DNA of 64,000 nucleotides from positions 804,001 to 868,000 of the forward strand of contig NZ_CP031415.1 of NCBI RefSeq assembly GCF_003367315.1. The letters are read 5' to 3'. The notes under the pieces are model-generated. The model searched no databases and was not told the DNA's origin. It saw only the letters and a list, made by a program, of their open reading frames with translations. The DNA comes from Saccharospirillum mangrovi. GTDB taxonomy: Bacteria > Pseudomonadota > Gammaproteobacteria > Pseudomonadales > Natronospirillaceae. Shown piece by piece: positions 1 through 64,000 of the stretch. Made by a program: the position numbers and the translations under genes. How positions within the stretch are numbered: the first letter of the stretch is position 1; each line of letters opens with the position of its first letter.

Positions 1-719
1 GCGTGCATCACATGGAAGGCCATCTGTTGGCGCCGATGCTGGAAGACAACCCGCCGCGCTTTCCGTTCGTCGCGCTGTTGGTCAGCGGTGGGCACACCCA
101 ATTGGTCGATGTGCGCGGCCTGGGCGATTATCAATTGCTCGGTGACAGTCTCGACGATGCCGCCGGCGAAGCCTTCGACAAAACCGCCAAAATGATGGGC
201 TTGCCGTACCCGGGCGGGCCGTTGCTGTCCAAACTGGCCGACACCGGCACGCCGGGCGTATTCGAATTTCCCCGGCCGATGGTTGACCGGCCGGGCATGG
301 ATTTCAGTTTCTCCGGTTTGAAAACCGCAGTGCGTCTGGCGGTGGCCGAGCACGCGGTCGACGAAGTCGTGCCTGAAACCGTCATGGCCGACATTGCCTG
401 TGGCTTTCAGGAAGCGGTGGTCGATACGCTGGTGATTAAGTGCCGGCGCGCATTAAAAGCCACCGGACATCGCGCTTTGGTGATTGCCGGCGGTGTCAGT
501 GCCAACCGGCGCTTGCGCGAAAAATTGCAGGCGATGGCCGACGACCAACGCAGCAAGCTGTTTTATCCGCGTCTGGAATTCTGCACCGACAACGGCGCCA
601 TGATCGCCTACGCCGGTTGCCAGCGCTTGCTGGCTGGCCAGCAGTCGGATCTGGCGATCGACATCAAAGCACGCTGGCCGCTGGACAGCCTGGAACCCAT
701 CCGCCCGGAGCCGGTATGA
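1..719 (+). CDS. tsaD: tRNA N6-adenosine threonylcarbamoyltransferase TsaD, C-terminal part
   Basis: TsaD transfers the threonylcarbamoyl group to A37 of ANN-decoding tRNAs, in complex with TsaB and TsaE in the cytoplasm. The window cuts off the N-terminus. The readable protein begins VHHMEGHL, the metal-binding histidine region of the Kae1/TsaD family, so the GTG at position 3 is an internal valine and not a start. Further family motifs are SGGHTQLV, the glycine-rich [11 protein letters not shown] and the C-terminal [10 protein letters not shown]. The stop overlaps the folB start (ATGA), which implies translational coupling. Identification is certain; only the N-terminal third is missing. 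Confidence 0.97.
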
Positions 720-1072
720 CCGATCGCGTTTTTCTCGAAGGCCTGAAAGTGGACACCGTTATTGGTGTCTACGACTGGGAGCGTGGTATTCGTCAGTCGC
801 TGTGGCTGGATTTGTCGCTGGCGTTCGATTGCCGACCGGCGGCGGAAACCGACGACATCAACAAGGCGCTCGATTACGACGCTCTGTCGCGCCACATCCG
901 CGCCTGGGCCGACGAGCAAACGTTCGAGTTGATCGAGACATTCGGCGAACGCTTGTGTCAGGAAATCCATCGTTTTGCCGGCATCGACGACATCGAATTG
1001 CGCATCAACAAAGCCGGTGCCGTGGCCGATTGCGCCGCCGTCGGCATTCGCATAAGGCGAACCTTTCCTTGA
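716..1072 (+). CDS. folB: dihydroneopterin aldolase FolB
   Basis: This 118-residue protein matches the size of FolB, which cleaves 7,8-dihydroneopterin to 6-hydroxymethyl-dihydropterin and glycolaldehyde in folate synthesis. It opens with [22 protein letters not shown], with the family I-G-V-x-x-W-E segment, has [10 protein letters not shown] in the middle, and ends with INKAGAV, which carries the conserved catalytic lysine. The ATG overlaps the tsaD stop by four bases and its own stop overlaps the TTG start of the following folK paralogue, so the three genes look like one transcription unit. FolK acts directly after FolB. Confidence 0.95.
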
Positions 1073-1602
1073 CCGATAACGCCGTGACCGACTTTAAATC
1101 CGTCGAAGTAGCGCTGAGCCTGGGCAGTAACATTGAGCGTTACCGGCACATCAGCGGCGCCCTGGATGCGCTGGCCGATGCCTTCGGCGAACTGGTCTGC
1201 TCGCCGGTGTACGAAAGCGAATCGGTCGGCTTCGATGGCAGTCCGTTTTTGAATTCGGTGGTGATTGTTTCGACTCAGTTGCCACTGGCGGATGTTGTGA
1301 CGCTGCTGAAGCGCATCGAAGACGACCATGGCCGCAACCGCAGCGGCCCCAAATTCAGCCCGCGAACGCTTGATATCGATGTGCTGACCTACGGCGATGC
1401 GGTTGGCGAGTTGGATGGCGTTGAACTGCCGCGTGCTGAAACCGCGAAAAATGCCTTCGTGCTGAAACCGCTGGCGGACGTTCGTCCGCAGGCGCACTTA
1501 CCCGGCACCACCGACAGCTACGCCCAACTCTGGGCGGCTTACCCCAAAGACCAGCAAAAGCTCTGGCGCGTGCCGTTTCGCTGGCGCGATCTGACGCTCT
1601 GA
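1069..1602 (+). CDS. FolK-type HPPK paralogue (6-hydroxymethyl-dihydropterin pyrophosphokinase family)
   Basis: About 177 residues. It has the HPPK opening LSLGSNIERYRHI and an acidic DIDVLTYGD motif equivalent to the Mg-ATP-binding DLDLL of canonical FolK. It differs from the canonical enzyme encoded at 32060-32542: the RxxGPRTLDLD segment reads SGPKFSPRTLDIDVL, with a small insertion, and the C-terminus is longer. Coupling to folB (TTGA overlap) suggests it works in pterin metabolism. I chose the TTG at 1069 because of this overlap; a GTG at 1084 is an alternative. Which of the two paralogues is the housekeeping pyrophosphokinase cannot be read from sequence alone, though the 32-kb copy is the more canonical. 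Confidence 0.85.
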   Translation: MTDNAVTDFKSVEVALSLGSNIERYRHISGALDALADAFGELVCSPVYESESVGFDGSPFLNSVVIVSTQLPLADVVTLLKRIEDDHGRNRSGPKFSPRTLDIDVLTYGDAVGELDGVELPRAETAKNAFVLKPLADVRPQAHLPGTTDSYAQLWAAYPKDQQKLWRVPFRWRDLTL

Positions 1603-1618
1603 TTCGAGCGTCGAACCG

Positions 1619-2131
1619 TTATCCGTAAAACCGTTCCCCGGCGCTAATGTCGTGCCGCACCACCGCATTGGCGGCGATAATGGCGTCGTCACCAATCGTC
1701 ACACCCGGCAGTATTTTTGCGCCACCGCCGATCCAGACACGATGGCCGATGCGTATCGGTTTGGCGAGGCACTCGCCACTGGCGCGCGCTTGCGCCGCGC
1801 GCGGGTGATCGACGGTATAAAGATGCACGCCGGGGCCGAACAGCACCTTGTCGCCGATGTGGATGTCGGCGGCATCGAGAAACACACAATTAAAATTGAT
1901 GTAGCAGCCGACCCCGAGATGAATCTGGCTGCCGTAATCGCATTGAAAACCGGGTTCGATAACAACCGCATCGTGCTCGGCAAACAGCCGGGTAATGTGG
2001 CGCAAATTGCCTTTACTTGGATGAGCGTTGAAGCGTGCGCAGGCCAGACGTGCGTTTTCCCGACGCTGGCGCAGCTCGGCATCCAGCGTATTGAACGGCA
2101 ACCCTTGGCGCATGCGGTCGAATTCGGTCAC
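1619..2131 (-). CDS. sugar O-acetyltransferase of the maltose/galactoside acetyltransferase family (hexapeptide repeat)
   Basis: The protein has left-handed beta-helix hexapeptide repeats typical of LacA/Maa acetyltransferases: GVGCYINFNCVFLDAADIHIGDKV and IGHRVWIGGGAKILPGVTIGDDAIIAA appear in the second half, and the catalytic histidine lies in YTVDHP. It would transfer acetyl from acetyl-CoA to a sugar hydroxyl in the cytoplasm. About 170 residues, a little short of the usual 180-200. The GTG at 2131 is preferred over the upstream start at 2188 because GGAAAG lies 7-8 bases ahead of it and because it avoids overlap with the end of tesA, which lies just upstream on the same strand. Confidence 0.85.
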   Translation of the reverse strand: MTEFDRMRQGLPFNTLDAELRQRRENARLACARFNAHPSKGNLRHITRLFAEHDAVVIEPGFQCDYGSQIHLGVGCYINFNCVFLDAADIHIGDKVLFGPGVHLYTVDHPRAAQARASGECLAKPIRIGHRVWIGGGAKILPGVTIGDDAIIAANAVVRHDISAGERFYG

Positions 2132-2145
2132 TTGTAATCTTTCCG

Positions 2146-2781
2146 TCAAGATGACCGATTGCTCAGGGCAGCGTTCACCAGAGGCCATACATTGTCGAGC
2201 ACCAGCGGTTGCGCCGCTGCCGTCGGGTGCAGGCCATCGTCCTGCATCAGGGCGTTGGTCAAGGCCACGCCATCGAGCAAAAACGGCAGATAACGCAGCT
2301 GAAACTGGTCGGCCAGATCGGCGTATTGCTGGGAAAACGGGCCGGTGTAACGAGCGCCCATATTGGGCGGTAATTGAATGCCGAGCAGGATGACCTCGGC
2401 GCCAGCGCGCTGGCTCAGTTCGATCATGCGGCTGAGATTGCTGGTGATGCGCGGTACCGGATAGCCGCGCAAACCATCGTTGGCACCGAGCTCGAGCAAC
2501 ACCAGATCGGGCGCGTGTTCGTCGAGTAACGCAGGCAGGCGATCCAAACCGCCGCGCGACGTTTCGCCGCTGATGCTGGCGTTGATGACACGGTGTTCAT
2601 CGCCCAGTCGCTCGGCCAATAAAGCGACCCAGCCATCGCGCGGGTCGATGCCGTAACCGGCGCTTAAGCTGTCACCCATTACCAAAACGGTGGCCGCGCG
2701 CGCCGGCAAAACGGCCAGTATCAACAGCGCCGCCAACAGGCTGCGGTGAATCCATTGACAACGAACAGCAGTGACAACCAT
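2146..2781 (-). CDS. tesA: periplasmic SGNH hydrolase TesA (acyl-CoA thioesterase I / arylesterase / lysophospholipase L1)
   Basis: A signal peptide (RSLLAALLILAVLPARA) precedes the SGNH block I motif VLVMGDSLSAGYG. Block III is LELGANDGLRG and block V is DGLHPTAAAQ, which together give the catalytic Ser, Asn, Asp and His. TesA hydrolyses acyl thioesters and esters in the periplasm. The ATG at 2779-2781 gives a protein of about 211 residues, the family size. The divergent arrangement with an ABC transporter of the YbbA/YbbP type is the same as in E. coli. The start codon shares bases with the preferred start of the divergent gene, an unusually tight divergence. Confidence 0.94.
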   Translation of the reverse strand: MVVTAVRCQWIHRSLLAALLILAVLPARAATVLVMGDSLSAGYGIDPRDGWVALLAERLGDEHRVINASISGETSRGGLDRLPALLDEHAPDLVLLELGANDGLRGYPVPRITSNLSRMIELSQRAGAEVILLGIQLPPNMGARYTGPFSQQYADLADQFQLRYLPFLLDGVALTNALMQDDGLHPTAAAQPLVLDNVWPLVNAALSNRSS

Positions 2782-3472
2782 GACGACAGCATCCCAGGCA
2801 ATGATCGAAACCCGGCAGCTTAAACAGGAAGTCCCCAGTCGGGAAGGGCAGTTGGTCATCCTCAAAGGCATTGATATGCGCATTGAGCGCGGCGAGTCGG
2901 TCGCCATCGTCGGTGCCTCCGGTTCCGGTAAATCGACCTTGCTTGGCATGCTGGCCGGCTTGGACCGGCCGTCCAGTGGCGAAGTCTGGTTGGGTGGTCG
3001 GGAAATCACCGCTTTGGACGAAGAACAACGCGCCTTACTGCGCGGTGAACTGGTCGGATTTGTATTCCAGAATTTTCAATTGCTGCCATCGTTGACCGCC
3101 CTGGAAAACGTCATGCTGCCGCTGGAAGTGAAGGGCGTAGCCGACGCCGAAACCAAAGCGCGTGCCTGGCTAAAACGCGTCGGACTCGACGATCGTGAAA
3201 CCCATTATCCGTTGCAGTTATCGGGCGGCGAGCAACAACGCGTTGCCGTGGCACGCGCCTTCGCCAGCGACGCACCGATTCTGTTTGCCGACGAACCGAC
3301 CGGCAACCTCGACACCCGCACCGGCGAAACCATCGCCGACTTATTGTTTGAACTGAACCGCGCCAGCGACACCACGCTGATTCTGGTGACTCACGATCCG
3401 AAATTGGCCGCACGTTGCAGCCGACAATTGGAAATGAAAGCCGGTGAATTGTTCGAGGGCGTGAGCGCGTGA
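2780..3472 (+). CDS. ABC transporter ATP-binding protein, YbbA/LolD-like
   Basis: It carries the Walker A GASGSGKST, Q-loop VFQNFQLLPSL, signature LSGGEQQRVAVARAF and Walker B ILFADEPTGNLD, all characteristic of MacB/LolD-class export ATPases. Together with the next gene it forms a YbbA-YbbP type exporter of unknown substrate, classically next to tesA. Start choices are ATG 2780, GTG 2771 or ATG 2801; I prefer 2780 by N-terminal length against E. coli YbbA. Its stop overlaps the permease start (GTGA), so the two are translationally coupled. Confidence 0.93.
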   Translation: MTTASQAMIETRQLKQEVPSREGQLVILKGIDMRIERGESVAIVGASGSGKSTLLGMLAGLDRPSSGEVWLGGREITALDEEQRALLRGELVGFVFQNFQLLPSLTALENVMLPLEVKGVADAETKARAWLKRVGLDDRETHYPLQLSGGEQQRVAVARAFASDAPILFADEPTGNLDTRTGETIADLLFELNRASDTTLILVTHDPKLAARCSRQLEMKAGELFEGVSA

Positions 3473-5949
3473 ATTTATCGCTGAAATTGCTGTGGCGCGA
3501 TTGGCGCGGCGGCGAATTGAATGTGTTGATTGCAGCGTTATTAGTGGCGGTCACCACCGTCACCAGCATCGGTTTATTCACCGATCGCATTCGCAATTCC
3601 ATCCTCGACGAAGCTGGCACCTTGCTCGCCGCCGACGCCCAAATTCGCGGCGGCTCGCGCGAAGCCATCGATGACGCCGTGCGCGCAAGCGCCGCAGCGG
3701 CCGGCTTGCAAACCGCCGACATGATCACCTTCCAGGCGATGGCCTTCGGTGCCGACGGCAACCTGCAATTAAGCTCGGTGAAAGCCGTTTCCGATGCCTA
3801 TCCGCTCAAAGGCGAATTGGTGTTGGCGGACGAACCTTTTGGCATTGGCCGGGTTGTCACGGCCGCGCCCGCACCGGGCGAAGCCTGGCTGACGTCGCGG
3901 CTGTTTCCGGCACTGGGCATTAAGATTGGCGACACCATCGGCCTGGGCAATGCCGACTTTGTTGTCACCGCCGCCTTGATCAGCGAACCCGACAGCGCCG
4001 GCTCATTTTTCGGCGTCGGCCCGCGCGTGCTGATCAACGCGGCCGATGTCGATAAAACCGGCGCCGTTCAACCCGGCAGCCGGGTGCGTTATCGGTTGTT
4101 GCTCGGTGGCGATGTGGCATCGTTCCAGCCAGTTTTTGAGCGTGAATACAGTGACGACTATCGCTGGGTCGACCCCAGTGAAGCCAACGATGGCATCACC
4201 TCCGCGCTCGAACGCGCCGAAAGTTTTCTGATGCTGGCCGGTTCGCTCGGCGTCATGTTGGCCGGCGTAGCGCTGGCGCTGGCATCGCGTCGGTACGCCG
4301 ACCGCCAGTTGGGCCATGTTGCCTTATTGAAAACCTTGGGCTTAACGCCGAGACGCATTGCCTGGCTCTACGCCGGCAACTTGATGTTGTTGGGTTTGAT
4401 CGTCGTCTTCGCCGGCCTTGCTTTGGGTTGGTTGCTGCATTGGGGATTCCTCGAACTGGCGGGTGATTTATTGCCGCGCGAACTGGAACCGGCGGGCATT
4501 CGGCCGCTGTTGATCGGTTGGTTGACCGGCGTGATCTGCCTGCTGGCGTTCGCCTTTCCGCCGGTCTGGGTACTGCGCCAAACACCTCCGGCGCGCGTGC
4601 TGCGTTCGGAACTCGAAGGCGGCACTTTGGGGCGTCGCTTAACGCTCGCGCTGGGCGCGACTGCGGTCATCTTCTTGGTGTGGCTGTACAGCGGTGATCT
4701 GTGGCTGACGGCGGCGTTGCTCGGCGGCGGTTTGGTGACGATTCTCGGCGTGTCTGTGTTGGCGGCGTTATTGATTGTGTTGGTGCGTCGTTACGGCAGT
4801 CGGCTCGGCACAACCTGGCGTCTGGGGTTGGCAAATTTGCAACGTCACTCACGCCAGAACGCCTTCCAGATTATGGTGTTCGCCATCGCACTAATGTTGT
4901 TGTTCGTGTTGACGCTGCTGCGCTCATCACTGATCGGTGAATGGCAAAGCCAGTTGCCCGAAGGCGCACCGAATCATTTCGCGTTCAACTTGTTCGAAGA
5001 CGAGCGGCCAGGCTTTGAAGCCATTCTCGATAACGCCAGTGTCGACCGTGAACCCTTTTATCCGATGATTCGCGGCCGCCTCAGCGAAGTTGACGGTGAA
5101 GCCATGGACGACCGTCTCGAGCGCTTGCAACCGGACGGCGACGACTTCCGCCGCGAACTGAACCTCACTTGGAGCAACACCCTCGCCGACGACAACGAAA
5201 TAGTCGCCGGCCGTTGGTGGCAAGACGACGATGCCGAAAGCACACGGGTGTCGGTCGAACAGGATTTTGCTGAAGAGCTGGCAATCAACATCGGTGACAC
5301 CCTGACCTTCGACATCGGCGGCCAAACCGTGAGCGCCGAGGTCGCCAGCATTCGCACCGTACAGTGGGATTCCATGGCGCCGAATTTCTACCTTATTTTT
5401 AACCATCCGATTCTCGACGGCGCCGGTGCGGCTTACTTAACCAGCTTCTATTTATCGCCGGAACAAAAGCCCTTATTGGCCGGCTTAATGCGCGAGTATC
5501 CGACCGTCACCCTGATCGAAGTGGACGCCATCATTGAACAGATTCAATCGATTGTCGGCCAGGTCACGGTTGCGGTGGAATTCATCCTGGCGTTGGTGCT
5601 CGTTGCCGGTTTCATTGTGTTGCTGGCGAGCGTACAGGCAACGCTCGATGTGCGGCTGGTGGAAAGCGCCATCCTGCGAACGCTGGGTGCAAAAGCCGCG
5701 TTAGTGCGCGGCGGCTTGTGGATCGAGTTTGCTGCCCTTGGCGCCTTGGCCGGTCTGCTGGGTGCGTTCGGCGCCGAAGCTGCCTTGGCCTATTTCCAGG
5801 TGGAAATGCTCAACCTCGATTGGACGCCGCACTGGCTGTTGTGGCTCAGCGGCCCTGTCGTCGGTGCGGTAGTCATTGGCGCGATCGGCGTGGTTTCGAC
5901 GCGCAAAGTCATCCGCGTGCCGCCAATGGTGGTGCTGAAATCGGTCTGA
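3469..5949 (+). CDS. ABC transporter permease, YbbP-like with FtsX domains
   Basis: An 826-residue membrane protein with one N-terminal membrane helix, a large periplasmic domain, a central helix bundle (around residues 250-480), a second extracytoplasmic region and three C-terminal helices. That is the duplicated FtsX/MacB layout of YbbP (about 800 residues). SLGVMLAGVALALASRRYADRQ followed by LGHVALLKTLGLTPRRI, and RLVESAILRTLGAKAALVR in the second half, are FtsX coupling segments. It starts with GTG overlapping the ATPase stop. The substrate is unknown; periplasmic mechanotransmission or lipid/protein extraction are the usual proposals for the family. Confidence 0.92.
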   Translation: MNLSLKLLWRDWRGGELNVLIAALLVAVTTVTSIGLFTDRIRNSILDEAGTLLAADAQIRGGSREAIDDAVRASAAAAGLQTADMITFQAMAFGADGNLQLSSVKAVSDAYPLKGELVLADEPFGIGRVVTAAPAPGEAWLTSRLFPALGIKIGDTIGLGNADFVVTAALISEPDSAGSFFGVGPRVLINAADVDKTGAVQPGSRVRYRLLLGGDVASFQPVFEREYSDDYRWVDPSEANDGITSALERAESFLMLAGSLGVMLAGVALALASRRYADRQLGHVALLKTLGLTPRRIAWLYAGNLMLLGLIVVFAGLALGWLLHWGFLELAGDLLPRELEPAGIRPLLIGWLTGVICLLAFAFPPVWVLRQTPPARVLRSELEGGTLGRRLTLALGATAVIFLVWLYSGDLWLTAALLGGGLVTILGVSVLAALLIVLVRRYGSRLGTTWRLGLANLQRHSRQNAFQIMVFAIALMLLFVLTLLRSSLIGEWQSQLPEGAPNHFAFNLFEDERPGFEAILDNASVDREPFYPMIRGRLSEVDGEAMDDRLERLQPDGDDFRRELNLTWSNTLADDNEIVAGRWWQDDDAESTRVSVEQDFAEELAINIGDTLTFDIGGQTVSAEVASIRTVQWDSMAPNFYLIFNHPILDGAGAAYLTSFYLSPEQKPLLAGLMREYPTVTLIEVDAIIEQIQSIVGQVTVAVEFILALVLVAGFIVLLASVQATLDVRLVESAILRTLGAKAALVRGGLWIEFAALGALAGLLGAFGAEAALAYFQVEMLNLDWTPHWLLWLSGPVVGAVVIGAIGVVSTRKVIRVPPMVVLKSV

Positions 5950-6147
5950 TTGGTTACTATTCGACCGCTGCTTGAAAACAGCGGCGGTTGTCACCATAAA
6001 ATCGAGTTGTTGAAAGGTTGGTCAGAGCAAGCTTGACCGGTTCGATGAACTGTCACAATCAACGCCGTATGCTAGCGCAGCAACCAACCTTCAGAGTGTC
6101 CAAATTCTCAATCCGAAACACCCTAAAAACCATTACAGGAGACTTGC

Positions 6148-6771
6148 ATGAGCGTATTGCTTGGCCGTAAAGCCCCCGAATTCGTCGCCCCGGCTGTACT
6201 GGGCGATGGTCAGATCGTCGACAGCTTCAACTTTGCCGACACCATCAAAGGCAAATACGCCCTGGTGTTTTTCTACCCGCTCGACTTCACCTTCGTTTGC
6301 CCGTCCGAGCTAATCGCCCTGGACAAGCGCGTCGACAAACTGAAAGAACTGGGCGTTGAAGTCATCTCCGTATCCGTTGACTCCCACTTCACCCACAACG
6401 CCTGGCGCAACACCCCGATCAACGAAGGCGGCATCGGCAAAGTGAAATACACCATGGTTGGCGACATGAACCATGAAATCTCCAAAGCCTATGGCGTTGA
6501 ATCCATCGGTGGCGACAGCTACTACCCGGCCGGCGTTTCATTCCGCGCCTCCTTCGTCATCGACAAAAAAGGTGTCGTTCGCGCCCAACACATGAACGAC
6601 GAACCGATCGGCCGCAACATCGACGAACTGGTCCGCGTCGTCGAAGCACTGCAGTTCTTCGAAGAAAACGGCCACGTCTGCCCGGCCGGCTGGCAGAAGG
6701 GCGATGCCGGCATGGTCAATACTCCGGACGGTGTTGCTGAGTACCTGGGCAATAACTCAGATAAGCTGTAA
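6148..6771 (+). CDS. typical 2-Cys peroxiredoxin (AhpC/Prx1 class)
   Basis: A 207-residue peroxidase reducing H2O2 and organic hydroperoxides. The peroxidatic cysteine is Cys51 in FTFVCPSE, and the resolving cysteine is about Cys178 in HVCPAGW near the C-terminus; together they make it a typical 2-Cys enzyme working as head-to-tail dimers. A strong AGGAGA ribosome site lies 5 bases before the ATG. It stands alone with its own terminator directly after. Electrons may come from thioredoxin, since trxA is at 13567, but no AhpF is in the window. Whether it is called AhpC, Prx or TsaA is a naming choice. Confidence 0.95.
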   Translation: MSVLLGRKAPEFVAPAVLGDGQIVDSFNFADTIKGKYALVFFYPLDFTFVCPSELIALDKRVDKLKELGVEVISVSVDSHFTHNAWRNTPINEGGIGKVKYTMVGDMNHEISKAYGVESIGGDSYYPAGVSFRASFVIDKKGVVRAQHMNDEPIGRNIDELVRVVEALQFFEENGHVCPAGWQKGDAGMVNTPDGVAEYLGNNSDKL

Positions 6772-6792
6772 GACTGAGTGTTGTGTTCGAAT

Positions 6793-6820
6793 AAAAAACC
6801 CGGCGAATGCCGGGTTTTTT
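6793..6820 (+). terminator. rho-independent terminator of the peroxiredoxin gene
   Basis: A perfect stem of AAAACCCGGC with GCCGGGTTTT around a GAAT loop, ending in six T, 21 bases after the peroxiredoxin stop. A-tract and T-tract symmetry would let it act in both directions. Confidence 0.93.
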
Positions 6821-6821
6821 A

Positions 6822-7273
6822 TTGCCAGTAAAATCAAAATTTATGTTTTATTCGCATTACAGCTGGGTGCCATGCCTGACTCTAATTAATGCGGAATCTT
6901 GAGCGTCAAAATTTCGTTTTCTGAGAGTGCATTGAATTGAACTTTAATATTGTCGACGAGATTTTGACAGTGCAGGCAGAACTAGTGTTTACCATCCAGC
7001 CTCATTAGCGACGAGCATTTTACTAGGTTGCGGTTTATGCCTTCCATCTAAGTGCCACGCGGCATTGGGGTGCCCGGTAAGGTGATACTAACTTCAACAA
7101 AACATCTCAGAAAGTTGCTGTTTAAAGGGCGCACATCTGTCCGCTTTTAGCCGAAAATTAACTTCCCATTTTCTCGTAGGCTGGAATACTCCTCTCTACA
7201 GCCGAATCCCCCGAATGGTTCGGTGCACGTATATGGAATGCTCAACCAATGGCTGGAATGTGAGGACCCTGTT
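6822..7273. other. A+T-rich intergenic stretch before the first protease
   Basis: About 450 bases without a convincing gene on either strand. The stretch is A+T-rich compared with the genes to its left and grades into the equally A+T-rich protease gene. I see no tRNA, no clear terminal inverted repeats and no recognised insertion sequence. The only functional site I can defend is the GAGG ribosome site at about 7261-7264, for the protease GTG start. Confidence 0.6.
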
Positions 7274-9049
7274 GTGAAAATTAAGCAGTTTTTCTTGGGC
7301 TTGATTGCTTGTTTGGCGATTCAAGGTTGGGCAAATGATTTGCCAAGCACAAGAATCATAAATGGTACGGATATGGATCCTTCGGCAGATGGTGGAGACT
7401 TTTATGTCGCCCTGATGAAGGAGTATCGCTGGGGAGGTAATGGGGTCCCACAAGGACAGCATTGGTATCTGATTTGTGGTGGTACGTATCTCGGTGATGG
7501 GATGGTCATTACCGCAGCTCATTGTATGAATGCCATTGATGATGGTGAGGATTTTGCTGTTGTATTGGGCAATACAAATGACCTAGATGTTGATGTTATT
7601 GCCTATGAATACTGTACCAATGCAACATCCGCAGCTACGCAAGAGTGTAAAACTGGACCTGAAGTCAATCTTTCTAATGACGCCGGTGCTGGTTTAAGTG
7701 GATATTATTATACTGGTTTCGCTGCATATACTGGTAACGACGAGATAGAAGTCGAACGCTCTGAAAGTACGGTTATGGTTCATCCTCGGTATAGAAGTTC
7801 GGACTATGAGTATGATCTCGCTTTATTTGTAATAGATGATTCAACAATAGATGATACTGCATTGAACTTGCTTGAGCTTCCTTCTGTATCTGATGATTTT
7901 ATTACTAATGATAAGTACCGAGTTATCGGTCATGGGGATACCTTAAGTGATACAGATATTCAGACTTCTATTCCAAGTAAGGAATTAGAATATGTAGATA
8001 TCTCAGCGTTATCTGATTCTAGTTGCGCTATTTATGGGCCATATGAAGCTGACATAATGTTATGTGCCGGCGATCCAAACTTTAATGACCCTTCATCCGG
8101 GTTCGATTCGTGCCAAGGTGACAGCGGTGGTCCACTTTATGATAGTGGAACTAATGTTCTTTTAGGAGTTGTGAGTTTTGGTGGCCAGTGTGCAAAATAC
8201 CCCGGTGTATACGCTGATGTATTTTCTATGTTGGGCTGGGTTAAAACAGCTCAAATAAATCTATCAAATCAACGAATATTCGATGATGAAGTCGAAATAA
8301 CACTAAAACCTAGCGGCTCGTTTACGACTGTCGTTTGGGAATTTGCGAATAATACTATTGGCACAACAGTTGAAATAGACGATATCCACACGAATAGTCT
8401 TCCTAATGGTGTTACGTTGCTAGATTTCTGTACAGGGAGAGAACTTCGTTCTACGGGCGAATGTTCAATTATAGTACAGGCAACCAGAGATGATTTTGTT
8501 GGGCTCGGTACTTTTAGAGGTGTGTTTTCCTTCGACTATACCGTAACAAATAATATCGATGACTCATTCAATTCTGCTGTTGAAGGTGCCGAAGTGTGGG
8601 TTAAAGCCACTGTGAATCCTTCTACTTCATTCTCAAGTGGGAGTTCTACAAGCACATCGAGTGGTGGTAGTGTCGATTTTGGATTTTTGGGGCTATTTAT
8701 TTCATTGCTTGTTATACGTTTTAGTAAAATTAAGCGGACCATTTTGGTGGCGTTTTCGAGCGTAATTTTAAGCTCATGTGCTTCTGTTGATGCTTCAGAA
8801 GTAATTTACAACCCTGAGTTTGGTGACCAGGAGATCGTCTTTGATGTCATATCGACCGGTTGCACTACAGTAGATGATCTATCCTTATCTGTTGATGGTG
8901 AACTGGTAGCTATTGAGCGGTTAAAGGAAGATATGTGCCGAGCTACCCCTTATTTAGTCCACATGACGCTGGCTTTGCCAGGAAGCAAAAGCAACTGGAC
9001 TTTGAAGAATCCCGTCGGTGTGTCGAATCGCCCATTGCAGTCAAATTGA
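7274..9049 (+). CDS. secreted trypsin-like serine protease with internal GlyGly-CTERM-like anchor and C-terminal lipoprotein-like domain (copy 1)
   Basis: From the GTG at 7274 (GAGG 8-9 bases upstream) the protein has 591 residues. A signal peptide ends near WAND. The S1 protease domain starts at RIINGT (activation site), with His83 in TAAHC, Asp181 in YDLAL and Ser284 in GDSGGP; the Asp six residues before the serine predicts cleavage after Arg/Lys. Residues 320-455 look like a beta-sandwich. A Ser-rich linker reaches Gly464-Gly465, a hydrophobic helix and basic RFSKIKR, as in GlyGly-CTERM rhombosortase substrates. Instead of ending there, a second hydrophobic segment ends in a lipobox-like LSSC (Cys502), followed by a domain of about 90 residues with two cysteines. 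Codon usage is A+T-rich. The copy at 9201 has the same architecture. Confidence 0.88.
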   Translation: MKIKQFFLGLIACLAIQGWANDLPSTRIINGTDMDPSADGGDFYVALMKEYRWGGNGVPQGQHWYLICGGTYLGDGMVITAAHCMNAIDDGEDFAVVLGNTNDLDVDVIAYEYCTNATSAATQECKTGPEVNLSNDAGAGLSGYYYTGFAAYTGNDEIEVERSESTVMVHPRYRSSDYEYDLALFVIDDSTIDDTALNLLELPSVSDDFITNDKYRVIGHGDTLSDTDIQTSIPSKELEYVDISALSDSSCAIYGPYEADIMLCAGDPNFNDPSSGFDSCQGDSGGPLYDSGTNVLLGVVSFGGQCAKYPGVYADVFSMLGWVKTAQINLSNQRIFDDEVEITLKPSGSFTTVVWEFANNTIGTTVEIDDIHTNSLPNGVTLLDFCTGRELRSTGECSIIVQATRDDFVGLGTFRGVFSFDYTVTNNIDDSFNSAVEGAEVWVKATVNPSTSFSSGSSTSTSSGGSVDFGFLGLFISLLVIRFSKIKRTILVAFSSVILSSCASVDASEVIYNPEFGDQEIVFDVISTGCTTVDDLSLSVDGELVAIERLKEDMCRATPYLVHMTLALPGSKSNWTLKNPVGVSNRPLQSN

Positions 9050-9079
9050 ATTGTGTGTTCTATAGTTAGAGCAGCGATC

Positions 9080-9109
9080 AAAAAGCGGCCTCTATATGGC
9101 CGCTTTTTT
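9080..9109 (+). terminator. rho-independent terminator between the two protease genes
   Basis: Stem GCGGCC/GGCCGC extended by A/T pairs, a seven-base loop and a run of six T, located 30 bases after the first protease stop. The two proteases are therefore probably separate transcription units. Confidence 0.92.
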
Positions 9110-9200
9110 GTTGAATTCGAATTTTGCGTTAGGCGCATTAACGATTGGTCGCAACAGGACTCTGGGCTAATCTAAACGCTGACTCAAAGGAGCATCCACG

Positions 9201-10877
9201 ATGAAAAGGATTTTACTCTGCGCGTGCTTGAGTTTTAGTTGCTCAATCACTTTCGCTGATCAAACGATCACTCCTCGTATCATCAATGGCACCACTGTTG
9301 CGGATAATGATGGCGGGTTTTATGCCGCCTTGATGGCGCCCTTTAGCTGGACCGGCAGTCCGGCGGGCGAGCATTGGAATCCGTTTTGTGGTGGTAGTTA
9401 TCTGGGAGATGGATTTGTAATAACCGCCGCCCACTGCACCGACGTGATTTCTAATGGCGCTACCTTTGCGGTGGTGTTGGGGAATCAGAACCCAACCGAG
9501 AATATGCAATACGAGTATTGCACGGCAGTAGTGCCACAAAGTTGCAAGTCAGGCTCATCAACGACGCTCGCGGGGCAGTCAGGTTATTCGGGCTATCACT
9601 ACACCCATTACCTGGCCTATGTCGGACCCAGCGAAATTGAGGTCACCCGTTCCAGCAGTACGGTTCTGCAACATCCTGCCTACCGGCCATACGGCCATGA
9701 TTTGGCATTGATTAAATTGTCTTCAATTCCTGGTGGCGCCTCATTGTCGGTGCCAGTTTCCGATGACTGGCAAATCAATTTGGGCAAGACATACACCGTG
9801 GTGGGGCATGGCGATACGCTTTCCGATTTGAATGACGCCACCTTCGAACCAAGTGCCGAATTACGAACAGTCGATATAGCGTCGCGCTCCGACAGCCAAT
9901 GCCTGAGCACTTATGGTTCGAATTTCGAATCTGACACTATGTTGTGTGCGGGCAATCCGTCAGTCACACCCAATTCGAACGGAAAGGACTCTTGCCAGGG
10001 TGACAGCGGAGGTCCGTTATATGACGGCTCCACGTTGATAGGTGTAGTCAGTTGGGGCGGTCAATGTGCCCGGTATTACGGGGTGTACAGCGATGTCTTC
10101 GCCATGCGTCATTGGATTAATACCGCTATGGCAAATCTCAACGGCGATTATGAATTCCCTCAGGCCATTGATTTTGGCAGCAGCGCGGGGTCTTTATCGG
10201 GTACGCTGACCTGGCGGTTCAGAAACACAAGCGGTGGCAATGTCGCCTTGTCTGATTTTAATTTTTCCAATCTGAGCCGAGGGTATTCGGTGCTGGGAAA
10301 TGGTTGTGCCTCAAGTACGTTGTCGTCCGGCCAGTCGTGCAGCTTGACTCTGAGCGCCAGTTTCGCAGACTTGGGTTACCACAATGACGTATTCACCTTT
10401 AACGCGGGGACAACAACCATGGAAGTGAGTGCTTTGGCGCAGGTTGCTACGAAGACATCCGACAAGGGTGGTGCTTTTGGGGGTGGATGGGTGTTGTTGT
10501 TCGTGCCGATGCTGGCAGGTGTGCGCTGGCGCCGATCTGCGTTATTGGCATTAACTGCCGCCTCCGCCGTTGCGTTAAGTGCCTGCTCCTCCCTCCCTAA
10601 AGGCGCTGGCGAACCCGAGGTTTTATTCAACCCGGAAATTACCGCCGAAGGCTTGGAGTTCTCGGTTCTGTCGCACGGTTGTACTGAAAGCGATCATTTG
10701 TTTTTGCGCGTGGAAGGCGATTCTTTGACGTTGCTGCGGACACAAAAAGATCTGTGTCGCACGGCGCCGCAGTTGTTGCGGTTTGCCATGCCGTTGCCGG
10801 CGAATCATGGCGTCTGGGAGATTGAGAATCCGGTGCGGTTTTCCAATCGGGTAGGGCGTGGCGGTGAGGTTCAGTAA
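9201..10877 (+). CDS. secreted trypsin-like serine protease with internal GlyGly-CTERM-like anchor and C-terminal lipoprotein-like domain (copy 2)
   Basis: 558 residues, with AAGGAG ahead of the ATG. The signal peptide is about residues 1-19, and the activation site is PRIINGT at 25-31. The triad is His78, Asp167 and Ser269 (QGDSGGP), with the specificity Asp at 263 as in trypsin. A beta-sandwich follows (about 320-415), then a Gly-rich patch (424-429), a hydrophobic helix (430-441) and RWRR. As in copy 1, the chain then continues with a second hydrophobic helix (446-460), a lipobox LSAC (Cys462) and a domain containing Cys494 and Cys519. The tail shares NPE, GCT, D-x-CR, NPV and SNR motifs with copy 1. 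The base composition is closer to the host than that of copy 1. A VesB-like role in secreted proteolysis is inferred from family. Confidence 0.9.
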   Translation: MKRILLCACLSFSCSITFADQTITPRIINGTTVADNDGGFYAALMAPFSWTGSPAGEHWNPFCGGSYLGDGFVITAAHCTDVISNGATFAVVLGNQNPTENMQYEYCTAVVPQSCKSGSSTTLAGQSGYSGYHYTHYLAYVGPSEIEVTRSSSTVLQHPAYRPYGHDLALIKLSSIPGGASLSVPVSDDWQINLGKTYTVVGHGDTLSDLNDATFEPSAELRTVDIASRSDSQCLSTYGSNFESDTMLCAGNPSVTPNSNGKDSCQGDSGGPLYDGSTLIGVVSWGGQCARYYGVYSDVFAMRHWINTAMANLNGDYEFPQAIDFGSSAGSLSGTLTWRFRNTSGGNVALSDFNFSNLSRGYSVLGNGCASSTLSSGQSCSLTLSASFADLGYHNDVFTFNAGTTTMEVSALAQVATKTSDKGGAFGGGWVLLFVPMLAGVRWRRSALLALTAASAVALSACSSLPKGAGEPEVLFNPEITAEGLEFSVLSHGCTESDHLFLRVEGDSLTLLRTQKDLCRTAPQLLRFAMPLPANHGVWEIENPVRFSNRVGRGGEVQ

Positions 10878-10917
10878 CGTCGTTTAATGTCTGCCGAGCG
10901 CTGCGTTCTGGCGGTGC

Positions 10918-11934
10918 TCATTTCTCTTCCTCACGCATCGACACTTCATCCAACGATTCCCGAATCGCTACAAAACTTTCGTAACGACGCTGCGACAGCA
11001 CGCCATCTTCTATCGCCTGGCGCACGGCGCAGCCGGGTTCGCTTTGGTGGTGGCAGTCGCGAAATTTGCATTGGCCGGCGCTGTTGGCGAGTTCCGGGAA
11101 GCCGGCGAGCAGGCTGTCGGGGTCGACGTGCCATAAGCCGAATTCGCGAATGCCGGGGCTGTCGATTAAGTCGCCGCCGCCGGGTATGTGATACAGCTTG
11201 GCGGTGGTGGTGGTGTGGCGGCCTTTGCCGGTGGCTTCGGAAATGTCGCCGACTTTGATGATTTCATCGGGCAGCAGTGTTGCAATGATCGATGATTTTC
11301 CCACGCCGGATTGACCGACAAAGACCGAATTTCCCTCCGCCACCAACTGACGAATTTCTGCCATCCCGGCTTCGGTTTGCGCTGAAAGCGCGTGGGTTTC
11401 GTAACCCAGTTGTTGGTATTCGTCCAACTCGTCACGCATTTCGGGTGCCTGATCCAACTGGTCGATTTTATTGAGCACGATGATCGGATGAATCTGGTGA
11501 TGTGCGGCCGCGACCAGATAGCGGTCAATCAAATTGGCCGGCGTTCTCGGGCTGGGTGAGGCGACAATGATGATGCGGTCGACGTTGGCGGCCACGGGGC
11601 GCATCTGGCCGCGCGTATCGGGGCGGCCCAGTTCGCTGCGTCTCGGCTCGCACGCGGTGATTACGCCGCTGCCGTTGTCGTCCGGTTGCCACAACACAAT
11701 GTCGCCGGTGACCAACGCTGGCAGGTTGGCGCGTTTGTGGCAGCGGGTGCGTTCGCCGTTGTCGCTTTCCACTTCGGTGGTGACGCCGTAGTGACTGACG
11801 ACCAAGCCGCGTTGCGCGTCGCCTAGTGTATCTTCGTCAATGGCCGCGTCTTTTTTGCGCGCGCGTTCGAGGCGTTCATCCTGCACTTTGCGGATGCGGA
11901 ATTGTTGTTGGCGGGACAGCTTGCGTTTACTCAT
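10918..11934 (-). CDS. rsgA: small ribosomal subunit biogenesis GTPase RsgA
   Basis: 338 residues from ATG 11934, with the basic N-terminus MSKRKLSRQQQFRI. An OB-fold precedes the circularly permuted GTPase: G4 NKID comes before G1 GQSGVGKSS and G3 DSPGIREFG. The zinc site FRDCHHQSEPGC is near the C-terminus. RsgA checks 30S maturation and releases RbfA. It is divergent from orn, the same pairing as in Pseudomonas and E. coli. Confidence 0.97.
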   Translation of the reverse strand: MSKRKLSRQQQFRIRKVQDERLERARKKDAAIDEDTLGDAQRGLVVSHYGVTTEVESDNGERTRCHKRANLPALVTGDIVLWQPDDNGSGVITACEPRRSELGRPDTRGQMRPVAANVDRIIIVASPSPRTPANLIDRYLVAAAHHQIHPIIVLNKIDQLDQAPEMRDELDEYQQLGYETHALSAQTEAGMAEIRQLVAEGNSVFVGQSGVGKSSIIATLLPDEIIKVGDISEATGKGRHTTTTAKLYHIPGGGDLIDSPGIREFGLWHVDPDSLLAGFPELANSAGQCKFRDCHHQSEPGCAVRQAIEDGVLSQRRYESFVAIRESLDEVSMREEEK

Positions 11935-12006
11935 GAATCGACGTGACGGCCTAGGCGCTATACTCTGCGCACATTCTACACGCCCACCGGAACAAAGGTT
12001 GAATGC

Positions 12007-12549
12007 ATGGACAAACAAACGAACCTGATCTGGGTTGATCTGGAAATGACCGGTCTGGACCCGGAGGTTGATCGCGTTCTGGAAATCGCCACTGTCGTTA
12101 CCGACAAAGACCTCAACGTGCTCGCCGAAGGTCCGACGCTGGTGATCCACCAAAGCGATGCGGTGCTCGATGGCATGGACGAGTGGTGCACTACCCACCA
12201 CGGTCAATCGGGGTTAACGCAGCGGGTGAAAGACAGCGCTTTGACTGAAAGCGAGGTCGAACAGCAGACGTTGGATTTTCTGCGCGATTGGGTTGAGCCG
12301 GGCGTGTCGCCTTTGTGCGGCAATTCCATCTGGCAGGACCGCCGCTTCATCATCAAGTATTTGCCCAAGCTCGATGCTTATTGCCATTACCGCAACATCG
12401 ACGTATCGACGCTGAAAGAGTTGGCGCGGCGCTGGAAACCGTCGGCGCTGGACGGTGTGCAGAAGAAAGGCAGCCACCGGGCACTCGACGACATTCTTGA
12501 GTCCATCGACGAACTGCGACATTACCGCAAGACGTTTTTAGCGCTGTAA
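12007..12549 (+). CDS. orn: oligoribonuclease Orn
   Basis: A 180-residue DEDDh 3'-5' exonuclease that degrades di- to pentanucleotides and pGpG, so it also finishes c-di-GMP turnover. Exo I motif [11 protein letters not shown] carries the first Asp/Glu, [10 protein letters not shown] holds the Exo II Asp, and [12 protein letters not shown] has the catalytic His and Asp. The length and divergence from rsgA are as usual. A TATACT -10-like element lies at 11959-11964, but no good -35 was found. Confidence 0.97.
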
Positions 12550-12555
12550 CGCCCT

Positions 12556-13440
12556 TTACAAGACGCTGTATAACCGGCCGATGTGGTTCTGGAAATGGTC
12601 GAGAAACAGTCGGGTTTTCAGCGGTAGTTCACGACTGCGATAGATAACGGTCAGCTGTTGCGCCACCGGCTGGCCGGCCAGTTTTACTTCCAATAACGCT
12701 CCGCGCCGCACCGACGGCTCGGCCTGATAACGCGCCAGCCGCGCCAGGCCGAGGCCGCGAATCGCTGCTTGCAATTGCATGTCCGGGCTGTTCAATATCA
12801 GCCGGCCGGTAACGGCCACCGATTCGACATTGTGCCCCACCCGAAACGACCACTGGGTTTCACCCGCCTGCAAAATACAGCGACAACGCGCCAGGTCACT
12901 CAGTTGCGTCGGCTGTTTGTCGCGGCAATGCGGCGCGAGGAATAAGCCTTGGGGAATGCTCATTAACGTGCGGGCGATCCAGTCGCTCGGCGGCAAGGGG
13001 TTGTCGTGCAGCACGAACTGCAAGTCGTAATTCGGCGATGGCGCGGGGAACAGGCCGCTGTATTGGGTGCAGCTGAGGCTGATGTCCGGGTAGCGTTGCA
13101 GAAATTCGCTGATCAACTCGCCCATCTGGGTGGTGAATAATTCCTGCGGCATTTGTATCGCCAGGCGGCCTTTGGGTTGGCGTTGGTAGGCGCGTACCGA
13201 TTCCTGAATGTCGTCCAGTTCTTCAATGAAGGGCGTGGCGTTGTTGAACAGCATCTGGCCGGCTTCGGTCAGATCGAGTCGGCGCGTTGAACGCTCCAGC
13301 AGTTTAACGCCGAGTTGCTCTTCAAACTGGCGCAGGTGGCGGCTCAAGGTCGACTTGGGCACGCCGCGTTTGTCCGCCGCGCCGGTGATGCTGCCGGCTT
13401 TGACGGTGTCGATAAACAGCGAAAGTCCGTCCAGATCCAT
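12556..13440 (-). CDS. LysR-family transcriptional regulator
   Basis: 294 residues with an N-terminal winged HTH (FIDTVKAGSITGAADKRGVPKSTLSRHLRQFEE, read in parts) and the co-inducer domain from about residue 90. This is the standard LysR size, of the subgroup with short DLDGLSLF-type starts. It lies back to back with trxA, and a near-perfect 20-base palindrome with a LysR-box spacing sits 21 bases before its start, so autoregulation is likely. The effector and targets are unknown. Confidence 0.9.
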   Translation of the reverse strand: MDLDGLSLFIDTVKAGSITGAADKRGVPKSTLSRHLRQFEEQLGVKLLERSTRRLDLTEAGQMLFNNATPFIEELDDIQESVRAYQRQPKGRLAIQMPQELFTTQMGELISEFLQRYPDISLSCTQYSGLFPAPSPNYDLQFVLHDNPLPPSDWIARTLMSIPQGLFLAPHCRDKQPTQLSDLARCRCILQAGETQWSFRVGHNVESVAVTGRLILNSPDMQLQAAIRGLGLARLARYQAEPSVRRGALLEVKLAGQPVAQQLTVIYRSRELPLKTRLFLDHFQNHIGRLYSVL

Positions 13441-13460
13441 CGTTCTGCGCTCTCAAAAGA

Positions 13461-13480
13461 TTGTGCCAAATATGGCACAA
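13461..13480. promoter_or_regulatory. palindromic LysR-box candidate
   Basis: TTGTGCCA and TGGCACAA flank a four-base AATA centre, giving an exact 8+8 palindrome that contains the T-N11-A LysR box. It lies between the divergent LysR gene and trxA, close to the regulator start, and is the natural binding site for that regulator. Confidence 0.7.
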
Positions 13481-13566
13481 AGAGGCTCAGAAAACAGGGG
13501 TAGTATCAAAAAGATTCGAGGCTATGATGTGCTCCATCAAAGTGAGTCACCCAAAAGGAAAATCCT

Positions 13567-13893
13567 ATGTCCGCTGTAACCATGTTGAATGCCGAACAGT
13601 TCGCCCAATCAGTCGAAGGCGGTGAAGGTCTGACTCTGGTCGATTTCTACGCCGACTGGTGTGGCCCCTGCAAAATGATCGCACCGGTTCTGGAAGATCT
13701 GGCGGGCGAATACGACGGCAAAGTGAACGTCGTTAAACTCGACGCCGATGCCCATCCGGAAGTTCTGGCCAAGTATGGTGTTCGTGGTCTGCCTACGCTG
13801 ATGATGTTTGAAAACGGCAAGCCGGTCGGCACCCGTGTTGGCGCTCAGCCAGCCAGCGCGCTGAAAAGCTTTATTGGTGAGCACGCTTCCTGA
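13567..13893 (+). CDS. trxA: thioredoxin TrxA
   Basis: A 108-residue thioredoxin with the active site WCGPCK (Cys32, Cys35) and the cis-Pro segment RGLPTLMMF. It reduces cytoplasmic disulfides and could feed the peroxiredoxin at 6148. The start at 13567 has AAGGA at a good distance. A single-gene unit with its own terminator. The LysR neighbour is unusual for trxA and may or may not control it. Confidence 0.96.
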   Translation: MSAVTMLNAEQFAQSVEGGEGLTLVDFYADWCGPCKMIAPVLEDLAGEYDGKVNVVKLDADAHPEVLAKYGVRGLPTLMMFENGKPVGTRVGAQPASALKSFIGEHAS

Positions 13894-13944
13894 TTCCCCT
13901 ATTCCCAGGGAGCAGCGGGCTTTTTCCCGGCCCGCGCATTACTC

Positions 13945-13971
13945 GCCCGGCATTTGCCGGGCTTTTTTTTT
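13945..13971 (+). terminator. rho-independent terminator after trxA
   Basis: GCCCGGC and GCCGGGC form a seven-pair stem around ATTT, followed by nine T, about 50 bases after the trxA stop. Confidence 0.93.
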
Positions 13972-14142
13972 GCGCTCAATTCCTGCGTTCAACAAACCTC
14001 GAGCGCCGTCTTTGTTATTGCCCCGCCGTCAACAACCGTAAAAATTTCTCCGCATCATTGGCATCTGCGACACTAAATCGCTAAGTTTTCAAACAGTTGT
14101 TTGGAGCACTGTGCCAACAGGTTGTTGAACCGGGAGAATTCT

Positions 14143-16737
14143 ATGAACCATGTATTGGTGTTGGTCCTCGCTGTCGCGGTGATGCTGGCGGTGTTGCGGC
14201 GGGAACCGGGCGCGCTGGTGTCGGTTATCGCGCTGGCGGTACTGACGGTCGTCGCCTTTGTGCTGCGCAGCCCCTTGCTGGGTTTGCTCTATGCACTGAT
14301 CGCTGCGGGTGTTGCCTTTGCCGGCTTGCCGCAGTTGCGGCGTAACTGGCTTACGCCGAAGTTGTTCGCGTTCTTTAAGCAAGTGGCGCCTAAGGTATCG
14401 GCCACCGAGCGCGTGGCGCTGGAGGCGGGTACGGTCTTTTGGGACGGCCAGTTGTTTTCCGGTCAGCCGCGTTGGCAGCAGTTGCTGGGGCAGCGCAATC
14501 CGGGTTTGAACGAGCGCGAACAGGCGTTTCTGGATAAGCAATGTGAGCACGTCACCGGCTTGGTCAATGCCTGGGAAGTGGCTGTTGAGCAGGCCGATCT
14601 GCCCGAGACGGTGTGGGACTATTTAAAGAAAGAAAAATTCTTCGGCATGATCATTCCCGAAGAGTACGGCGGCCTGGGTTTTTCTGCCAAGGCGCAGTCG
14701 GCGGTGCTGCAAAAGCTGTCGATGAACGAAACCCTGATGGTTGTCGTCGGCGTGCCAAACTCGTTAGGCCCAGGCGAACTGCTGCTCAAGTACGGCACTG
14801 AGGAACAGAAAAACCATTATCTGCCGCGCCTGGCCGATGGCCGCGAAGTGCCGTGCTTTGGCTTAACTGGACCGCGTGCCGGTTCCGATGCAACGTCGAT
14901 TCCCGACACCGGCATCGTCTGCAAGGGCATGCACAACGGCAAAGAAGTGGTCGGCATTCGATTGAATTTCGAAAAACGCTGGATCACTTTGGCGCCGGTC
15001 GCCACGGTGGTCGGTTTGGCGTTCCGCATGTTCGACCCGGATAAGCTGCTCGGCGATGTCGAAGACATCGGCATCAGTTGCGCGCTGATTCCGCGCGATA
15101 CCGACGGCATGGAAATTGGCCGTCGGCATTGCCCGATCGGCAGTCCCTTTATGAACGGCCCGATCAAAGGCAAAGACGTCTTTATTCCCATCGACTATCT
15201 GATTGGCGGCGCCGACATGGCCGGCCAGGGCTGGCGCATGCTGGTGGAGTGTCTGTCGGTCGGTCGTTGCATCACGCTGCCGTCTGGCGCGTCGGGCACT
15301 GGCCGTTACATGACCGGTCTGGCCGGTGGCTTTACCCGCATTCGTCGCCAGTTCAATACGCCGGTGGCCGAGATGGAAGGCGTGAAGGTGCCGCTGGCGC
15401 GCATTGCATCGATGGCATACATCGCCCGGGCAACGGTGGCGCACACCGCCAATATGATCGATAACGGTCACAAGCCGGCGGTACCGTCGACCATTCTGAA
15501 AAGCCAATTGACCGAATTCCAACGCCAGATGGTGACCGACGCCATGGACGTGCACGGCGGCAAAACCGTCACGCTCGGCCCGCGCAACTATCTGGGCATC
15601 GGCTATTCGGCCACGGCGGTATCGATCACTGTCGAAGGTGCCAACATCATGACCCGCAGTCTGATGGTCTTCGGTCAGGGTGCGATTCGTTGCCATCCCT
15701 ATGTGCTGGACGAACTGGCGGCCAAAGACGCCGACGATATTCAGGCGTTCGACAAAGCCATTTTCGGCCACCTGGGCATGGTCGCCGGTAACGTAGCGCG
15801 GTCGTTCTCGGCGGCGCTCGGTGTGCCGACCGGCAGCAACCCCTTTAATGGCGATGCCGCCCGTTACGCGCGTGCGGTCAACCGTTTCAGCGCGGCGTTC
15901 AGTTTGATGGCCGACGTTGCCATGGGCACGCTGGGCGGTTCGCTGAAACTGCGCGAAATGCTGTCGGCACGATTGGGCGATGTGCTGTCGAATCTGTACA
16001 TGACGTCGATGGTGCTCAAGCAATGGCAGGAAGGCCGCAAGGTGCCGGGCGAGGAAGCGTTGATGCGTTACTCGTGCGAATTCCTGTTGCACCGTGCGGA
16101 ACTTGCCATCGACGAAGTGCTGCACAACTTGCCCAACCGTTGGGTGGCGTGTGCAGTGCGGCCGGTGGTATTGCCGCTGGGCCGGCGCTGGCCGATGCCG
16201 TCGGACCGGTTGGTCAGTGAAATTGCGCACGACATTTCCACCGACTCGAAACTGCGCGCCTACCTGCTCGAAGACACCTGGCAGACGCAGGCCAAAGGCC
16301 AGTTCGCCAACCCGATTGCGCGTTACAACGCCTTGTTGAAAGACAACGAACGCGCCACCGATCTGTACCGTGCGGTCGATAAAGCCTACGCCAAAGGCCA
16401 GTTGCTGAAGACGGCGCTGCACCCGGAACAGCGTTTCGAGGAAGCTTTGAAAGCCAAGCTCATCAGCCAGGATGATCGCGACTTTATGATCGCCTACGAA
16501 GCTGAGGTATTGGATTTGCTGACCGTCGACGACTTCGCCTTCGACGAGCTGGCGCGCGATAAATCGAAAGTCGTCTGGCACAACGGCAAACCGAAAGCGG
16601 CGGCGAAAGAAAAAGCCAAGGCCGCACCGAAAACAGCCGCCAAGGCCAAAGCGAAATCGACCACCAAAGCCAAGGCCAAGAGCGCACCGGCAGCGCGCAG
16701 TACGGCGGAAAAATCGCCGTCCGGCAGCGACAGCTGA
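14143..16737 (+). CDS. fadE: acyl-CoA dehydrogenase FadE (long form) with Lys/Ala-rich tail
   Basis: From ATG 14143 (GGGAG at about 14132) the protein has 864 residues, close to the 814-830 of FadE-type enzymes. Two or three N-terminal membrane helices are followed by the acyl-CoA dehydrogenase core: IPEEYGGLGFSAKAQSAVL, FGLTGPRAGSDA and MDVHGGKTVTLG are FadE hallmarks. It catalyses the first oxidation of fatty acyl-CoA. The last 50 residues are a low-complexity Lys/Ala/Pro tail of AKAKAK and KAAPKTA type, absent from E. coli FadE, likely disordered and able to bind nucleic acid or acidic lipid. No other fad gene is next to it. Confidence 0.94.
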   Translation: MNHVLVLVLAVAVMLAVLRREPGALVSVIALAVLTVVAFVLRSPLLGLLYALIAAGVAFAGLPQLRRNWLTPKLFAFFKQVAPKVSATERVALEAGTVFWDGQLFSGQPRWQQLLGQRNPGLNEREQAFLDKQCEHVTGLVNAWEVAVEQADLPETVWDYLKKEKFFGMIIPEEYGGLGFSAKAQSAVLQKLSMNETLMVVVGVPNSLGPGELLLKYGTEEQKNHYLPRLADGREVPCFGLTGPRAGSDATSIPDTGIVCKGMHNGKEVVGIRLNFEKRWITLAPVATVVGLAFRMFDPDKLLGDVEDIGISCALIPRDTDGMEIGRRHCPIGSPFMNGPIKGKDVFIPIDYLIGGADMAGQGWRMLVECLSVGRCITLPSGASGTGRYMTGLAGGFTRIRRQFNTPVAEMEGVKVPLARIASMAYIARATVAHTANMIDNGHKPAVPSTILKSQLTEFQRQMVTDAMDVHGGKTVTLGPRNYLGIGYSATAVSITVEGANIMTRSLMVFGQGAIRCHPYVLDELAAKDADDIQAFDKAIFGHLGMVAGNVARSFSAALGVPTGSNPFNGDAARYARAVNRFSAAFSLMADVAMGTLGGSLKLREMLSARLGDVLSNLYMTSMVLKQWQEGRKVPGEEALMRYSCEFLLHRAELAIDEVLHNLPNRWVACAVRPVVLPLGRRWPMPSDRLVSEIAHDISTDSKLRAYLLEDTWQTQAKGQFANPIARYNALLKDNERATDLYRAVDKAYAKGQLLKTALHPEQRFEEALKAKLISQDDRDFMIAYEAEVLDLLTVDDFAFDELARDKSKVVWHNGKPKAAAKEKAKAAPKTAAKAKAKSTTKAKAKSAPAARSTAEKSPSGSDS

Positions 16738-16849
16738 GCCGCGTTTAACTCGCCTTCAAGCGGCGCCGCACCCCGCGCGCGCCGCTTTCCCAATCGCCCG
16801 ATTTTCTCCTATGCTGAGCAGTTCCAATCTCTGACTGAGAACAAGCGCT

Positions 16850-17236
16850 ATGACAATGGACATCCTTGCAGTGTTGTTGGCGACCGTCGTCGGTATGGGT
16901 GTGGGTTCGCTCTGGTATGGCCCGTTGTTGGGCGAAGAGTGGCGTAAGGCGGCAGGCGTTACGCGCGAGCAGGTAGCGCAATCGAACTTCAAACTGCTGA
17001 TGGCAGCGACGCTGTTGCTGGAACTGACCATGGCGATTTTTTTTGAATTGGCAGCACGTGATGACACCGTGATGCACGGCGTGCAATTGGGTTGTCTGGC
17101 GGCGTTATTTTTTGCGTTGGCGATGGCGGTGCACTATCTGTTTGAGCACCGCCCGATGCGGCTGTATTTGATTAACGTCGGCCACACCAGTCTGGTGTTT
17201 ATTCTGATGGGCGCGATCTGCGGTTTTCTTCGTTAA
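16850..17236 (+). CDS. DUF1761 family membrane protein
   Basis: 128 residues with four hydrophobic segments. The opening LLATVVGMGVGSLWYGPLLGEEW, with its glycine-rich helix and W-Y-x-P-L-x-G-x-x-W signature, is typical of DUF1761. The function of the family is unknown. A second ATG two codons on (16856) is an equally good start. A terminator follows at 17262 inside the 3' end of the convergent gene. Confidence 0.85.
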   Translation: MTMDILAVLLATVVGMGVGSLWYGPLLGEEWRKAAGVTREQVAQSNFKLLMAATLLLELTMAIFFELAARDDTVMHGVQLGCLAALFFALAMAVHYLFEHRPMRLYLINVGHTSLVFILMGAICGFLR

Positions 17237-17248
17237 CGCCGGCCGTTA

Positions 17249-17554
17249 TTAATCTTTGGACAGGCGGTCGATGACCGCCTGTTTTTTATCGGCAAAAGTT
17301 TGTTCTTTGTCGGTGCGGGTGCCGACTTTCAACGTCGAACTCAAGCGCGTTACGCCGGCTTCATGCAATTCCTGATGGCAGGCTTTCACCGCCGCAAACA
17401 CCTCGTCCCATTCGCCGTGCAGCGTGGTGCCGTAAGCGTGCAGTTTGGTGTCGATGTCAAAGCGCGCCAGAATGCGTTGGCACTGGGCAATTTCATCGGC
17501 GACCGAGACGCCCTGGCCGATGGGAATGACGCACAAATCGACCATGCATTTCAT
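17249..17554 (-). CDS. MTH1187/YqgV-type thiamine-binding domain protein
   Basis: 101 residues of the MTH1187 family: [20 protein letters not shown], then [20 protein letters not shown] and a final RVGTRTD-like [12 protein letters not shown]. These small ferredoxin-fold proteins bind thiamine or related pyrimidines in some members. Its start overlaps the rnt stop by four bases, so it is translationally coupled to rnt. Confidence 0.87.
17262..17287 (+). terminator. terminator for the DUF1761 gene, located inside the convergent coding end
   Basis: AGGCGGTC-GAT-GACCGCCT followed by G and six T. It lies 26 bases after the DUF1761 stop and within the last codons of the convergent thiamine-binding gene, so the same bases encode protein and terminate transcription from the other strand. 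Confidence 0.88.
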
Positions 17555-18240
17555 TCGTCAAACTCCTGATCCATCGCATCCATGGCGTCTTCCATGGTGG
17601 CGGGTTCGTCAAACAGTGGCCAGCCGCCGAGTTGTTTCCAGCGGTTAACCATGTCGCAAAACAGTTCGGCGGTTTTGCGGGTGTCGTATTCGGCGCTGTG
17701 TGCTTCGCGGTCGTTGAAGTCGATGCCGGCCGCGACACAGGCTTTTTTCAGTACCGTCTGGCCATACACCAGGCCGGCCAGTGCGGACGTATCGAAGGTG
17801 GAAAACGGATGAAACGGATTGCGTTTAAGGTTGCCGCGATTCGCCGCCGCCATCACAAAGGAGTGATCGAAGGTGGCGTTGTGGCCAACCAGAATCGCCC
17901 GCTTACATTCGGTTTCCTTGATGCCGCGCCGCACCAGTTTGAAAATGCTTTTCAGCGCAGTGCCTTCATCAACCGCCTCGCGCAGCGGGTTGTCCGGATC
18001 GATGCCGGTGAATTCCAGCGCGGCCGGTTCGAGGTTGGCACCTTCGAACGGTTCGACGTTGAAGAACAGCATTTCGTCCGGGTGCAGCCAGCCGTCTTTG
18101 TCCATGCTCAGCGTCATGGCGGCGACTTCCAGCAGCGCGTCGGTTTGGGCATTGAAGCCGGCGGTTTCAACGTCGATAACAACGGGGTAATAGCCACGAA
18201 AACGCTGCGACAGCAGCCAGTGGGCATCGGGATGCGACAC
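17551..18240 (-). CDS. rnt: ribonuclease T
   Basis: 229 residues, a DEDDh exonuclease that trims tRNA 3' ends and matures stable RNAs. Exo I is [16 protein letters not shown], Exo II is [13 protein letters not shown], and Exo III is [16 protein letters not shown]. Length and motifs agree fully with Rnt. It is divergent from motY, a linkage also found in Pseudomonas and Vibrio. Confidence 0.96.
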
Positions 18241-18386
18241 GCGCGCTCCACTCCAGGGATTTGTCGGTCATCTTAATGAAGTAGCCCGCTAGCGCAACAA
18301 AACCGGGGGCGCGAATGCCACCGCACTGAGACTGGCAAAGCCTTTGCTATAACGAATTCAGAACTTAGAAACGACGGGGAAAGTGC

Positions 18387-19340
18387 ATGACAGGACGGCA
18401 ACGTTTGGCCCGCAACCGGCCGTACGCGGCGAGCTTTGGCCGCTGTGTGTGCGGGTTGTTGATGCTGGTCAGCCTGACGTTGACAGCCCAGGCCGTCAGC
18501 TTCGGCACCGGTATGACCAATACCGACTGGCTGTCCGAAGGCAACGAATTTTATTGCAAGTTCTATCAGCCGATTCCCAATTACGGCATGGCGGTGTTTT
18601 TCCAGGAAGCCGGCACCGAACTGGAATTCTATCTGGAAGCGACCCGCAATCTGATGGCCGTCGGCGAAGCGGCGATCACCATCGAAGCGCCCGAATGGCG
18701 TTCCAGCGCGCTGACGTCTGATCTTGGTTACACCAACGTGCGCGAACGATTGATCCCGCTGCGCGTTGATCCGCAACGCGCCCAGCGCATGTTTGCCGAA
18801 CTCGGCCACGGCATGGCGCCCACGCTGACACGCCAGGCCCGATACGGTTCCGAGCCGGTGCGGGTGCGCATTTCTCCGGTCGATTTCAATCAGTATTACC
18901 CGCAATACCTGGCCTGTTCAGCGGGTTTGCTGCCGGTCAATTTCAAACAGATTGAACGCACCACCGTGCATTATCCGCCGGGGCAGGATTATCTGACGCC
19001 GCAGGGCGAAGGCATTCTTGATGACATGATCACCTACATCAAAGCCGACCCCTTTATCTTGTCGCTGTCGGTCGTCGGCCACAGCGACAACCAGGGCACG
19101 CGTTACGAAAACCGACGCTTGTCGGAACGGCGCGCCAATCTGGTTACCGATTATCTGGTCGAACACGGCATCGAACCGGGCATGATCGAAACCGATTACC
19201 AAGGCGACCGCTACCCCATTGCCAGCAACGACACCGTTGCCGGCCGCAACGCCAACCGCCGCACCACCATTCTGGTGCGGCGACTGGAAGACCAGCCGAA
19301 CGATCCGCTGGACGGCCTGCCGGATTACGAAGCGCGTTGA
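18387..19340 (+). CDS. motY: OmpA-family flagellar motor protein MotY
   Basis: 317 residues. The N-terminal signal peptide ends near AQA. The N-domain (about 30-175) has the W-x-x-E...C-x-F-x-Q-x-IP-x-YG pattern of MotY (FYCKFYQPIPNYG). The OmpA_C peptidoglycan-binding domain begins around NFKQIERTTVHY, with VVGHSDNQGTRYENRRLSERRA as the signature. In Na+-driven or polar motors MotY forms the T-ring that holds stators at the motor. The rnt/motY neighbourhood supports the call over a generic OmpA protein. No motX or stator gene is in the window. Confidence 0.88.
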   Translation: MTGRQRLARNRPYAASFGRCVCGLLMLVSLTLTAQAVSFGTGMTNTDWLSEGNEFYCKFYQPIPNYGMAVFFQEAGTELEFYLEATRNLMAVGEAAITIEAPEWRSSALTSDLGYTNVRERLIPLRVDPQRAQRMFAELGHGMAPTLTRQARYGSEPVRVRISPVDFNQYYPQYLACSAGLLPVNFKQIERTTVHYPPGQDYLTPQGEGILDDMITYIKADPFILSLSVVGHSDNQGTRYENRRLSERRANLVTDYLVEHGIEPGMIETDYQGDRYPIASNDTVAGRNANRRTTILVRRLEDQPNDPLDGLPDYEAR

Positions 19341-19368
19341 GAGAATTAACCAAGGAGAACGACCTGGA

Positions 19369-19671
19369 ATGACAACCCCTGCCGTGGAATTGCGCGACGA
19401 TCGCCTGGTGTATCGCCGCGGCCTGAAAGCCCGAACCGAACTGGATATGGCCGACCTGGAAGAAGTCGCGGTCATGGCCAGCAACGACCATTGCTACTGG
19501 CACCTGCGCACCCGCGAAAGCGGCGAAGCCCTGGTGCCGGTTGGCATTCCCGGCGAAGCGCAGATTCGCCAATACCTGTCGCGCTGGCGCGGTTTCGATT
19601 ACGACGCTCTGGTGCGTTTCGTCAGCGAACCGCCGGCCGTTGGCAGCCTGCGGCTGTGGCCGCTGATCTAA
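19369..19671 (+). CDS. small hypothetical protein downstream of motY
   Basis: 100 residues starting at ATG 19369, with AAGGAG 11 bases upstream and 28 bases after motY, so probably co-transcribed. No signal peptide, membrane segment or known motif is visible; the sequence is acidic, with a conserved-looking LVPVGIPGEAQIRQYLSRW segment. I do not recognise a family. The function may be linked to motY by context only. Confidence 0.7.
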   Translation: MTTPAVELRDDRLVYRRGLKARTELDMADLEEVAVMASNDHCYWHLRTRESGEALVPVGIPGEAQIRQYLSRWRGFDYDALVRFVSEPPAVGSLRLWPLI

Positions 19672-19680
19672 CCCCGCCGA

Positions 19681-22600
19681 TTAACGGAAACCGGGCGCCT
19701 GAAACAGCAGTGGCGGGCGCCCGGTAAACTGCCCGAAGAACAGCTGTGATTCCGGCCCGGTCTGAGTGGCGTCGGCATCGGTGCTGTCCCAATCCCAACT
19801 CAGCCACGGCGGCACCTGAGCGCGAACGCCGACCACGCCGGTTTGATCAAATCCATTGATGGTGAAATAACCGCGCCCGGCGTTAAGCCCGGTCAGTTGC
19901 CCGTTGGCGCTGGCGGCGATGTTGGCGCAAAGCGATGCCGGTGTATCGGTGCCGTCGATGCGGCATTGGCCTTCGGCGACCAAACCCGTCAGGTCAGTAT
20001 TCGAGGTTTCGCCGTCGGCATCGAAGGCGTCGAACCGGAACGGATCGGTTCCGGTCAATGTTTCCGTCCAGACATTCAGCGTCACCTGGCTACGGGTGCC
20101 GCTGGCGCGAACGTCGGCGTTCAGACGGCCGTAGCGTAACGACACCGCCGACACATTCACATCCAAGGCGTCGCAAACGTCGTCGCCATCGAAGAAAAAG
20201 CAGACGCCATCGCTGTCGGTCAAAGCCGCCGCCGGTAGACGCAGCGCTTCAACCGACAGCGGCCGATCGTTCTCGTCGGGTGAACTCTTGCGTGGCCAGG
20301 TCAAATTGACGGCCGACAGTGCCAGTTGAGCCGGTGTCGCGGCGTTGTAATCGGTGCTGTCCTGGCGTTGCCAGTCGAGATTGCTGGCGTTGTAACTTAA
20401 TGCAGCGCCGGTTAGTGACTGATTGGGCAACCGGCTCAACAACCCGGCCTGATTCAAATCGAGCTTAAAGAAATCCCCGTCATAGTTAGCCAGGTTCTGG
20501 CCGCTCGCGCTGGTTGCGTCCACCTGCAGACTCAAGCCGCTAAATGGCGCTGGCTGGCTTTGGTAGCGGTAGGTCGTGGAACCCCATTGCGCCACGCCCT
20601 GCTGACTGAGCGCCAGATGGTGCGGCACAAAACGGCCCAGCACGCGCGTTTCACTGTCGACGCTTACGTCGGCGACAGTGGCAATCGGCAAATAGCTGGC
20701 AATCTGACCACTGAGGTTGATCACCCCGACTTCGCTGTAACTGGGCCCAGCGCCGTTGTCGGCCACAATCTGGCTGGTCGCGCTGCCTGGCTGCCATTGG
20801 CTGCCGGCTGTCGATGCGGTTATTTCTCCGTTCACGCCGCCATCGGGTGCCAGCAAGTTGGCCGACCATGCCACGGTTGGCCGAGCGTTTGTGCGCGCAA
20901 AGTTGGCGGTCGGAATGCCATTGGCGTCGAGCGCTTCCAGCGTCAGGCCGAAACTGGCTCCGGCCGCTTCGAAGGCGCCAGCGGCGATGGCGGCCGCTTC
21001 GGTTTCAGCGCTGTTGATGGTGCGTTTGGAACCGACGAATTCCACAAACCGCAACGCCGCCGGCCGCACTCGTAGATTGATCTGTTCGTTGATGACGGTG
21101 ACGGTGCTGGGGTCGCTGTCCGGGTCGGTTAAATCGAAACTCAGCAACAGCGGCTGCAAGCCGACGTCTGGCGCTAGCACGTCGAATTCGGCGGTGGAAT
21201 TGGCGCCAAACTGCAATTCGACGGCGGTTTTGGTGGCGCCGCTGTCGGTGTTTTGCGGGTTGGGCAGCGGCGTTTCGGTGCCGTTCTGGAACAGCGATAC
21301 CCGCTCACCTTCCAGGCAGGTGCTCGGGTCGCTGCATTGGCTGCCAGCGCGGAACGTTAAGCGTTCACCTTGGGCAAAAACGCCTTCGCAAACGCCGGTG
21401 GTCTGGTTGGTTGCCACCGCCTGAGCGCGGAAATGGCCCTGGCTGCCGGCGACCAGATCGAGCACCGCCAGCGATTGGCTGCTGTCATCCGGGTCAATAA
21501 AACGCAGCCCGGCGTCGGCCAGGGTGACGTTGCAGTTGGCTTGTTTGATGCCGTTAGTGAAGCAACTCAATTCGCTGGGGCTCGTGACGGTCGGATTGCT
21601 CGATGCCACCGCCAGGCTGTAAAGGCCTTGTACGGTCAGTCGCAGATCCAGGCTGTCGCCACTGTGGATGCCGTTGCCCGACACTTGCTGCGACTGCGGG
21701 CCGCTGGCATTCAGCGTCACGTTGAAATCGCCGCTGTACTGGGCGCTGCAAGCGGCATCGATGCACGCCCGAACTGCGACCGCCAGTGGCTCACAGGTCA
21801 GGCCGGTGCTGCGGCTTCGCTCCAGTTCGAAATGGTGAATTGGCGGTTCGTAGGGTGTGGCGTCGGCGGAGCACACTTCCAGATTGTCGATTTCGTGGTT
21901 GGCGCTGGAACCGCCGGTGGAGCCGGTCAGCGTCAGTAATAATTGCGACGGCACGGCGCTTTGGCCGGGGTGGTTGAGAACGTCAATCGGGCCGACCAGG
22001 CGATCAAAAATACCGTCGCGGTCGGCGTCGCGTTCGACCGTGACCAGCGCCTGACTGGCGCTGCGGTTGTCGAGCGTTACCCGGTAGCGTTGCGGCGTAT
22101 GGCGGCCGGTGATGACGCTTGGCGACAGGTTGGCGGCGGTGCCATCAAGGTAGCGGTAGCCGCCGTTGTCGGAACCGCGCAGCGACACCGAATTCGGCCG
22201 TTGCCCGGGGCCGCCCTGGCGGCCTTCGGAGGCGCTGGCGAAGTTGCCGAATTCGTCCAGACCGATACCGAGCCAGCCGCCAGCGAAGCCGTCTTCGCCC
22301 GAGCTGCTGTTTTGCGCGTACCCGAGCGAGCCGCCGTAGCCGCCGGCTACCGGGGCAATGTTGGCGTCGGATAACACCAGGGCGATGCCATCGGCGGCAT
22401 CGTCATCGCCGTTGTTTTTGTAGGCGTAATAATCGAATTCGACCTGGAGGCGATTGCCCGCGCTGGGGAAGCGTTGCAGCAACGTCGCGGCGGTGGCGCG
22501 GTTGCTGTTGTCGTCGGTCAAACGCAGTCGGCCGCCTTGGTTATGTGGTGTATAGCCGGTGCCGCCGACTTGCCAGCGGTCGCCATCGAGCGCGCCGGAA

Positions 22601-24738
22601 AAGGCGTCGTTAATGCACAGTTGGCTGCCGCCGCCGCATTGGCTCAGGTCGCGTTCTGTGCCGTCCAGATTTTTGCCCTGGCGTTGCAGATCGTAGAGCA
22701 GTTTCACATCGCCGCTGCTCAGTTGTTGTTCGAAGATCGCCACTTCGTCCAACTGACCCTGGAAATATTTCGGCCCGCCGTTGGTGTTTTCCACCCGGCC
22801 CAGGCTTTCGAAATAGGTGCCAATCTGGCCGCTGGCCTGACGCCCGGCTTGGTCGAGTTCGCCGTCGATGTAAATGCGGTAGTCGCCGGTGCTGGCGTCG
22901 CGGATTAACACCACGTGGTGGAAGGTGCCGTCGTTGATTATCCGGCTGGATTTGCCGTCGTTGCGGTCGCCAACGGCCAGTCCGATGTGGCCGCTGGCAT
23001 CGAGCCAGCCCCAGAAGATGTCGTCGGTGCCGCCGGCTTGCTCGATGCCGCTGATGCCCGGTGCCAGATACGGCGTGTTGTTGCCAGAGGCCGTGGTGCG
23101 AATCCAGAAACTCAGACTGGCAGTGCCGTGCAGGGCGTTGTACAGCGCCGGGGCGCGAATAAAATCGTCCACACCGTCGAATTCACCGGCGCGACACAGC
23201 CGGCCTGTCGCCGTGCTGACGTTGCCACCGCCGGTGCCGGGGCGGTTGTTGCCGCTGCTGTCGGCTACTTCACCGTTGCTGCCGTTCCAGTTCGGTTCGT
23301 CCATGCGCCATTCCAACTGCGGCGTCGGCAGCAGGCCGTCGCAATGCACCAGATAGCTGGACGGAATGACGGTGAAATTGCGGTTGCCGTCGTCGGTGAT
23401 GTCCCACAACAAGGCCACGCTGGCGTCGCCACCGTCTTCGTAATATTCCAGTTCGATCGAATAGTAGCGGTCCGCTTCCAGATTGAGCGTCGCCTGATAG
23501 GTGGTGGCGCCATGATTGTGCCATTCGTTGATGACGCGGAATTCGTCCACAAAGAGCCGCACGCCGTCGTCGCTGCGCACCGCTATTTCAAACGGCGCAT
23601 CCTTGGGTGCGCGCAGGTAACCGCTCCAGCGGATGGAGTATTGATCGCGGCCGAGTGCATTGCGGTTGGGTGAATCGTTGCGCCAGTCGAAATCGACGGT
23701 GGTGTCGACCTGGCTGAAAGCGGCAGGTGCGGCCAGGTCGGTGCCGTCGAAGTAATCGCCTTCCAGGCCGACGGCTAACGGACAATTCACGGGTGGCCGA
23801 CTCAGACAACCGGGGTTTGCGGGTGTGCAGGTGCCGAATACCTGGCTGTCGTCGGAGACGTCGATTTTTGCGTAATCCGGGGCGGTAAGATCGCCGTAGA
23901 CCACGGTGCTGTTGATCAATTCGATGTTGCCGTTATAGGCGTTGGCGTTCACCACGCCGGTCGCGCCGCCGAGGCTGGAACCGACGATGCGGATGGTGCC
24001 GCCGCTGAGCGACCCTGACGTCATGGTCACGTCCGTCAGAAAAAGTTTGTTGCTGGTGGAGGTGATGTCGCCGGTGAGGGTGCCGCCGGTGATGCGGATG
24101 TCGTTGTTGGCCTGGGCGCCACCGAGCAGGTCGGTGTCTTCGCTGACGATGCCGTTGCTGGTGCTGGTCACTTTGCCGGTCACGCTGCTGTCGGTCAGCT
24201 TGATGTCTCCCAGCGCCGTTACCGTTCCCTGCACCTGAGTGCCATCGATGTCGATGGTGTTACTGCTGCTGGTGATGTTGCCGCCGACGCTGCCGCCGTT
24301 GAGGTCGATGTCGCCACCGGTCTGTATCGAACCGCTCACGGCGGTGTTGGTTAAATCGATATTACCGCTGCTGGCTTCCAGATTGCCGTACAGCATCGCG
24401 CCGGAGGCAGTTATCTGGCCGTAGCTGGATTGAATCCTGATCGGGTTGGCGCTGCTGCCAACGCGGGCGCTGCTGAGCGTGAAGCCGTTGTTGGCGACCA
24501 GCGTTGCCGGGCTGTTGGCCGTTACCACATCGCCGGCGCCGAGGGTGATGTGACCATCACCCGTGCATTGGAAAACGCTGCCGCTGACGCTCCAACTGGT
24601 CGAACAGTTTGGTCGTTGACCGAACGACAGGTTGTAGGTGGCCGCCATGGCGGCGCTCGTGCCGGTCAATGCAGCCAGCACAACCAGCAGCAACAGCGCC
24701 CGGCTGGCGCGCTTACAGATCGAATTCCAGCGTCGCAT
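19681..24738 (-). CDS. mshQ: MshQ-like giant surface adhesin of the MSHA pilus cluster
   Basis: 1685 residues from ATG 24738, overlapping the mshP end. After a signal peptide (ending near AMA), residues about 60-300 are repeated short strands with alternating G-D-I and S-S-T-S-N motifs, suggesting a beta-solenoid. A PA14-like domain starts near residue 320 (VGLEGDYFDGTDLAAP) and a LamG/concanavalin fold near 473-700. A second lectin-like domain runs about 707-960 (DGIALVLSDANIAPVAGGYGG resembles L-type lectins), and a long DUF6701 region fills 980-1685. It is the last gene of the pilin operon and probably sits at the pilus tip or on the cell surface. Several carbohydrate-binding-like folds imply glycan attachment. 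Confidence 0.87.
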   Translation of the reverse strand: MRRWNSICKRASRALLLLVVLAALTGTSAAMAATYNLSFGQRPNCSTSWSVSGSVFQCTGDGHITLGAGDVVTANSPATLVANNGFTLSSARVGSSANPIRIQSSYGQITASGAMLYGNLEASSGNIDLTNTAVSGSIQTGGDIDLNGGSVGGNITSSSNTIDIDGTQVQGTVTALGDIKLTDSSVTGKVTSTSNGIVSEDTDLLGGAQANNDIRITGGTLTGDITSTSNKLFLTDVTMTSGSLSGGTIRIVGSSLGGATGVVNANAYNGNIELINSTVVYGDLTAPDYAKIDVSDDSQVFGTCTPANPGCLSRPPVNCPLAVGLEGDYFDGTDLAAPAAFSQVDTTVDFDWRNDSPNRNALGRDQYSIRWSGYLRAPKDAPFEIAVRSDDGVRLFVDEFRVINEWHNHGATTYQATLNLEADRYYSIELEYYEDGGDASVALLWDITDDGNRNFTVIPSSYLVHCDGLLPTPQLEWRMDEPNWNGSNGEVADSSGNNRPGTGGGNVSTATGRLCRAGEFDGVDDFIRAPALYNALHGTASLSFWIRTTASGNNTPYLAPGISGIEQAGGTDDIFWGWLDASGHIGLAVGDRNDGKSSRIINDGTFHHVVLIRDASTGDYRIYIDGELDQAGRQASGQIGTYFESLGRVENTNGGPKYFQGQLDEVAIFEQQLSSGDVKLLYDLQRQGKNLDGTERDLSQCGGGSQLCINDAFSGALDGDRWQVGGTGYTPHNQGGRLRLTDDNSNRATAATLLQRFPSAGNRLQVEFDYYAYKNNGDDDAADGIALVLSDANIAPVAGGYGGSLGYAQNSSSGEDGFAGGWLGIGLDEFGNFASASEGRQGGPGQRPNSVSLRGSDNGGYRYLDGTAANLSPSVITGRHTPQRYRVTLDNRSASQALVTVERDADRDGIFDRLVGPIDVLNHPGQSAVPSQLLLTLTGSTGGSSANHEIDNLEVCSADATPYEPPIHHFELERSRSTGLTCEPLAVAVRACIDAACSAQYSGDFNVTLNASGPQSQQVSGNGIHSGDSLDLRLTVQGLYSLAVASSNPTVTSPSELSCFTNGIKQANCNVTLADAGLRFIDPDDSSQSLAVLDLVAGSQGHFRAQAVATNQTTGVCEGVFAQGERLTFRAGSQCSDPSTCLEGERVSLFQNGTETPLPNPQNTDSGATKTAVELQFGANSTAEFDVLAPDVGLQPLLLSFDLTDPDSDPSTVTVINEQINLRVRPAALRFVEFVGSKRTINSAETEAAAIAAGAFEAAGASFGLTLEALDANGIPTANFARTNARPTVAWSANLLAPDGGVNGEITASTAGSQWQPGSATSQIVADNGAGPSYSEVGVINLSGQIASYLPIATVADVSVDSETRVLGRFVPHHLALSQQGVAQWGSTTYRYQSQPAPFSGLSLQVDATSASGQNLANYDGDFFKLDLNQAGLLSRLPNQSLTGAALSYNASNLDWQRQDSTDYNAATPAQLALSAVNLTWPRKSSPDENDRPLSVEALRLPAAALTDSDGVCFFFDGDDVCDALDVNVSAVSLRYGRLNADVRASGTRSQVTLNVWTETLTGTDPFRFDAFDADGETSNTDLTGLVAEGQCRIDGTDTPASLCANIAASANGQLTGLNAGRGYFTINGFDQTGVVGVRAQVPPWLSWDWDSTDADATQTGPESQLFFGQFTGRPPLLFQAPGFR

Positions 24739-25132
24739 TCTGTTCTGTCCAAACGTAATCGACTGCGCCCAACTGACCGGTCTGAGCGCGGGCGCGCACA
24801 TTCAATAGAGCCGTCTCACCGCCATCGTACGACCGGGCGGTGCAGAGCAATGTCACATTGATCGATGGGTAGGCGGGCACCGGTACCGCAACGTTCTGCA
24901 TTGAGTCGGTACAGAACGTTTCCGGATCGACGTCGGTGACCAGTCGCTGCGTTGCCCATTCCAACCCGGCCAATGCCGCCAGCCGGGCGCGGCTTTGCAA
25001 CAGATTCTGGTTCAGTTGCGCGGTGCTTTGCGTTGACAGCGTTGCCAGCAAGGTGATGGCGCCACCGAGTACGACGATCAGAAAAATCACCGCCACCAGC
25101 GTAAAACCGCCTTGTCGTCGAGTCGGCGTCAT
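24713..25132 (-). CDS. mshP: MSHA biogenesis protein MshP
   Basis: 139 residues with a prepilin-like N-terminus RRQGGFTLVAVIFLIVVLGG, in which Val replaces the usual Ile/Glu region and no Glu5 is present, as in PilX/MshP proteins. It probably supports pilus assembly at the inner membrane. It overlaps mshO by four bases and mshQ by 26. Confidence 0.83.
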   Translation of the reverse strand: MTPTRRQGGFTLVAVIFLIVVLGGAITLLATLSTQSTAQLNQNLLQSRARLAALAGLEWATQRLVTDVDPETFCTDSMQNVAVPVPAYPSINVTLLCTARSYDGGETALLNVRARAQTGQLGAVDYVWTEQNATLEFDL

Positions 25133-25998
25133 GGCGCGCCTCCCAAAACGATGGTGTCGGTCAACTGCACCTGTTCGCGCGCGTTACCGACGCTCAACCG
25201 CACCGTCAGACTCGGCGGCTGGCCGATGGTGCCGGGGTGCCAGTCGAAGGCGCAGCTTTGCACCGAATCGATAACCCGGGCCGTGACGGGCGATTCACCA
25301 GCCAGGCGGTTATTAAGGTCGGTGTTGTTCAGATTGCTGTAACCGCTGTGACGCAGCAGATGGCCGTCGGCGCATTGGTAGGCGACCGGGCCGTCGGTCA
25401 GGTAGGCGCGGAAATAGGGCGACCCGTTACGAAACTGATGGGATGCGGCCAGCGTTAACGTCGTGACCGGGCACAGTGAGCAGTCGCCGCAATCGCAACT
25501 GGTGCGTGCCGTGGTGCTGGCGATTTGCGCCGACGAACCGGGCTGGGTGCTGCTGCGCCAATCGCCCAAAATCTGTTCCGCGTTGATACCACCGATGCTG
25601 ACGTACACCGGCGACGTCAGCGATACCGTATCGAACACATCGAAAGCGCTGTCGCCGCTGATTTGCAGGAAGTCATAACCGCTGAACGGATGCTGCCGGT
25701 AACGCAGGGCGGCGGCGCTTTGCGTCTGGCTGAAGCCGAGAAATTCGACCGCTTGATCGTCGCTGCCGTTGATCGGCGTGCGCAGCGAATTGGGCACCGA
25801 GGTCGCCAAATCCTGACGCAGATGAAAGAAGGCGAATTCCGCCTGTTGCACCCAAAACGCCCGGTCGCTCGATTGACTGACGGCGCTGTAACCGCGGCCG
25901 ATCAAAGGCCCGACGACCACCGCCAGAATGCCGGTCAAAACGATGACAATGACCAGTTCGATCAGCGTGAAACCGCCGTTATGTGCGCGCATCAGCAA
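25129..25998 (-). CDS. mshO: MSHA minor pilin MshO
   Basis: 289 residues with a class III signal HNGGFTLIELVIVIVLTGILA: cleavage after Gly, then Phe1 and Glu5. A large C-terminal domain contains a cysteine cluster (SCDCGDCSLC). It is a minor pilin that likely helps prime MSHA assembly. A second Met two codons in (25992) is possible. It overlaps mshD by seven bases. Confidence 0.86.
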   Translation of the reverse strand: MLMRAHNGGFTLIELVIVIVLTGILAVVVGPLIGRGYSAVSQSSDRAFWVQQAEFAFFHLRQDLATSVPNSLRTPINGSDDQAVEFLGFSQTQSAAALRYRQHPFSGYDFLQISGDSAFDVFDTVSLTSPVYVSIGGINAEQILGDWRSSTQPGSSAQIASTTARTSCDCGDCSLCPVTTLTLAASHQFRNGSPYFRAYLTDGPVAYQCADGHLLRHSGYSNLNNTDLNNRLAGESPVTARVIDSVQSCAFDWHPGTIGQPPSLTVRLSVGNAREQVQLTDTIVLGGAP

Positions 25999-26570
25999 CC
26001 GACTCCCGGATCATCGAAATAGCTGGTGCGGTAGGCGTCGAGTGTCAGCGGTTGGTTGCGCGGGTCGGTTACTGTCACCGTGATGCGCGCCACCTGCGGT
26101 ACGCAGCCGGCCTGATTGCTCAGGCCACTGCCGAGCGCCAGCCCAAAGCCAGCATTCACCGCCGCCTGCACACGGTAACCGCTCAGGCCCGGCATCAGGC
26201 TGCCGTCGCGGTAGCGCGGGCCGTCTGTGCCGGAATCGTAACCGTGGTAGTCGCAGATATTGTCCCAGGTGGTGCGGTCGTCGGCGGTCAGTGTTTCCGG
26301 CGTCGGGCAGACATCGGTCGGCAGGCTGCCGGGGTTCAGCACCGGGTCGTCGTCGCTGTCGAAAAACGCCTTGGTCTGGATTTCATTGAGCGTGGCTTCG
26401 GCCAGCAAACGGCTCTGGCTGCGCAACATCGGATCGACGTTCGCCAGCACCTGCACGCCCAGGCTTTGCAAAATCGCCACGGCGGCAATGCCGAGCACGA
26501 CGATGGCGATGACCAGTTCGATCAAGGTCAAACCGGCCTGGCGCGATATCCGACTAGAGCAGCGCCGCAT
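25992..26570 (-). CDS. mshD: MSHA minor pilin MshD
   Basis: 192 residues. The prepilin motif RQAGLTLIELVIAIVVLGIA has Leu after the processing site, with Glu5 kept. The remainder is a small globular pilin domain with several cysteines. It overlaps the mshC end by 17 bases and so is translationally coupled. Confidence 0.86.
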   Translation of the reverse strand: MRRCSSRISRQAGLTLIELVIAIVVLGIAAVAILQSLGVQVLANVDPMLRSQSRLLAEATLNEIQTKAFFDSDDDPVLNPGSLPTDVCPTPETLTADDRTTWDNICDYHGYDSGTDGPRYRDGSLMPGLSGYRVQAAVNAGFGLALGSGLSNQAGCVPQVARITVTVTDPRNQPLTLDAYRTSYFDDPGVGC

Positions 26571-27108
26571 AGCCGGTAATTCCGTCCAGACGCAAACGCG
26601 CCCCCGTGCTGAGGGCGATCTGGGTGTTGGGAATGGGGCGATTGCTGGCGTCGAGCGTGCCGCCGCAATCGGACGTTAACAGATGCACCTGGCCGCGCGC
26701 GGTGAAGATCAGTCGCACCGGCGTTGTCACCGACGCATCGAGCGCCAGATCGCCGCTTAACGCGGCGCCGTTGTCGTCGCGCAACGCATAGGCCGGTGCG
26801 TCGCCACAGGCGGGCGCGGGCGAGGTAAAGCCATTGCTGGCGTCGCAACTGTCAGCCGCATCCTGATCACGCCAGGCGCTCCAGCCGTTGTCGTCCAGAC
26901 GAATCTCGATGCTGCACTGCGCCGTCACCGCCTGATTGCGCGCCAGATTCAACGCCGACTGAAATTCCGTGCGGGCATTGGCGTCGTCGAACAATTGCGG
27001 CGTAAAAAAGCGCGGCATGCCAACAGCAGCCAGAATGCCGATGATGGCAATGACCAGAACGAATTCGACCAGGGTGAAGCCGGTGGATGGCATTGGGCGT
27101 CTGTGCAT
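26554..27108 (-). CDS. mshC: MSHA minor pilin MshC
   Basis: 184 residues. The prepilin N-terminus STGFTLVEFVLVIAIIGILA has Gly-Phe processing and Glu5. The GspH-like C-terminal domain (SALNLARNQAVTAQCSIEIRLDDNGW, read in parts) is typical of MshC/FimT. It is the first gene after the mshA terminator. Confidence 0.86.
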   Translation of the reverse strand: MHRRPMPSTGFTLVEFVLVIAIIGILAAVGMPRFFTPQLFDDANARTEFQSALNLARNQAVTAQCSIEIRLDDNGWSAWRDQDAADSCDASNGFTSPAPACGDAPAYALRDDNGAALSGDLALDASVTTPVRLIFTARGQVHLLTSDCGGTLDASNRPIPNTQIALSTGARLRLDGITGYAALL

Positions 27109-27160
27109 GTCTTACGTTACTGCTTCAGGTGTCAACAATAGGGCAGAGCTTAAACGAAAA

Positions 27161-27192
27161 CGCCCCGACAATGGCCGGGGCTGTGTCGGGGC
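27161..27192 (-). terminator. terminator or attenuator between mshA and mshC
   Basis: CGCCCCGACA pairs with TGTCGGGGCG around a 12-base loop, followed by TTTT on the minus strand. It sits 27 bases after the mshA stop and should lower transcription into the minor pilin genes, giving more major than minor pilin. Confidence 0.82.
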
Positions 27193-27218
27193 GTCAGGAA
27201 TCAATTCACTGATTAGCT

Positions 27219-27737
27219 CTACGGAGTAGCAGGAACGCTGCACTTTGCTGTCGATGCTGTTCCAGAATTATCAGTTTTACCAAGGCCAATCGACGGGGCA
27301 GTGCTTGCGGTTGCCGGAATGTAGAAAACGCATTCTTCGTTATCAACGAAGGTTTCTTTGTTTGTAATGATCAGGCCAGCAACGGTATCACCGTCAATTT
27401 TTGTTGAACGCACTAAGCCAAAACCTTCCAGATTAGCTGCTTGAACAATGCCGCTGGTTACGTCATCCGCACCTGGGTAGCCAAAGTCCATATCGATGGA
27501 GCCTTCCATATCCACTGTTGAACCGGCAACCGATGTATCACAGGTTGGCGATGCCAAACACGCCGCATGCGCAATCGCAGAGCTGGATTTCACCGAACCC
27601 AGGGCGCCTTCCAGTGCGGCGGTTGAAGCGTCGCTGCTGAAATCCACAAAACGTGGCAGTGCAAAAGCGGACAGAATGCCGAGTACGACAATCACCATGA
27701 TCAATTCGATGAGCGTAAAACCTTGCTGTTTTTTCAT
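27219..27737 (-). CDS. mshA: MSHA major pilin MshA
   Basis: 172 residues with MKKQQGFTLIELIMVIVVLG, the canonical type IV pilin signal (short basic leader, Gly-Phe cut, Glu5), then NFSSDAS-like helix end and a globular domain. The C-terminal cysteine pair is C-V-F-Y and T-A-K-C. It is the structural subunit of the mannose-sensitive haemagglutinin-type pilus. No mshIJKLMNEGBF assembly genes are nearby, so the machinery must be elsewhere. Confidence 0.9.
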   Translation of the reverse strand: MKKQQGFTLIELIMVIVVLGILSAFALPRFVDFSSDASTAALEGALGSVKSSSAIAHAACLASPTCDTSVAGSTVDMEGSIDMDFGYPGADDVTSGIVQAANLEGFGLVRSTKIDGDTVAGLIITNKETFVDNEECVFYIPATASTAPSIGLGKTDNSGTASTAKCSVPATP

Positions 27738-27852
27738 TACTGCGAATTTCCGTTTGAGTTCAAATCTGAAAGGCTGAGGCGACAGCGTCAGAAAGCCGGA
27801 CCGTTTGAAAAACGGGCGCCGACGCCGACCCAGGTGGCTGAAAGTGTAGCCG

Positions 27853-27880
27853 ATTTTAGTGAGTTAACACGGTGATTCAA
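27853..27880 (-). promoter_or_regulatory. sigma-70 promoter candidate for mshA
   Basis: Read on the minus strand: TTGAAT, 16 bases, TAAAAT, about 115 bases before the mshA start. The -10 matches five of six consensus positions. Confidence 0.55.
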
Positions 27881-27910
27881 ACGAAAATTAGCGTTTTTGA
27901 ATAAGCGGGG

Positions 27911-27949
27911 AATCTCTCCGACAGTGATATTTACTAGGTCGGAGAGATT
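27911..27949 (-). terminator. inverted repeat after pgi, possible terminator
   Basis: Twelve-base arms AATCTCTCCGAC and GTCGGAGAGATT around a 15-base loop, about 20-60 bases after the pgi stop. No strong T-run follows on the minus strand, so it may be a weak terminator or an RNA-stabilising stem. Confidence 0.5.
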
Positions 27950-27967
27950 TAAGTCAGAAAAGTGGGG

Positions 27968-29617
27968 TTAGGAATTCTGTTGAGTATCTCGGAATCGTTT
28001 GATTAAAACGGCGGTCGAGGAATCGTAGCCGTCGGTATTGCCGCTGCTGAGCGCATCAAACACCGAATTGCCCAACACCTTGCCCAATTCCACGCCCCAC
28101 TGATCGAACGAATTCACGCCCCAGATCACGCCCTGCACAAAGACCTTGTGTTCGTACAAAGCGATCAACGCGCCCAGTGTTTGCGGCGTCAGTGTCTCGA
28201 AGGTCAGCGTATTGCACGGGCGGTTGCCAGGAATGACTTTCTGCGGCGCCAGCGCGCGGGCGTCGGATTCGCTCATGCCTTTGGCGGTTAATTCGGCGAT
28301 CACTTCCGCTTCGGTTTTGCCTTCGAGCATCGCCTGTTGCTGGCCGAGGAAATTGGCGAACAGCCATTGGTGATGGTCATCCACCGGGTTGTGGCTGGTC
28401 AGCGGCATGATGAAATCGGCCGGAATCAAACGCGTGCCCTGGTGCAACAGCTGGTGATAAGCATGCTGGCCGTTGGTGCCGGTGCCGCCCCAGATAACCG
28501 GGCCGGTGGACCATTGCACCGGGCGGCCGTCTTGCGTTACGCGCTTGCCGTTCGATTCCATATCGACCTGCTGCAAGTGGTTGGGCAGGTCTTTCAGCGT
28601 TTCGTCGTAGGTCAATACGGCCTGCGTTTCGGCACCGAAAAAGTTGTGATACCAGACGCCGAGCACGCCCATGATGACCGGCAGATTGTGCTCGAGGCCG
28701 GTGGTGCGGAAATGCTCATCCATGGCGTGAGCGCCACTGAGCAGTTGTTCGAACACATCGAAGCCGAGCACGATCGACTGCGCCAGACCGATGGCTGACC
28801 ACAGCGAATAACGGCCGCCCACCCAGTCCCACATCGGGAACATGTTGGCTTCGTCGATGCCGAATTCAGTGGCGGCTTTGACGTTGGTGGAGACGGCCAC
28901 GAAGTGGTGTTTTACATCTTCCGGTTTGCCGCCCTGGCGCAAAAACCAGTCGCGCGCGGCCTGGGCGTTTTTCAGCGTTTCCAAGGTGCCGAAGCTTTTT
29001 GACGCGACCACGAACAGCGTTGTTTCCGGGTCGAGATGGCGGCAGGTTTCGGTGACGTCGGTGCCGTCGATGTTGGCGATGTACTGCAAATCGTAGCCAT
29101 CTTGCCAATACGGCTTGAGCGCGTCGGAGACGACTTTCGGGCCGAGGAAGGAACCGCCGATGCCGATGTTGACGATGGTGCGCAGCTTCTTGCCGGTGTA
29201 ACCGGCGAATTCGCCGCTGTGTACGGATTCGGCGAAGGCGCGCATCCGCGCCAGTGTTTCGTTGACGGTGGCGGTGATGTCTTCATCGCCAACTTTGATC
29301 GGGTGGTTGCTGCGGTTGCGCAAGGCAATGTGCAGCGCCGGGCGGTTTTCCGAGCGGTTGATAACGTCGCCCCGGAACATGCCTTCAATCGCTTGTGGCA
29401 AACCGGCTTCGCGCGCCAGCGCCATCAATTCGGCCAGGGTTTCGTCGGTGATGCGGTTTTTCGAGTAATCCAGATCCAGACCCGCAGCGCTTGCGGAAAA
29501 ACGCGGGCCGCGCTGGGCGTCTTCGGCAAACAGATCGCGCAAATGCAGCGCTTCGATGTGCGTTTTGTGGGCGCTGAGTTTTTTCCAGGTGCTCAATTGC
29601 GTCGGGTCATAAGACAT
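27968..29617 (-). CDS. pgi: glucose-6-phosphate isomerase
   Basis: 549 residues, interconverting glucose-6-phosphate and fructose-6-phosphate. PGI signatures VNIGIGGSFLGPKVVSDAL, DWVGGRYSLWSAIGL and the C-terminal ..VNSFDQWGVELGK are present, and the length is that of bacterial Pgi. It is the last gene of the conserved cbr-pcnB-folK-pan-pgi order known from Pseudomonas. Confidence 0.97.
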   Translation of the reverse strand: MSYDPTQLSTWKKLSAHKTHIEALHLRDLFAEDAQRGPRFSASAAGLDLDYSKNRITDETLAELMALAREAGLPQAIEGMFRGDVINRSENRPALHIALRNRSNHPIKVGDEDITATVNETLARMRAFAESVHSGEFAGYTGKKLRTIVNIGIGGSFLGPKVVSDALKPYWQDGYDLQYIANIDGTDVTETCRHLDPETTLFVVASKSFGTLETLKNAQAARDWFLRQGGKPEDVKHHFVAVSTNVKAATEFGIDEANMFPMWDWVGGRYSLWSAIGLAQSIVLGFDVFEQLLSGAHAMDEHFRTTGLEHNLPVIMGVLGVWYHNFFGAETQAVLTYDETLKDLPNHLQQVDMESNGKRVTQDGRPVQWSTGPVIWGGTGTNGQHAYHQLLHQGTRLIPADFIMPLTSHNPVDDHHQWLFANFLGQQQAMLEGKTEAEVIAELTAKGMSESDARALAPQKVIPGNRPCNTLTFETLTPQTLGALIALYEHKVFVQGVIWGVNSFDQWGVELGKVLGNSVFDALSSGNTDGYDSSTAVLIKRFRDTQQNS

Positions 29618-29765
29618 GGCTGGACTCTCTTATTGGTTAGGCGATTCGGTTCGAACAAGGTGACGGCGCGGTTTCAATGTTCAAGGCGTGCGCGAAAACG
29701 GGTTGTTATTTAATGACAATAATGGCGCTGAAACCACCGTGGGGTGAAATAAAACTACATTTTTG

Positions 29766-29796
29766 CGGGAGACGCTGGATGGGAGACGGGAGACGC
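29766..29796. repeat. dispersed 31-base repeat, copy A
   Basis: The stretch consists of three GGGAGACG cores spaced irregularly, in the gap between pgi and panD. It matches 47962-47992 at 29 of 31 positions, and the reverse half of that second locus carries a third, interrupted version. Confidence 0.8.
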
Positions 29797-29830
29797 TGAA
29801 AGAAACGGCCGCCGTGGCGGCCGTGGCGGT

Positions 29831-30211
29831 TTAAGCGAACTGAACCGGGATGGCGTTGCTGGTGTGGCTGACGCTGTTGTCGGCGTTCATGTACAGCATG
29901 CGCGGTTTGAAGGCGTCGAGTTCGGCTTCGTCGAACTGGGCGTAGGCGCAGATGATGACGACGTCGCCGACCGAGGCTTTGTGCGCCGCCGCACCGTTCA
30001 CTGAAATGATGCCGGAGCCGCCTTCACCGCGAATGGCGTAGGTGGTGAAACGTTCGCCGTTGGTGACGTTGTAGATCTGAATCTGTTCGTATTCGCGGAT
30101 GCCGGCCATGTCGAGCAGATCGCCGCCGATGGCGCAGGAACCTTCGTAATCAGGCACGGCGTGGGTGACGCGTGCCTGATGCAGTTTGGCTTTAAGCAGG
30201 GTGAGTTGCAT
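29831..30211 (-). CDS. panD: aspartate 1-decarboxylase PanD
   Basis: A 126-residue pyruvoyl enzyme making beta-alanine for pantothenate. The proenzyme self-cleaves between Gly24 and Ser25 in YEGSCAID-like EGSCAI, producing the pyruvoyl group. NGAAAH carries the family helix motif. It is next to panC and panB. Confidence 0.97.
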
Positions 30212-30255
30212 GGATGAACCTCCACCGTGGAACGCAAGGTGGTCGTCGGCTGAAT

Positions 30256-31098
30256 TCAGCGGTCGACCTGGATGTTGTCAATCAACCGAGCGCGACCGAG
30301 AAAAGCGGCGGCGAGGATGACCAGTTCGCGGTCGTCGTCGCCAGCCGGTTCCAGGTCCAGGCGTCGGCTGATGTTGAAGTAATCCGGCGTGAAGCCGGCT
30401 TCGGTCAGGCGTTCCTTAGCCTGGCGGGTCAATTGGGCAAAGCTGTGCTCGCCACTTTGGATGGCGGCGGCGGTGTCTCTGAGAATGCGGTTCAGCGCCG
30501 GGGCGCGTTCGCGTTCGTCGGCGGTTAAATAGTTGTTGCGCGAGCTGTGCGCCAGGCCGTCGTCGGCACGGCCGGTGTCGACGCCGATCATACGAATCGG
30601 CAAAAACAGGTTTTGCACCATCAATTCCAGCACTTTGAATTGCTGGAAATCTTTCAAACCAAAGACGGCCACATCCGGGCGCACCTGGTTGAACAGCTTC
30701 AACACAATGGTGGCAACGCCGACGAAATGGCCGGGCCGACTGGCGCCGCAGTGCAGGGTGGTGATGTGCTTGACGTCGACCCGGGTTAAATCCGGCTCCG
30801 GGTACATGTCGGCGGTATTCGGGGTGTACAGCAACTGACAGCCTTCGGCGATCAGCTTTTTCTTGTCTTCTTCAAGCGTGCGCGGGTAGCCCGACAGATC
30901 TTCGTTTTCGCCGAACTGGGTCGGGTTAACGAAGATGGAGGCGACCACGATATCGGCGTTTTTGTGCGCTTCGGTAATCAGCCGCATGTGGCCTTCGTGC
31001 AGGTTGCCCATGGTCGGCACAAAGGCGACGGTGCGGCCGCCCTGGCGCAGTTCATCTAGGCTGGCGCGCAGATCGGCCAGGTTGCTGACGGTTTTCAT
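30256..31098 (-). CDS. panC: pantothenate synthetase PanC
   Basis: 280 residues joining pantoate and beta-alanine with ATP. The nucleotidyltransferase signature [13 protein letters not shown], with its HxGH-type histidine pair, lies at about residues 27-40, and the KMSKS-like region SSRNNYL is in place. It is in the pan operon with panB and panD. Confidence 0.97.
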
Positions 31099-31161
31099 GG
31101 GCGCTTCTCCGCAGACGCGGCGCTGAGCGCCGCAGGCAAAGGGGATTCAGTCAAAGCGGTC

Positions 31162-31959
31162 TCAGTCAAAGCAGTGTTCGGGGCCGGGGAAGGCGCCGCT
31201 TTTGACGTCGTTGATGTAGGCGGTGACGGCGCTTTCAATGCTGCCGGTTTCGGCCAGGTAGTTCTTCACGAACTTAGCCATCCGGTGCGGATTGAAGCCG
31301 AGCAGATCGTAGCTGACCAGCACTTGGGCGTCGGTGTCCGGGCCGGCGCCGATGCCGATTACCGGCACGGGTACGGCGTCGGTGATGGCTTTGCCCAGCG
31401 CCGACGGTACGCATTCGAGCAGCAGCATGTCGGCGCCGGCGTCAACGGCGGCCAGGGCGTCGTTGATCATTTTCTGGGCGGCGGCTTCGTCGCGGCCCTG
31501 CACTTTAAAGCCACCGAGCTTGTTGACCGCTTGCGGCGTCAAACCCAGATGCACGCAGGTTGGAATGCCCATGCGACCGAGCGCAGTCACTTGCTCGGCG
31601 AGCCAGGCGCCGCCTTCGAGCTTGACCATGTGCGCACCGGCTTGCATCAGCCGGCCGGCGTTGTGCAGGCATTGTTCGAGCGTGCCGTAGCTGTTGAACG
31701 GTAAATCGGCCATCAGCAGCGCGCCCTGGTTGCCGCGCGCGACGTTTTCGGTGTGATACACCATCTGGTCCATGGTGACCGGAACGGTGGAGGTTTGACC
31801 TTGAATGACGTTGCCCAGCGAATCGCCGATCAACAGTACGTCGATGCCCCAGTCGGAGAAGCGATGCGCAAAGGTGGCGTCGTAGGCGGTCAGGACGGTG
31901 AATTTCTCACCCTCGGCGACCTTCTGTTGCAGGCTCGCCGTGGTCTTGGTTTTGGCCAT
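31162..31959 (-). CDS. panB: 3-methyl-2-oxobutanoate hydroxymethyltransferase PanB
   Basis: 265 residues forming ketopantoate from 2-ketoisovalerate and methylene-THF. TAYDATFAHRF, DVLLIGDSLGNVIQG and the C-terminal GFNPHRMAKFVKNYL are PanB motifs. Co-directional with folK/pcnB upstream and panC downstream. Confidence 0.97.
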   Translation of the reverse strand: MAKTKTTASLQQKVAEGEKFTVLTAYDATFAHRFSDWGIDVLLIGDSLGNVIQGQTSTVPVTMDQMVYHTENVARGNQGALLMADLPFNSYGTLEQCLHNAGRLMQAGAHMVKLEGGAWLAEQVTALGRMGIPTCVHLGLTPQAVNKLGGFKVQGRDEAAAQKMINDALAAVDAGADMLLLECVPSALGKAITDAVPVPVIGIGAGPDTDAQVLVSYDLLGFNPHRMAKFVKNYLAETGSIESAVTAYINDVKSGAFPGPEHCFD

Positions 31960-32059
31960 GGTGTCGGGCGTTGTCGCTGAAGTGGGTGCGAATGGTTGCG
32001 ATTTGGTCCGAGCAAGTCAAGCAACGGTTGTCATCAAACCGTCAATTGATGCAGACGAT

Positions 32060-32542
32060 TCAGTCCGCCAGACGTTCAATGGCCTGGTCGGCCACGCTGT
32101 CGAGCCAGTCGATCACCGGGCGACCGGCGAGCATCAGATCGGTGTTCAGATCGGCCAGCGGGTAGAGCACGAAAGCCCGCTGATGGGCGCGCGGATGCGG
32201 CAGCGTCAGTTCCGGGTCGGTTTGTGCGACGTTATCAACGGCAATCAAATCCAGATCCAGAGTGCGCGGGCCCCAGTGTTCGTGGCGTTCGCGACCGGCG
32301 TCCAGTTCGATGCGTTGTAAGGCGTGCAGTAAATCGAGCGGGGCGAGGTTGGTGTCGATGCGGCAGGCGGAATTGAGAAAGTCGCCTTGTTCCGGCCCGC
32401 CAATCGGTGCCGTGCGGTAGCGCGCCGACACCGCCTGAAGCTGCGTTTGTGGCAGCTTCGCAATGGCGTTCAGGGCGAGATTGAGCAGCGCGGCTGAGTC
32501 GCCCAGATTGCTGCCCAGGGCGATCCAGGCGCGGCGTGTCAT
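32060..32542 (-). CDS. folK: 6-hydroxymethyl-dihydropterin pyrophosphokinase FolK (canonical copy)
   Basis: 160 residues with LGSNLGDSAALL and the signature WGPRTLDLDLIAVD, with the metal-binding DLD intact, the regular FolK size and sequence. It overlaps the pcnB stop by four bases, the conserved Pseudomonas arrangement. A divergent paralogue sits next to folB at 1069. Confidence 0.96.
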   Translation of the reverse strand: MTRRAWIALGSNLGDSAALLNLALNAIAKLPQTQLQAVSARYRTAPIGGPEQGDFLNSACRIDTNLAPLDLLHALQRIELDAGRERHEHWGPRTLDLDLIAVDNVAQTDPELTLPHPRAHQRAFVLYPLADLNTDLMLAGRPVIDWLDSVADQAIERLAD

Positions 32543-33882
32543 GAGTTGGAGGCGTTGGGCGCCGGCGAACGGCGGCGCTTGCGGCGACGCGGTTTAGTCG
32601 ATTCAGCTTCGCGTGCCATGGCGTCGCGCGCTTCCGGGTTCTGTTCCTGGTAGTCGGTCCACCAGCGACCCAGATTGCCCGGCTCTTCGCCAGAGCGTTC
32701 GCGCACCAGCAGGAAGTCGTAACCGGCGCGGAAACGCGGATGCGCCGCCGTTTGCTCGGCGCGTTTCGGGGTGCGCTTGGGCAGCCGCAACTGCAAATCC
32801 CAGATGTCTTTCATCGGCAGCGAGAAGCGCTTGGGAATGGTGATGGAGCGCACCTGATCGGCGACAACCTGCGCCATTGCCTGCTGCCAGGCGGGTGTTT
32901 CCGGTGTGCCCATCTGAATGCGGTGTTCGGCGTCTTCGCGTACCGCCGGCCACAACAAGGCGGCGTAGAGGAAGGCAGGCGTTACCGGACGGCCGCGATT
33001 GATGCGGTCGTCGGTGTTGATCAGCGCCTGTTCGATAAAGGCGTTGTAGGGCCGGTCATTATTGCGTTTGAGCGCGGCGTGCGTAGCCGGCAGCAGCGGC
33101 TCGACCAGGCCGTATTCGCGCATTAAACGCCAGGTCGCCAGGCCCTGGCCGGACATCAGCATCTTGATCACTTCATCGAACAAGCGGGCGGCGGCCACGT
33201 GGCTGAGCAGCGGCGCGAGTTCGGCAATGGGTTTGCTGGTGCGCGGTTCGATGTCGAAATTGAGTTTGGCGGCGAAACGCAGCGCCCGCATCATCCGCAC
33301 CGGGTCTTCGCGGTAGCGGGTTTCCGGATCACCGATGATGCGCAGCGTTTTGTCCTGCAAATCTTTCAGGCCAGTGCCGTAAACGCGCAGCGAGAAATCT
33401 TTCGGGGTGTAGTAGAGGGCGTTGACGGTGAAGTCGCGGCGTTCGGCGTCTTCTTCCAGGCTGCCGTAAACGTTGTCACGCAGCAGCAGGCCTTCGTTCG
33501 ATTGTTTCTGTTCGCCCGGTCCGGCATCCCCCGCACGGCCACGAAAGGTGGTGACTTCGATGATTTCGCGGCCAAAGGTGACGTGAACGATCTTGAAGCG
33601 ACGACCGATCAGGCGCGAATTGCTGAACAATTTGCGCACCTGTTCGGGTGTGGCGTCGGTGGCGACGTCGAAGTCTTTGGGGTGCAGGCCCAGTTGCAGA
33701 TCGCGTACACAGCCGCCAACCAGATAGCCTTCGTAGCCGGCACTTTGCAGACGATAAAGCACCTTAAGTGCGTTCGGGCTGATGTCCTTGCGGGAGATGC
33801 GGTGGTGATCGCGGGTCACCGTTGCCAAAGCCGCAGCCGGGCCTTTGGCGGGCAGCCAGCGTTTAATCCATTCAACGACCAT
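32539..33882 (-). CDS. pcnB: poly(A) polymerase I PcnB
   Basis: 447 residues. The class II nucleotidyltransferase core GYLVGGCVRDLQLGLHPKDFDVATDA has the G-G and D-x-D motifs; RRDFTVNALYY and GDPETRYREDPVRMMRALRFAAK discriminate the poly(A)-pol/CCA family. The basic tail ..TKPRRRKRRRS is usual for PcnB. PcnB polyadenylates RNAs to promote decay. Confidence 0.95.
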   Translation of the reverse strand: MVVEWIKRWLPAKGPAAALATVTRDHHRISRKDISPNALKVLYRLQSAGYEGYLVGGCVRDLQLGLHPKDFDVATDATPEQVRKLFSNSRLIGRRFKIVHVTFGREIIEVTTFRGRAGDAGPGEQKQSNEGLLLRDNVYGSLEEDAERRDFTVNALYYTPKDFSLRVYGTGLKDLQDKTLRIIGDPETRYREDPVRMMRALRFAAKLNFDIEPRTSKPIAELAPLLSHVAAARLFDEVIKMLMSGQGLATWRLMREYGLVEPLLPATHAALKRNNDRPYNAFIEQALINTDDRINRGRPVTPAFLYAALLWPAVREDAEHRIQMGTPETPAWQQAMAQVVADQVRSITIPKRFSLPMKDIWDLQLRLPKRTPKRAEQTAAHPRFRAGYDFLLVRERSGEEPGNLGRWWTDYQEQNPEARDAMAREAESTKPRRRKRRRSPAPNASNS

Positions 33883-34007
33883 GCGGGAGCTGTGATCTCA
33901 ACAAAAAACGAAGGGCGCAGTTTAGCGGAACTGGGGTGGCTTCTCTATGGTTGGCAGGCCTGCCGAGCGCGATTGCGGTGGGATAAATCAGAAACGGACT
34001 GTTCAAA

Positions 34008-34252
34008 GACGAGCAAGCCGGCACAAGGCCGGCTTTAGCAGCATGAGTACAGATGGCGGGCCAGGTTTTTGTTGTTATGGCGGCCTTACTCTGTGATGCG
34101 ATTTTTATTGTTGTTATTGATCGGTTGTTATTGTTGTTCTGGCAATGCGTGTTGCCGAATGCAGCCCCCTTATTGTTGTTTTTGGATGGGGGCGCTTTGG
34201 GCATCTCGGTGGCCCTTTGTTGTTTTTGTTTGCGGGCCGTTCCTGCATTGCG
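34008..34252 (-). ncRNA. crcZ: CrcZ-like small RNA (Crc/Hfq decoy) under CbrB control
   Basis: This gap between cbrB and pcnB is where Pseudomonas encodes CrcZ. On the minus strand it has five A-rich CA motifs (AANAANAA type), at about 34216-34232, 34170-34184, 34124-34139, 34102-34118 and 34066-34078, for example CAACAATAACAA. A sigma-54 promoter sits immediately upstream and predicts a start near 34252, and a GC-rich hairpin at 34015-34035 could form the 3' end, giving roughly 245 nt. Known CrcZ RNAs titrate Hfq/Crc through such motifs to relieve catabolite repression. No protein-coding signal with a ribosome site is seen. The exact ends are inferred. Confidence 0.8.
34015..34035 (-). terminator. 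3' hairpin of the CrcZ-like RNA
   Basis: AAGCCGG and CCGGCTT form the stem, with the seven bases CACAAGG between them on the plus strand. On the minus strand it is followed by GCTCGTCTTTG, so the T-run is weak. Its position after the fifth CA motif suits the 3' end of the sRNA. Confidence 0.6.
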
Positions 34253-34262
34253 CTCTTGTAAG

Positions 34263-34278
34263 AGCAGGTGGCGTGCCA
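34263..34278 (-). promoter_or_regulatory. sigma-54 (-24/-12) promoter of the CrcZ-like RNA
   Basis: On the minus strand: TGGCAC, five bases, CTGCT, against the consensus TGGCAC-N5-TTGCW. Eleven positions are defined and only one differs. The promoter lies about 155 bases after the cbrB stop. Confidence 0.82.
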
Positions 34279-34352
34279 AAAATAAAAAACCGTTAGTAAA
34301 CAATAAGTTAAAAAGGTGTGATCAAAACGTAAACAGTCCGTCAGCGTCGATC

Positions 34353-34413
34353 TGTTACGTTAGGTGTCAGATTTGTTACGAAGTTTTGGGCGGGGTTACG
34401 TCAGAGTGTTACG
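34353..34413. promoter_or_regulatory. array of GTTACG half-sites upstream of the sigma-54 promoter (CbrB enhancer candidate)
   Basis: GTTACG occurs at 34354, 34375, 34395 and 34408 on the plus strand, three of them as TGTTACG. The first three are spaced 21 and 20 bases apart, two helical turns. They lie 75-150 bases upstream of the promoter, where a sigma-54 activator such as CbrB binds. TGTTAC half-sites have been described for CbrB in Pseudomonas, as far as I recall. Confidence 0.6.
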
Positions 34414-34432
34414 CGTCAGCAACGACGCGGTC

Positions 34433-35872
34433 TCAGCCTGAGGTGCTGGCGCTGGCAGCGCTCTTTTTCGGACGTGGAATGCCAAGACGTTGACGCCGTT
34501 CCCACAGCGATTTGCGACTGATGCCCAGTTTCTGCGCCAGTTCGGTCTCCGACATGCTTTGCTGATGTTCGAGCACGAAATGCTGGAAATAGTCTTCCAG
34601 CGACAGTTCTTCATTTTCCGGGTTGTCGTTCAAATCGTCGTGCAAACCGGCCTGGGTGCCTTCGCGCCGCGCCAGTGACTCGGGAATCCGCCACTCGCTT
34701 TCATCCAGACCCAGTTCCTCGACGCCGATCTCGCCGCCATCGCACATAATCAAGGCGCGCTGAATGGCGTTTTCCAGTTCCCGCACATTGCCCGGCCAGT
34801 CGTATTTGAGCAGCGCATCGTGCGCTTCGCGCGACAGCACCACGGTATCTTCGAGTTTCAGACGGCGGGCGTGCTTGGCGAGCAGGTGTTCGGCGATGTC
34901 GAGCACGTCGGAACCGCGTTCACGCAACGCCGGCAGCGTCACTTCGATTACTTGCAGGCGGTAATACAAGTCTTCGCGGAAGCGGCCTTCTTTTACCAGT
35001 TGTTTTAGATTGCGGTGGGTGGCGGCGATCAACCGGACATCGACCGTGCGTGCGTGCACGGAACCGACGCGGCGCACTTCGCTTTCCTGCAACACGCGCA
35101 GCAAGCGCGCCTGCGCTTCCATCGGCAATTCGCCGATTTCATCGAGAAACAGCGTGCCGCCTTCGGCCGCTTCCACCAAACCCTGGCGGGCGGCGGTGGC
35201 GCCGGTAAAGGCGCCTTTTTCGTGACCAAAGAGTTCGGATTCGATCAGGCTTTCAGGGATGGCGGCGCAGTTCACGGTGACCATCGATTGCTCGTGACGC
35301 GGGCTGTGCTGGTGAATGGCGCGGGCGGCCAACTCTTTACCGGTGCCGGATTCGCCGTGAATCAGCACGGTGACATCGGCTGGCGCCACACGCTTGATGC
35401 GCTTGTACAACTTCTGCATGGCGTCGCAGCGACCGACCAGATCGCCCAGTGCACCCGGAACGGACGGCGCATCGGCCGAATTGTTCAGGTTGTCATCGAC
35501 GCCTTCGATGCGCACCTGCTGGCGGCGTTGTTCATTAATGATGCGGCTGACGGTGCGCACCATTTCTTCGTGATCGAACGGCTTGGCGATGTAATCGACC
35601 GCGCCCATTTTCATCGCATCGACCGCCGAACGCATCGAGGCGTAGCTGGTCATGATCAGCACCGGCACCGATTTCGCCATGTCGATCAAGTCGGTACCCG
35701 GGGCGCCGGGCAAGCGCAGGTCGGTGATGATGAGGTTAAAGCGGTTGAGGTCGTGCTGGCTGGCTTCGGTGACGGATTCGGCTTCGGTAACGCGGTAATC
35801 GTGGCGTTCCAGCAGGCGTTTCAGCGCAGAGCGGATGATGCTTTCGTCTTCGACAACGAGGATGTCGCTCAT
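34433..35872 (-). CDS. cbrB: sigma-54-dependent response regulator CbrB
   Basis: 479 residues of the NtrC family: receiver domain (1-120) with phosphoacceptor Asp51 in IITDLRLPG, an AAA+ domain with GESGTGKE, the sigma-54 contact GAFTGA and [12 protein letters not shown], and a C-terminal Fis-type HTH ([21 protein letters not shown]). It activates the CrcZ-type sRNA and genes for carbon/nitrogen balance. It lies 23 bases behind cbrA, with pcnB downstream beyond the sRNA locus, as in Pseudomonas. Confidence 0.94.
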
Positions 35873-35895
35873 CTTGGCCTCCGTCGGGGTGCCGG

Positions 35896-38859
35896 TCAGC
35901 CGGCAGAATTCGGTTCGTCTGTTACCTCTGGTAACAGGGTGTGCAAGGGTAACCGAATTGTGAAACGAGTGCCAAGCCCGTCGGCGTGAAAGGCCGGGCT
36001 TTCCACGCTGATGTGGCCGTAGTGTTCTTCAACAATGGTGTAGGCCAAAAACAGCCCCAGGCCCGTGCCTTTGCCGACTTCCTTGGTGGTGAAGAAAGGA
36101 TCGAAGATGTGATCGATCACCTCAGCGTCGATGCCGGTACCGCGATCAACCACCTCGACCAGCACGCTTTCGCCATCGACGGTGGCTTCAATATCAACGG
36201 ATTCGCCAGCCGGGCTGGCATCGCGGGCGTTGCCGAGCAGATTGATAAACACCTGGCTGAGCCGTTGCGGTTCGCACAGCAACACCAGTTGCGGGTCGAT
36301 GTGGTTATCGAATTCGACCGTCTGGGTGTCGCGCGACAGCGACAGCAGGTCGATGGCGTCCTGCACCACCTGACGCAGCGGATAGGGCTGATGTTCGGTC
36401 TTGCCGTCGTCCTGCTGGCCGGCGTGAGCGAAGTTGACCAGCGAGCGCACGATGCGGGTGACGCGCTTGGCCTGGTCGCGAATCTGGTCGGCAATCTGTT
36501 GCAGTTCGGCCGGGTCGGTGACGTAGCGCAGATCCTGCGCCAGGCAATCGATGCCGGTGATGGGGTTGCCGATTTCGTGGGCAACGCCAGCGGCCAGGCG
36601 GCCAATCGACGCCAGGCGCTCCGAATGCACCAGTTCCGATTCCAGCAACTTGTGCTCGGTTTCGTCTTCCAGCAGCACCACCCGGCCTTCGTCCATCGGC
36701 TGCCGCAATACCGGCCCGGGTGCCTGATGCAGACTGAACCAGCGTTTACCCGGACCTTGGGCGTTGGGCTGTTCGACGGTCAGCTTGTTGGCGCCGCCTT
36801 TAATGAAATTGTCGAGCAGGTCGTACCAGTTGGCGGGCAGGCTATCCAGGCGCGCGCCAATGGCTTCCTGTTCGCTGATGCCGGTCATCTCGGCCATAAC
36901 GCGGTTCCACAGCAGAATTTCGCCGTCGTTGGCCAGGTAACAGACGCCAATCGGCAGGTTGTACAGCGTTTCGCGGTGGTGGCGGCGCAGCCGGTCAAGT
37001 TCTGCTGCCATGCCGGTGAGCTGATGGTGAAAACCATCGAGCCGTTGTTCGAAGAAATGAATGTCGTCGCGCTCGACATTGCCGTGTTGCTCGTAAGGCA
37101 GTGCGCGCGCGACCAACGCCTGCGCCACGCTCGGCCCCATCAGGCCCGACAGGTTGGCTTCAATGGTGTCGCGCAATCGGCGCAACGCATACGGCCGATA
37201 TTCACCGATTGGGAAACCCAGTGTTTTCAGCGCACGTTTCACTTCGCGCTCGGCCATGATGCGGCCTAACGGCCGGCTTAGCGCTTCAATAAAGGCTTCG
37301 GCATTGCGCGCTTTCAGCGGCAGGCGATGGCGTCGGTCAACCGAGGTAATAACGCAGGTCTGCGCCGCTTCGCGTTCTTCCGGGCTGGTGCGGGTAAACA
37401 CCGACACCAGAATGAACACCAAGGTATTGAGTGCCAGAGAACTGAGCGTGGTCATCGACCAATGGTCAGTCTTCAGCGCGAATTGCAACGGCAGCCGGGT
37501 CGTCAGATGCAGGCTGTCGGTAACCAGCGGCACCAGCAGGCTGACCGCCCAGACCAGGAGCCCGACCAGCAAACCAGCGATGTAGCCTTTGCGATTGGCG
37601 CCGGCCCAGAACAGCAAGCCGAGAATGCCGGGCAGCAATTGCAGCAAGCCGGTAAAAGCGGTGATGCCGAGCGACGACAGGTTCTGCAACTGCCCCAAAA
37701 ACAGATACAGGCAATACGACAGGCCGATCACCACGCCGATCAGTATCCGCCGCACCCACAGCAACCAGCGGTATACATCGGTGTTGAAACTGGGTTTGTG
37801 GAACGGCAGCACCAGATGGTTCAACGCCATCGACGCCAGCGCGATGGACGCCAATACGGTAATGCCGGCCGCGGCCGACAAGCCGCCCAAAAACGCCAGC
37901 CACACCAGCCAGGGTTCTTTCAGCACCAGGCCCAGACCGAGCGAGAAATATTCCGGGTTCACCGGCGCGCCCAGGCTCATACCGGCCCAGAAAATCGGCA
38001 TGATGGGCAACGCCATCAACAGCAGATAAATCGGCACCGCCCAGGCGACTAAACGCAGGCGTTTGGGATCGGCGTTTTCGCGGAACAGCAGTTGGAATAA
38101 ATGCGGCAACACCAAGGGTGCGGCGATGAACATCAACAGCAGCGAAAACCATTGCACCGGCGGCAGCGGTTCAATGGCGCGGTTGACCGGCAGACTCGAC
38201 GGCCATTCCAGCAGCGGTGCCCAACCGCCAACCAGATGCTTCAACGCCACCGCGCCCAACACCAGCAAGACGATCAATTTGAACGCCGACTCGAACGCCA
38301 GCGCGAACAGCAAACCGGGATGTTTCTCGCTCGGCGTTACATCGCGTGCGCCAAACAACAATGAAAACGCCAGCAGAATTAAACAGATCAACAGCGCCAG
38401 TGGCTTGGCTTGGGTTTGCGGGTCGAGCCGGGTCAGGGTGTCGGTGATGGCCTGAATTTGCAGCGCCAGCAACGGCAGCATGGCGAGCAACACCGCCAGC
38501 GCCGTAACCAGACCGGCCCAGCGGCTGCGGTAACGAAAGGCAAACAGATCGGCCAGCGAGGCCAGTTGATAGCTGCGCGCCAGATCGTGCACCGGGCGCA
38601 GAATAATGGCGGAAAACATCAGCGCCACCGCCATGCCTAAATAGTAGGCGAGGTAACCGTAGCCGACTTCGTAAGCCAGACCGACGCTGCCGTAAAACGC
38701 CCAGGCGCTGCAATAAACGCCAATCGACAACACATACACCAGCGGATGTTGCGTCAGCCATTGTGGCACCCAACCGCGTTCGGCGGCGTAGGCGATCAGA
38801 AACAACACCAGCAGATAGCCGAGGCCAACGGCGAGCAGAAACTCCCAGCGAAATTCCAT
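35896..38859 (-). CDS. cbrA: hybrid transporter-sensor histidine kinase CbrA
   Basis: 987 residues: an N-terminal SLC5/sodium-solute-symporter-like half with about 13 membrane helices (to roughly 490), a linker, a PAS domain (YNLPIGVCYLANDGEILLWNRVM, about 620-720), HisKA with His761 in GVAHEIGNP, and HATPase with LLGNARDAS, DRGTGID and GKGTGLGL. It senses carbon/nitrogen status, possibly linked to histidine uptake, and phosphorylates CbrB. Its ATG overlaps the stop of the tiny gene before it by one base. Confidence 0.94.
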   Translation of the reverse strand: MEFRWEFLLAVGLGYLLVLFLIAYAAERGWVPQWLTQHPLVYVLSIGVYCSAWAFYGSVGLAYEVGYGYLAYYLGMAVALMFSAIILRPVHDLARSYQLASLADLFAFRYRSRWAGLVTALAVLLAMLPLLALQIQAITDTLTRLDPQTQAKPLALLICLILLAFSLLFGARDVTPSEKHPGLLFALAFESAFKLIVLLVLGAVALKHLVGGWAPLLEWPSSLPVNRAIEPLPPVQWFSLLLMFIAAPLVLPHLFQLLFRENADPKRLRLVAWAVPIYLLLMALPIMPIFWAGMSLGAPVNPEYFSLGLGLVLKEPWLVWLAFLGGLSAAAGITVLASIALASMALNHLVLPFHKPSFNTDVYRWLLWVRRILIGVVIGLSYCLYLFLGQLQNLSSLGITAFTGLLQLLPGILGLLFWAGANRKGYIAGLLVGLLVWAVSLLVPLVTDSLHLTTRLPLQFALKTDHWSMTTLSSLALNTLVFILVSVFTRTSPEEREAAQTCVITSVDRRHRLPLKARNAEAFIEALSRPLGRIMAEREVKRALKTLGFPIGEYRPYALRRLRDTIEANLSGLMGPSVAQALVARALPYEQHGNVERDDIHFFEQRLDGFHHQLTGMAAELDRLRRHHRETLYNLPIGVCYLANDGEILLWNRVMAEMTGISEQEAIGARLDSLPANWYDLLDNFIKGGANKLTVEQPNAQGPGKRWFSLHQAPGPVLRQPMDEGRVVLLEDETEHKLLESELVHSERLASIGRLAAGVAHEIGNPITGIDCLAQDLRYVTDPAELQQIADQIRDQAKRVTRIVRSLVNFAHAGQQDDGKTEHQPYPLRQVVQDAIDLLSLSRDTQTVEFDNHIDPQLVLLCEPQRLSQVFINLLGNARDASPAGESVDIEATVDGESVLVEVVDRGTGIDAEVIDHIFDPFFTTKEVGKGTGLGLFLAYTIVEEHYGHISVESPAFHADGLGTRFTIRLPLHTLLPEVTDEPNSAG

Positions 38860-39026
38860 CAGCGCCGGCTCCGCAGATATTCAGCCAGGCCGTTAACGGC
38901 GATCAGCCCAGCCCAGATCAGAAACGGCAGCGGCCACAGATCGGTCCGGCCGGCCCAGCCCAGGGTGAACGGCAGCAACAGATACAACGGCAGAATCAAG
39001 AGTTTCAGCAGGATCGACAGTGACAT
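38859..39026 (-). CDS. cbrX: CbrX-like small membrane protein upstream of cbrA
   Basis: A 55-residue reading frame whose TGA shares its last base with the cbrA ATG. The peptide starts MSLSILLKLLILPLYLLLPF and has a second hydrophobic stretch LPFLIWAGLIAVNGL, then a basic end LRSRR, so it likely crosses the membrane twice. The position, size and coupling match CbrX, described upstream of cbrA in Pseudomonas; the symbol is given by analogy. It probably sets cbrA translation or assembles with CbrA. Confidence 0.72.
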   Translation of the reverse strand: MSLSILLKLLILPLYLLLPFTLGWAGRTDLWPLPFLIWAGLIAVNGLAEYLRSRR

Positions 39027-39118
39027 GGACGCATCGAATCAAAAGGCGGCGGCCATGGTACCGCCGAAGGCGGGAATTGGTAAGAGCACCGCCGACGGCG
39101 GTTTGACAGCAGCGTGCT

Positions 39119-40657
39119 TCAGTCCGGATCGGGGTAGCGGCGTTTGATGTCGGCGAACTCGTCGAAATCGGCCAGCAGAATATCCACCAGCGCCGGATCA
39201 AAATGTTGGCCGCGTTCTTTTTCGAACAGAGCGCGTACATGATCCAGCGACCAGGCATCTTTGTAGCAACGCTTGCTCGACAGCGCATCAAACACGTCGG
39301 CCAACGCCGTAATGCGGCCGCCGAGGCTGATGGCTTCGCCTGCCAGCCCCGTCGGGTAGCCTTTGCCATCCCAGCGTTCGTGGTGTTCGCGGGCAATCAG
39401 CGCGCCCATTTTCAGGATCGGCTTGTCGGTGTGGCTGAGCAGGTCGTAGCCGCGTTGGGCGTGGCTTTGCATTACCGTCCATTCGTCGGGATCGAGCGGG
39501 CCGGGTTTGTTCAGAATGGCATCGGGAATGGCGATCTTGCCTAAGTCGTGCAGCGGCGCGGCTTCGCGAATCAAACGCGCCTCGGCTTTGGGCAGGCCGG
39601 CTTTTTGCGCCAGCAGAAAACTGATTTCCGCCACCCGGCGCAAATGCTGGCCGGTTTCGCGTGAGCGATGTTCCACCGCATCGCCAAGCAAATAGACGAC
39701 TTCGCGCTGGCTGTCTTCCAACTCGGTACGCAGCGCCAGGTTTTCAAAGGCGGTCAAGGCGTTCTGGCAGAAGACTTCCAGCAGATGCCGCTCCATCGCA
39801 TTGCGTGTAATCAGCCCGCGCAGAAACAGCACGCTCAGGTGCATTTCACTGGAGCGATACAAACACAGATAGCCGCCGTCGAGTTGCTGGGCGCGAAAGC
39901 CGGTGTGCTGGCTCTTGATGAAATCCTGGGCGGTGTCCGGCAGCAGGTCGGCCACGGGTCGGCCGATTTGCTGAATGTACTGGCCGGTGCCGGCGACAAC
40001 GGTCAGCCGGCCGAATTGTTCGTGCGCTGCCACGCCTTCACACAGGGCATACAGCGCGTCTTCGTCGGGCGACAGGATGGCGGAAATCTGTTCCAGAATG
40101 CCGTGGGCAAAATCCTGAATAAAGGTGTGTTGTTGCAGTTGGGTCGAGGCATCAAGAATGCGCTCCAGCCCCTGGCGATTGCGCTCCAGCGCTAGAATGT
40201 CGCGGTAGGAACGCAGGCAGGAATACAGCAGGGTGTGCATCTTGCCGCGTGTCAGTTCGGTTTTCTCTTTGTAATCGTTGATGTCGTAGTCGGCGATGAT
40301 GGTTTCTTCCGGCGCCTGGCCGGGTTGGCCGGTGCGCAGCACGATGCGCATAAAGGAATTGCGCAACTGATCGCGGATGACTTCCACCATGTCCAGGCCG
40401 GCGTGTTCGGTTTCCATCACCACATCGAGCAGACACAGCGCCAGATCCGGATGCTGTCGCACCTGCTCAATGCCTTCGGCGGCACTGAAGGCGTGCAGAA
40501 AGTGCAGCGGTCGGCCGTCAAAATGGAAGTTGCGCAACGCCAGCGTGGTGATGGTGTGCACTTCATCGTCGTCATCCACGATCAGCACCTTCCAGGGTTT
40601 CTGTTCGGTGCGCTGGTCGTTGGGTTGTTCGTCGGCAAATACCAGTTCGTCGCTCAT
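39119..40657 (-). CDS. response regulator with DUF3369 and HD-GYP domains (c-di-GMP phosphodiesterase)
   Basis: 512 residues: receiver (22-150) with phosphoacceptor Asp78 in LCLLDVVMETEHAG, a DUF3369 sensor-like region (about 170-320) and an HD-GYP domain with His370-Asp371 (PLHDLGKIAIPDAI) and intact HHERWDGKGYP. The catalytic signature is complete, so it should hydrolyse c-di-GMP. It follows its likely kinase gene by 16 bases, making a two-component pair. Confidence 0.93.
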   Translation of the reverse strand: MSDELVFADEQPNDQRTEQKPWKVLIVDDDDEVHTITTLALRNFHFDGRPLHFLHAFSAAEGIEQVRQHPDLALCLLDVVMETEHAGLDMVEVIRDQLRNSFMRIVLRTGQPGQAPEETIIADYDINDYKEKTELTRGKMHTLLYSCLRSYRDILALERNRQGLERILDASTQLQQHTFIQDFAHGILEQISAILSPDEDALYALCEGVAAHEQFGRLTVVAGTGQYIQQIGRPVADLLPDTAQDFIKSQHTGFRAQQLDGGYLCLYRSSEMHLSVLFLRGLITRNAMERHLLEVFCQNALTAFENLALRTELEDSQREVVYLLGDAVEHRSRETGQHLRRVAEISFLLAQKAGLPKAEARLIREAAPLHDLGKIAIPDAILNKPGPLDPDEWTVMQSHAQRGYDLLSHTDKPILKMGALIAREHHERWDGKGYPTGLAGEAISLGGRITALADVFDALSSKRCYKDAWSLDHVRALFEKERGQHFDPALVDILLADFDEFADIKRRYPDPD

Positions 40658-40673
40658 ATCAAAACCCCTCTGC

Positions 40674-42299
40674 TCAAAGCCCTTCGGCCAGCTCAGCGTT
40701 GGTCTTCAGCGGTAGCGTGATGCGGAAGCGGCAGCCATCGTGTGGCGGGCTGTGAATCTGGATGCGGCCGCCGAGTTTGCCGGTTACCAGATTGAACACA
40801 ATGTTCATGCCCAGACCGCTGCCGCCGCTGGATCGGCGCGTGGTATAGAACGGGTCGAAAATGTGCTTGAGCGTTTCCTCGCTCATGCCCACTCCGTTGT
40901 CTTCGTACACCAGACTGATGCGGTGGTTGCTGGCCGCGGCGCTGGAAAAGCGAATCTGGCCGACGCGCTGGCCATCGTCGAAACCGTGCATCAGTGAGTT
41001 GATCACCAGATTGGTGACTACCTGCGCCAGCGCACCGGGTGAAAGCCGGGTCGTGACATCAGGCTCAATGTCGTTGATGACCTCGATGGGCGCGTTTTTG
41101 TATTTGGGTTTCAAACTGGTCAGCACTTCGTCGATGTAAGCGTGCAAATTAATGTGACGCAGCTCTTCGCTGGTTTGATCGACCGCCACCTGTTTGAACG
41201 AACGAATCAATTGCGCAGCGCGATCCAGATTGGCCGACAGCAAATCGCCGGTTTCCAGGCATTCGCTGAAAAACCGTTCCAGGTCGGATTTTTTCAGTTG
41301 ATTGTTGCCCAACGCACGTTGCGCCGTACGCGCTTCCGAGGTCAGATGGCTGGCCGCTGTGATGGATATTCCCAGCGGTGTGTTTACCTCGTGCGCCACG
41401 CCGCTGACCAGATTACCCAGCGACGCCAGTTTTTCGCTTTGCAGCAATTCTTCCTGAGCAATTTTCAGTTTCTCCAGCGAGTCAGTCAGACTGCGGTTGC
41501 TTTGTTGCAATTGCTCGGTACGTTCGGCAACGACTTTTTCCAGATCGTCCTGGTGCTGACGCAGCGCTTTGTCGCGTTCGATCAGGTTGTCATGTTGGCG
41601 GTTAAACACTTCGTACAGCTGACCAATTTCATCGCGTCGGCCTTCCAGCAATGGCTCGCGTTGCTGGCTCCATTGGGTGAAATCGTCCGGCGAAATGCGT
41701 TGCACGTATTCGCTGAAATGGCGAATTGGCCGTGCCACCAAACGTTGTACGACCCAATACAAAGCCGCCAGTAAAAAAACAATGGCGACGATGGCCGATA
41801 CCAGCGCGCCGCCGAGTACCAGGCTGACCTGATTGCGGATCAGTTCGTTATCCGAACGCAGGTAAATCCAGCCAATGGTGGTGGGCGTGTCGTTGAAATC
41901 GTGAATCACCGGTGTGGCGATAATCAGGGCGTTTTCGGTCGCCAGTTCCGTGCGCTCTTCGGTGGGCTGCAACCAATCCGGATCGCGGTCTGACAGGTCG
42001 CCCAAGTGCAGATTGATCTCGCCCTCAATCGATTGAATCGCCACGCCGGAAATGTACGGATCGCGCAGCAATGCTTCGGCCGCACGCGCCACATTGGCGC
42101 TGTCGAACGCCCAGATGGATTCGTTGATCAGCGGCAACATGTTGCTCAAGGAGGCATCGACGTTCTGGTCGCGCAGGTTTTCCATGGTCCGCGTCAGCGT
42201 CCACGACTGCATCAATATCGTCACCAGAATGGCGCAGGCCACACCCAGAGTGATGGCCGCCAGTAAGCGCCTGGCGAGAAAAGCATTGACCTGAAACAT
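40674..42299 (-). CDS. membrane sensor histidine kinase
   Basis: 541 residues from ATG 42299. Two membrane helices (about 12-30 and 165-190) flank a periplasmic sensor of about 130 residues, followed by HAMP, a coiled coil, HisKA with His303 in SGVAHEVNTPLG and HATPase (NLVINSLMHG, YEDNGVGM, GSGLGM). The next gene encodes a REC-DUF3369-HD-GYP regulator, its probable partner, so an unknown periplasmic signal would feed into c-di-GMP breakdown. A longer upstream frame (to 42431) has no signal or membrane character and is less likely. Confidence 0.91.
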   Translation of the reverse strand: MFQVNAFLARRLLAAITLGVACAILVTILMQSWTLTRTMENLRDQNVDASLSNMLPLINESIWAFDSANVARAAEALLRDPYISGVAIQSIEGEINLHLGDLSDRDPDWLQPTEERTELATENALIIATPVIHDFNDTPTTIGWIYLRSDNELIRNQVSLVLGGALVSAIVAIVFLLAALYWVVQRLVARPIRHFSEYVQRISPDDFTQWSQQREPLLEGRRDEIGQLYEVFNRQHDNLIERDKALRQHQDDLEKVVAERTEQLQQSNRSLTDSLEKLKIAQEELLQSEKLASLGNLVSGVAHEVNTPLGISITAASHLTSEARTAQRALGNNQLKKSDLERFFSECLETGDLLSANLDRAAQLIRSFKQVAVDQTSEELRHINLHAYIDEVLTSLKPKYKNAPIEVINDIEPDVTTRLSPGALAQVVTNLVINSLMHGFDDGQRVGQIRFSSAAASNHRISLVYEDNGVGMSEETLKHIFDPFYTTRRSSGGSGLGMNIVFNLVTGKLGGRIQIHSPPHDGCRFRITLPLKTNAELAEGL

Positions 42300-42403
42300 G
42301 TCACTACTCGTAAGTGTCTGTCGCAAGATTAGGTCGCGCTGGCGGGTTTCGCCAGTTGGCAAAGAACGCAGAAAGGCAACCGCGGGTCGATGGCTCGGCG
42401 CGG

Positions 42404-42910
42404 CTAATCGGTATTGATCTGCACCGGGCATTGCGGGTGCTGGCAGGTACGGGTATCACACAGACGGCAGGTGCGGTCGCAGCCGGCTTCATCGAACTCC
42501 ATACTGGCTAACATTTTCTGCATCAGCTGCTCTAAGGCCAGGCGTTCCTCGGCGTTCAACACCGACAAACAATCGCTGAGAAAACTCTGCTTCTCGCGCA
42601 AAATGGATTTGCGAACCGCCTTGCCTTTCGGCGTCAAAGCGAGATGGGTAAAGCGGCTGTCGGTGCCACTTTTGGTTTTGGTAATCAGGTCGTCCGCTTC
42701 GAGCCTGGCGACAACGCGTGTCGCGGCCGAATGCGTTTCAACTGCCAGGCTGGAGCGTAAATCATCAATCGTCGGATTATGCCGACTGGCAATCTGGTTC
42801 AACGCTATGGTGCCGCCTTCCGAACGGCCGGATTTTGATTGCAGTCGACTGTTCAGCCGGTCGGCAAGGGTCAGCGCAAAAGCGCCCAGAATGTTCTCTA
42901 AATAGGCCAT
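42404..42910 (-). CDS. MarR-family regulator with Cys-rich C-terminus
   Basis: 168 residues. The winged HTH core is present (DLRSSLAVETHSAATRVVARLEADDLI, SRFTHLALTPKGKAV, read in parts). The last 25 residues carry five cysteines (144, 148, 151, 156, 161) in CDRTCRLCDTRTC plus a His and a final Cys, resembling a metal or redox site. It ends the peptide/radical SAM/MFS gene group on the same strand and is its probable regulator. Confidence 0.86.
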   Translation of the reverse strand: MAYLENILGAFALTLADRLNSRLQSKSGRSEGGTIALNQIASRHNPTIDDLRSSLAVETHSAATRVVARLEADDLITKTKSGTDSRFTHLALTPKGKAVRKSILREKQSFLSDCLSVLNAEERLALEQLMQKMLASMEFDEAGCDRTCRLCDTRTCQHPQCPVQINTD

Positions 42911-42978
42911 GCACGCACACCCTCAACGGTTTCGCCGAAGTGTATGCGCGCCGCATGTATGGGGCAAATTTGCCCGCG

Positions 42979-44193
42979 CTAGGCCGGTTGAGTGGCAAGT
43001 TTGTCGGCGGACCAAAGCAATGGCAGTGCAATGATTAATGCTGCCAGCAACAGCCCCGAAATCGCCGCCGCCGCAAGCTCCAGGCTGAACAAAGTTGCCA
43101 GCGTACCCACCAGAAAACTGCCGACCGGCATGCCTGCATAACCAATGACTCGAAACGCGGAATTGGCGCGGCCGAGTAACTCAGCCGGCGTCAACCGTTG
43201 TCGAAATGCGGTGATGCAGACAAACCAGAAACTGAGTCCGAACCCAGCCAGGAACGTCGTTCCCCAAACGATTTCAACATGCCTGACATAGGCTGGCACG
43301 ATGAGTAAGGCCGCCGTGCCCAAGCCATCGAGTAAAACCGCCAGCCGTACCTCAATGGCATTGGGCACATAGCGAATGAACAGCGCGCCCGTCATAGCAC
43401 CAAAGGCATAAGCGGCGAACATGATTCCGTAACGGCTTGGGTCCAATCCCAAATAGTGTTCGCCGGTCACAAAAATAACGAACGACGTTAGAAAAGCGCC
43501 AAATGCCACCGACAGAAAAAACGTAAGAATGGTTAACGCCGATAGATGCGGGTTGGAAAAAATAAATCGAAATCCTGCCAGAATGTACTGAAACGTAATG
43601 GCGGTCTGATTGTTTATTGGCAGTGCGGGAATTGCCTTTCCGACCAGAAAAACAGCCACCAGAAACGTCACGATAATAATGGCATAGAACAGCGTTGAAC
43701 TGGCGGCAAGTGCAACGCTGGCAATGACCGGGCCGATAAAGTAAGAAAAGCCAAAATCCAGAAACAATACCATGGAATAGAAAATCGATAATTTGGTGCC
43801 ACTCATCAGCAACGGCGGCAACGTCATCATGTAAGCCTCAGCCGAAACAACGATGATGCCTGCCATCATGGAGTAGCCAAAAACCGACAGTAAGTTGGCG
43901 TTGGTGGTAAAGCTAAACACTAAGACAGCAACAAAAAACACCGAAAAAATAATCAGGGCGTTTAAAGCCAGGCGTTTTTTATTTTGTCGATCCAGAATGG
44001 TACCGACAACGATACCAAACAGCGGCCAGGCGATTGAAAACAAACCCTGAGCCCAACTGACGCCCGATACCGAAAGGTTTGCCTGAACGGCAATCAACGG
44101 TACGGAGGTTCGCAGCGCACCGCTGATAAACGCCAATAAGATGACCAGCAGGCAGAAATAGCGAAGGTGTTTTTCGGCCAATAATTCGTACAT
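42979..44193 (-). CDS. MFS transporter
   Basis: 404 residues with twelve predicted helices; the loop 2-3 signature is GIVVGTILDRQNKKRLAL, close to the G-x-x-x-D-R-x-x-x-R MFS motif. It starts ten bases after the radical SAM gene stop, so the two are co-transcribed. It resembles drug/metabolite exporters rather than sugar importers. The A+T-richer codon use sets it apart from flanking core genes. The likely role is export or import of the product of the cassette. Confidence 0.88.
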   Translation of the reverse strand: MYELLAEKHLRYFCLLVILLAFISGALRTSVPLIAVQANLSVSGVSWAQGLFSIAWPLFGIVVGTILDRQNKKRLALNALIIFSVFFVAVLVFSFTTNANLLSVFGYSMMAGIIVVSAEAYMMTLPPLLMSGTKLSIFYSMVLFLDFGFSYFIGPVIASVALAASSTLFYAIIIVTFLVAVFLVGKAIPALPINNQTAITFQYILAGFRFIFSNPHLSALTILTFFLSVAFGAFLTSFVIFVTGEHYLGLDPSRYGIMFAAYAFGAMTGALFIRYVPNAIEVRLAVLLDGLGTAALLIVPAYVRHVEIVWGTTFLAGFGLSFWFVCITAFRQRLTPAELLGRANSAFRVIGYAGMPVGSFLVGTLATLFSLELAAAAISGLLLAALIIALPLLWSADKLATQPA

Positions 44194-44203
44194 ATCGTCT
44201 CCG

Positions 44204-45625
44204 TTACGATGCGCTAAAAACTTCGGTTGTGCCGTCGAGTTTGATCGGCGCGTTCATCATGTCGTCGATGAAACCGTCGATGATGCTTTTATCGATTTGC
44301 GGCAGCAGGAAGAAAGTAAGACTGGAGTACCATTGCCAACCCAATTGAGTGAGTTCCAGGTTGAAGTGGTCTTCGGTAACCAGGCCTGCCCGGATGACGT
44401 TGGTTAAATTCTGGTAGGTCACCGGATCGACGTTTTCCCAATCAATTCGGCTTTTGTCGGCGTAGCCACTGTAGGGCAACCGCATACACAGTGCTTTCGA
44501 CGCCTGTTGTGCTGCGGGGACCCAGTTGAAGTGCACTGTTGGCGTTCCCTGTTCTGCGATGTCGGTGATGTAGCGACTGCGGTTCGGGTCGGCACGTGTT
44601 ACCAGATTGCCGAGAATGGACTGGGCGGACGCGCCAAAACCCACAACGTAATCGTCCTGATAGCCGTGCAGGTATTTGTGATAGCGGAAGTGATTAGCAG
44701 AACTCATGCGCGCGTTGTTCAGCGGTAGCTGATTCGCTTCTTTAACGTAGGTGTGGCCGTTGCACGGCGCGTAACCACAGCCTCGCATAAAGGTGTCGCT
44801 GATCAGACGCATCATCTGTCGATGTGCCAGACTTGAAGGTTTCATGCCTTCATTGGCATAGGATTTGTGTAATTTTGGTGTGATGGAAATGTTGTTGATC
44901 GGGTAGAGATTGATCGCTTCTGGTTTCAACTCGGTCGCGCGTTTTAAGTCGTAGAATAACTCTTCCGCCGATTGATCGTGCATGCCGTACAGAAGGTCAA
45001 AACCCACGTTACCGATGATTTCCTGCGACCAGCGCACGGTGTTTTCAATGTCATCAAAAGTGGCGGTTTGGTCGAACAACGGCCGGAACCGGGTGGAAAA
45101 GGTTTGCACACCGAAGCTGATTCGATTGACGCCAATGTTGCGCGCTGCGATCAGCTTTTCTTCAGTCACACTTTTGGCTTCGCATTCGAGTGTGAATTCG
45201 GCAAGGTTGGTTAGATCAAACTCAGTTTTGAGTATTTTCCCAAGCTGTTGAAGGTGCGCAGCGGACATGATCGAAGGCGTACCACCGCCGATGTAGATGG
45301 TGCGAATAGGCCCTTCCAGAGAGTTAACGAACTCAGCTTTTAACTGGATCTCTTTGAATAATGCCGTCATGTATTCGTCGATTTGATCAGCGCTTTTGTA
45401 AGCCCCTTTTTGAAACGGGCAGAACGAACAGATGGTGTCGCAAAATGGAATGTGAATATAAAGAGAGACTGTGCGGGCTTTGGTAATTCGTTCGGTAATC
45501 GATGGGTTGGTGAAATTTAATTGGCCCCGGTAATCGTCGGAAATTGTGTGAAACAGCGGGTAAGTGAAATTGTAGATGGGCTTTAGCTGATCGAATTTTA
45601 GAAAGGGATGATGGATGAGTTGCAT
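44204..45625 (-). CDS. HemN-like radical SAM protein
   Basis: 473 residues. YIHIPFCDTICSFC holds the [4Fe-4S] cysteines 62, 66 and 69 in a CxxxCxxC motif, followed by YIGGGTPS and RISFGVQTF, typical of the coproporphyrinogen oxidase/HemN superfamily. The CxC extension of true HemN is not seen: after Cys69 comes Pro-Phe. It is therefore unlikely to be the housekeeping coproporphyrinogen III oxidase. An N-terminal extension of about 50 residues precedes the core. It is the first long gene after a seven-codon micro-ORF and precedes the MFS gene, which suggests modification of a small molecule or peptide. Confidence 0.87.
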   Translation of the reverse strand: MQLIHHPFLKFDQLKPIYNFTYPLFHTISDDYRGQLNFTNPSITERITKARTVSLYIHIPFCDTICSFCPFQKGAYKSADQIDEYMTALFKEIQLKAEFVNSLEGPIRTIYIGGGTPSIMSAAHLQQLGKILKTEFDLTNLAEFTLECEAKSVTEEKLIAARNIGVNRISFGVQTFSTRFRPLFDQTATFDDIENTVRWSQEIIGNVGFDLLYGMHDQSAEELFYDLKRATELKPEAINLYPINNISITPKLHKSYANEGMKPSSLAHRQMMRLISDTFMRGCGYAPCNGHTYVKEANQLPLNNARMSSANHFRYHKYLHGYQDDYVVGFGASAQSILGNLVTRADPNRSRYITDIAEQGTPTVHFNWVPAAQQASKALCMRLPYSGYADKSRIDWENVDPVTYQNLTNVIRAGLVTEDHFNLELTQLGWQWYSSLTFFLLPQIDKSIIDGFIDDMMNAPIKLDGTTEVFSAS

Positions 45626-45668
45626 GGCTGTTTACCTCGGTAAGGGACGTGATTTTCGGTGAAAGAGC

Positions 45669-45685
45669 GACCGGTATTACCGGCC
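45669..45685 (-). other. RNA hairpin between the micro-ORF and the radical SAM gene
   Basis: GACCGGT and ACCGGCC surround ATT, giving a compact GC-rich stem (one G-U pair) just 12 bases after the micro-ORF stop. There is no T-run. It could protect the mRNA or attenuate downstream translation. Confidence 0.6.
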
Positions 45686-45696
45686 GCCCGTACTGC

Positions 45697-45720
45697 TTAC
45701 CAGGCGAATTCGCGGAACAT
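45697..45720 (-). CDS. seven-codon micro-ORF MFREFAW (candidate ribosomal peptide precursor or leader peptide)
   Basis: ATG-TTC-CGC-GAA-TTC-GCC-TGG-TAA, preceded by a near-perfect Shine-Dalgarno GGAGGAG with five bases between. It is 71 bases upstream of the radical SAM start and downstream of a long palindrome. Such a strong ribosome site for seven codons would be surprising by chance. Microcin C7 shows that a heptapeptide can be a natural product precursor; here the partner enzyme is a radical SAM protein. Three of the seven residues are aromatic, with a C-terminal Trp. A pure leader-peptide role is the main alternative. No family is recognised. Confidence 0.6.
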   Translation of the reverse strand: MFREFAW

Positions 45721-45725
45721 AACAA

Positions 45726-45732
45726 CTCCTCC
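45726..45732 (-). promoter_or_regulatory. consensus ribosome binding site for the MFREFAW micro-ORF
   Basis: GGAGGAG on the minus strand, complementary to the 16S anti-Shine-Dalgarno, five bases ahead of the ATG at 45720. It is the best ribosome site I noticed in the window and is not positioned for any other start. Confidence 0.8.
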
Positions 45733-45743
45733 CTGTGTGTTGA

Positions 45744-45770
45744 TATATGTGTGCGTAACGCACGCATATA
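45744..45770. promoter_or_regulatory. 27-base palindromic operator candidate for the MarR regulator
   Basis: Arms TATATGTGTGCG and CGCACGCATATA around TAA pair at 11 of 12 positions. It lies 24 bases before the micro-ORF start and within the likely promoter region of the operon that ends in marR; size and symmetry suit a MarR dimer. No good sigma-70 pair could be fixed with certainty. Confidence 0.65.
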
Positions 45771-45855
45771 AGATGTAAGTTTTTCTCCTGGGGTGCAAAT
45801 TCTTTTTCGGTCAGTGTTTCAGAAATGTCCGCAGTTTAAGAAACGGTGGTGAGAT

Positions 45856-46722
45856 TTACTGGTCTGGCGTGAGTGTTTTCCGTCGCTGTAACGAGATATT
45901 AGGCCAGTGCGCCAAGGCGGTTTGAAGCAGGGTTTCTGGTGGTTCGCCGTCAAGCGTCAGACCCAACAACTGCAGTGCCTGTTGCAGGTTTTGGTCGGCG
46001 TTAGCGTCGTCCAACGCCGGGGCGTGGTTTTGCTTGCTGAGCTTTTGGCCGTTGTCGCCGACGACGACCGGAAAGTGCGCGTAGTTTGGTGGGTTCGCAC
46101 CGAGTGTACGAAACAGGGCGCGTTGCCAGGGCGTGGAGTCGAGCAAGTCGATGCCGCGAACAACGTCGGTGATGCCTTGATCGAGATCGTCAACCGTCAC
46201 CGCCAGTTGGTAGGCGAACGGGCCGTCGCGGCGACGCAATACCACATCGCCCAGTTCAGCGGCCAGATCGATGAGTTGTTCACCTTGGTAGCGGTCGGCA
46301 TAACGTTCGATTGTGTTGGGCACTTGCCAGCGTATCGCCGCGTCGGGGCGTGGTTGGCGATGTGCGCGGCAATGGCCGGGGTAGACGGCTGAATCGGCCA
46401 AATCCTTGCGGCTGCAATGGCACCAGAACAATTGGTCGGCAGCGGCCAGTTGGTCGAGGGCGGCGATGTACGCTTCGCTGCGCTGGCTTTGGTAGCGCAC
46501 CGTTTCGTCCCAATGCAGGCCGTGCGCTTCGAGGCTGCGCAAAATGGCGTCGGCTGCGCCGGGTTGTTCTCGCGGTGGGTCCAGGTCTTCGATGCGCACC
46601 AGCCAGACGCCGTTTTGTGTTTTGGCGTCCAGGTAACTGACCAGCGCCGCGACCAGCGAACCCAAATGCAGCGGGCCGGTGGGCGAGGGCGCAAAGCGGC
46701 CGCGGTAGGCTGTGCTTGGCAT
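45856..46722 (-). CDS. gluQ: glutamyl-Q tRNA(Asp) synthetase
   Basis: About 288 residues from ATG 46722, with alternatives at 46734 and 46752. GRFAPSPTGPLHLGSLVAAL is the HIGH-type region, CHCSRKDLADSAVYPGHC holds the zinc-type cysteines, and QKLSKQNHAP is the KMSKS equivalent. It is a truncated GluRS paralogue that lacks the anticodon-binding domain and glutamylates queuosine in tRNA-Asp. In Pseudomonas it sits just upstream of cbrX-cbrA; here about 6.8 kb separate them. Confidence 0.94.
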   Translation of the reverse strand: MPSTAYRGRFAPSPTGPLHLGSLVAALVSYLDAKTQNGVWLVRIEDLDPPREQPGAADAILRSLEAHGLHWDETVRYQSQRSEAYIAALDQLAAADQLFWCHCSRKDLADSAVYPGHCRAHRQPRPDAAIRWQVPNTIERYADRYQGEQLIDLAAELGDVVLRRRDGPFAYQLAVTVDDLDQGITDVVRGIDLLDSTPWQRALFRTLGANPPNYAHFPVVVGDNGQKLSKQNHAPALDDANADQNLQQALQLLGLTLDGEPPETLLQTALAHWPNISLQRRKTLTPDQ

Positions 46723-46801
46723 GGATAACGGCATGAAAGGCGGGGTTCGCATTTGAAGCTCGGCTCGACATTCTGCATGATGCCGTCGCCCCTTCCCAGC
46801 C

Positions 46802-47974
46802 GTGGACCAACCGATGTTGCTCGCCGAACGCACCGCCCGCATTCAACCTTTCCAAGTGATGCAGATTCTCGCTCGTGCCAAAACGCTGGCCGAACAGGGC
46901 CGGTCGGTGATTGGGCTTTATGTCGGTGAGCCGGATTTCGGTACGCCGCAGGCGATTGTTGAAGCTGGGCAGGCGGCGCTGGCGAACGGCCACACCGGTT
47001 ACACCCCGGCGACTGGTCTGCCCGAATTGCGCCGCGCCATCGCTGAACGGTATCGCCGCTGGCATGGCGTCGATCTGGACCCGGCGCGGATTCTGGTTAC
47101 GCCGGGCGGTTCCAGCGCTTTGTTGCTGGCGTTCGCGGCCAGCATCGACAGCGGTCGCGAAGTGTTGCTGCCGGAACCGGGTTATCCGTGCAATCGCAAC
47201 TTTCTTGAAGTGATTGGCGCGCAGCCGGTGTCGGTACCGTTGTCCAACAAGGGCCTGCGTTTGTCGCTGCTGGCGCTGGAAGCGGCGCGGACCGGGCAAA
47301 GCCAGGGTTTGTTACTGGCATCGCCGTGTAACCCGACCGGTCAGGTTTTGACGCTGGAGGAATGGCAGCAAGCCGCCGATTTTGCCCAGCGCCATGGCTT
47401 GGCGTTGTTCGCCGACGAGATTTATCACGGCCTGACCTTCACCGACGCCCTGCCGCCGTCGGCACTGAACGTGACCGATGACGTCTGGGTCACGCAGAGT
47501 TTTTCCAAGTTTTATGGCATGACCGGCTGGCGACTCGGTTGGGCAGTGGTGCCGCCCGACGCCATCGATGCCGCCGAACGGCTGGCGCAAAACCTGTATT
47601 TGTCAGCCCCGTCGATGGCGCAACACGCGGCCTTGGCCGCGTTCGAGCCCGAGGTGGAAGCCGAATGTTTTGCGCGCCGCGACGAACTGCGCGCGCGTCG
47701 CGATTATCTGGCACCGCAACTGGAAGCGCTCGGCTTGCCGTTGTTAGCGCGGCCAGACGGGGCGTTTTATCTGTACGCCGATATGTCGGCTTATGGCGAC
47801 GACGCGCTCGACTGGTGCGATCGCTTGCTCGAAGAAACCGGCGTGGCAATTACGCCGGGCATCGATTTTGGCGGCGCGACGCAGGATCGCGCGGTGCGGA
47901 TTGCGTATACGGCGGAGGTGAAGGTGCTTAAGGAGGCCGTCGCGAGGTTGGCTGCTTTTACCGGGAGACGCTGA
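46802..47974 (+). CDS. pyridoxal-phosphate class I/II aminotransferase
   Basis: 390 residues with GLYVGEPDFGTP, ASPCNPTGQVL, FADEIYHGLTF and the Schiff-base lysine at about Lys236 in SFSKFYGMTGWRLGW, the fold type I aminotransferase pattern. The substrate is not identifiable. The start is GTG 46802, with ATG 46814 as an alternative. The final codons (TGRR and stop) are made by the dispersed GGGAGACG repeat, so the C-terminus may have been replaced. Divergent from gluQ. Confidence 0.9.
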   Translation: MDQPMLLAERTARIQPFQVMQILARAKTLAEQGRSVIGLYVGEPDFGTPQAIVEAGQAALANGHTGYTPATGLPELRRAIAERYRRWHGVDLDPARILVTPGGSSALLLAFAASIDSGREVLLPEPGYPCNRNFLEVIGAQPVSVPLSNKGLRLSLLALEAARTGQSQGLLLASPCNPTGQVLTLEEWQQAADFAQRHGLALFADEIYHGLTFTDALPPSALNVTDDVWVTQSFSKFYGMTGWRLGWAVVPPDAIDAAERLAQNLYLSAPSMAQHAALAAFEPEVEAECFARRDELRARRDYLAPQLEALGLPLLARPDGAFYLYADMSAYGDDALDWCDRLLEETGVAITPGIDFGGATQDRAVRIAYTAEVKVLKEAVARLAAFTGRR

Positions 47975-48053
47975 ACGGGAGACGGGAGACGCCAGTTACA
48001 GCTAACCCAGCGTCTTCCGTCTCCCCGGCGCGCAGCGCCTAAGCGTCTCCCGT
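47962..48053. repeat. dispersed repeat locus B with inverted partner between convergent genes
   Basis: A 31-base copy (47962-47992) and an inverted interrupted version (about 48007-48053) can pair into a long hairpin around a short loop: GGGAGACGGGAGACGC against GCGTCTTCCGTCTCCC. Its left edge supplies the aminotransferase stop and its right edge the Rieske gene stop. Copy A is at 29766. Confidence 0.8.
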
Positions 48054-48362
48054 CAAAACGATCACATCGTTTTGAATAACAAACTCCACCGGCGTCAGAT
48101 TCTCACCCTGGCACGGGCCGGCTAAACAGTGGCCGCTTTCGATCTCGAACAGGGCGCCGTGGGTGGAGCATTGGATCAGCGCGCCGTCCATGTCGAGAAA
48201 TTCGTTTTCCATAAATTCCAGCGCCACGCCCAGGTGCGGGCAGACGTTTTTGTAGACGTAGATTTCGCCGTCTTTGCGCACGGCAAACACCGGGTTGTCG
48301 GGCAAATCGAAGCCCAGCGATCGGCCTTCTTCCAGGTCGTGGACGCTGCACAGTTCGGTCAT
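48039..48362 (-). CDS. Rieske [2Fe-2S] ferredoxin-like protein
   Basis: 107 residues. CPHLGVALEF and CSTHGALFEIESGHC provide the C-x-H and C-x-x-H ligands of a Rieske cluster. There is no membrane segment, so it is a soluble cytoplasmic electron carrier like those of dioxygenases or NirD. The last residues (TGDA) come from the repeat. It precedes hmuV's end by 25 bases on the same strand. Confidence 0.92.
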   Translation of the reverse strand: MTELCSVHDLEEGRSLGFDLPDNPVFAVRKDGEIYVYKNVCPHLGVALEFMENEFLDMDGALIQCSTHGALFEIESGHCLAGPCQGENLTPVEFVIQNDVIVLTGDA

Positions 48363-48387
48363 CGGTTTCCTCGTTTTTTCATTTCAA

Positions 48388-49167
48388 TTAATGCGTGATG
48401 ATCAGCGGACCGGCGTGATGCGGATGCGGTTGCACCGTCACCTCGAGCCCAAAATGCTGTTGAATGTTGGCGGCGGTCAGCACTGAATCCGGTGTGCCGC
48501 TGCACACGGCGTGGCCGCGATTCAGCAGCAGAATGCGATCGGCGTAATGCGCCGCCAGATTCAGATCGTGCACCACCAGCAACACGCCAACGCCGCGCCG
48601 GGCAAACTGGCGCACCGCCTGGAACAACGTCTGCTGATGGTGCAGATCAAGTCCGCTGGCCGGTTCGTCGAGCAGCAAAAAGCGGTCGCCTTCCGGTTGG
48701 GCGTCCCAGATTTGTGCCAGCACCCGCGCCAGATGCACGCGTTGACGCTCGCCACCGCTGAGGGTGTGAATGTGCCGTTCCGCGAAGTCGGTTAAGTCAC
48801 ACAGCGCCAGGGCATCGGCGACGATGGCGTCGTCCCGCGCCCGGCCTGTGGCGTGCGAATAGCGGCCAAGGGCGACAACATCGGCGACCTGAAAATCGAA
48901 GTTTAGCCGGTGGTGTTGTGGCAGCACCGCGAGCAGCCGCGCGCGGTCCGGGCCGTTCCAGGCGCGCAGCGCTTTGTCGTGCAGGCGCACGGTGCCGGAA
49001 CTGGGTGTTAATTCGCCGCTGAGCAATTGCAGCAGGCTCGATTTACCCGCGCCGTTCTGGCCGATCAGCGCCAACACTTCGCCCGCTTTTACACTCACTG
49101 AAACGTCACTGAGCGTTGCCACGTCGGGCCAGCGATACAGCGTCAGTTGGTCGGCCTGCAAACTCAC
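48388..49167 (-). CDS. hmuV: hemin ABC transporter ATP-binding protein HmuV
   Basis: 259 residues from GTG 49167, which overlaps the permease stop. Walker A GQNGAGKSS, VLPQHHRLNFDFQVADVVALGR (the HmuV-type Q-loop region), signature TLSGGERQRVHLARVLAQ and LLLDEPASGLD support HmuV over other FecE-type ATPases. Imports haem or a related metal chelate with the permease next to it. Confidence 0.9.
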   Translation of the reverse strand: MSLQADQLTLYRWPDVATLSDVSVSVKAGEVLALIGQNGAGKSSLLQLLSGELTPSSGTVRLHDKALRAWNGPDRARLLAVLPQHHRLNFDFQVADVVALGRYSHATGRARDDAIVADALALCDLTDFAERHIHTLSGGERQRVHLARVLAQIWDAQPEGDRFLLLDEPASGLDLHHQQTLFQAVRQFARRGVGVLLVVHDLNLAAHYADRILLLNRGHAVCSGTPDSVLTAANIQQHFGLEVTVQPHPHHAGPLIITH

Positions 49168-50174
49168 GACAGCACCGTCCGCTGGCGCTGAATCAGGTAG
49201 ACAAAAAAAGGTCCGCCGAGCAGCGAAGTAATGATGCCGACCGGCAATTCGGCGGGGCTGATAACGGTGCGCGCCAGCCAGTCGGCCCACAGCGTCAGCA
49301 ACGCGCCGACGCCCAGACTGAGCGGCAACACGCGGCGATGATCCGGCCCGACCAGCAAGCGCACCATGTGCGGCACGACCAGGCCGATAAAACCAATGAT
49401 GCCGGTGAACGCGACCGCCGCACCCACACTGGCAGCGCTGAGATAAACCACTTGTCGCTTTAACCGGCGCACGTCGAAACCTAAATGTCGGCATTCGGGT
49501 TCGCCGAGCAGCAGCGCATTCAGTGGCCGGTACAGCCGCAACGCCAACAGGCTGACGACCAGCAACACGGCTGCCGTCAGCGACACCGAGCGCCAGTCGG
49601 CCGCGCCGAACGAGCCAAGCGACCAGAAAGTCAAAGTACGCAGTTGTTCGTTGCTGGACAGGTAGGCGCACAGGCCGATACCGGCTGCTGCGACCATGTT
49701 GAAAGCGACGCCCGCCAGAATCAGCCGCAGCGGCGAGGCGAGGCTGTCGCGACCGAGCAGCATGACGAGTTGAGTGGCGATCAAACCACCGACGAACGCG
49801 ATGGCCGGCAAGGCAAGGGTCGACAACACCGCCGGCAAGGCCGCCAACGCAGCCGGTGCCAGAATCAGGCTGGCGACGACGGCCAAGGTTGCGCCGCTCG
49901 ATACGCCCATCAAACCGGGTTCGGCCAACGGATTGCGAAACAGACCCTGCACCAAGGCACCGCTCAAGCCGAGCAGCGCGCCAACGCACAGCGCCAACAT
50001 CAATCGTGGCAGGCGAATCTGCCAGACAATCACCGCGTTGATGCCATCGCCCGGGTGCCATAGCGCTTGCCACACCTGCGTCAATTCCAGACTGGACGGC
50101 CCGACGCTCAGCGCCAGCAAGGCCGACAACAGCAACACCGGCGGCAACAACCAGGCGAGCGTGCGCGCCGTCAT
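49164..50174 (-). CDS. hmuU: FecCD-family permease HmuU
   Basis: 336 residues with about ten helices and family motifs RLPRLMLALCVGALLGLSGALVQG, NPLAEPGLMGVSSGA and GFIGLVVPHMVRLL with ..GPDHRRVLP. Paired with HmuV by a four-base overlap. No periplasmic binding protein (HmuT) or outer-membrane receptor lies beside it. Its start overlaps the ahpA stop by four bases. Confidence 0.9.
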   Translation of the reverse strand: MTARTLAWLLPPVLLLSALLALSVGPSSLELTQVWQALWHPGDGINAVIVWQIRLPRLMLALCVGALLGLSGALVQGLFRNPLAEPGLMGVSSGATLAVVASLILAPAALAALPAVLSTLALPAIAFVGGLIATQLVMLLGRDSLASPLRLILAGVAFNMVAAAGIGLCAYLSSNEQLRTLTFWSLGSFGAADWRSVSLTAAVLLVVSLLALRLYRPLNALLLGEPECRHLGFDVRRLKRQVVYLSAASVGAAVAFTGIIGFIGLVVPHMVRLLVGPDHRRVLPLSLGVGALLTLWADWLARTVISPAELPVGIITSLLGGPFFVYLIQRQRTVLS

Positions 50175-51493
50175 CCGAGTCGGTCGACCAGCGTTTGCGC
50201 CTGCGACGCCAGCAGGCGGTCGCGATGGCCGGCGATGGCGTCCAGTTCCCAGACTTCCAGACGGCCGCCGTCGGTCAAAGTAACGTCGCGCAACAGCGAC
50301 ACTTCAATCGCCTGATTCACTTCCTGATGTTGCAACAACGGCTCAGCCAGATAGATGACGCCGCGCGGTTGCAACGCGCTGACCTGTTGCAGCCACTGCG
50401 CCGCGTCGCCGGCGACCAGTGGCAGCGGCAAGCCGTGTTTAACGGTGCGCGACACAAAGGCCGGTCCGGCGCTCAATGAAAAACCAAAGGCCGGTTGCAG
50501 ACTTTTGCTTTCGTACTGGCTCAGCATGCTGGCAAGTTGCAACACGCGCGCCGCGCTGACCGCGTGCATGGCGTACTGGTCGTCGTCGCCCAGGCCAAAC
50601 ACCAGCGTGAAGCCTTCGGGCAGCAGCACGCCACCGTAGAGTTCACCGACCTGAGTGATCAGGTTTTCATAACGCGCCCACAGCGCTTGCAGTTGGTGGG
50701 CGTCGTATTGACGGGTCAGCGCGTCCCAGTTGGTGCACTGAACATGCAGCAGCGCGACGTCGCAGTAAGCGCCCTGTTCGCCGGCCAAATGCACTTGTTC
50801 AAGCAACCGTTCGGCTTCGCCCTGGCCGGTCGTGGTGGCGAGGGTGCGCAGCACTTGCGAGTTGGAATCGAGGGCGTCACTGAGTCGCGTCACCAGCGCT
50901 TTTAACTGAGCTTCCGGCGAGCCGCTGAACTGCTGACGCCAGCCGGGCAACTGTTCGCTCAGTTGGCGCGCCAGTTTAACGGTGCTGGCGTCGTGCACGC
51001 GTGAGCGCCAATAAATCAGACCGCCGGCCGCCGCCAATGCCAGCACATTAAACAGAAACCAGGAGCGTAGAGTGCGGGTGCGCCATTGCATCAGCGGGCG
51101 TTGATCGAGCTGTATTTCGGCTTCGCCCAGCAGTGTCGATTCAAAATGCACCGGATGTTCGAAGCGGATTGGTTCAATCGGTTCCGGGCCGACCGGGCGC
51201 GAATTCAACGTCAGGTTTTGCGCGCTGGCGGTCAGTGCGGCCGAAGCGACCAAAGGCTCTTCGGCGGTGCGGTTCAGCAGCAGGCTGATCGCCAGACGGT
51301 CGCTGCGTTGCAACGGCGCGGCGATGTCGAACGCCAGCGTACGCACCAGACTTTCGCCGAGGCGTTGTTGCGTCAAAGTGATGGTGTCGGCGGCCGGTTG
51401 ATACCACAGCCAGGCGAGCAAAAAATTCAGCACGACCAACAAGGCCAGTGCAAAAGCGGTCAGTGGCTGCCACAGCCAGCGCAGAGCATGCAT
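50171..51493 (-). CDS. AhpA/YtjB family membrane protein
   Basis: 440 residues: an N-terminal helix, a periplasmic domain, a second helix near 145, and a cytoplasmic domain (about 210-430) resembling a degenerate class III nucleotide cyclase fold. Proteins of this family (YtjB/Smp in E. coli, AhpA in Pseudomonas) lie back to back with serB, as here. The function is unknown. The four-base overlap with hmuU is unusual for this core gene and couples their translation. Confidence 0.75.
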   Translation of the reverse strand: MHALRWLWQPLTAFALALLVVLNFLLAWLWYQPAADTITLTQQRLGESLVRTLAFDIAAPLQRSDRLAISLLLNRTAEEPLVASAALTASAQNLTLNSRPVGPEPIEPIRFEHPVHFESTLLGEAEIQLDQRPLMQWRTRTLRSWFLFNVLALAAAGGLIYWRSRVHDASTVKLARQLSEQLPGWRQQFSGSPEAQLKALVTRLSDALDSNSQVLRTLATTTGQGEAERLLEQVHLAGEQGAYCDVALLHVQCTNWDALTRQYDAHQLQALWARYENLITQVGELYGGVLLPEGFTLVFGLGDDDQYAMHAVSAARVLQLASMLSQYESKSLQPAFGFSLSAGPAFVSRTVKHGLPLPLVAGDAAQWLQQVSALQPRGVIYLAEPLLQHQEVNQAIEVSLLRDVTLTDGGRLEVWELDAIAGHRDRLLASQAQTLVDRLG

Positions 51494-51687
51494 GGTGGAT
51501 TAATTCAGTCTGGTCGATACAATATCGCCTCCCTAGGGAGCCCCAAGGGCGCGGTCCGGACAGTGCTGAACACCTCACTGTCGGCCGCTGCGACCCAAGG
51601 GCGCCATGGTAGCGGTAATCGCTGCTTTTAAGAACCGCCCGGCGGTGTATGCGCCGGTCTGAATCGATTGATCTGAGAGGACGCCCC

Positions 51688-51864
51688 ATGAGTGATGCTG
51701 CCAACCAACTGGCCGCCCAGTTGCAGGAAATCAAACAAGGTCTGTTTCTGATGGGCCCGGATCGTTACCGTGCGCTGTCGACCCACGAAACCGAAGATCT
51801 GATCGCCAAGCTCGATCAGGTTGCCGACAAAGCGCTGCAAACCCTGGAATCCCTGAAGGGCTGA
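51688..51864 (+). CDS. small acidic helical protein upstream of serB
   Basis: 58 residues from ATG 51688 with AGAGG 7-8 bases ahead. It reads as one or two amphipathic helices (AAQLQEIKQGLFLMGPDRYRAL, then TEDLIAKLDQVADKALQTLE, in parts) without Cys, signal or membrane segment. It lies 23 bases before serB on the same strand. I do not recognise a family. Confidence 0.7.
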   Translation: MSDAANQLAAQLQEIKQGLFLMGPDRYRALSTHETEDLIAKLDQVADKALQTLESLKG

Positions 51865-51886
51865 GCCCAACCGACGGAGCTCTGCC

Positions 51887-53098
51887 TTGAGTAGCATCTT
51901 GATGCTGAAGGTCAGTGGTCACGACCGCCCCGGTCTGACCGCCGACCTGTCCCAGACGCTGGCCCAGTACGGCGTCACTGTGTTGGATTTAGGGCAATCC
52001 GTGATTCACGATCAGGTGTCGCTCGGCATGCTGCTGCAACTGCCGGCCGACGCCGACACCGCCGCCCTGCTGAAAGACGTTCTGTTCCGCGCCCACGAAC
52101 TGGGCATCGACGCCCGCTTCACCCCCGTTACCGACGACGCCTACGCCGACTGGGTCAGCCAGCAAGGCAAAGACCGTTATGTGCTGACGCTGCTGGCGCG
52201 CCGCATCAGCGCCGAACAACTGGCCTGGGTATCGCGCGAAGTCTCCAGGCAAGGGCTGAACATTCAGGACATCACTCGCCTGACCGGCCGCATCGCGCTC
52301 GACCAGGCCGACGACGTTGGCCAGGCCTGCATCGAATTGACGTTGCGCGGCCAACCGACCGACGATGCCGCGTTGCGCCAGGCGTTTCTCGACATCAGCG
52401 CGCGCTTTGACATCGACGTCGCCTTCCAGCTCGACACCGTGTACCGCCGCAACCGCAGGCTGGTCTGTTTCGACATGGATTCAACCTTGATCGAAACCGA
52501 AGTCATCGACGAACTGGCGCGCGCCGCAGGCGTTGGCGACCAAGTCGCCGACATCACCGAACGTGCCATGGCCGGCGAGCTGGATTTCCAAGCCAGTTTC
52601 CGTGAACGCCTGGCGTTATTAAAAGGACTGGATGAAAGCGTACTGGCCGGTATCGCCGAACGCCTGCCGCTGACCGAAGGCGCCGAACGGCTGATTCGTA
52701 CACTGAAAGCCTACGGTTTTAAAACCGCCATTTTGTCCGGCGGTTTTAATTATTTTGGTGAGCATATCCAACGTAAGTTGGGCATCGATTATGTATTCGC
52801 CAATGAGCTGGACTTTGTCGACGGCAAGCTGACCGGCCAGGTAAAAGGCACCATCGTCGACGGCACACGCAAAGCGCAATTGCTGCGCGAACTGGCGCAG
52901 CGTGAAGGCATTCGGCTGGAACAGACCATCGCCGTTGGCGACGGCGCGAATGATTTGCCGATGTTGTCTGAAGCTGGCCTCGGCATCGCCTTCCGCGCCA
53001 AACCGCTGGTGCGCGAAAGCGCGCGGCATTCGATCTCGACTTTGGGCCTGGACGGCGTTTTGTATCTGCTCGGTTTCCGCGATCAGGACATCTACTGA
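51887..53098 (+). CDS. serB: phosphoserine phosphatase SerB
   Basis: 403 residues from TTG 51887, chosen because GGAG lies 7 bases ahead; ATG 51902 is the alternative. Two N-terminal ACT-like domains (to about 185) precede the HAD domain with DMDSTLIETEVIDELA (Asp196, Asp198), SGGF and GDGANDLPML. It makes serine from phosphoserine. The stop overlaps epmB on the other strand by seven bases. Confidence 0.95.
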   Translation: MSSILMLKVSGHDRPGLTADLSQTLAQYGVTVLDLGQSVIHDQVSLGMLLQLPADADTAALLKDVLFRAHELGIDARFTPVTDDAYADWVSQQGKDRYVLTLLARRISAEQLAWVSREVSRQGLNIQDITRLTGRIALDQADDVGQACIELTLRGQPTDDAALRQAFLDISARFDIDVAFQLDTVYRRNRRLVCFDMDSTLIETEVIDELARAAGVGDQVADITERAMAGELDFQASFRERLALLKGLDESVLAGIAERLPLTEGAERLIRTLKAYGFKTAILSGGFNYFGEHIQRKLGIDYVFANELDFVDGKLTGQVKGTIVDGTRKAQLLRELAQREGIRLEQTIAVGDGANDLPMLSEAGLGIAFRAKPLVRESARHSISTLGLDGVLYLLGFRDQDIY

Positions 53099-54129
53099 TT
53101 CAGCCAGCGCTTGCCGGCATCGCCCGGCACTTCGCGCACCAGTCTCGGCACCAGATACCCCGGCAAGGACGCCTGCAATTCCCGCCACAATTGTTGCCCG
53201 CGCGCATCCGGCACATCGAAATGCGCCGCGCCGCGCACCGGGTCGAGCTGGTGCAGGTAATAGGGCAGCACATCGGCGTTGAACAAGGCCTGGCTTAAGT
53301 CGGTTAACGCCGCCAGCGAATCGTTCACCCCCGCCAACAACACCGCCTGATTCAGCAACACCGTGCCGGCTTGCCGCAACGGCGCCAACGCCTGACGCAC
53401 TTCGTCGTTGATTTCATGCGCGTGATTGGCGTGCACCACCAGCACGGTTTTCAGCCGCGTCTGTTCGAGCAAACGCACCAAGCCTGCATCGACGCGCGAC
53501 GGCAACACAATCGGCGTGCGACTGTGAATGCGCAGCGTGGTCAGGTTCGGCAAGCGTTCCAGATCGGCGATCAGATCGGCCAGTCGGTCGTTGGGCAGAC
53601 TGAGCGGATCGCCGCCGCTCAGAATCACTTCATGCAGCTCGGGCTGGCTCGCCAGATAGTCGAGCGCCTGTTGCCATTGCGTCGGGCTGAGTCGGTTGTC
53701 GGCGTAGGGAAAATGCTGGCGGAAGCAGTAACGGCAATGCACCGCGCAGGCCTGAGTGGCAATCACCAAAGCGCGGCCCTGATATTTATGGACGATGCCC
53801 GGCGCGGGCGCGTGGTCACGTTCGGCCAGCGGATCGTCCTGAAAACCCGGTTGCGGGTCGATTTCAGCCTCGGTCGGCAACACCTGACGCAACAGCGGAT
53901 CGTGCGGGTCTTTCAGACGCATACGGCGCACAAAGCTTAGCGGTACGCGCAGCGGAAAATCGGCGTTAGCCAGCGCAGGGTTGTCCAGATCGGCGGCGGT
54001 TAAACCCAGCAAATCCAGCAACTGTGACACCGAGCGCACGGCGTTTTTCAGTTCGGATTGCCAGTCAGGAAGGGCGTTGATCGAAATCAGGGTGGGGGAG
54101 TCCACAGCGGGCTCGAACTCGGTTAACAT
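53092..54129 (-). CDS. epmB: EF-P beta-lysine 2,3-aminomutase-like enzyme EpmB
   Basis: 345 residues from ATG 54129, with AGAGG ahead. A radical SAM enzyme with [17 protein letters not shown] (CxxxCxxC) and [12 protein letters not shown], of the KamA family. It converts (S)-alpha-lysine to (R)-beta-lysine for EF-P. Divergent from efp. Confidence 0.95.
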
Positions 54130-54167
54130 ACGCTCCTCTTGAATTTCCAGGCAATCAGGACGGGTCA

Positions 54168-54746
54168 ATGGCCTCCTATTCTACCAATGAATTCCGTGCA
54201 GGGCTGAAAGTGATGCTCGAGGGCGATCCCTGCACCATCGTCGATAACGAGTTTGTGAAACCGGGTAAAGGCCAGGCCTTCAACCGGGTCAAACTGAAGA
54301 ACCTGAAAACCGGTCGTACGTGGGAGCGGACTTTTAAGTCCGGTGAATCCGTCGAATCCGCCGATGTCATGGACATCGACATGGAATACCTCTACGAGGA
54401 CGGCGAATTCTGGCACTTCATGAAGACCGACGGTTCCTTCGAACAATTGCCGGCCGACGCCAGCGCCGTGGGTGACACCAAGGATTGGCTGAAAGAACAG
54501 GAAACCTACGTGGTCTGCCTGTACAACGGCGATCCGATTTCGGTCACCCCGCCGAACCACATTGAACTCGAAATCGTTGAAACCGATCCGGGTTTGAAAG
54601 GCGACACTGCCACCGGTGGTTCCAAGCCGGCAACCCTGTCGACCGGTGCTGTCGTGCGCGTGCCTTTGTTCCTGAACCAGGGCGAAAAAATCCGCGTTGA
54701 TACCCGCACCCGCGAATACATCAGCCGGGCCAAACAGTCCGATTGA
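54168..54746 (+). CDS. efp: elongation factor P
   Basis: 192 residues, relieving ribosome stalling at polyproline. The modified lysine is Lys34 in KPGKGQAF. C-terminal domains II and III are complete. With epmB divergent and epmA at 60977, the beta-lysylation route is encoded within 8 kb. Confidence 0.97.
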
Positions 54747-54762
54747 TCCGCGTTTCGGGTAC

Positions 54763-54793
54763 AAAAAAGGCCGCATCGTGCGGCCTTTTTTTT
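54763..54793 (+). terminator. rho-independent terminator after efp
   Basis: GGCCGC and GCGGCC with flanking A and T runs around ATCGT, then eight T. It abuts the 3' end of the convergent GntR gene and its A/T symmetry may serve both. Confidence 0.92.
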
Positions 54794-55430
54794 ATGGAGC
54801 AGACAAAGCGCTTAGCTGTTCCAATCGCAACCTGAACAGCGGCGCGGCATCGTCGCCTTGTTCACTTTGTAACAGCGCTGCCTGCAATTCCTGCATTAGA
54901 TTTTTTGCCAGAGTTGCGCCGTTTTCCTGCTGGTTCAGCAACAGGCTGCGATAGACGCGGCAGAACAGAATATGAAAGGTGTCGCTGAGTAAATCGTGGC
55001 GGATTTTGTGGCGAATTAAATCGTTGTAGCGATAGCACACCGTCCAGAACGTACCGACGGAAAATTGCTTCACCAGCATCTTGCTGAGCTGAGACAACGC
55101 CGCCAATTCAAGGCGATCATCATCGTCCAGCGGCAGCGGGCCAAGCTCGGCGGTGATCTTCAAAATATCGACTAACACCGTCAGGTCATCGCGGAAATTG
55201 GTGCGGTCGGCGGGAATGATCAGCGTGCCGACGCCCGACTTGGTTTCAACAAAACGTTCCAATGCCAGCCGATGCAATACCTGACGAATCGGCGTCCGGC
55301 TGACTTCAAATTCCTTCGCCAGTTTTTCCTCGAACAACACCTCACCACCCTGGAATTCGCCTATGCAAATGCGCTTGCGGACGTCGTTGCAGATGGCGTC
55401 CAGTTTGTGAATGTTGGCGGATTTGGTCAT
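54792..55430 (-). CDS. GntR-family (FadR subfamily) regulator
   Basis: 212 residues: an N-terminal winged HTH (VLFEEKLAKEFEVSRTPIRQVLHRLALERFVE, read in parts) and an all-helical FCD-type effector domain. Divergent from the amino-acid ABC operon, with a palindrome in the shared intergenic region, so it is probably its repressor. The effector is likely an amino acid or a derivative. Confidence 0.9.
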   Translation of the reverse strand: MTKSANIHKLDAICNDVRKRICIGEFQGGEVLFEEKLAKEFEVSRTPIRQVLHRLALERFVETKSGVGTLIIPADRTNFRDDLTVLVDILKITAELGPLPLDDDDRLELAALSQLSKMLVKQFSVGTFWTVCYRYNDLIRHKIRHDLLSDTFHILFCRVYRSLLLNQQENGATLAKNLMQELQAALLQSEQGDDAAPLFRLRLEQLSALSAP

Positions 55431-55533
55431 GGGTTCCCGGTCAGTGGCGCTTGAAGGTCGCTGGCGATTCTAATCAAAAAAGTCGGCACACGGATACTCC
55501 TAAAGCCCGCAGATGAATTTTTCATGACCGGGA

Positions 55534-55571
55534 TTGCAGTCCAAAAATTTGCGTGTGTATACTTGTATACA
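55534..55571 (+). promoter_or_regulatory. aap operon promoter with overlapping GntR operator
   Basis: TTGCAG (55534-55539), an 18-base gap and TATACT (55558-55563). The palindrome TGTATAC-TT-GTATACA at 55556-55571 overlaps the -10 box, the classic repressor arrangement. Confidence 0.6.
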
Positions 55572-55662
55572 GGTTGCCGATCCGCTAGTTTGAATGCGCA
55601 GACAGTGACCCATTTGGTTAATCTAGACCGCGCCAATCCGGCATAGTAAACGGGGTACAGCG

Positions 55663-56811
55663 ATGATGTGGCTGAGTCATAAAGGCGTTCGCACCGTGCT
55701 TTTTCAGAGCCTGTTGGTGCTGTTGCTGGTGGCCGTTGTCTATATCGCCGGCGTCAATATCGTGCAGAACCTGGCGGCTGTTGGCATCCACATCGACTAT
55801 GGCTTTTTAGGCCGCCAGGCCGGTTTTGACGTCAACGAAAGTCTGATCGATTACGACGCCGGTCGCAGTTACGGCCGTGCACTCTGGGTGGGGGTCCTCA
55901 ATACCCTGGCGCTGTCGGCCGTCTGCATCGTGGGCGCAACGGTACTGGGCACGGTGATGGGCATGCTCAGAACCAGCCAGAATTGGTTGGGCAGCACGCT
56001 GGCTTATGTGTACGTCGAAGTGATGCGCAATCTACCCAAATTGCTGATCCTGCTTACGCTCTACATTCTGACCATTAATCAACTGCCGCCGGTCCGACAG
56101 GCGGTTGATATTCTGGGTGTATTTCATCTGTCCAACCGGGCGTTTTATTTCCCCGCTTTGATTTGGCAGCCGCACATGCACAGCGTCTTGATCGCGCTGC
56201 TGGTGACGGTGTTGCTGTTGTTTGTCTATCGACGCTTTGTCATTCATCACCAACAAAAAACCGGCCAGCGCTGGCCCATTTTCTGGCCGGGACTGGCGTT
56301 ATTGTGTCTGGTCTGGTGGTTATCGTCGCTGCTGTTCAATGTGCACTACGTCTTTGAAATTCCTCGTTTGCAAGGCTTCGATTTTTCCGGTGGCGGGCGA
56401 ATTTCAGTGCAGTTTCTGGTGTTGGCACTGGCGTTGAGTGTGTATCACGGCGGGCAGGTGGCGGAGCTGGTGCGCGGCGGTATTCAGTCAGTCTCCAAAG
56501 GCCAGGAAGAAGCTGCCCGGTCGAGCGGGTTGACCTATCTGCAAGTGATGCGCCTGGTGGTATTGCCACAAGCGCTGCGGGTCATCATTCCATCGATGGG
56601 CAACCAATATCTGAACATCACAAAAAATACCTCGATCGGTCTGGCGGTGGGTTTTTCCGATCTGGTGTCGGTGATGAATACGGCCATTAACCAGACGTTT
56701 CGGCCAATCGAATTGATGTCCATTGCGGCGCTGATTTATCTCAGCATCTGTCTGGTCGTCACGCTGTTGATCAATCTGTACAACCGTCGTATGCGGCTGG
56801 AGAAAGCATGA
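55663..56811 (+). CDS. aapQ: general L-amino-acid ABC transporter permease AapQ
   Basis: 382 residues with about eight helices and the EAA loop EEAARSSGLTYLQVMRLVVLPQALRVIIPSMGNQYLN (in parts), typical of the HisMQ family. The long N-terminal periplasmic insertion (DYGFLGRQAGFDVNESLIDYD) marks AapQ. Overlaps aapM by four bases. Confidence 0.93.
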   Translation: MMWLSHKGVRTVLFQSLLVLLLVAVVYIAGVNIVQNLAAVGIHIDYGFLGRQAGFDVNESLIDYDAGRSYGRALWVGVLNTLALSAVCIVGATVLGTVMGMLRTSQNWLGSTLAYVYVEVMRNLPKLLILLTLYILTINQLPPVRQAVDILGVFHLSNRAFYFPALIWQPHMHSVLIALLVTVLLLFVYRRFVIHHQQKTGQRWPIFWPGLALLCLVWWLSSLLFNVHYVFEIPRLQGFDFSGGGRISVQFLVLALALSVYHGGQVAELVRGGIQSVSKGQEEAARSSGLTYLQVMRLVVLPQALRVIIPSMGNQYLNITKNTSIGLAVGFSDLVSVMNTAINQTFRPIELMSIAALIYLSICLVVTLLINLYNRRMRLEKA

Positions 56812-57923
56812 AATTGTCGTCCATTTCTGCAGCTTTGCCGGTTGAAGCCGGATCGATCAGCGCCGCGTTTCGCGCATGCGGAATGATCGCGCTGTCCTGG
56901 TGTCGGCACCGGCTATTCCGGACGCCACTGGATACCGTGATTACGTTGTTGGTTGCGGGCTTTTTATTGCGCTGGGTGCCAGCGGTTGTCGGTTGGTTCA
57001 GTTGGAATGCGGTCGGTTTCTGGAGCGATGCGGAATTGTGCCGCACCGCCAGCGGCGCCTGCTGGCCTTTTATTCGCGAAAAAGCCCGGCTGATTCTGTT
57101 TGGCACTTATCCGTTCGACGAACAATGGCGCCCGGCGCTGGCGTGTGTACTGCTGATCGGTTTGGTGGCCGCCAGCATGATACGGGCCTTGTATTCACGG
57201 GCGCTGGTGGTGGCCTGGACGCTCGGCAGCCTCGCTTTCTTTATGCTGATGCAAGGTGGAGAACTGGGCCTGGCGCCGGTGGCGTCGATTCAGTGGAACG
57301 GCTTGCCGGTGTTGTTGATGCTGTCGGTATTCAGTGTCCTGGGCGCCTTTCCATTGGGTGTATTGCTGGCACTGGCGCGGTTTCAAAAAGACTATCCGGT
57401 GATCAGCTCCGTGGCCGTGGCGTACATCGAAATTGTGCGCGGCATACCGATGGTCATGGTGCTATTTATGGGGCTGTTTATTCTGCCTTTGATGTTGCCC
57501 CAGGGGTTCAGTCTCGATCCTTTGTTCACCACCTTAATTGTGTTGATTTTTTTCCACGCTGCGTACTTTGCCGAAGAAGTACGCAGCGGTTTGCAGGCCG
57601 TTCCCAACGGCCAGCGCGAAGCGGCTGCCTCACAAGGGTTCAGCTACTGGCAAAGCATGCGACTGATCGTCCTGCCTCAAGCTTTGAAACGCGCCATGCC
57701 CGGCAATATGAACGCCCTGTTGGGCGCTTATAAAGACACCTCTTTGGTCGTCATCCTCGGCATTCACGACATCATGACCACCGCCAAAATGGCCTACAGC
57801 GAACCGCAGTGGCAGCACTATGGCGTGGAGGCGTATTGCCTGGTGGCGCTTTGGTATTTCAGTACTTGTTTGTGCCTGTCGACCTACAGTCGGCGGCTGG
57901 AAAGAACCCAAAAAAATTCATAA
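56808..57923 (+). CDS. aapM: general L-amino-acid ABC transporter permease AapM
   Basis: 371 residues with the EAA loop QREAAASQGFSYWQSMRLIVLPQAL and the GAYKDTSLVVILG segment. It is partner of AapQ in the inner membrane complex. Confidence 0.93.
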   Translation: MKLSSISAALPVEAGSISAAFRACGMIALSWCRHRLFRTPLDTVITLLVAGFLLRWVPAVVGWFSWNAVGFWSDAELCRTASGACWPFIREKARLILFGTYPFDEQWRPALACVLLIGLVAASMIRALYSRALVVAWTLGSLAFFMLMQGGELGLAPVASIQWNGLPVLLMLSVFSVLGAFPLGVLLALARFQKDYPVISSVAVAYIEIVRGIPMVMVLFMGLFILPLMLPQGFSLDPLFTTLIVLIFFHAAYFAEEVRSGLQAVPNGQREAAASQGFSYWQSMRLIVLPQALKRAMPGNMNALLGAYKDTSLVVILGIHDIMTTAKMAYSEPQWQHYGVEAYCLVALWYFSTCLCLSTYSRRLERTQKNS

Positions 57924-58005
57924 CAAGAATGCTCAACGACTCAGCAATCACGGTAAACGAACCATCTTAAAATTTATCCAAATAACCCAATAAAGGATCG
58001 CTAAG

Positions 58006-59046
58006 ATGAAATATTTTGCTGCAGTTTTTACGGCGGCTGCCGCCATGACTTTGTCCATAAACAGCGCTCAGGCGGGTGCAGTGTTGGACGATATTAAAGC
58101 GCAAGATCAATTGATTTGTCTGGTCAACCCGAACTCGCCGGGCTTTTCCGTGCCCGACAGCCAGGGTGTGTTCCAGGGCTTTAATACCGATTTTTGCCGC
58201 ATGACCGCCGCCGCCATTTTTGGCGACGTCAACAAAGCCAGTATTCGCGGCATTGGTTTCTCCGACAGCATGAGAACCATCGTCGCCCAGGGTGCGCACA
58301 TGGCGTCGCGCAGCATTACCCGCACCGGCACCCGCGATGTGAACCCAGGCATGGCCTTTGTTGCCACCACCTTCTACGACGGCCAGGGTTTCCTGGTGCC
58401 GAAAGCCTTGGGTATCCGGTCGGCAACGGAACTGGAAGGCGCAACCGTTTGCGCCGAAGAAGGCTCGACCACACTGTCTAACATTGCCGACTGGTTTGGT
58501 GATCGCGGCATGGATTACAAGGTCGAAAACATCAACGACAAAAATGCCCGTTTGCAGGCGTTCTTTGCTGGAAAATGTGACGTCTTGGCCAGCGATTTAA
58601 CGGCCCTGGCATCCGACCGCCAACTGGCATCCAACCCGGACGATTTCATGTTGCTGCCGGAAATTATTTCCGCCGAACCGCTGACGTTGGTTGCGCGCCC
58701 GGATCAGGAATTGGAGTCGGTTATTTACTGGGCGTTTCAAGTGATGTTGAACGCGGAACAGTACGGTGTGAGCTCGGCTAACATCGATCAGGTCATGGCC
58801 AATCTCGACGCCCAACCGAGCGACGTGCAGCGCATGTTCAGTGCCGATTCGGCGGCTGGCGAAATGGCCGACGCACTCGGTCTGCCGCGTGACTGGAGCT
58901 ATCAGATCATCAAGCAGGTGGGTAACTACGGCGAAGTGTACGACCGGCACCTGGGCGCGCAGACCGCGCTGAACATCGGCCGCGAGGGCACGTTCAATGC
59001 CCTGGCCAGCGATGGCGGTTTGCAGTATCCGCACCCTGTCCGTTAA
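58006..59046 (+). CDS. aapJ: amino-acid-binding periplasmic protein AapJ
   Basis: 346 residues with a signal peptide ending near AQA. The SBP_bac_3 motif GFNTDFCRMTAAAIFGD and the IRGIGFSDSM / SRSITRTGTRD region belong to the AapJ subfamily. It captures L-amino acids and delivers them to AapQM. It is placed after the permeases, rather than first as in Rhizobium aapJQMP. Confidence 0.93.
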   Translation: MKYFAAVFTAAAAMTLSINSAQAGAVLDDIKAQDQLICLVNPNSPGFSVPDSQGVFQGFNTDFCRMTAAAIFGDVNKASIRGIGFSDSMRTIVAQGAHMASRSITRTGTRDVNPGMAFVATTFYDGQGFLVPKALGIRSATELEGATVCAEEGSTTLSNIADWFGDRGMDYKVENINDKNARLQAFFAGKCDVLASDLTALASDRQLASNPDDFMLLPEIISAEPLTLVARPDQELESVIYWAFQVMLNAEQYGVSSANIDQVMANLDAQPSDVQRMFSADSAAGEMADALGLPRDWSYQIIKQVGNYGEVYDRHLGAQTALNIGREGTFNALASDGGLQYPHPVR

Positions 59047-59074
59047 CCCTTCAGCGCAACCGGAGCGACGCAGC

Positions 59075-59626
59075 ATGTCCGATGATCAGTCGAACGAATT
59101 TAACGCCGACGCTCCGGCCTGGGTGACGGTTGAGGTGCCTGCCACGGCTGGCGGTCGCCTCGCCTTGTTGGGCTTTCCTGGTTTGCTGATGGGGGCTGAC
59201 AGCCTCAGTTACATCGATCCTGTTGAACAAAACGAACGGTTCGATCAGCTCTATCAACACGGCTGCCGACGGTTTTATTCCTTTGTCCATGAAGACGATG
59301 TACCGGCCGATGCATTGGCGCAAACACAGCAGACAGCGCGGCAAAACGGCATCGAATTTTGTTGGCTGCCGATCACGGATTTCGGCATCCCGGACGCTAC
59401 GACGGCCGAACGCTGGCAGCAGCAACAGGCGGACCTGCAAACGTTGTTGCAACAAGGGCAACTGATCGGTCTGAGCTGCCTGTCGGGCATTGGGCGCTCC
59501 GGCATGATGGCGGCCGATCTGCTGGCGAATGCCGGCATGACGCCGGACCAGGCGATTGCCTGGGTGCGCCAGCGACTGCCCGAAGCCATTGAAAATCCGC
59601 GACAGGAAGCCTGGGTGGGATCCTGA
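59075..59626 (+). CDS. cysteine phosphatase-like protein (dual-specificity/CDKN3-like) inside the aap operon
   Basis: 183 residues, GGAG ahead of ATG 59075. The C-x5-R P-loop CLSGIGRSG (Cys135, Arg141) and a preceding acidic region resemble dual-specificity/PTP phosphatases; the usual His before the Cys is Ser here. It lies 28 bases after aapJ and 3 before aapP. The role in transport or its regulation is unknown. Confidence 0.78.
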   Translation: MSDDQSNEFNADAPAWVTVEVPATAGGRLALLGFPGLLMGADSLSYIDPVEQNERFDQLYQHGCRRFYSFVHEDDVPADALAQTQQTARQNGIEFCWLPITDFGIPDATTAERWQQQQADLQTLLQQGQLIGLSCLSGIGRSGMMAADLLANAGMTPDQAIAWVRQRLPEAIENPRQEAWVGS

Positions 59627-59629
59627 ATC

Positions 59630-60409
59630 ATGACGGCCAAAGGTGTGTTTATGCACAGCGAACAGCAGACAGCAGCGCCGATCATTGACGTGATCGGCAT
59701 GAACAAATGGTTCGACCAGTTTCAGGTGTTGAAGAACATCAACCTGAGTGTCGCGACCGGCGAACGCATTGTGATTTGCGGCCCGTCCGGCTCCGGCAAG
59801 TCGACGTTGATTCGTTGCATCAACCGACTGGAAGAACATCAGGATGGGCGCATTGTCGTCGACGGCATCGAACTGAACAGCAATTTAAAACAGGTTCACA
59901 AGGTGCGACAGGAAGTCGGGATGGTGTTTCAGCATTTTAATTTGTACCCGCATTTAACGGTGTTGGAGAACTGCACGCTGGCACCGATTTGGGTGCGCAA
60001 AATGCCGCAGGCCGACGCCATTGAAAACGCCATGGCGTTTTTGCGTCGGGTCAAAATTGCCGATCAGGCGCACAAGTTGCCGTCGCAATTATCCGGCGGC
60101 CAGCAGCAGCGCGCGGCCATCGCCCGCACGCTGTGTATGAACCCGAAAGTGATTTTGTTTGATGAACCGACATCGGCACTGGATCCGGAAATGATCAAGG
60201 AAGTGCTCGATGTCATGGTCGCGCTCGCCGAAGAACAGATCACCATGTTGTGTGTGACGCACGAAATGGGGTTCGCCAAACGAGTCGCCGATCGGGTGGT
60301 GTTTATGGACGCCGGCGAGATCGTCGAACAAAACGCACCGCATGAATTTTTCGACCATCCGCAGTCGCCGCGAACGCAACAGTTTTTGAGTCAGATACTG
60401 GCGCATTAA
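59630..60409 (+). CDS. aapP: general L-amino-acid ABC transporter ATP-binding protein AapP
   Basis: 259 residues; Walker [43 protein letters not shown] and [13 protein letters not shown] are diagnostic of polar amino-acid ATPases. ATG 59630 is preferred; ATG 59651 is possible. It completes the transporter. Confidence 0.94.
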
Positions 60410-60458
60410 TGCCGTTGTTCGTTTCGATTCAGTTTCGATTTAGCAATAAGCCAATGGA

Positions 60459-60917
60459 ATGATTTCGATCTTATTTATTTGCAGCGGCAACACCTGTCGC
60501 TCCCCTATGGCCGAGGCTGTGGCCCGGCACTGGCTGGCGCAGCAGGCGTCGCCGTTGTCGCGGTTGATTCGTGTCGCTTCGGCCGGTACCGATGCCGATA
60601 CCGCCAGCCCGACCACGCCCGAGGCCATCACCGCTCTGGCCCATCAGTGCATCGGTTTTTCCGGCCGCAGCCAACGGCTGTCGCGCGAATTACTGAGCAA
60701 CTGCGACATCGTGTTTACCATGACGGCACTGCATCACCGCCGGGTAACCGACTTGCTCGAATCGACACCGGACGCACGCTTGCCGCTGGTGTATCCGCTG
60801 CATCCGAACGCGGACATCGACGACCCGCTGGGTCGGGGTCAGGCGCGTTATCACCAATTGGTGATGGATTTTCTGACTTTGATTCCGCAGCGCTTACAGC
60901 AGGTGACGCAGTTGTAA
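60459..60917 (+). CDS. low-molecular-weight protein phosphatase (tyrosine or arginine type)
   Basis: 152 residues. The P-loop CSGNTCRSPMAEA (Cys8, Arg14) sits at the N-terminus and a general-acid Asp in DDPLGRG at the C-terminus. Thr in CxGNTCRS is the residue associated with protein-arginine phosphatases such as YwlE, while PTPs usually have Ile/Leu there, so arginine phosphatase is possible. It lies 49 bases after aapP. Confidence 0.85.
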   Translation: MISILFICSGNTCRSPMAEAVARHWLAQQASPLSRLIRVASAGTDADTASPTTPEAITALAHQCIGFSGRSQRLSRELLSNCDIVFTMTALHHRRVTDLLESTPDARLPLVYPLHPNADIDDPLGRGQARYHQLVMDFLTLIPQRLQQVTQL

Positions 60918-60976
60918 CTGGCGGCCGTTGCCGCGATGGTCAACAATGCCGCCACCGAACGACGTGGATGTTTTTG

Positions 60977-61918
60977 ATGACCTGGCAACCGACCGCTTCA
61001 CTGCACAATCTGCAACGCCGTGCGCGTTGCTTGGCCGATATTCGCGCCTTTTTCGCCGAGCGTTCGGTGTTGGAAGTCGATACGCCGCTGTTGTCGAACC
61101 AGGGCATCACCGATGTGAATCTGGCGAACATCCGCACCACCGACGGTGGCTTTTTGCAGACCTCGCCCGAGTACGCGATGAAGCGGTTATTGGCGGCGGG
61201 CATTGGCGATTGTTATCAGCTCGGTCACGTGTTTCGGCAAGACGAAAGCGGGCCGCGTCACAATGCCGAGTTCACCTTGCTCGAATGGTATCGGCTCGGT
61301 TGGGACGATCGGCAATTGATGGACGAAGTCGCGCAACTGTGTCGGCACCTGGCCGGCCAACCGGAACTCAAGGTTGAACAACGCAGTTACGCCGACGCCT
61401 TTGTGCGTGCCGGCTTGCCCGATCCACATCGCGCTGAACTCGACGAGTTGAAGTCGGCGGTGCAACAACATTTGTCGGCCGACAGCCACGGTTGGTCGCG
61501 CGACGATTGCCTCGATGCCTTGATGGCGCTGGTGGTGGAGCCGTCGCTGCCAGCCGATCAACTGACCTTTATTGCGCTCTACCCGGCCAGCCAGGCGGCG
61601 TTGGCGCGTTTTGTTGAAGTCGATGGGCTGACGCTGGCGCGGCGGTTTGAGTTGTACTGGGGCGGGTTGGAATTAGCCAACGGCTATTTCGAATTGACCG
61701 ACGCCGATGAACAACAGCGGCGTTTTGCGGCCGATCAACAACGGCGTGCAGCGCAGGGTTTGCCTGCGGCGGAAATGGACGAGCGGTTGCTGGCGGCGTT
61801 GCGGTCGGGTTTACCGGAATGCGCTGGGGTGGCGCTGGGTGTGGATCGGTTATTGATGCGGATTTTGGGCGAAGACCGCATTGAAGCGGTCCTGCCGTTT
61901 GATCGTTCGCGCGCCTGA
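60977..61918 (+). CDS. epmA: EF-P-(R)-beta-lysine ligase EpmA
   Basis: 313 residues from ATG 60977 (ATG 60968 is an alternative). A class II lysyl-tRNA-synthetase-like catalytic domain without the anticodon domain: FRQDESGPRHNAEFTLLEWYRL, ELYWGGLELANGYFELTD and GVALGVDRLLM. It ligates beta-lysine to EF-P Lys34. It follows the phosphatase gene by 59 bases. Confidence 0.95.
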   Translation: MTWQPTASLHNLQRRARCLADIRAFFAERSVLEVDTPLLSNQGITDVNLANIRTTDGGFLQTSPEYAMKRLLAAGIGDCYQLGHVFRQDESGPRHNAEFTLLEWYRLGWDDRQLMDEVAQLCRHLAGQPELKVEQRSYADAFVRAGLPDPHRAELDELKSAVQQHLSADSHGWSRDDCLDALMALVVEPSLPADQLTFIALYPASQAALARFVEVDGLTLARRFELYWGGLELANGYFELTDADEQQRRFAADQQRRAAQGLPAAEMDERLLAALRSGLPECAGVALGVDRLLMRILGEDRIEAVLPFDRSRA

Positions 61919-61954
61919 ATTCAGTCGTGCAATTTAGTCGTGCAATTCAGTCGT
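61919..61954. repeat. 13-base tandem repeat between epmA and proQ-like gene
   Basis: Three units of ATTCAGTCGTGCA type (the second reads ATTTAGTCGTGCA, the third is cut short) start at 61919, 61932 and 61945, covering the convergent gap and the stop codon of the proQ-like gene. Confidence 0.85.
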
Positions 61955-62474
61955 TCTTGGGCTTGTTAACCAAGGCTTCGAGTTTGCGCTGCAAACGTTC
62001 TTCCTGAGCTTTAGCTGGAGCCTTCGGTCGCGGTGCTTTCTTCGCTTTGGGTTTGGCCTTGGCGGTGCGTTCGGCGCGGCGCTTGTCGATGGCGTCGAGT
62101 TTTTCCTTGGCGTGACCGGCGTCTTCGGCGCTGACGGTGCCAGCGGCGCTGCCGTCGATGCTCACCCGGTCGGCACCTTCCACCATGCAGGCGTAGTAAG
62201 AACGCAACCGCACGTAAACATTCAACGCGCGGCGAATGCGTGTTTTCGACAGCTTGCCGTCTTCCGCCAGCGTTTCATGAATGCCGATTTTCAGCGGCTT
62301 GGGCTGACGTGGGTTGAAAGCATTCGGGTACAGCTCACACAGTTCGTCCATGGCCTGGCGGTTGGCTTCAAACTCTTTTTTTCGCTGCGCGTCCGTCTTC
62401 TTTTTCTTGGCGCTGTTCGTGGCCTCAGAAGTCGGTTGCTGAGCGGGTGTTCCCTGGGTGTTTTCGTCGGTCAT
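61947..62474 (-). CDS. ProQ/FinO-family RNA-binding protein
   Basis: 175 residues. The FinO/ProQ domain is visible from LCELYPNAFNPRQPKPLKIGI to RIRRALNVYVRLRSYY. Lys/Ala-rich tails on both sides (SAKKKKTDAQRKKE; TAKAKPKAKKAPRPKAPAKA) suit RNA binding. It may act with the CrcZ-like and other sRNAs, but this is not shown by the sequence. Confidence 0.88.
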   Translation of the reverse strand: MTDENTQGTPAQQPTSEATNSAKKKKTDAQRKKEFEANRQAMDELCELYPNAFNPRQPKPLKIGIHETLAEDGKLSKTRIRRALNVYVRLRSYYACMVEGADRVSIDGSAAGTVSAEDAGHAKEKLDAIDKRRAERTAKAKPKAKKAPRPKAPAKAQEERLQRKLEALVNKPKND

Positions 62475-62543
62475 GGTCTGTCCGGCAAGCTTATTGAACG
62501 GCGCAGGATACCGGCTTTAAAAAGCCGATTCCATAGGCCTCGC

Positions 62544-63404
62544 TCAGGAATTGGTCGCATTGAGTGGTTGACCCAATCGCACCGGCTGACCGGCACTGAT
62601 GGCGGCGTCCCATTCCAGGGCGCCCGCTTCGAATACGGCGATGACGGTGCTACCGAGACGGAACCGGCCCATTTCGTCGCCGCGTTTGAAGCTCGGCCCT
62701 GCGTCGCCGAAGTGACGATGCTGAATACGCGAACCGGCCGGGGCGACGATGCCCGCCCAAACGGTTTCGATGCTGGCAACAATCATGGCGCCGACCAGTA
62801 CCAGAATCATGCGGCCTTTTGCTGTGTTGAATTCGCACACCAGCCGTTCGTTGCGCGCGAACAGATTCGGTACGTGCTCGGCGGTGACGCCGTTAACGCT
62901 GAACAACCGGCCCGGAACAAAGGTGGTGCGAATCAGTTGGGCGTCGCACGGCATGTGAATGCGGTGGTAATCGCGCGGCGATAAATACAGCGTGGCAAAG
63001 CGGCCGTCGCGAAAGGTTTTGGCCTGGTCGGCATCGCCGCCGAGCAATTCGGTCAGGCTGTAATCGCGGCCTTTGGCCTGGAAAATACGCCCGGCTTCGA
63101 TGGCGCCAGCCTGGCTGACGGCGCCGTCAACCGGGCAAATCAGGCGGTTGGCATCGGTCGGTAACGGGCGGGCGTCGGCTTTTAATGCACGCGTGAAGAA
63201 GTCGTTGAAGTTGCGGTATTCGCTCAGATTTTCGCGTTCGGCTTCGCTCATGTTGACCTGAAAACGACGCGCAAACAGGCCGATAAAACTGCGCCGTATC
63301 GGCGCCCATTCGCTGGCGGCGAGACGGCCGACAACACGCGACAACAGATGATGCGGCGCCAGATATTGGCTGGCGACGAACAGGCGTTCGGAGAAAGCAC
63401 TCAT
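62544..63404 (-). CDS. psd: phosphatidylserine decarboxylase proenzyme
   Basis: 286 residues from ATG 63404. PVDGAVSQAG, LSPRDYHRIHMPCDA and the processing motif LGST (cut between Gly251 and Ser252, giving the pyruvoyl group) define the enzyme. It makes phosphatidylethanolamine at the inner membrane. Overlaps the upstream HDOD gene stop by four bases. Confidence 0.96.
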   Translation of the reverse strand: MSAFSERLFVASQYLAPHHLLSRVVGRLAASEWAPIRRSFIGLFARRFQVNMSEAERENLSEYRNFNDFFTRALKADARPLPTDANRLICPVDGAVSQAGAIEAGRIFQAKGRDYSLTELLGGDADQAKTFRDGRFATLYLSPRDYHRIHMPCDAQLIRTTFVPGRLFSVNGVTAEHVPNLFARNERLVCEFNTAKGRMILVLVGAMIVASIETVWAGIVAPAGSRIQHRHFGDAGPSFKRGDEMGRFRLGSTVIAVFEAGALEWDAAISAGQPVRLGQPLNATNS

Positions 63405-64000
63405 TTTGGATTCCGGGTCAGGGCGTTGTTCCAGTCGGCACAAAAGTCGCGGAACAGACGGTAGTCGTGTTCGTTTAATTCTTCGTCGTCGTCCTTGGCG
63501 TCGGCGTAAACCAAAAAAGGCACGGCGTTGCCGACTTTGAACGAGCGCAAAAAGAACGCTTCGTCGGCCGCGGCTTTCAACAAATCCGCCGGCAAGGTTT
63601 GGCGGCCTTTGTCGCGGTTGCTGTCGTTCAGCCAGAAGGCGGCGGTGCGTCGGCTGAATTCCTGCATCACCGGGTTGTTGAGCAGCGGCAGGCGCAAATT
63701 GCGCAGCAGCAAATAATAACTGCAACCGGCGGTGCGCGTCGCCTGCCAGATGCCGTTGTGCATGTTCAGCAGCACGATGCGGCTCAGGCCGAGGCCGGAT
63801 TGCAGGCCTTCCAGTGCGGTTTTGTGAATCTCGCTGCGCGTCATGTCGATCGGTCGGCGTAGGCGGGTGCGGGCGTCTTCCAACACGTCGGGATTGAGCG
63901 CGCGCCGTTTGGTGGCCACGGTTACCGACGCTGGCGGCGGTGCGGCTGGCTTGGTGGCTGCGACCCGGGCGCGGGGTTCGGGTTTTGGCGGCGGCCGCGT
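63401..64000 (-). CDS. HDOD-domain protein, C-terminal part
   Basis: The reading frame is open to the window edge. A Pro/Ala-rich linker (residues before VATKRRALN) leads to a region of about 170 residues typical of the C-terminus of HDOD proteins (LGLSRIVLLNMHNGIW, VGNAVPFLVYAD). The HDOD core itself would lie beyond position 64000. The psd-HDOD linkage supports the call. A GTG at 63919 is not taken as the start because the frame continues upstream. Confidence 0.72.
   Translation of the reverse strand, partial: TRPPPKPEPRARVAATKPAAPPPASVTVATKRRALNPDVLEDARTRLRRPIDMTRSEIHKTALEGLQSGLGLSRIVLLNMHNGIWQATRTAGCSYYLLLRNLRLPLLNNPVMQEFSRRTAAFWLNDSNRDKGRQTLPADLLKAAADEAFFLRSFKVGNAVPFLVYADAKDDDEELNEHDYRLFRDFCADWNNALTRNPK

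Follow-up and report, generated by a model that had tools for sequence, protein, structure and literature searches.

The microcin C system includes an exporter. In the part of the published account available, its operon is headed by a seven-codon precursor gene, and a hairpin stands before the first enzyme gene (PMC6495379). For the biarylitides, the available portion of the source describes a leader-poor minimal precursor gene of 18 bp, sometimes present in several copies (PMC13417212). Among HemN-like enzymes, a Tyr stacks on the second SAM molecule, given in the sections of the source at hand as Tyr34 of NocN and Tyr56 of HemN (PMC12871812).

Within the window, the whole 64 kb stretch of DNA that was analysed, an acquired island was located on the minus strand at 42360–45867, with ends good to about 30 bases. 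At its head is the micro-ORF MFREFAW with its stop codon (45697–45720, minus strand), the proposed precursor peptide, and 5′ of it lies the ribosome site GGGAGGAG (45726–45733, minus strand). The genes that follow, all on the same strand, encode a HemN-like (class C type) radical SAM protein of 473 aa (44204–45625), the proposed Trp-modifying enzyme; an MFS transporter (42979–44193), the proposed exporter; and a MarR-type regulator with a C-terminal cysteine cluster (42404–42910), the last two assigned by family models. The consensus ribosome site described in an earlier note on this DNA was recovered, as were the gaps of 71 bases to the radical SAM gene, 10 to the MFS gene and 68 to marR, and the 27-base palindrome upstream of the micro-ORF (45744–45770, 12 of 13 pairs), a candidate MarR operator.

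The genes flanking the cassette, gluQRS and a histidine kinase gene, gave matches only 31–157 bases apart in all five congeneric genomes, and the four genes are therefore a joint insertion. In the nearest congener, 31 bases separated the matches ending at 45868 and beginning at 42359. The G+C content, determined in 600-base steps, was 0.45–0.53 from 43400 to 45799 and 0.54–0.64 elsewhere in 38000–49999. The two long genes had been described as A+T-richer than their neighbours; this held for 43400–45799, but not for the last third of the MFS gene (42800–43399, 0.57).

The cassette very likely directs the synthesis of a small natural product of ribosomal origin, with the micro-ORF as precursor, the radical SAM protein as modifier, MFS export and MarR repression. 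The seven-codon ORF would supply the precursor, and the HemN-like enzyme, using two bound SAM molecules, would add a one-carbon (methyl or methylene-derived) group to its Trp, or crosslink the Trp. The MFS protein would then export the product, which might be antimicrobial, and the MarR protein would repress the operon at the palindrome; both roles are suggested by family and position. The island holds no protease, which counts against this reading, though a heptapeptide may need none.

To judge the micro-ORF itself, the 64 kb were found to hold 15 ATG ORFs of 5–12 codons with a Shine-Dalgarno match of at least five bases (eight on the plus strand, seven on the minus). MFREFAW was the only one of these to end in Trp, and a Trp-ending ORF with a ribosome site arose in 1 of 1000 dinucleotide shuffles of the 450 upstream bases, by a criterion set after the relatives had been seen. 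Based on these two results, MFREFAW does not look like a chance ORF. As in RiPP systems, a gene predicted to encode a precursor peptide adjoins the gene for a putative modifying enzyme.

The window enzyme has both the CX3CX2C cluster motif and the HemN fold, and the SAM-stacking Tyr (equivalent to NocN Tyr34 and HemN Tyr56) was present in every family row aligned. It falls in a clade of 34 rows (97/99), separate from HemN, HemW and HutW, where it forms a long, deep branch, a point against the preferred reading. NocN was absent from the best 50 rows by Foldseek or VIA, and the PDB copy searched may lack it.

A short Trp-bearing ORF was found in 21 of 30 loci, with the Trp C-terminal in 16 and internal in five. 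Bacillota loci carry arrays of tiny ORFs (MREWIVVVEN, MREWIIVVEN, MREWIVIVEN) as well as multi-core repeats, PIIW occurring four times, and in two loci (L149 and L128) several ORFs stand in arrays, within operons and at their 3′ end. A longer Trp-ending ORF was present in a Thorarchaeota bin; a P450 was seen in three relatives only. The earlier note had proposed that homologous radical SAM genes be searched for a conserved ORF of 6–9 codons with a strong ribosome site, its amino acids kept while codons vary. Short ORFs do adjoin these genes, most with ribosome sites, but their length was not fixed (7 to about 50 codons, one of 121), and although amino acids were kept over varying codons in several pairs, the conserved feature was the Trp and not the whole sequence. 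Homologous loci without the ORF had been named as evidence against a peptide product. Nine of the 30 lack it: in four, ATP-grasp peptide ligases take its place, two more are damaged, and three intact Bacillota loci (L146–L148) have no candidate ORF, a point against the preferred reading. The clade shows an apparent swap between ribosome and ligase.

Further points weigh against the preferred reading. The relatives' peptides resemble MFREFAW in no more than their small size, R-E and a Trp at the end, and no close homologue was found in which the codon conservation of MFREFAW could be measured. With GTG and TTG starts allowed, chance-like Trp frames appeared in ligase-type loci (Trp-ending from GTG in L038; Trp-containing in L037 and L040), and the window's MFS and MarR genes are absent from the listed gene clusters common to relatives. 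The Trp-bearing short ORFs beside homologous radical SAM genes lend sequence-level support to the proposal of a minimal ribosomal natural product with modifying enzyme, exporter and regulator, and the relatives fit a family of ribosomally made, radically modified peptides of which the window would be a leaderless member. Annotation easily overlooks genes of 7–11 codons; here they recur beside one enzyme type, in arrays, in Proteobacteria and Bacillota.

The micro-ORF could instead be a regulatory leader, in which a ribosome halted at the Trp codon or the stop, beside a hairpin, controls transcription of the radical SAM operon. The ORF is short with a Trp codon at or near its end, and a hairpin followed the stop in all 12 loci folded (the window and 11 relatives), with z values between −1.0 and −6.0 relative to mononucleotide shuffles, several of them weak. 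That of the window (45665–45689, minus strand, z −1.3) is a possible partial terminator; it fails the stricter rule of the terminator scan, and promoter and terminator scans of 45560–45880 gave no match. A leader role accords poorly with the ORF arrays, which occur within operons as well as at their 3′ end, and with single ORFs that repeat a core. It also fits poorly with residues conserved at a distance from the Trp, with the five loci whose Trp is internal, and with the four loci that have peptide ligases and no Trp ORF. Microcin C, too, has a hairpin 3′ of its precursor gene (PMC6495379). Regulation of this kind is considered improbable.

Still less probable is a haem or tetrapyrrole enzyme of the HutW/ChuW type with an efflux pump and a regulator, the micro-ORF being incidental. 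HutW gave the best NCBIfam match, but its 180 bits lie far below the TIGR04107 cut-off of 400. The hutX/hutZ or anaerobilin reductase genes found downstream in two controls (L122, L123) are missing, MFS and marR following instead, and membership was rejected. HutW rows also fell outside the clade (97/99; 99/98 in a second tree), and neither of two HutW loci had a Trp-ending short ORF. Equally remote is a radical SAM enzyme that takes a small molecule, or free Trp, as substrate, the ORF being present by chance: free amino acids may be the starting material of ligase-type relatives and the window enzyme branches deeply, but the strong ribosome site, the rarity of a Trp end by chance and the family pattern argue against it. 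A product acting as a Trojan-horse inhibitor of tryptophanyl-tRNA synthetase, modelled on microcin C, was set aside because evidence for it was lacking.

Returning to the Trp-modifying reading, a SAM decarboxylase (SpeD) was encoded in 14 loci; among relatives of the SpeD type is L030 of Pseudomonas lini, with a putative precursor of 23 residues. The arginine by which NocN contacts its second SAM was missing in 15/15 enzymes of these loci and kept in 16/17 rows without SAM decarboxylase; the window enzyme keeps it, its Arg168 corresponding to Arg153 of NocN. Because the SpeD loci coincide with loss of this arginine, a pattern amounting to one evolutionary switch, decarboxylated SAM is suggested as radical co-substrate in that branch. 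We know of no enzyme making radical use of decarboxylated SAM, and the clade offers a sharp test of whether it can serve radical chemistry. Tentatively, and with less confidence than in the cassette's product, the family may act on Trp in micro-peptides of ribosomal origin, as in the window, Bacillota and other Proteobacteria, or in ATP-grasp ligase peptides, as in Actinomycetota and Vibrio, one large branch using SpeD-supplied decarboxylated SAM and so perhaps placing aminopropyl-type groups on Trp. The window system would then be SAM-using and leaderless, acting on a bare heptapeptide, a ready synthetic substrate for the enzyme.

A first genome-contig scan with the window protein alone confirmed no relative. 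A second found at least 80 loci, of which 17 were examined and L030–L041 kept; the family list is thus incomplete. L045, L063, L069, L086 and L097 were set aside as HemN by sequence. Phage matches were generic HemN-type in appearance among the matches listed (20 of 36). Viral contigs gave two weak matches; L024 DNA had none in E. coli genomes, and window DNA had none in plasmids. At E≤1e-60, the window's own genome included, the enzyme was found in 2/22 genomes of the family and 2/390 of the order (the second being G017), 2/369 of the class (the second a damaged copy in G228) and 1/398 of the phylum. Full-text literature searches found no description of such a system.

Compared with known systems, HutW/ChuW is the nearest named model and has a HemN-like sequence, but differs from the window in clade and gene neighbourhood. 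The biarylitides, in the sections of their source at hand, share the minimal, leader-poor, sometimes multi-copy precursor gene; there a P450 acts on MxYxY/H pentapeptides, whereas the island has a HemN-like radical SAM enzyme and no P450, and membership was rejected. NosN and NocN share the HemN-family fold, CX3CX2C, the second-SAM Tyr and an indole-type substrate on a ribosomal peptide. Their reaction closes a side ring in a thiopeptide whose synthesis takes many enzymes; here the radical SAM protein is the cassette's only modifier, and the match in sequence lies mainly in the radical SAM domain. The cassette is not a microcin C system: it lacks an MccB-type (ThiF-like) adenylyltransferase, its three proteins matching radical SAM, MFS and MarR-type models, and its precursor ends in Trp, not Asn. 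As far as the available part of that account extends, both nevertheless begin with a seven-codon precursor and have a hairpin ahead of the first enzyme gene, and the aminopropyl decoration of microcin C parallels the SpeD of many relatives (PMC6495379).

On the minus strand of the window, the micro-ORF MFREFAW (45720-45697), preceded by GGGAGGAG, was followed after 71 bases by the gene of a 473-residue radical SAM protein, after another 10 bases by the MFS gene and after 68 more by the MarR-type gene, the order and spacings that the earlier note had claimed. Its 27-base palindrome was likewise present at 45744-45770, with 12/13 positions paired. The claimed A+T-richness of the two long genes held for 43400-45799, where G+C drops to 0.45-0.53; the MFS gene extends beyond that stretch by about a third of its length, at its 3' end. 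Pfam assigned Radical_SAM, MFS_1 and winged-helix domains to the cassette proteins; for the regulator, the MarR models scored below their cut-offs. The top NCBIfam match of the radical SAM enzyme was HutW (180 bits against a cut-off of 400). A cysteine cluster at the end of the MarR protein (CDRTCRLCDTRTCQHPQC; 42404-42520) possibly serves metal or redox sensing.

The cassette is flanked by gluQRS and a HAMP histidine kinase gene. These two adjoin in 5/5 congeneric genomes, with tblastx matches 31-157 bases apart; in the nearest congener, a 31-base gap separates the matches ending at window position 45868 and starting at 42359. Since the flanking genes adjoin in the congeners, the micro-ORF and the three genes are an insert of about 3.5 kb, and their arrival in one insert speaks for the micro-ORF and the radical SAM gene belonging together.

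Plasmid relatives of the enzyme were found by tblastn in Klebsiella, Xenorhabdus, Glaesserella, Alicyclobacillus and Cytobacillus (92-100% of the protein covered, 29-36% identity), and one relative (genome G017) lies within the window's own bacterial family. Among the matches listed in the genome scan were the Proteobacteria Pseudomonas (2), Paraburkholderia, Trinickia (2), Aquitalea and Vibrio, as well as Streptomyces (2), Actinocrispum, a Thorarchaeota bin and Tumebacillus. Three enzyme copies lie in the Tumebacillus genome, and 7/14 genomes of its order carry 1-3 each, 14 in total. When HemN, HemW, HutW and NocN served as outgroups, 34 tree rows from 30 loci formed one group (support 97/99), which was recovered with 20 rows in a smaller tree (99/98). 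The window enzyme forms a long branch inside the 34-row group, joined to no single relative, and its placement is unsure.

Trp-bearing short ORFs were present at 21/30 loci; at 16 of these Trp is the final residue, at the other 5 it is internal. Besides MFREFAW, Trp is last in MENAKILFVKTTVKDKKFATVVW (L004/L120), MESAMELFEVDINDCDLQGLCMW (L024), MENAIELFVSRKNEEHYDFNNVAW (L025), MRDIVWDIVW (L026), MKSAIDLFKTDVTGVTTKGVCLW (L030), MKSAIKLFKTDITDVTTKGVCMW (L031), MNDVSHYFEPPKVQPMPVKMGVW (L032), MEEVSRYFEAPAVAPMPVKMGGW (L033), MEDIFSYFETDESSFDRINTIAW (L034), MEDILVYFEAPATALLPVKMGGW (L035), a 121-residue ORF ending ASAW (L039), ORFs of ~50 residues ending SEW (L129, L144, L145), and MENQPIIWKNVEPIIWKNAAEPIIWNNEVAPIIW and MERNILIIW (L130). 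By the match rule, the ribosome site is weak or absent at L031, L039 and the longer L130 ORF. Trp is internal in MKKEWVALKNEWVAL (L027), in MREWIVVVEN, MREWIIVVEN, MREWIVIVEN and MRKDWLVVV (L128, the same locus as L041), in eight L149 ORFs counted by distinct stops (e.g. MIKEWLTVVEA, MREWIIVAA), and in MEKNWIIAVERNWIVVQERNWIIVAA (L150) and MEKNSWIINVEKNSWIINERNWIVVQERNWIIVAV (L151), each with others. No candidate ORF was found at L023, L029, L036, L037, L038, L040, L146, L147 and L148 (9/30). The L023 cluster is interrupted at its 5' end by a sequence that we take to be IS1-like and is also split by an annotated ISL3 transposase; L029 (genome G228) is a damaged locus whose enzyme copy has an internal stop. 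The related radical SAM genes of L146, L147 and L148 had no Trp micro-ORF in the surroundings searched, and that of L147 is followed by MFS and DUF4760 genes.

Close to the family enzyme, L129, L145 and L121 encode another radical SAM protein, in which Pfam assigns a B12-binding domain, and L144 encodes a like protein. A second B12-type protein occurs in L129 and also in L145, where the B12 domain is below cut-off. This arrangement, which in L129, L144 and L145 includes the ~50-residue ORF ending SEW, is a further subtype of the system.

An ORF rule (ATG, 5-40 codons, Shine-Dalgarno match of at least 4, Trp end, within the 450 bases leading up to the first biosynthetic gene) was applied to 18 family loci, leaving out L023, L029 and further Tumebacillales loci. 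Of the 14 non-ligase loci, 10 had a matching ORF, where shuffles predict 0.15; matching ORFs were found at 0/4 loci with ATP-grasp ligase genes and 0/2 HutW controls. L031 failed by the Shine-Dalgarno filter, L039 by length, and L027 and L041 by the Trp-end rule. The nominal probability of about 1e-18 is not literal, because several loci had been seen before the criterion was set and because related loci are not independent samples. When GTG/TTG starts were allowed and the regions widened, ligase-type L038, L037 and L040 also showed Trp frames that look like chance. The short ORF that the earlier note proposed to look for upstream of homologous radical SAM genes was common; the ORFs of L128-L130, L144 and L145 lie 3' of the gene. 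Under a similar filter the L128 region gave 3 Trp-bearing micro-ORFs (2000 shuffles: mean 0.17, maximum 3).

Synonymous and other codon changes numbered 8 and 4 for L030-L031 (dN 0.12, dS 1.17), 7 and 7 for L033-L035 (dN 0.21, dS 1.72), and 6/7 for L032-L033 and 6/11 for L032-L035, dS being not computable for either. In the Bacillota arrays the counts were 14/12 for L144-L145, 10/25 for L129-L144, 8/1 for the QKWLP pair, 2/0, 2/1 and 0/1 for REWIIVAA pairs, 2/1, 2/1 and 1/2 for the MREWIVVVEN set, and 0/3 for the KQWIVVAAE pair (two valine to isoleucine changes and a GTG start); the IKEWL pair was identical. These counts point to a clear constraint on the amino acids for some pairs and a weak one for others. 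Conserved residues with varying codons, the earlier note's test for a peptide system, were seen in several pairs.

At 14 loci a SAM decarboxylase (SpeD) homologue is encoded close to the radical SAM gene, 8 called by profiles and 6 by BLAST clustering and alignment. The catalytic residues S63, H68 and C83, as given for the T. maritima enzyme in PMC10407285, align with unchanged Ser, His and Cys in 14/14. No clustered SpeD turned up at the window, L023, L026, L027 or 11 Tumebacillales regions; the window genome has one SpeD, elsewhere. In the HemN-family methylase NocN, Tyr96, Arg153, Asp196 and Ser225 hold the second SAM by its methionine moiety, according to PMC12871812. The Arg153 column contained His, Lys or Asn in 15/15 aligned rows with clustered SpeD, 14 of them with Arg two residues further on. 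Arg occupied the column in 3/4 rows without SpeD (window, L027 and L041, not L026; Fisher 0.004, in a test that omitted L023, which has His, and L029, which has Arg). All 13 Tumebacillales rows added later lacked SpeD and had Arg, bringing the count to 16/17. The tree suggests a single switch (17 rows, 97/94), and the association would therefore represent one evolutionary event, not many. Because this Arg is gone in the SpeD rows and kept in nearly all rows without SpeD, we propose that the SpeD branch uses decarboxylated SAM as the second SAM. In L024, L030 and L031 (Xenorhabdus and Pseudomonas clusters), the next gene after that of the MFS protein is ornithine-decarboxylase-like, hinting at polyamine-related decoration.

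At L036, L037, L038 and L040, ATP-grasp proteins are encoded beside the radical SAM, MFS and SpeD genes, and those of the first three carry an L-amino-acid-ligase C-terminal domain. Given these genes, and as no Trp-ending short ORF was found there (ATG ORF rule, 450 bases upstream), we read ligase-made peptides as putative replacements of the ribosomal precursor. All four are probably peptide natural product clusters. The L040 cluster spans 1208-8106 in Vibrio bivalvicida; the other hosts are Actinomycetota. In both Vibrio enzymes the cluster motif is longer by one residue (CX4CX2C).

Full-text literature searches, judged by titles and abstract openings and covering little of the subscription literature, listed no description of this enzyme and peptide family, so that an earlier one may exist. 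Precedents are known for minimal precursors (microcin C, biarylitides) and for ribosomal peptide pathways that use HemN-like radical SAM enzymes; what looks new is that the two are combined with arrays of Trp micro-ORFs, with SpeD and with the ligase swap.
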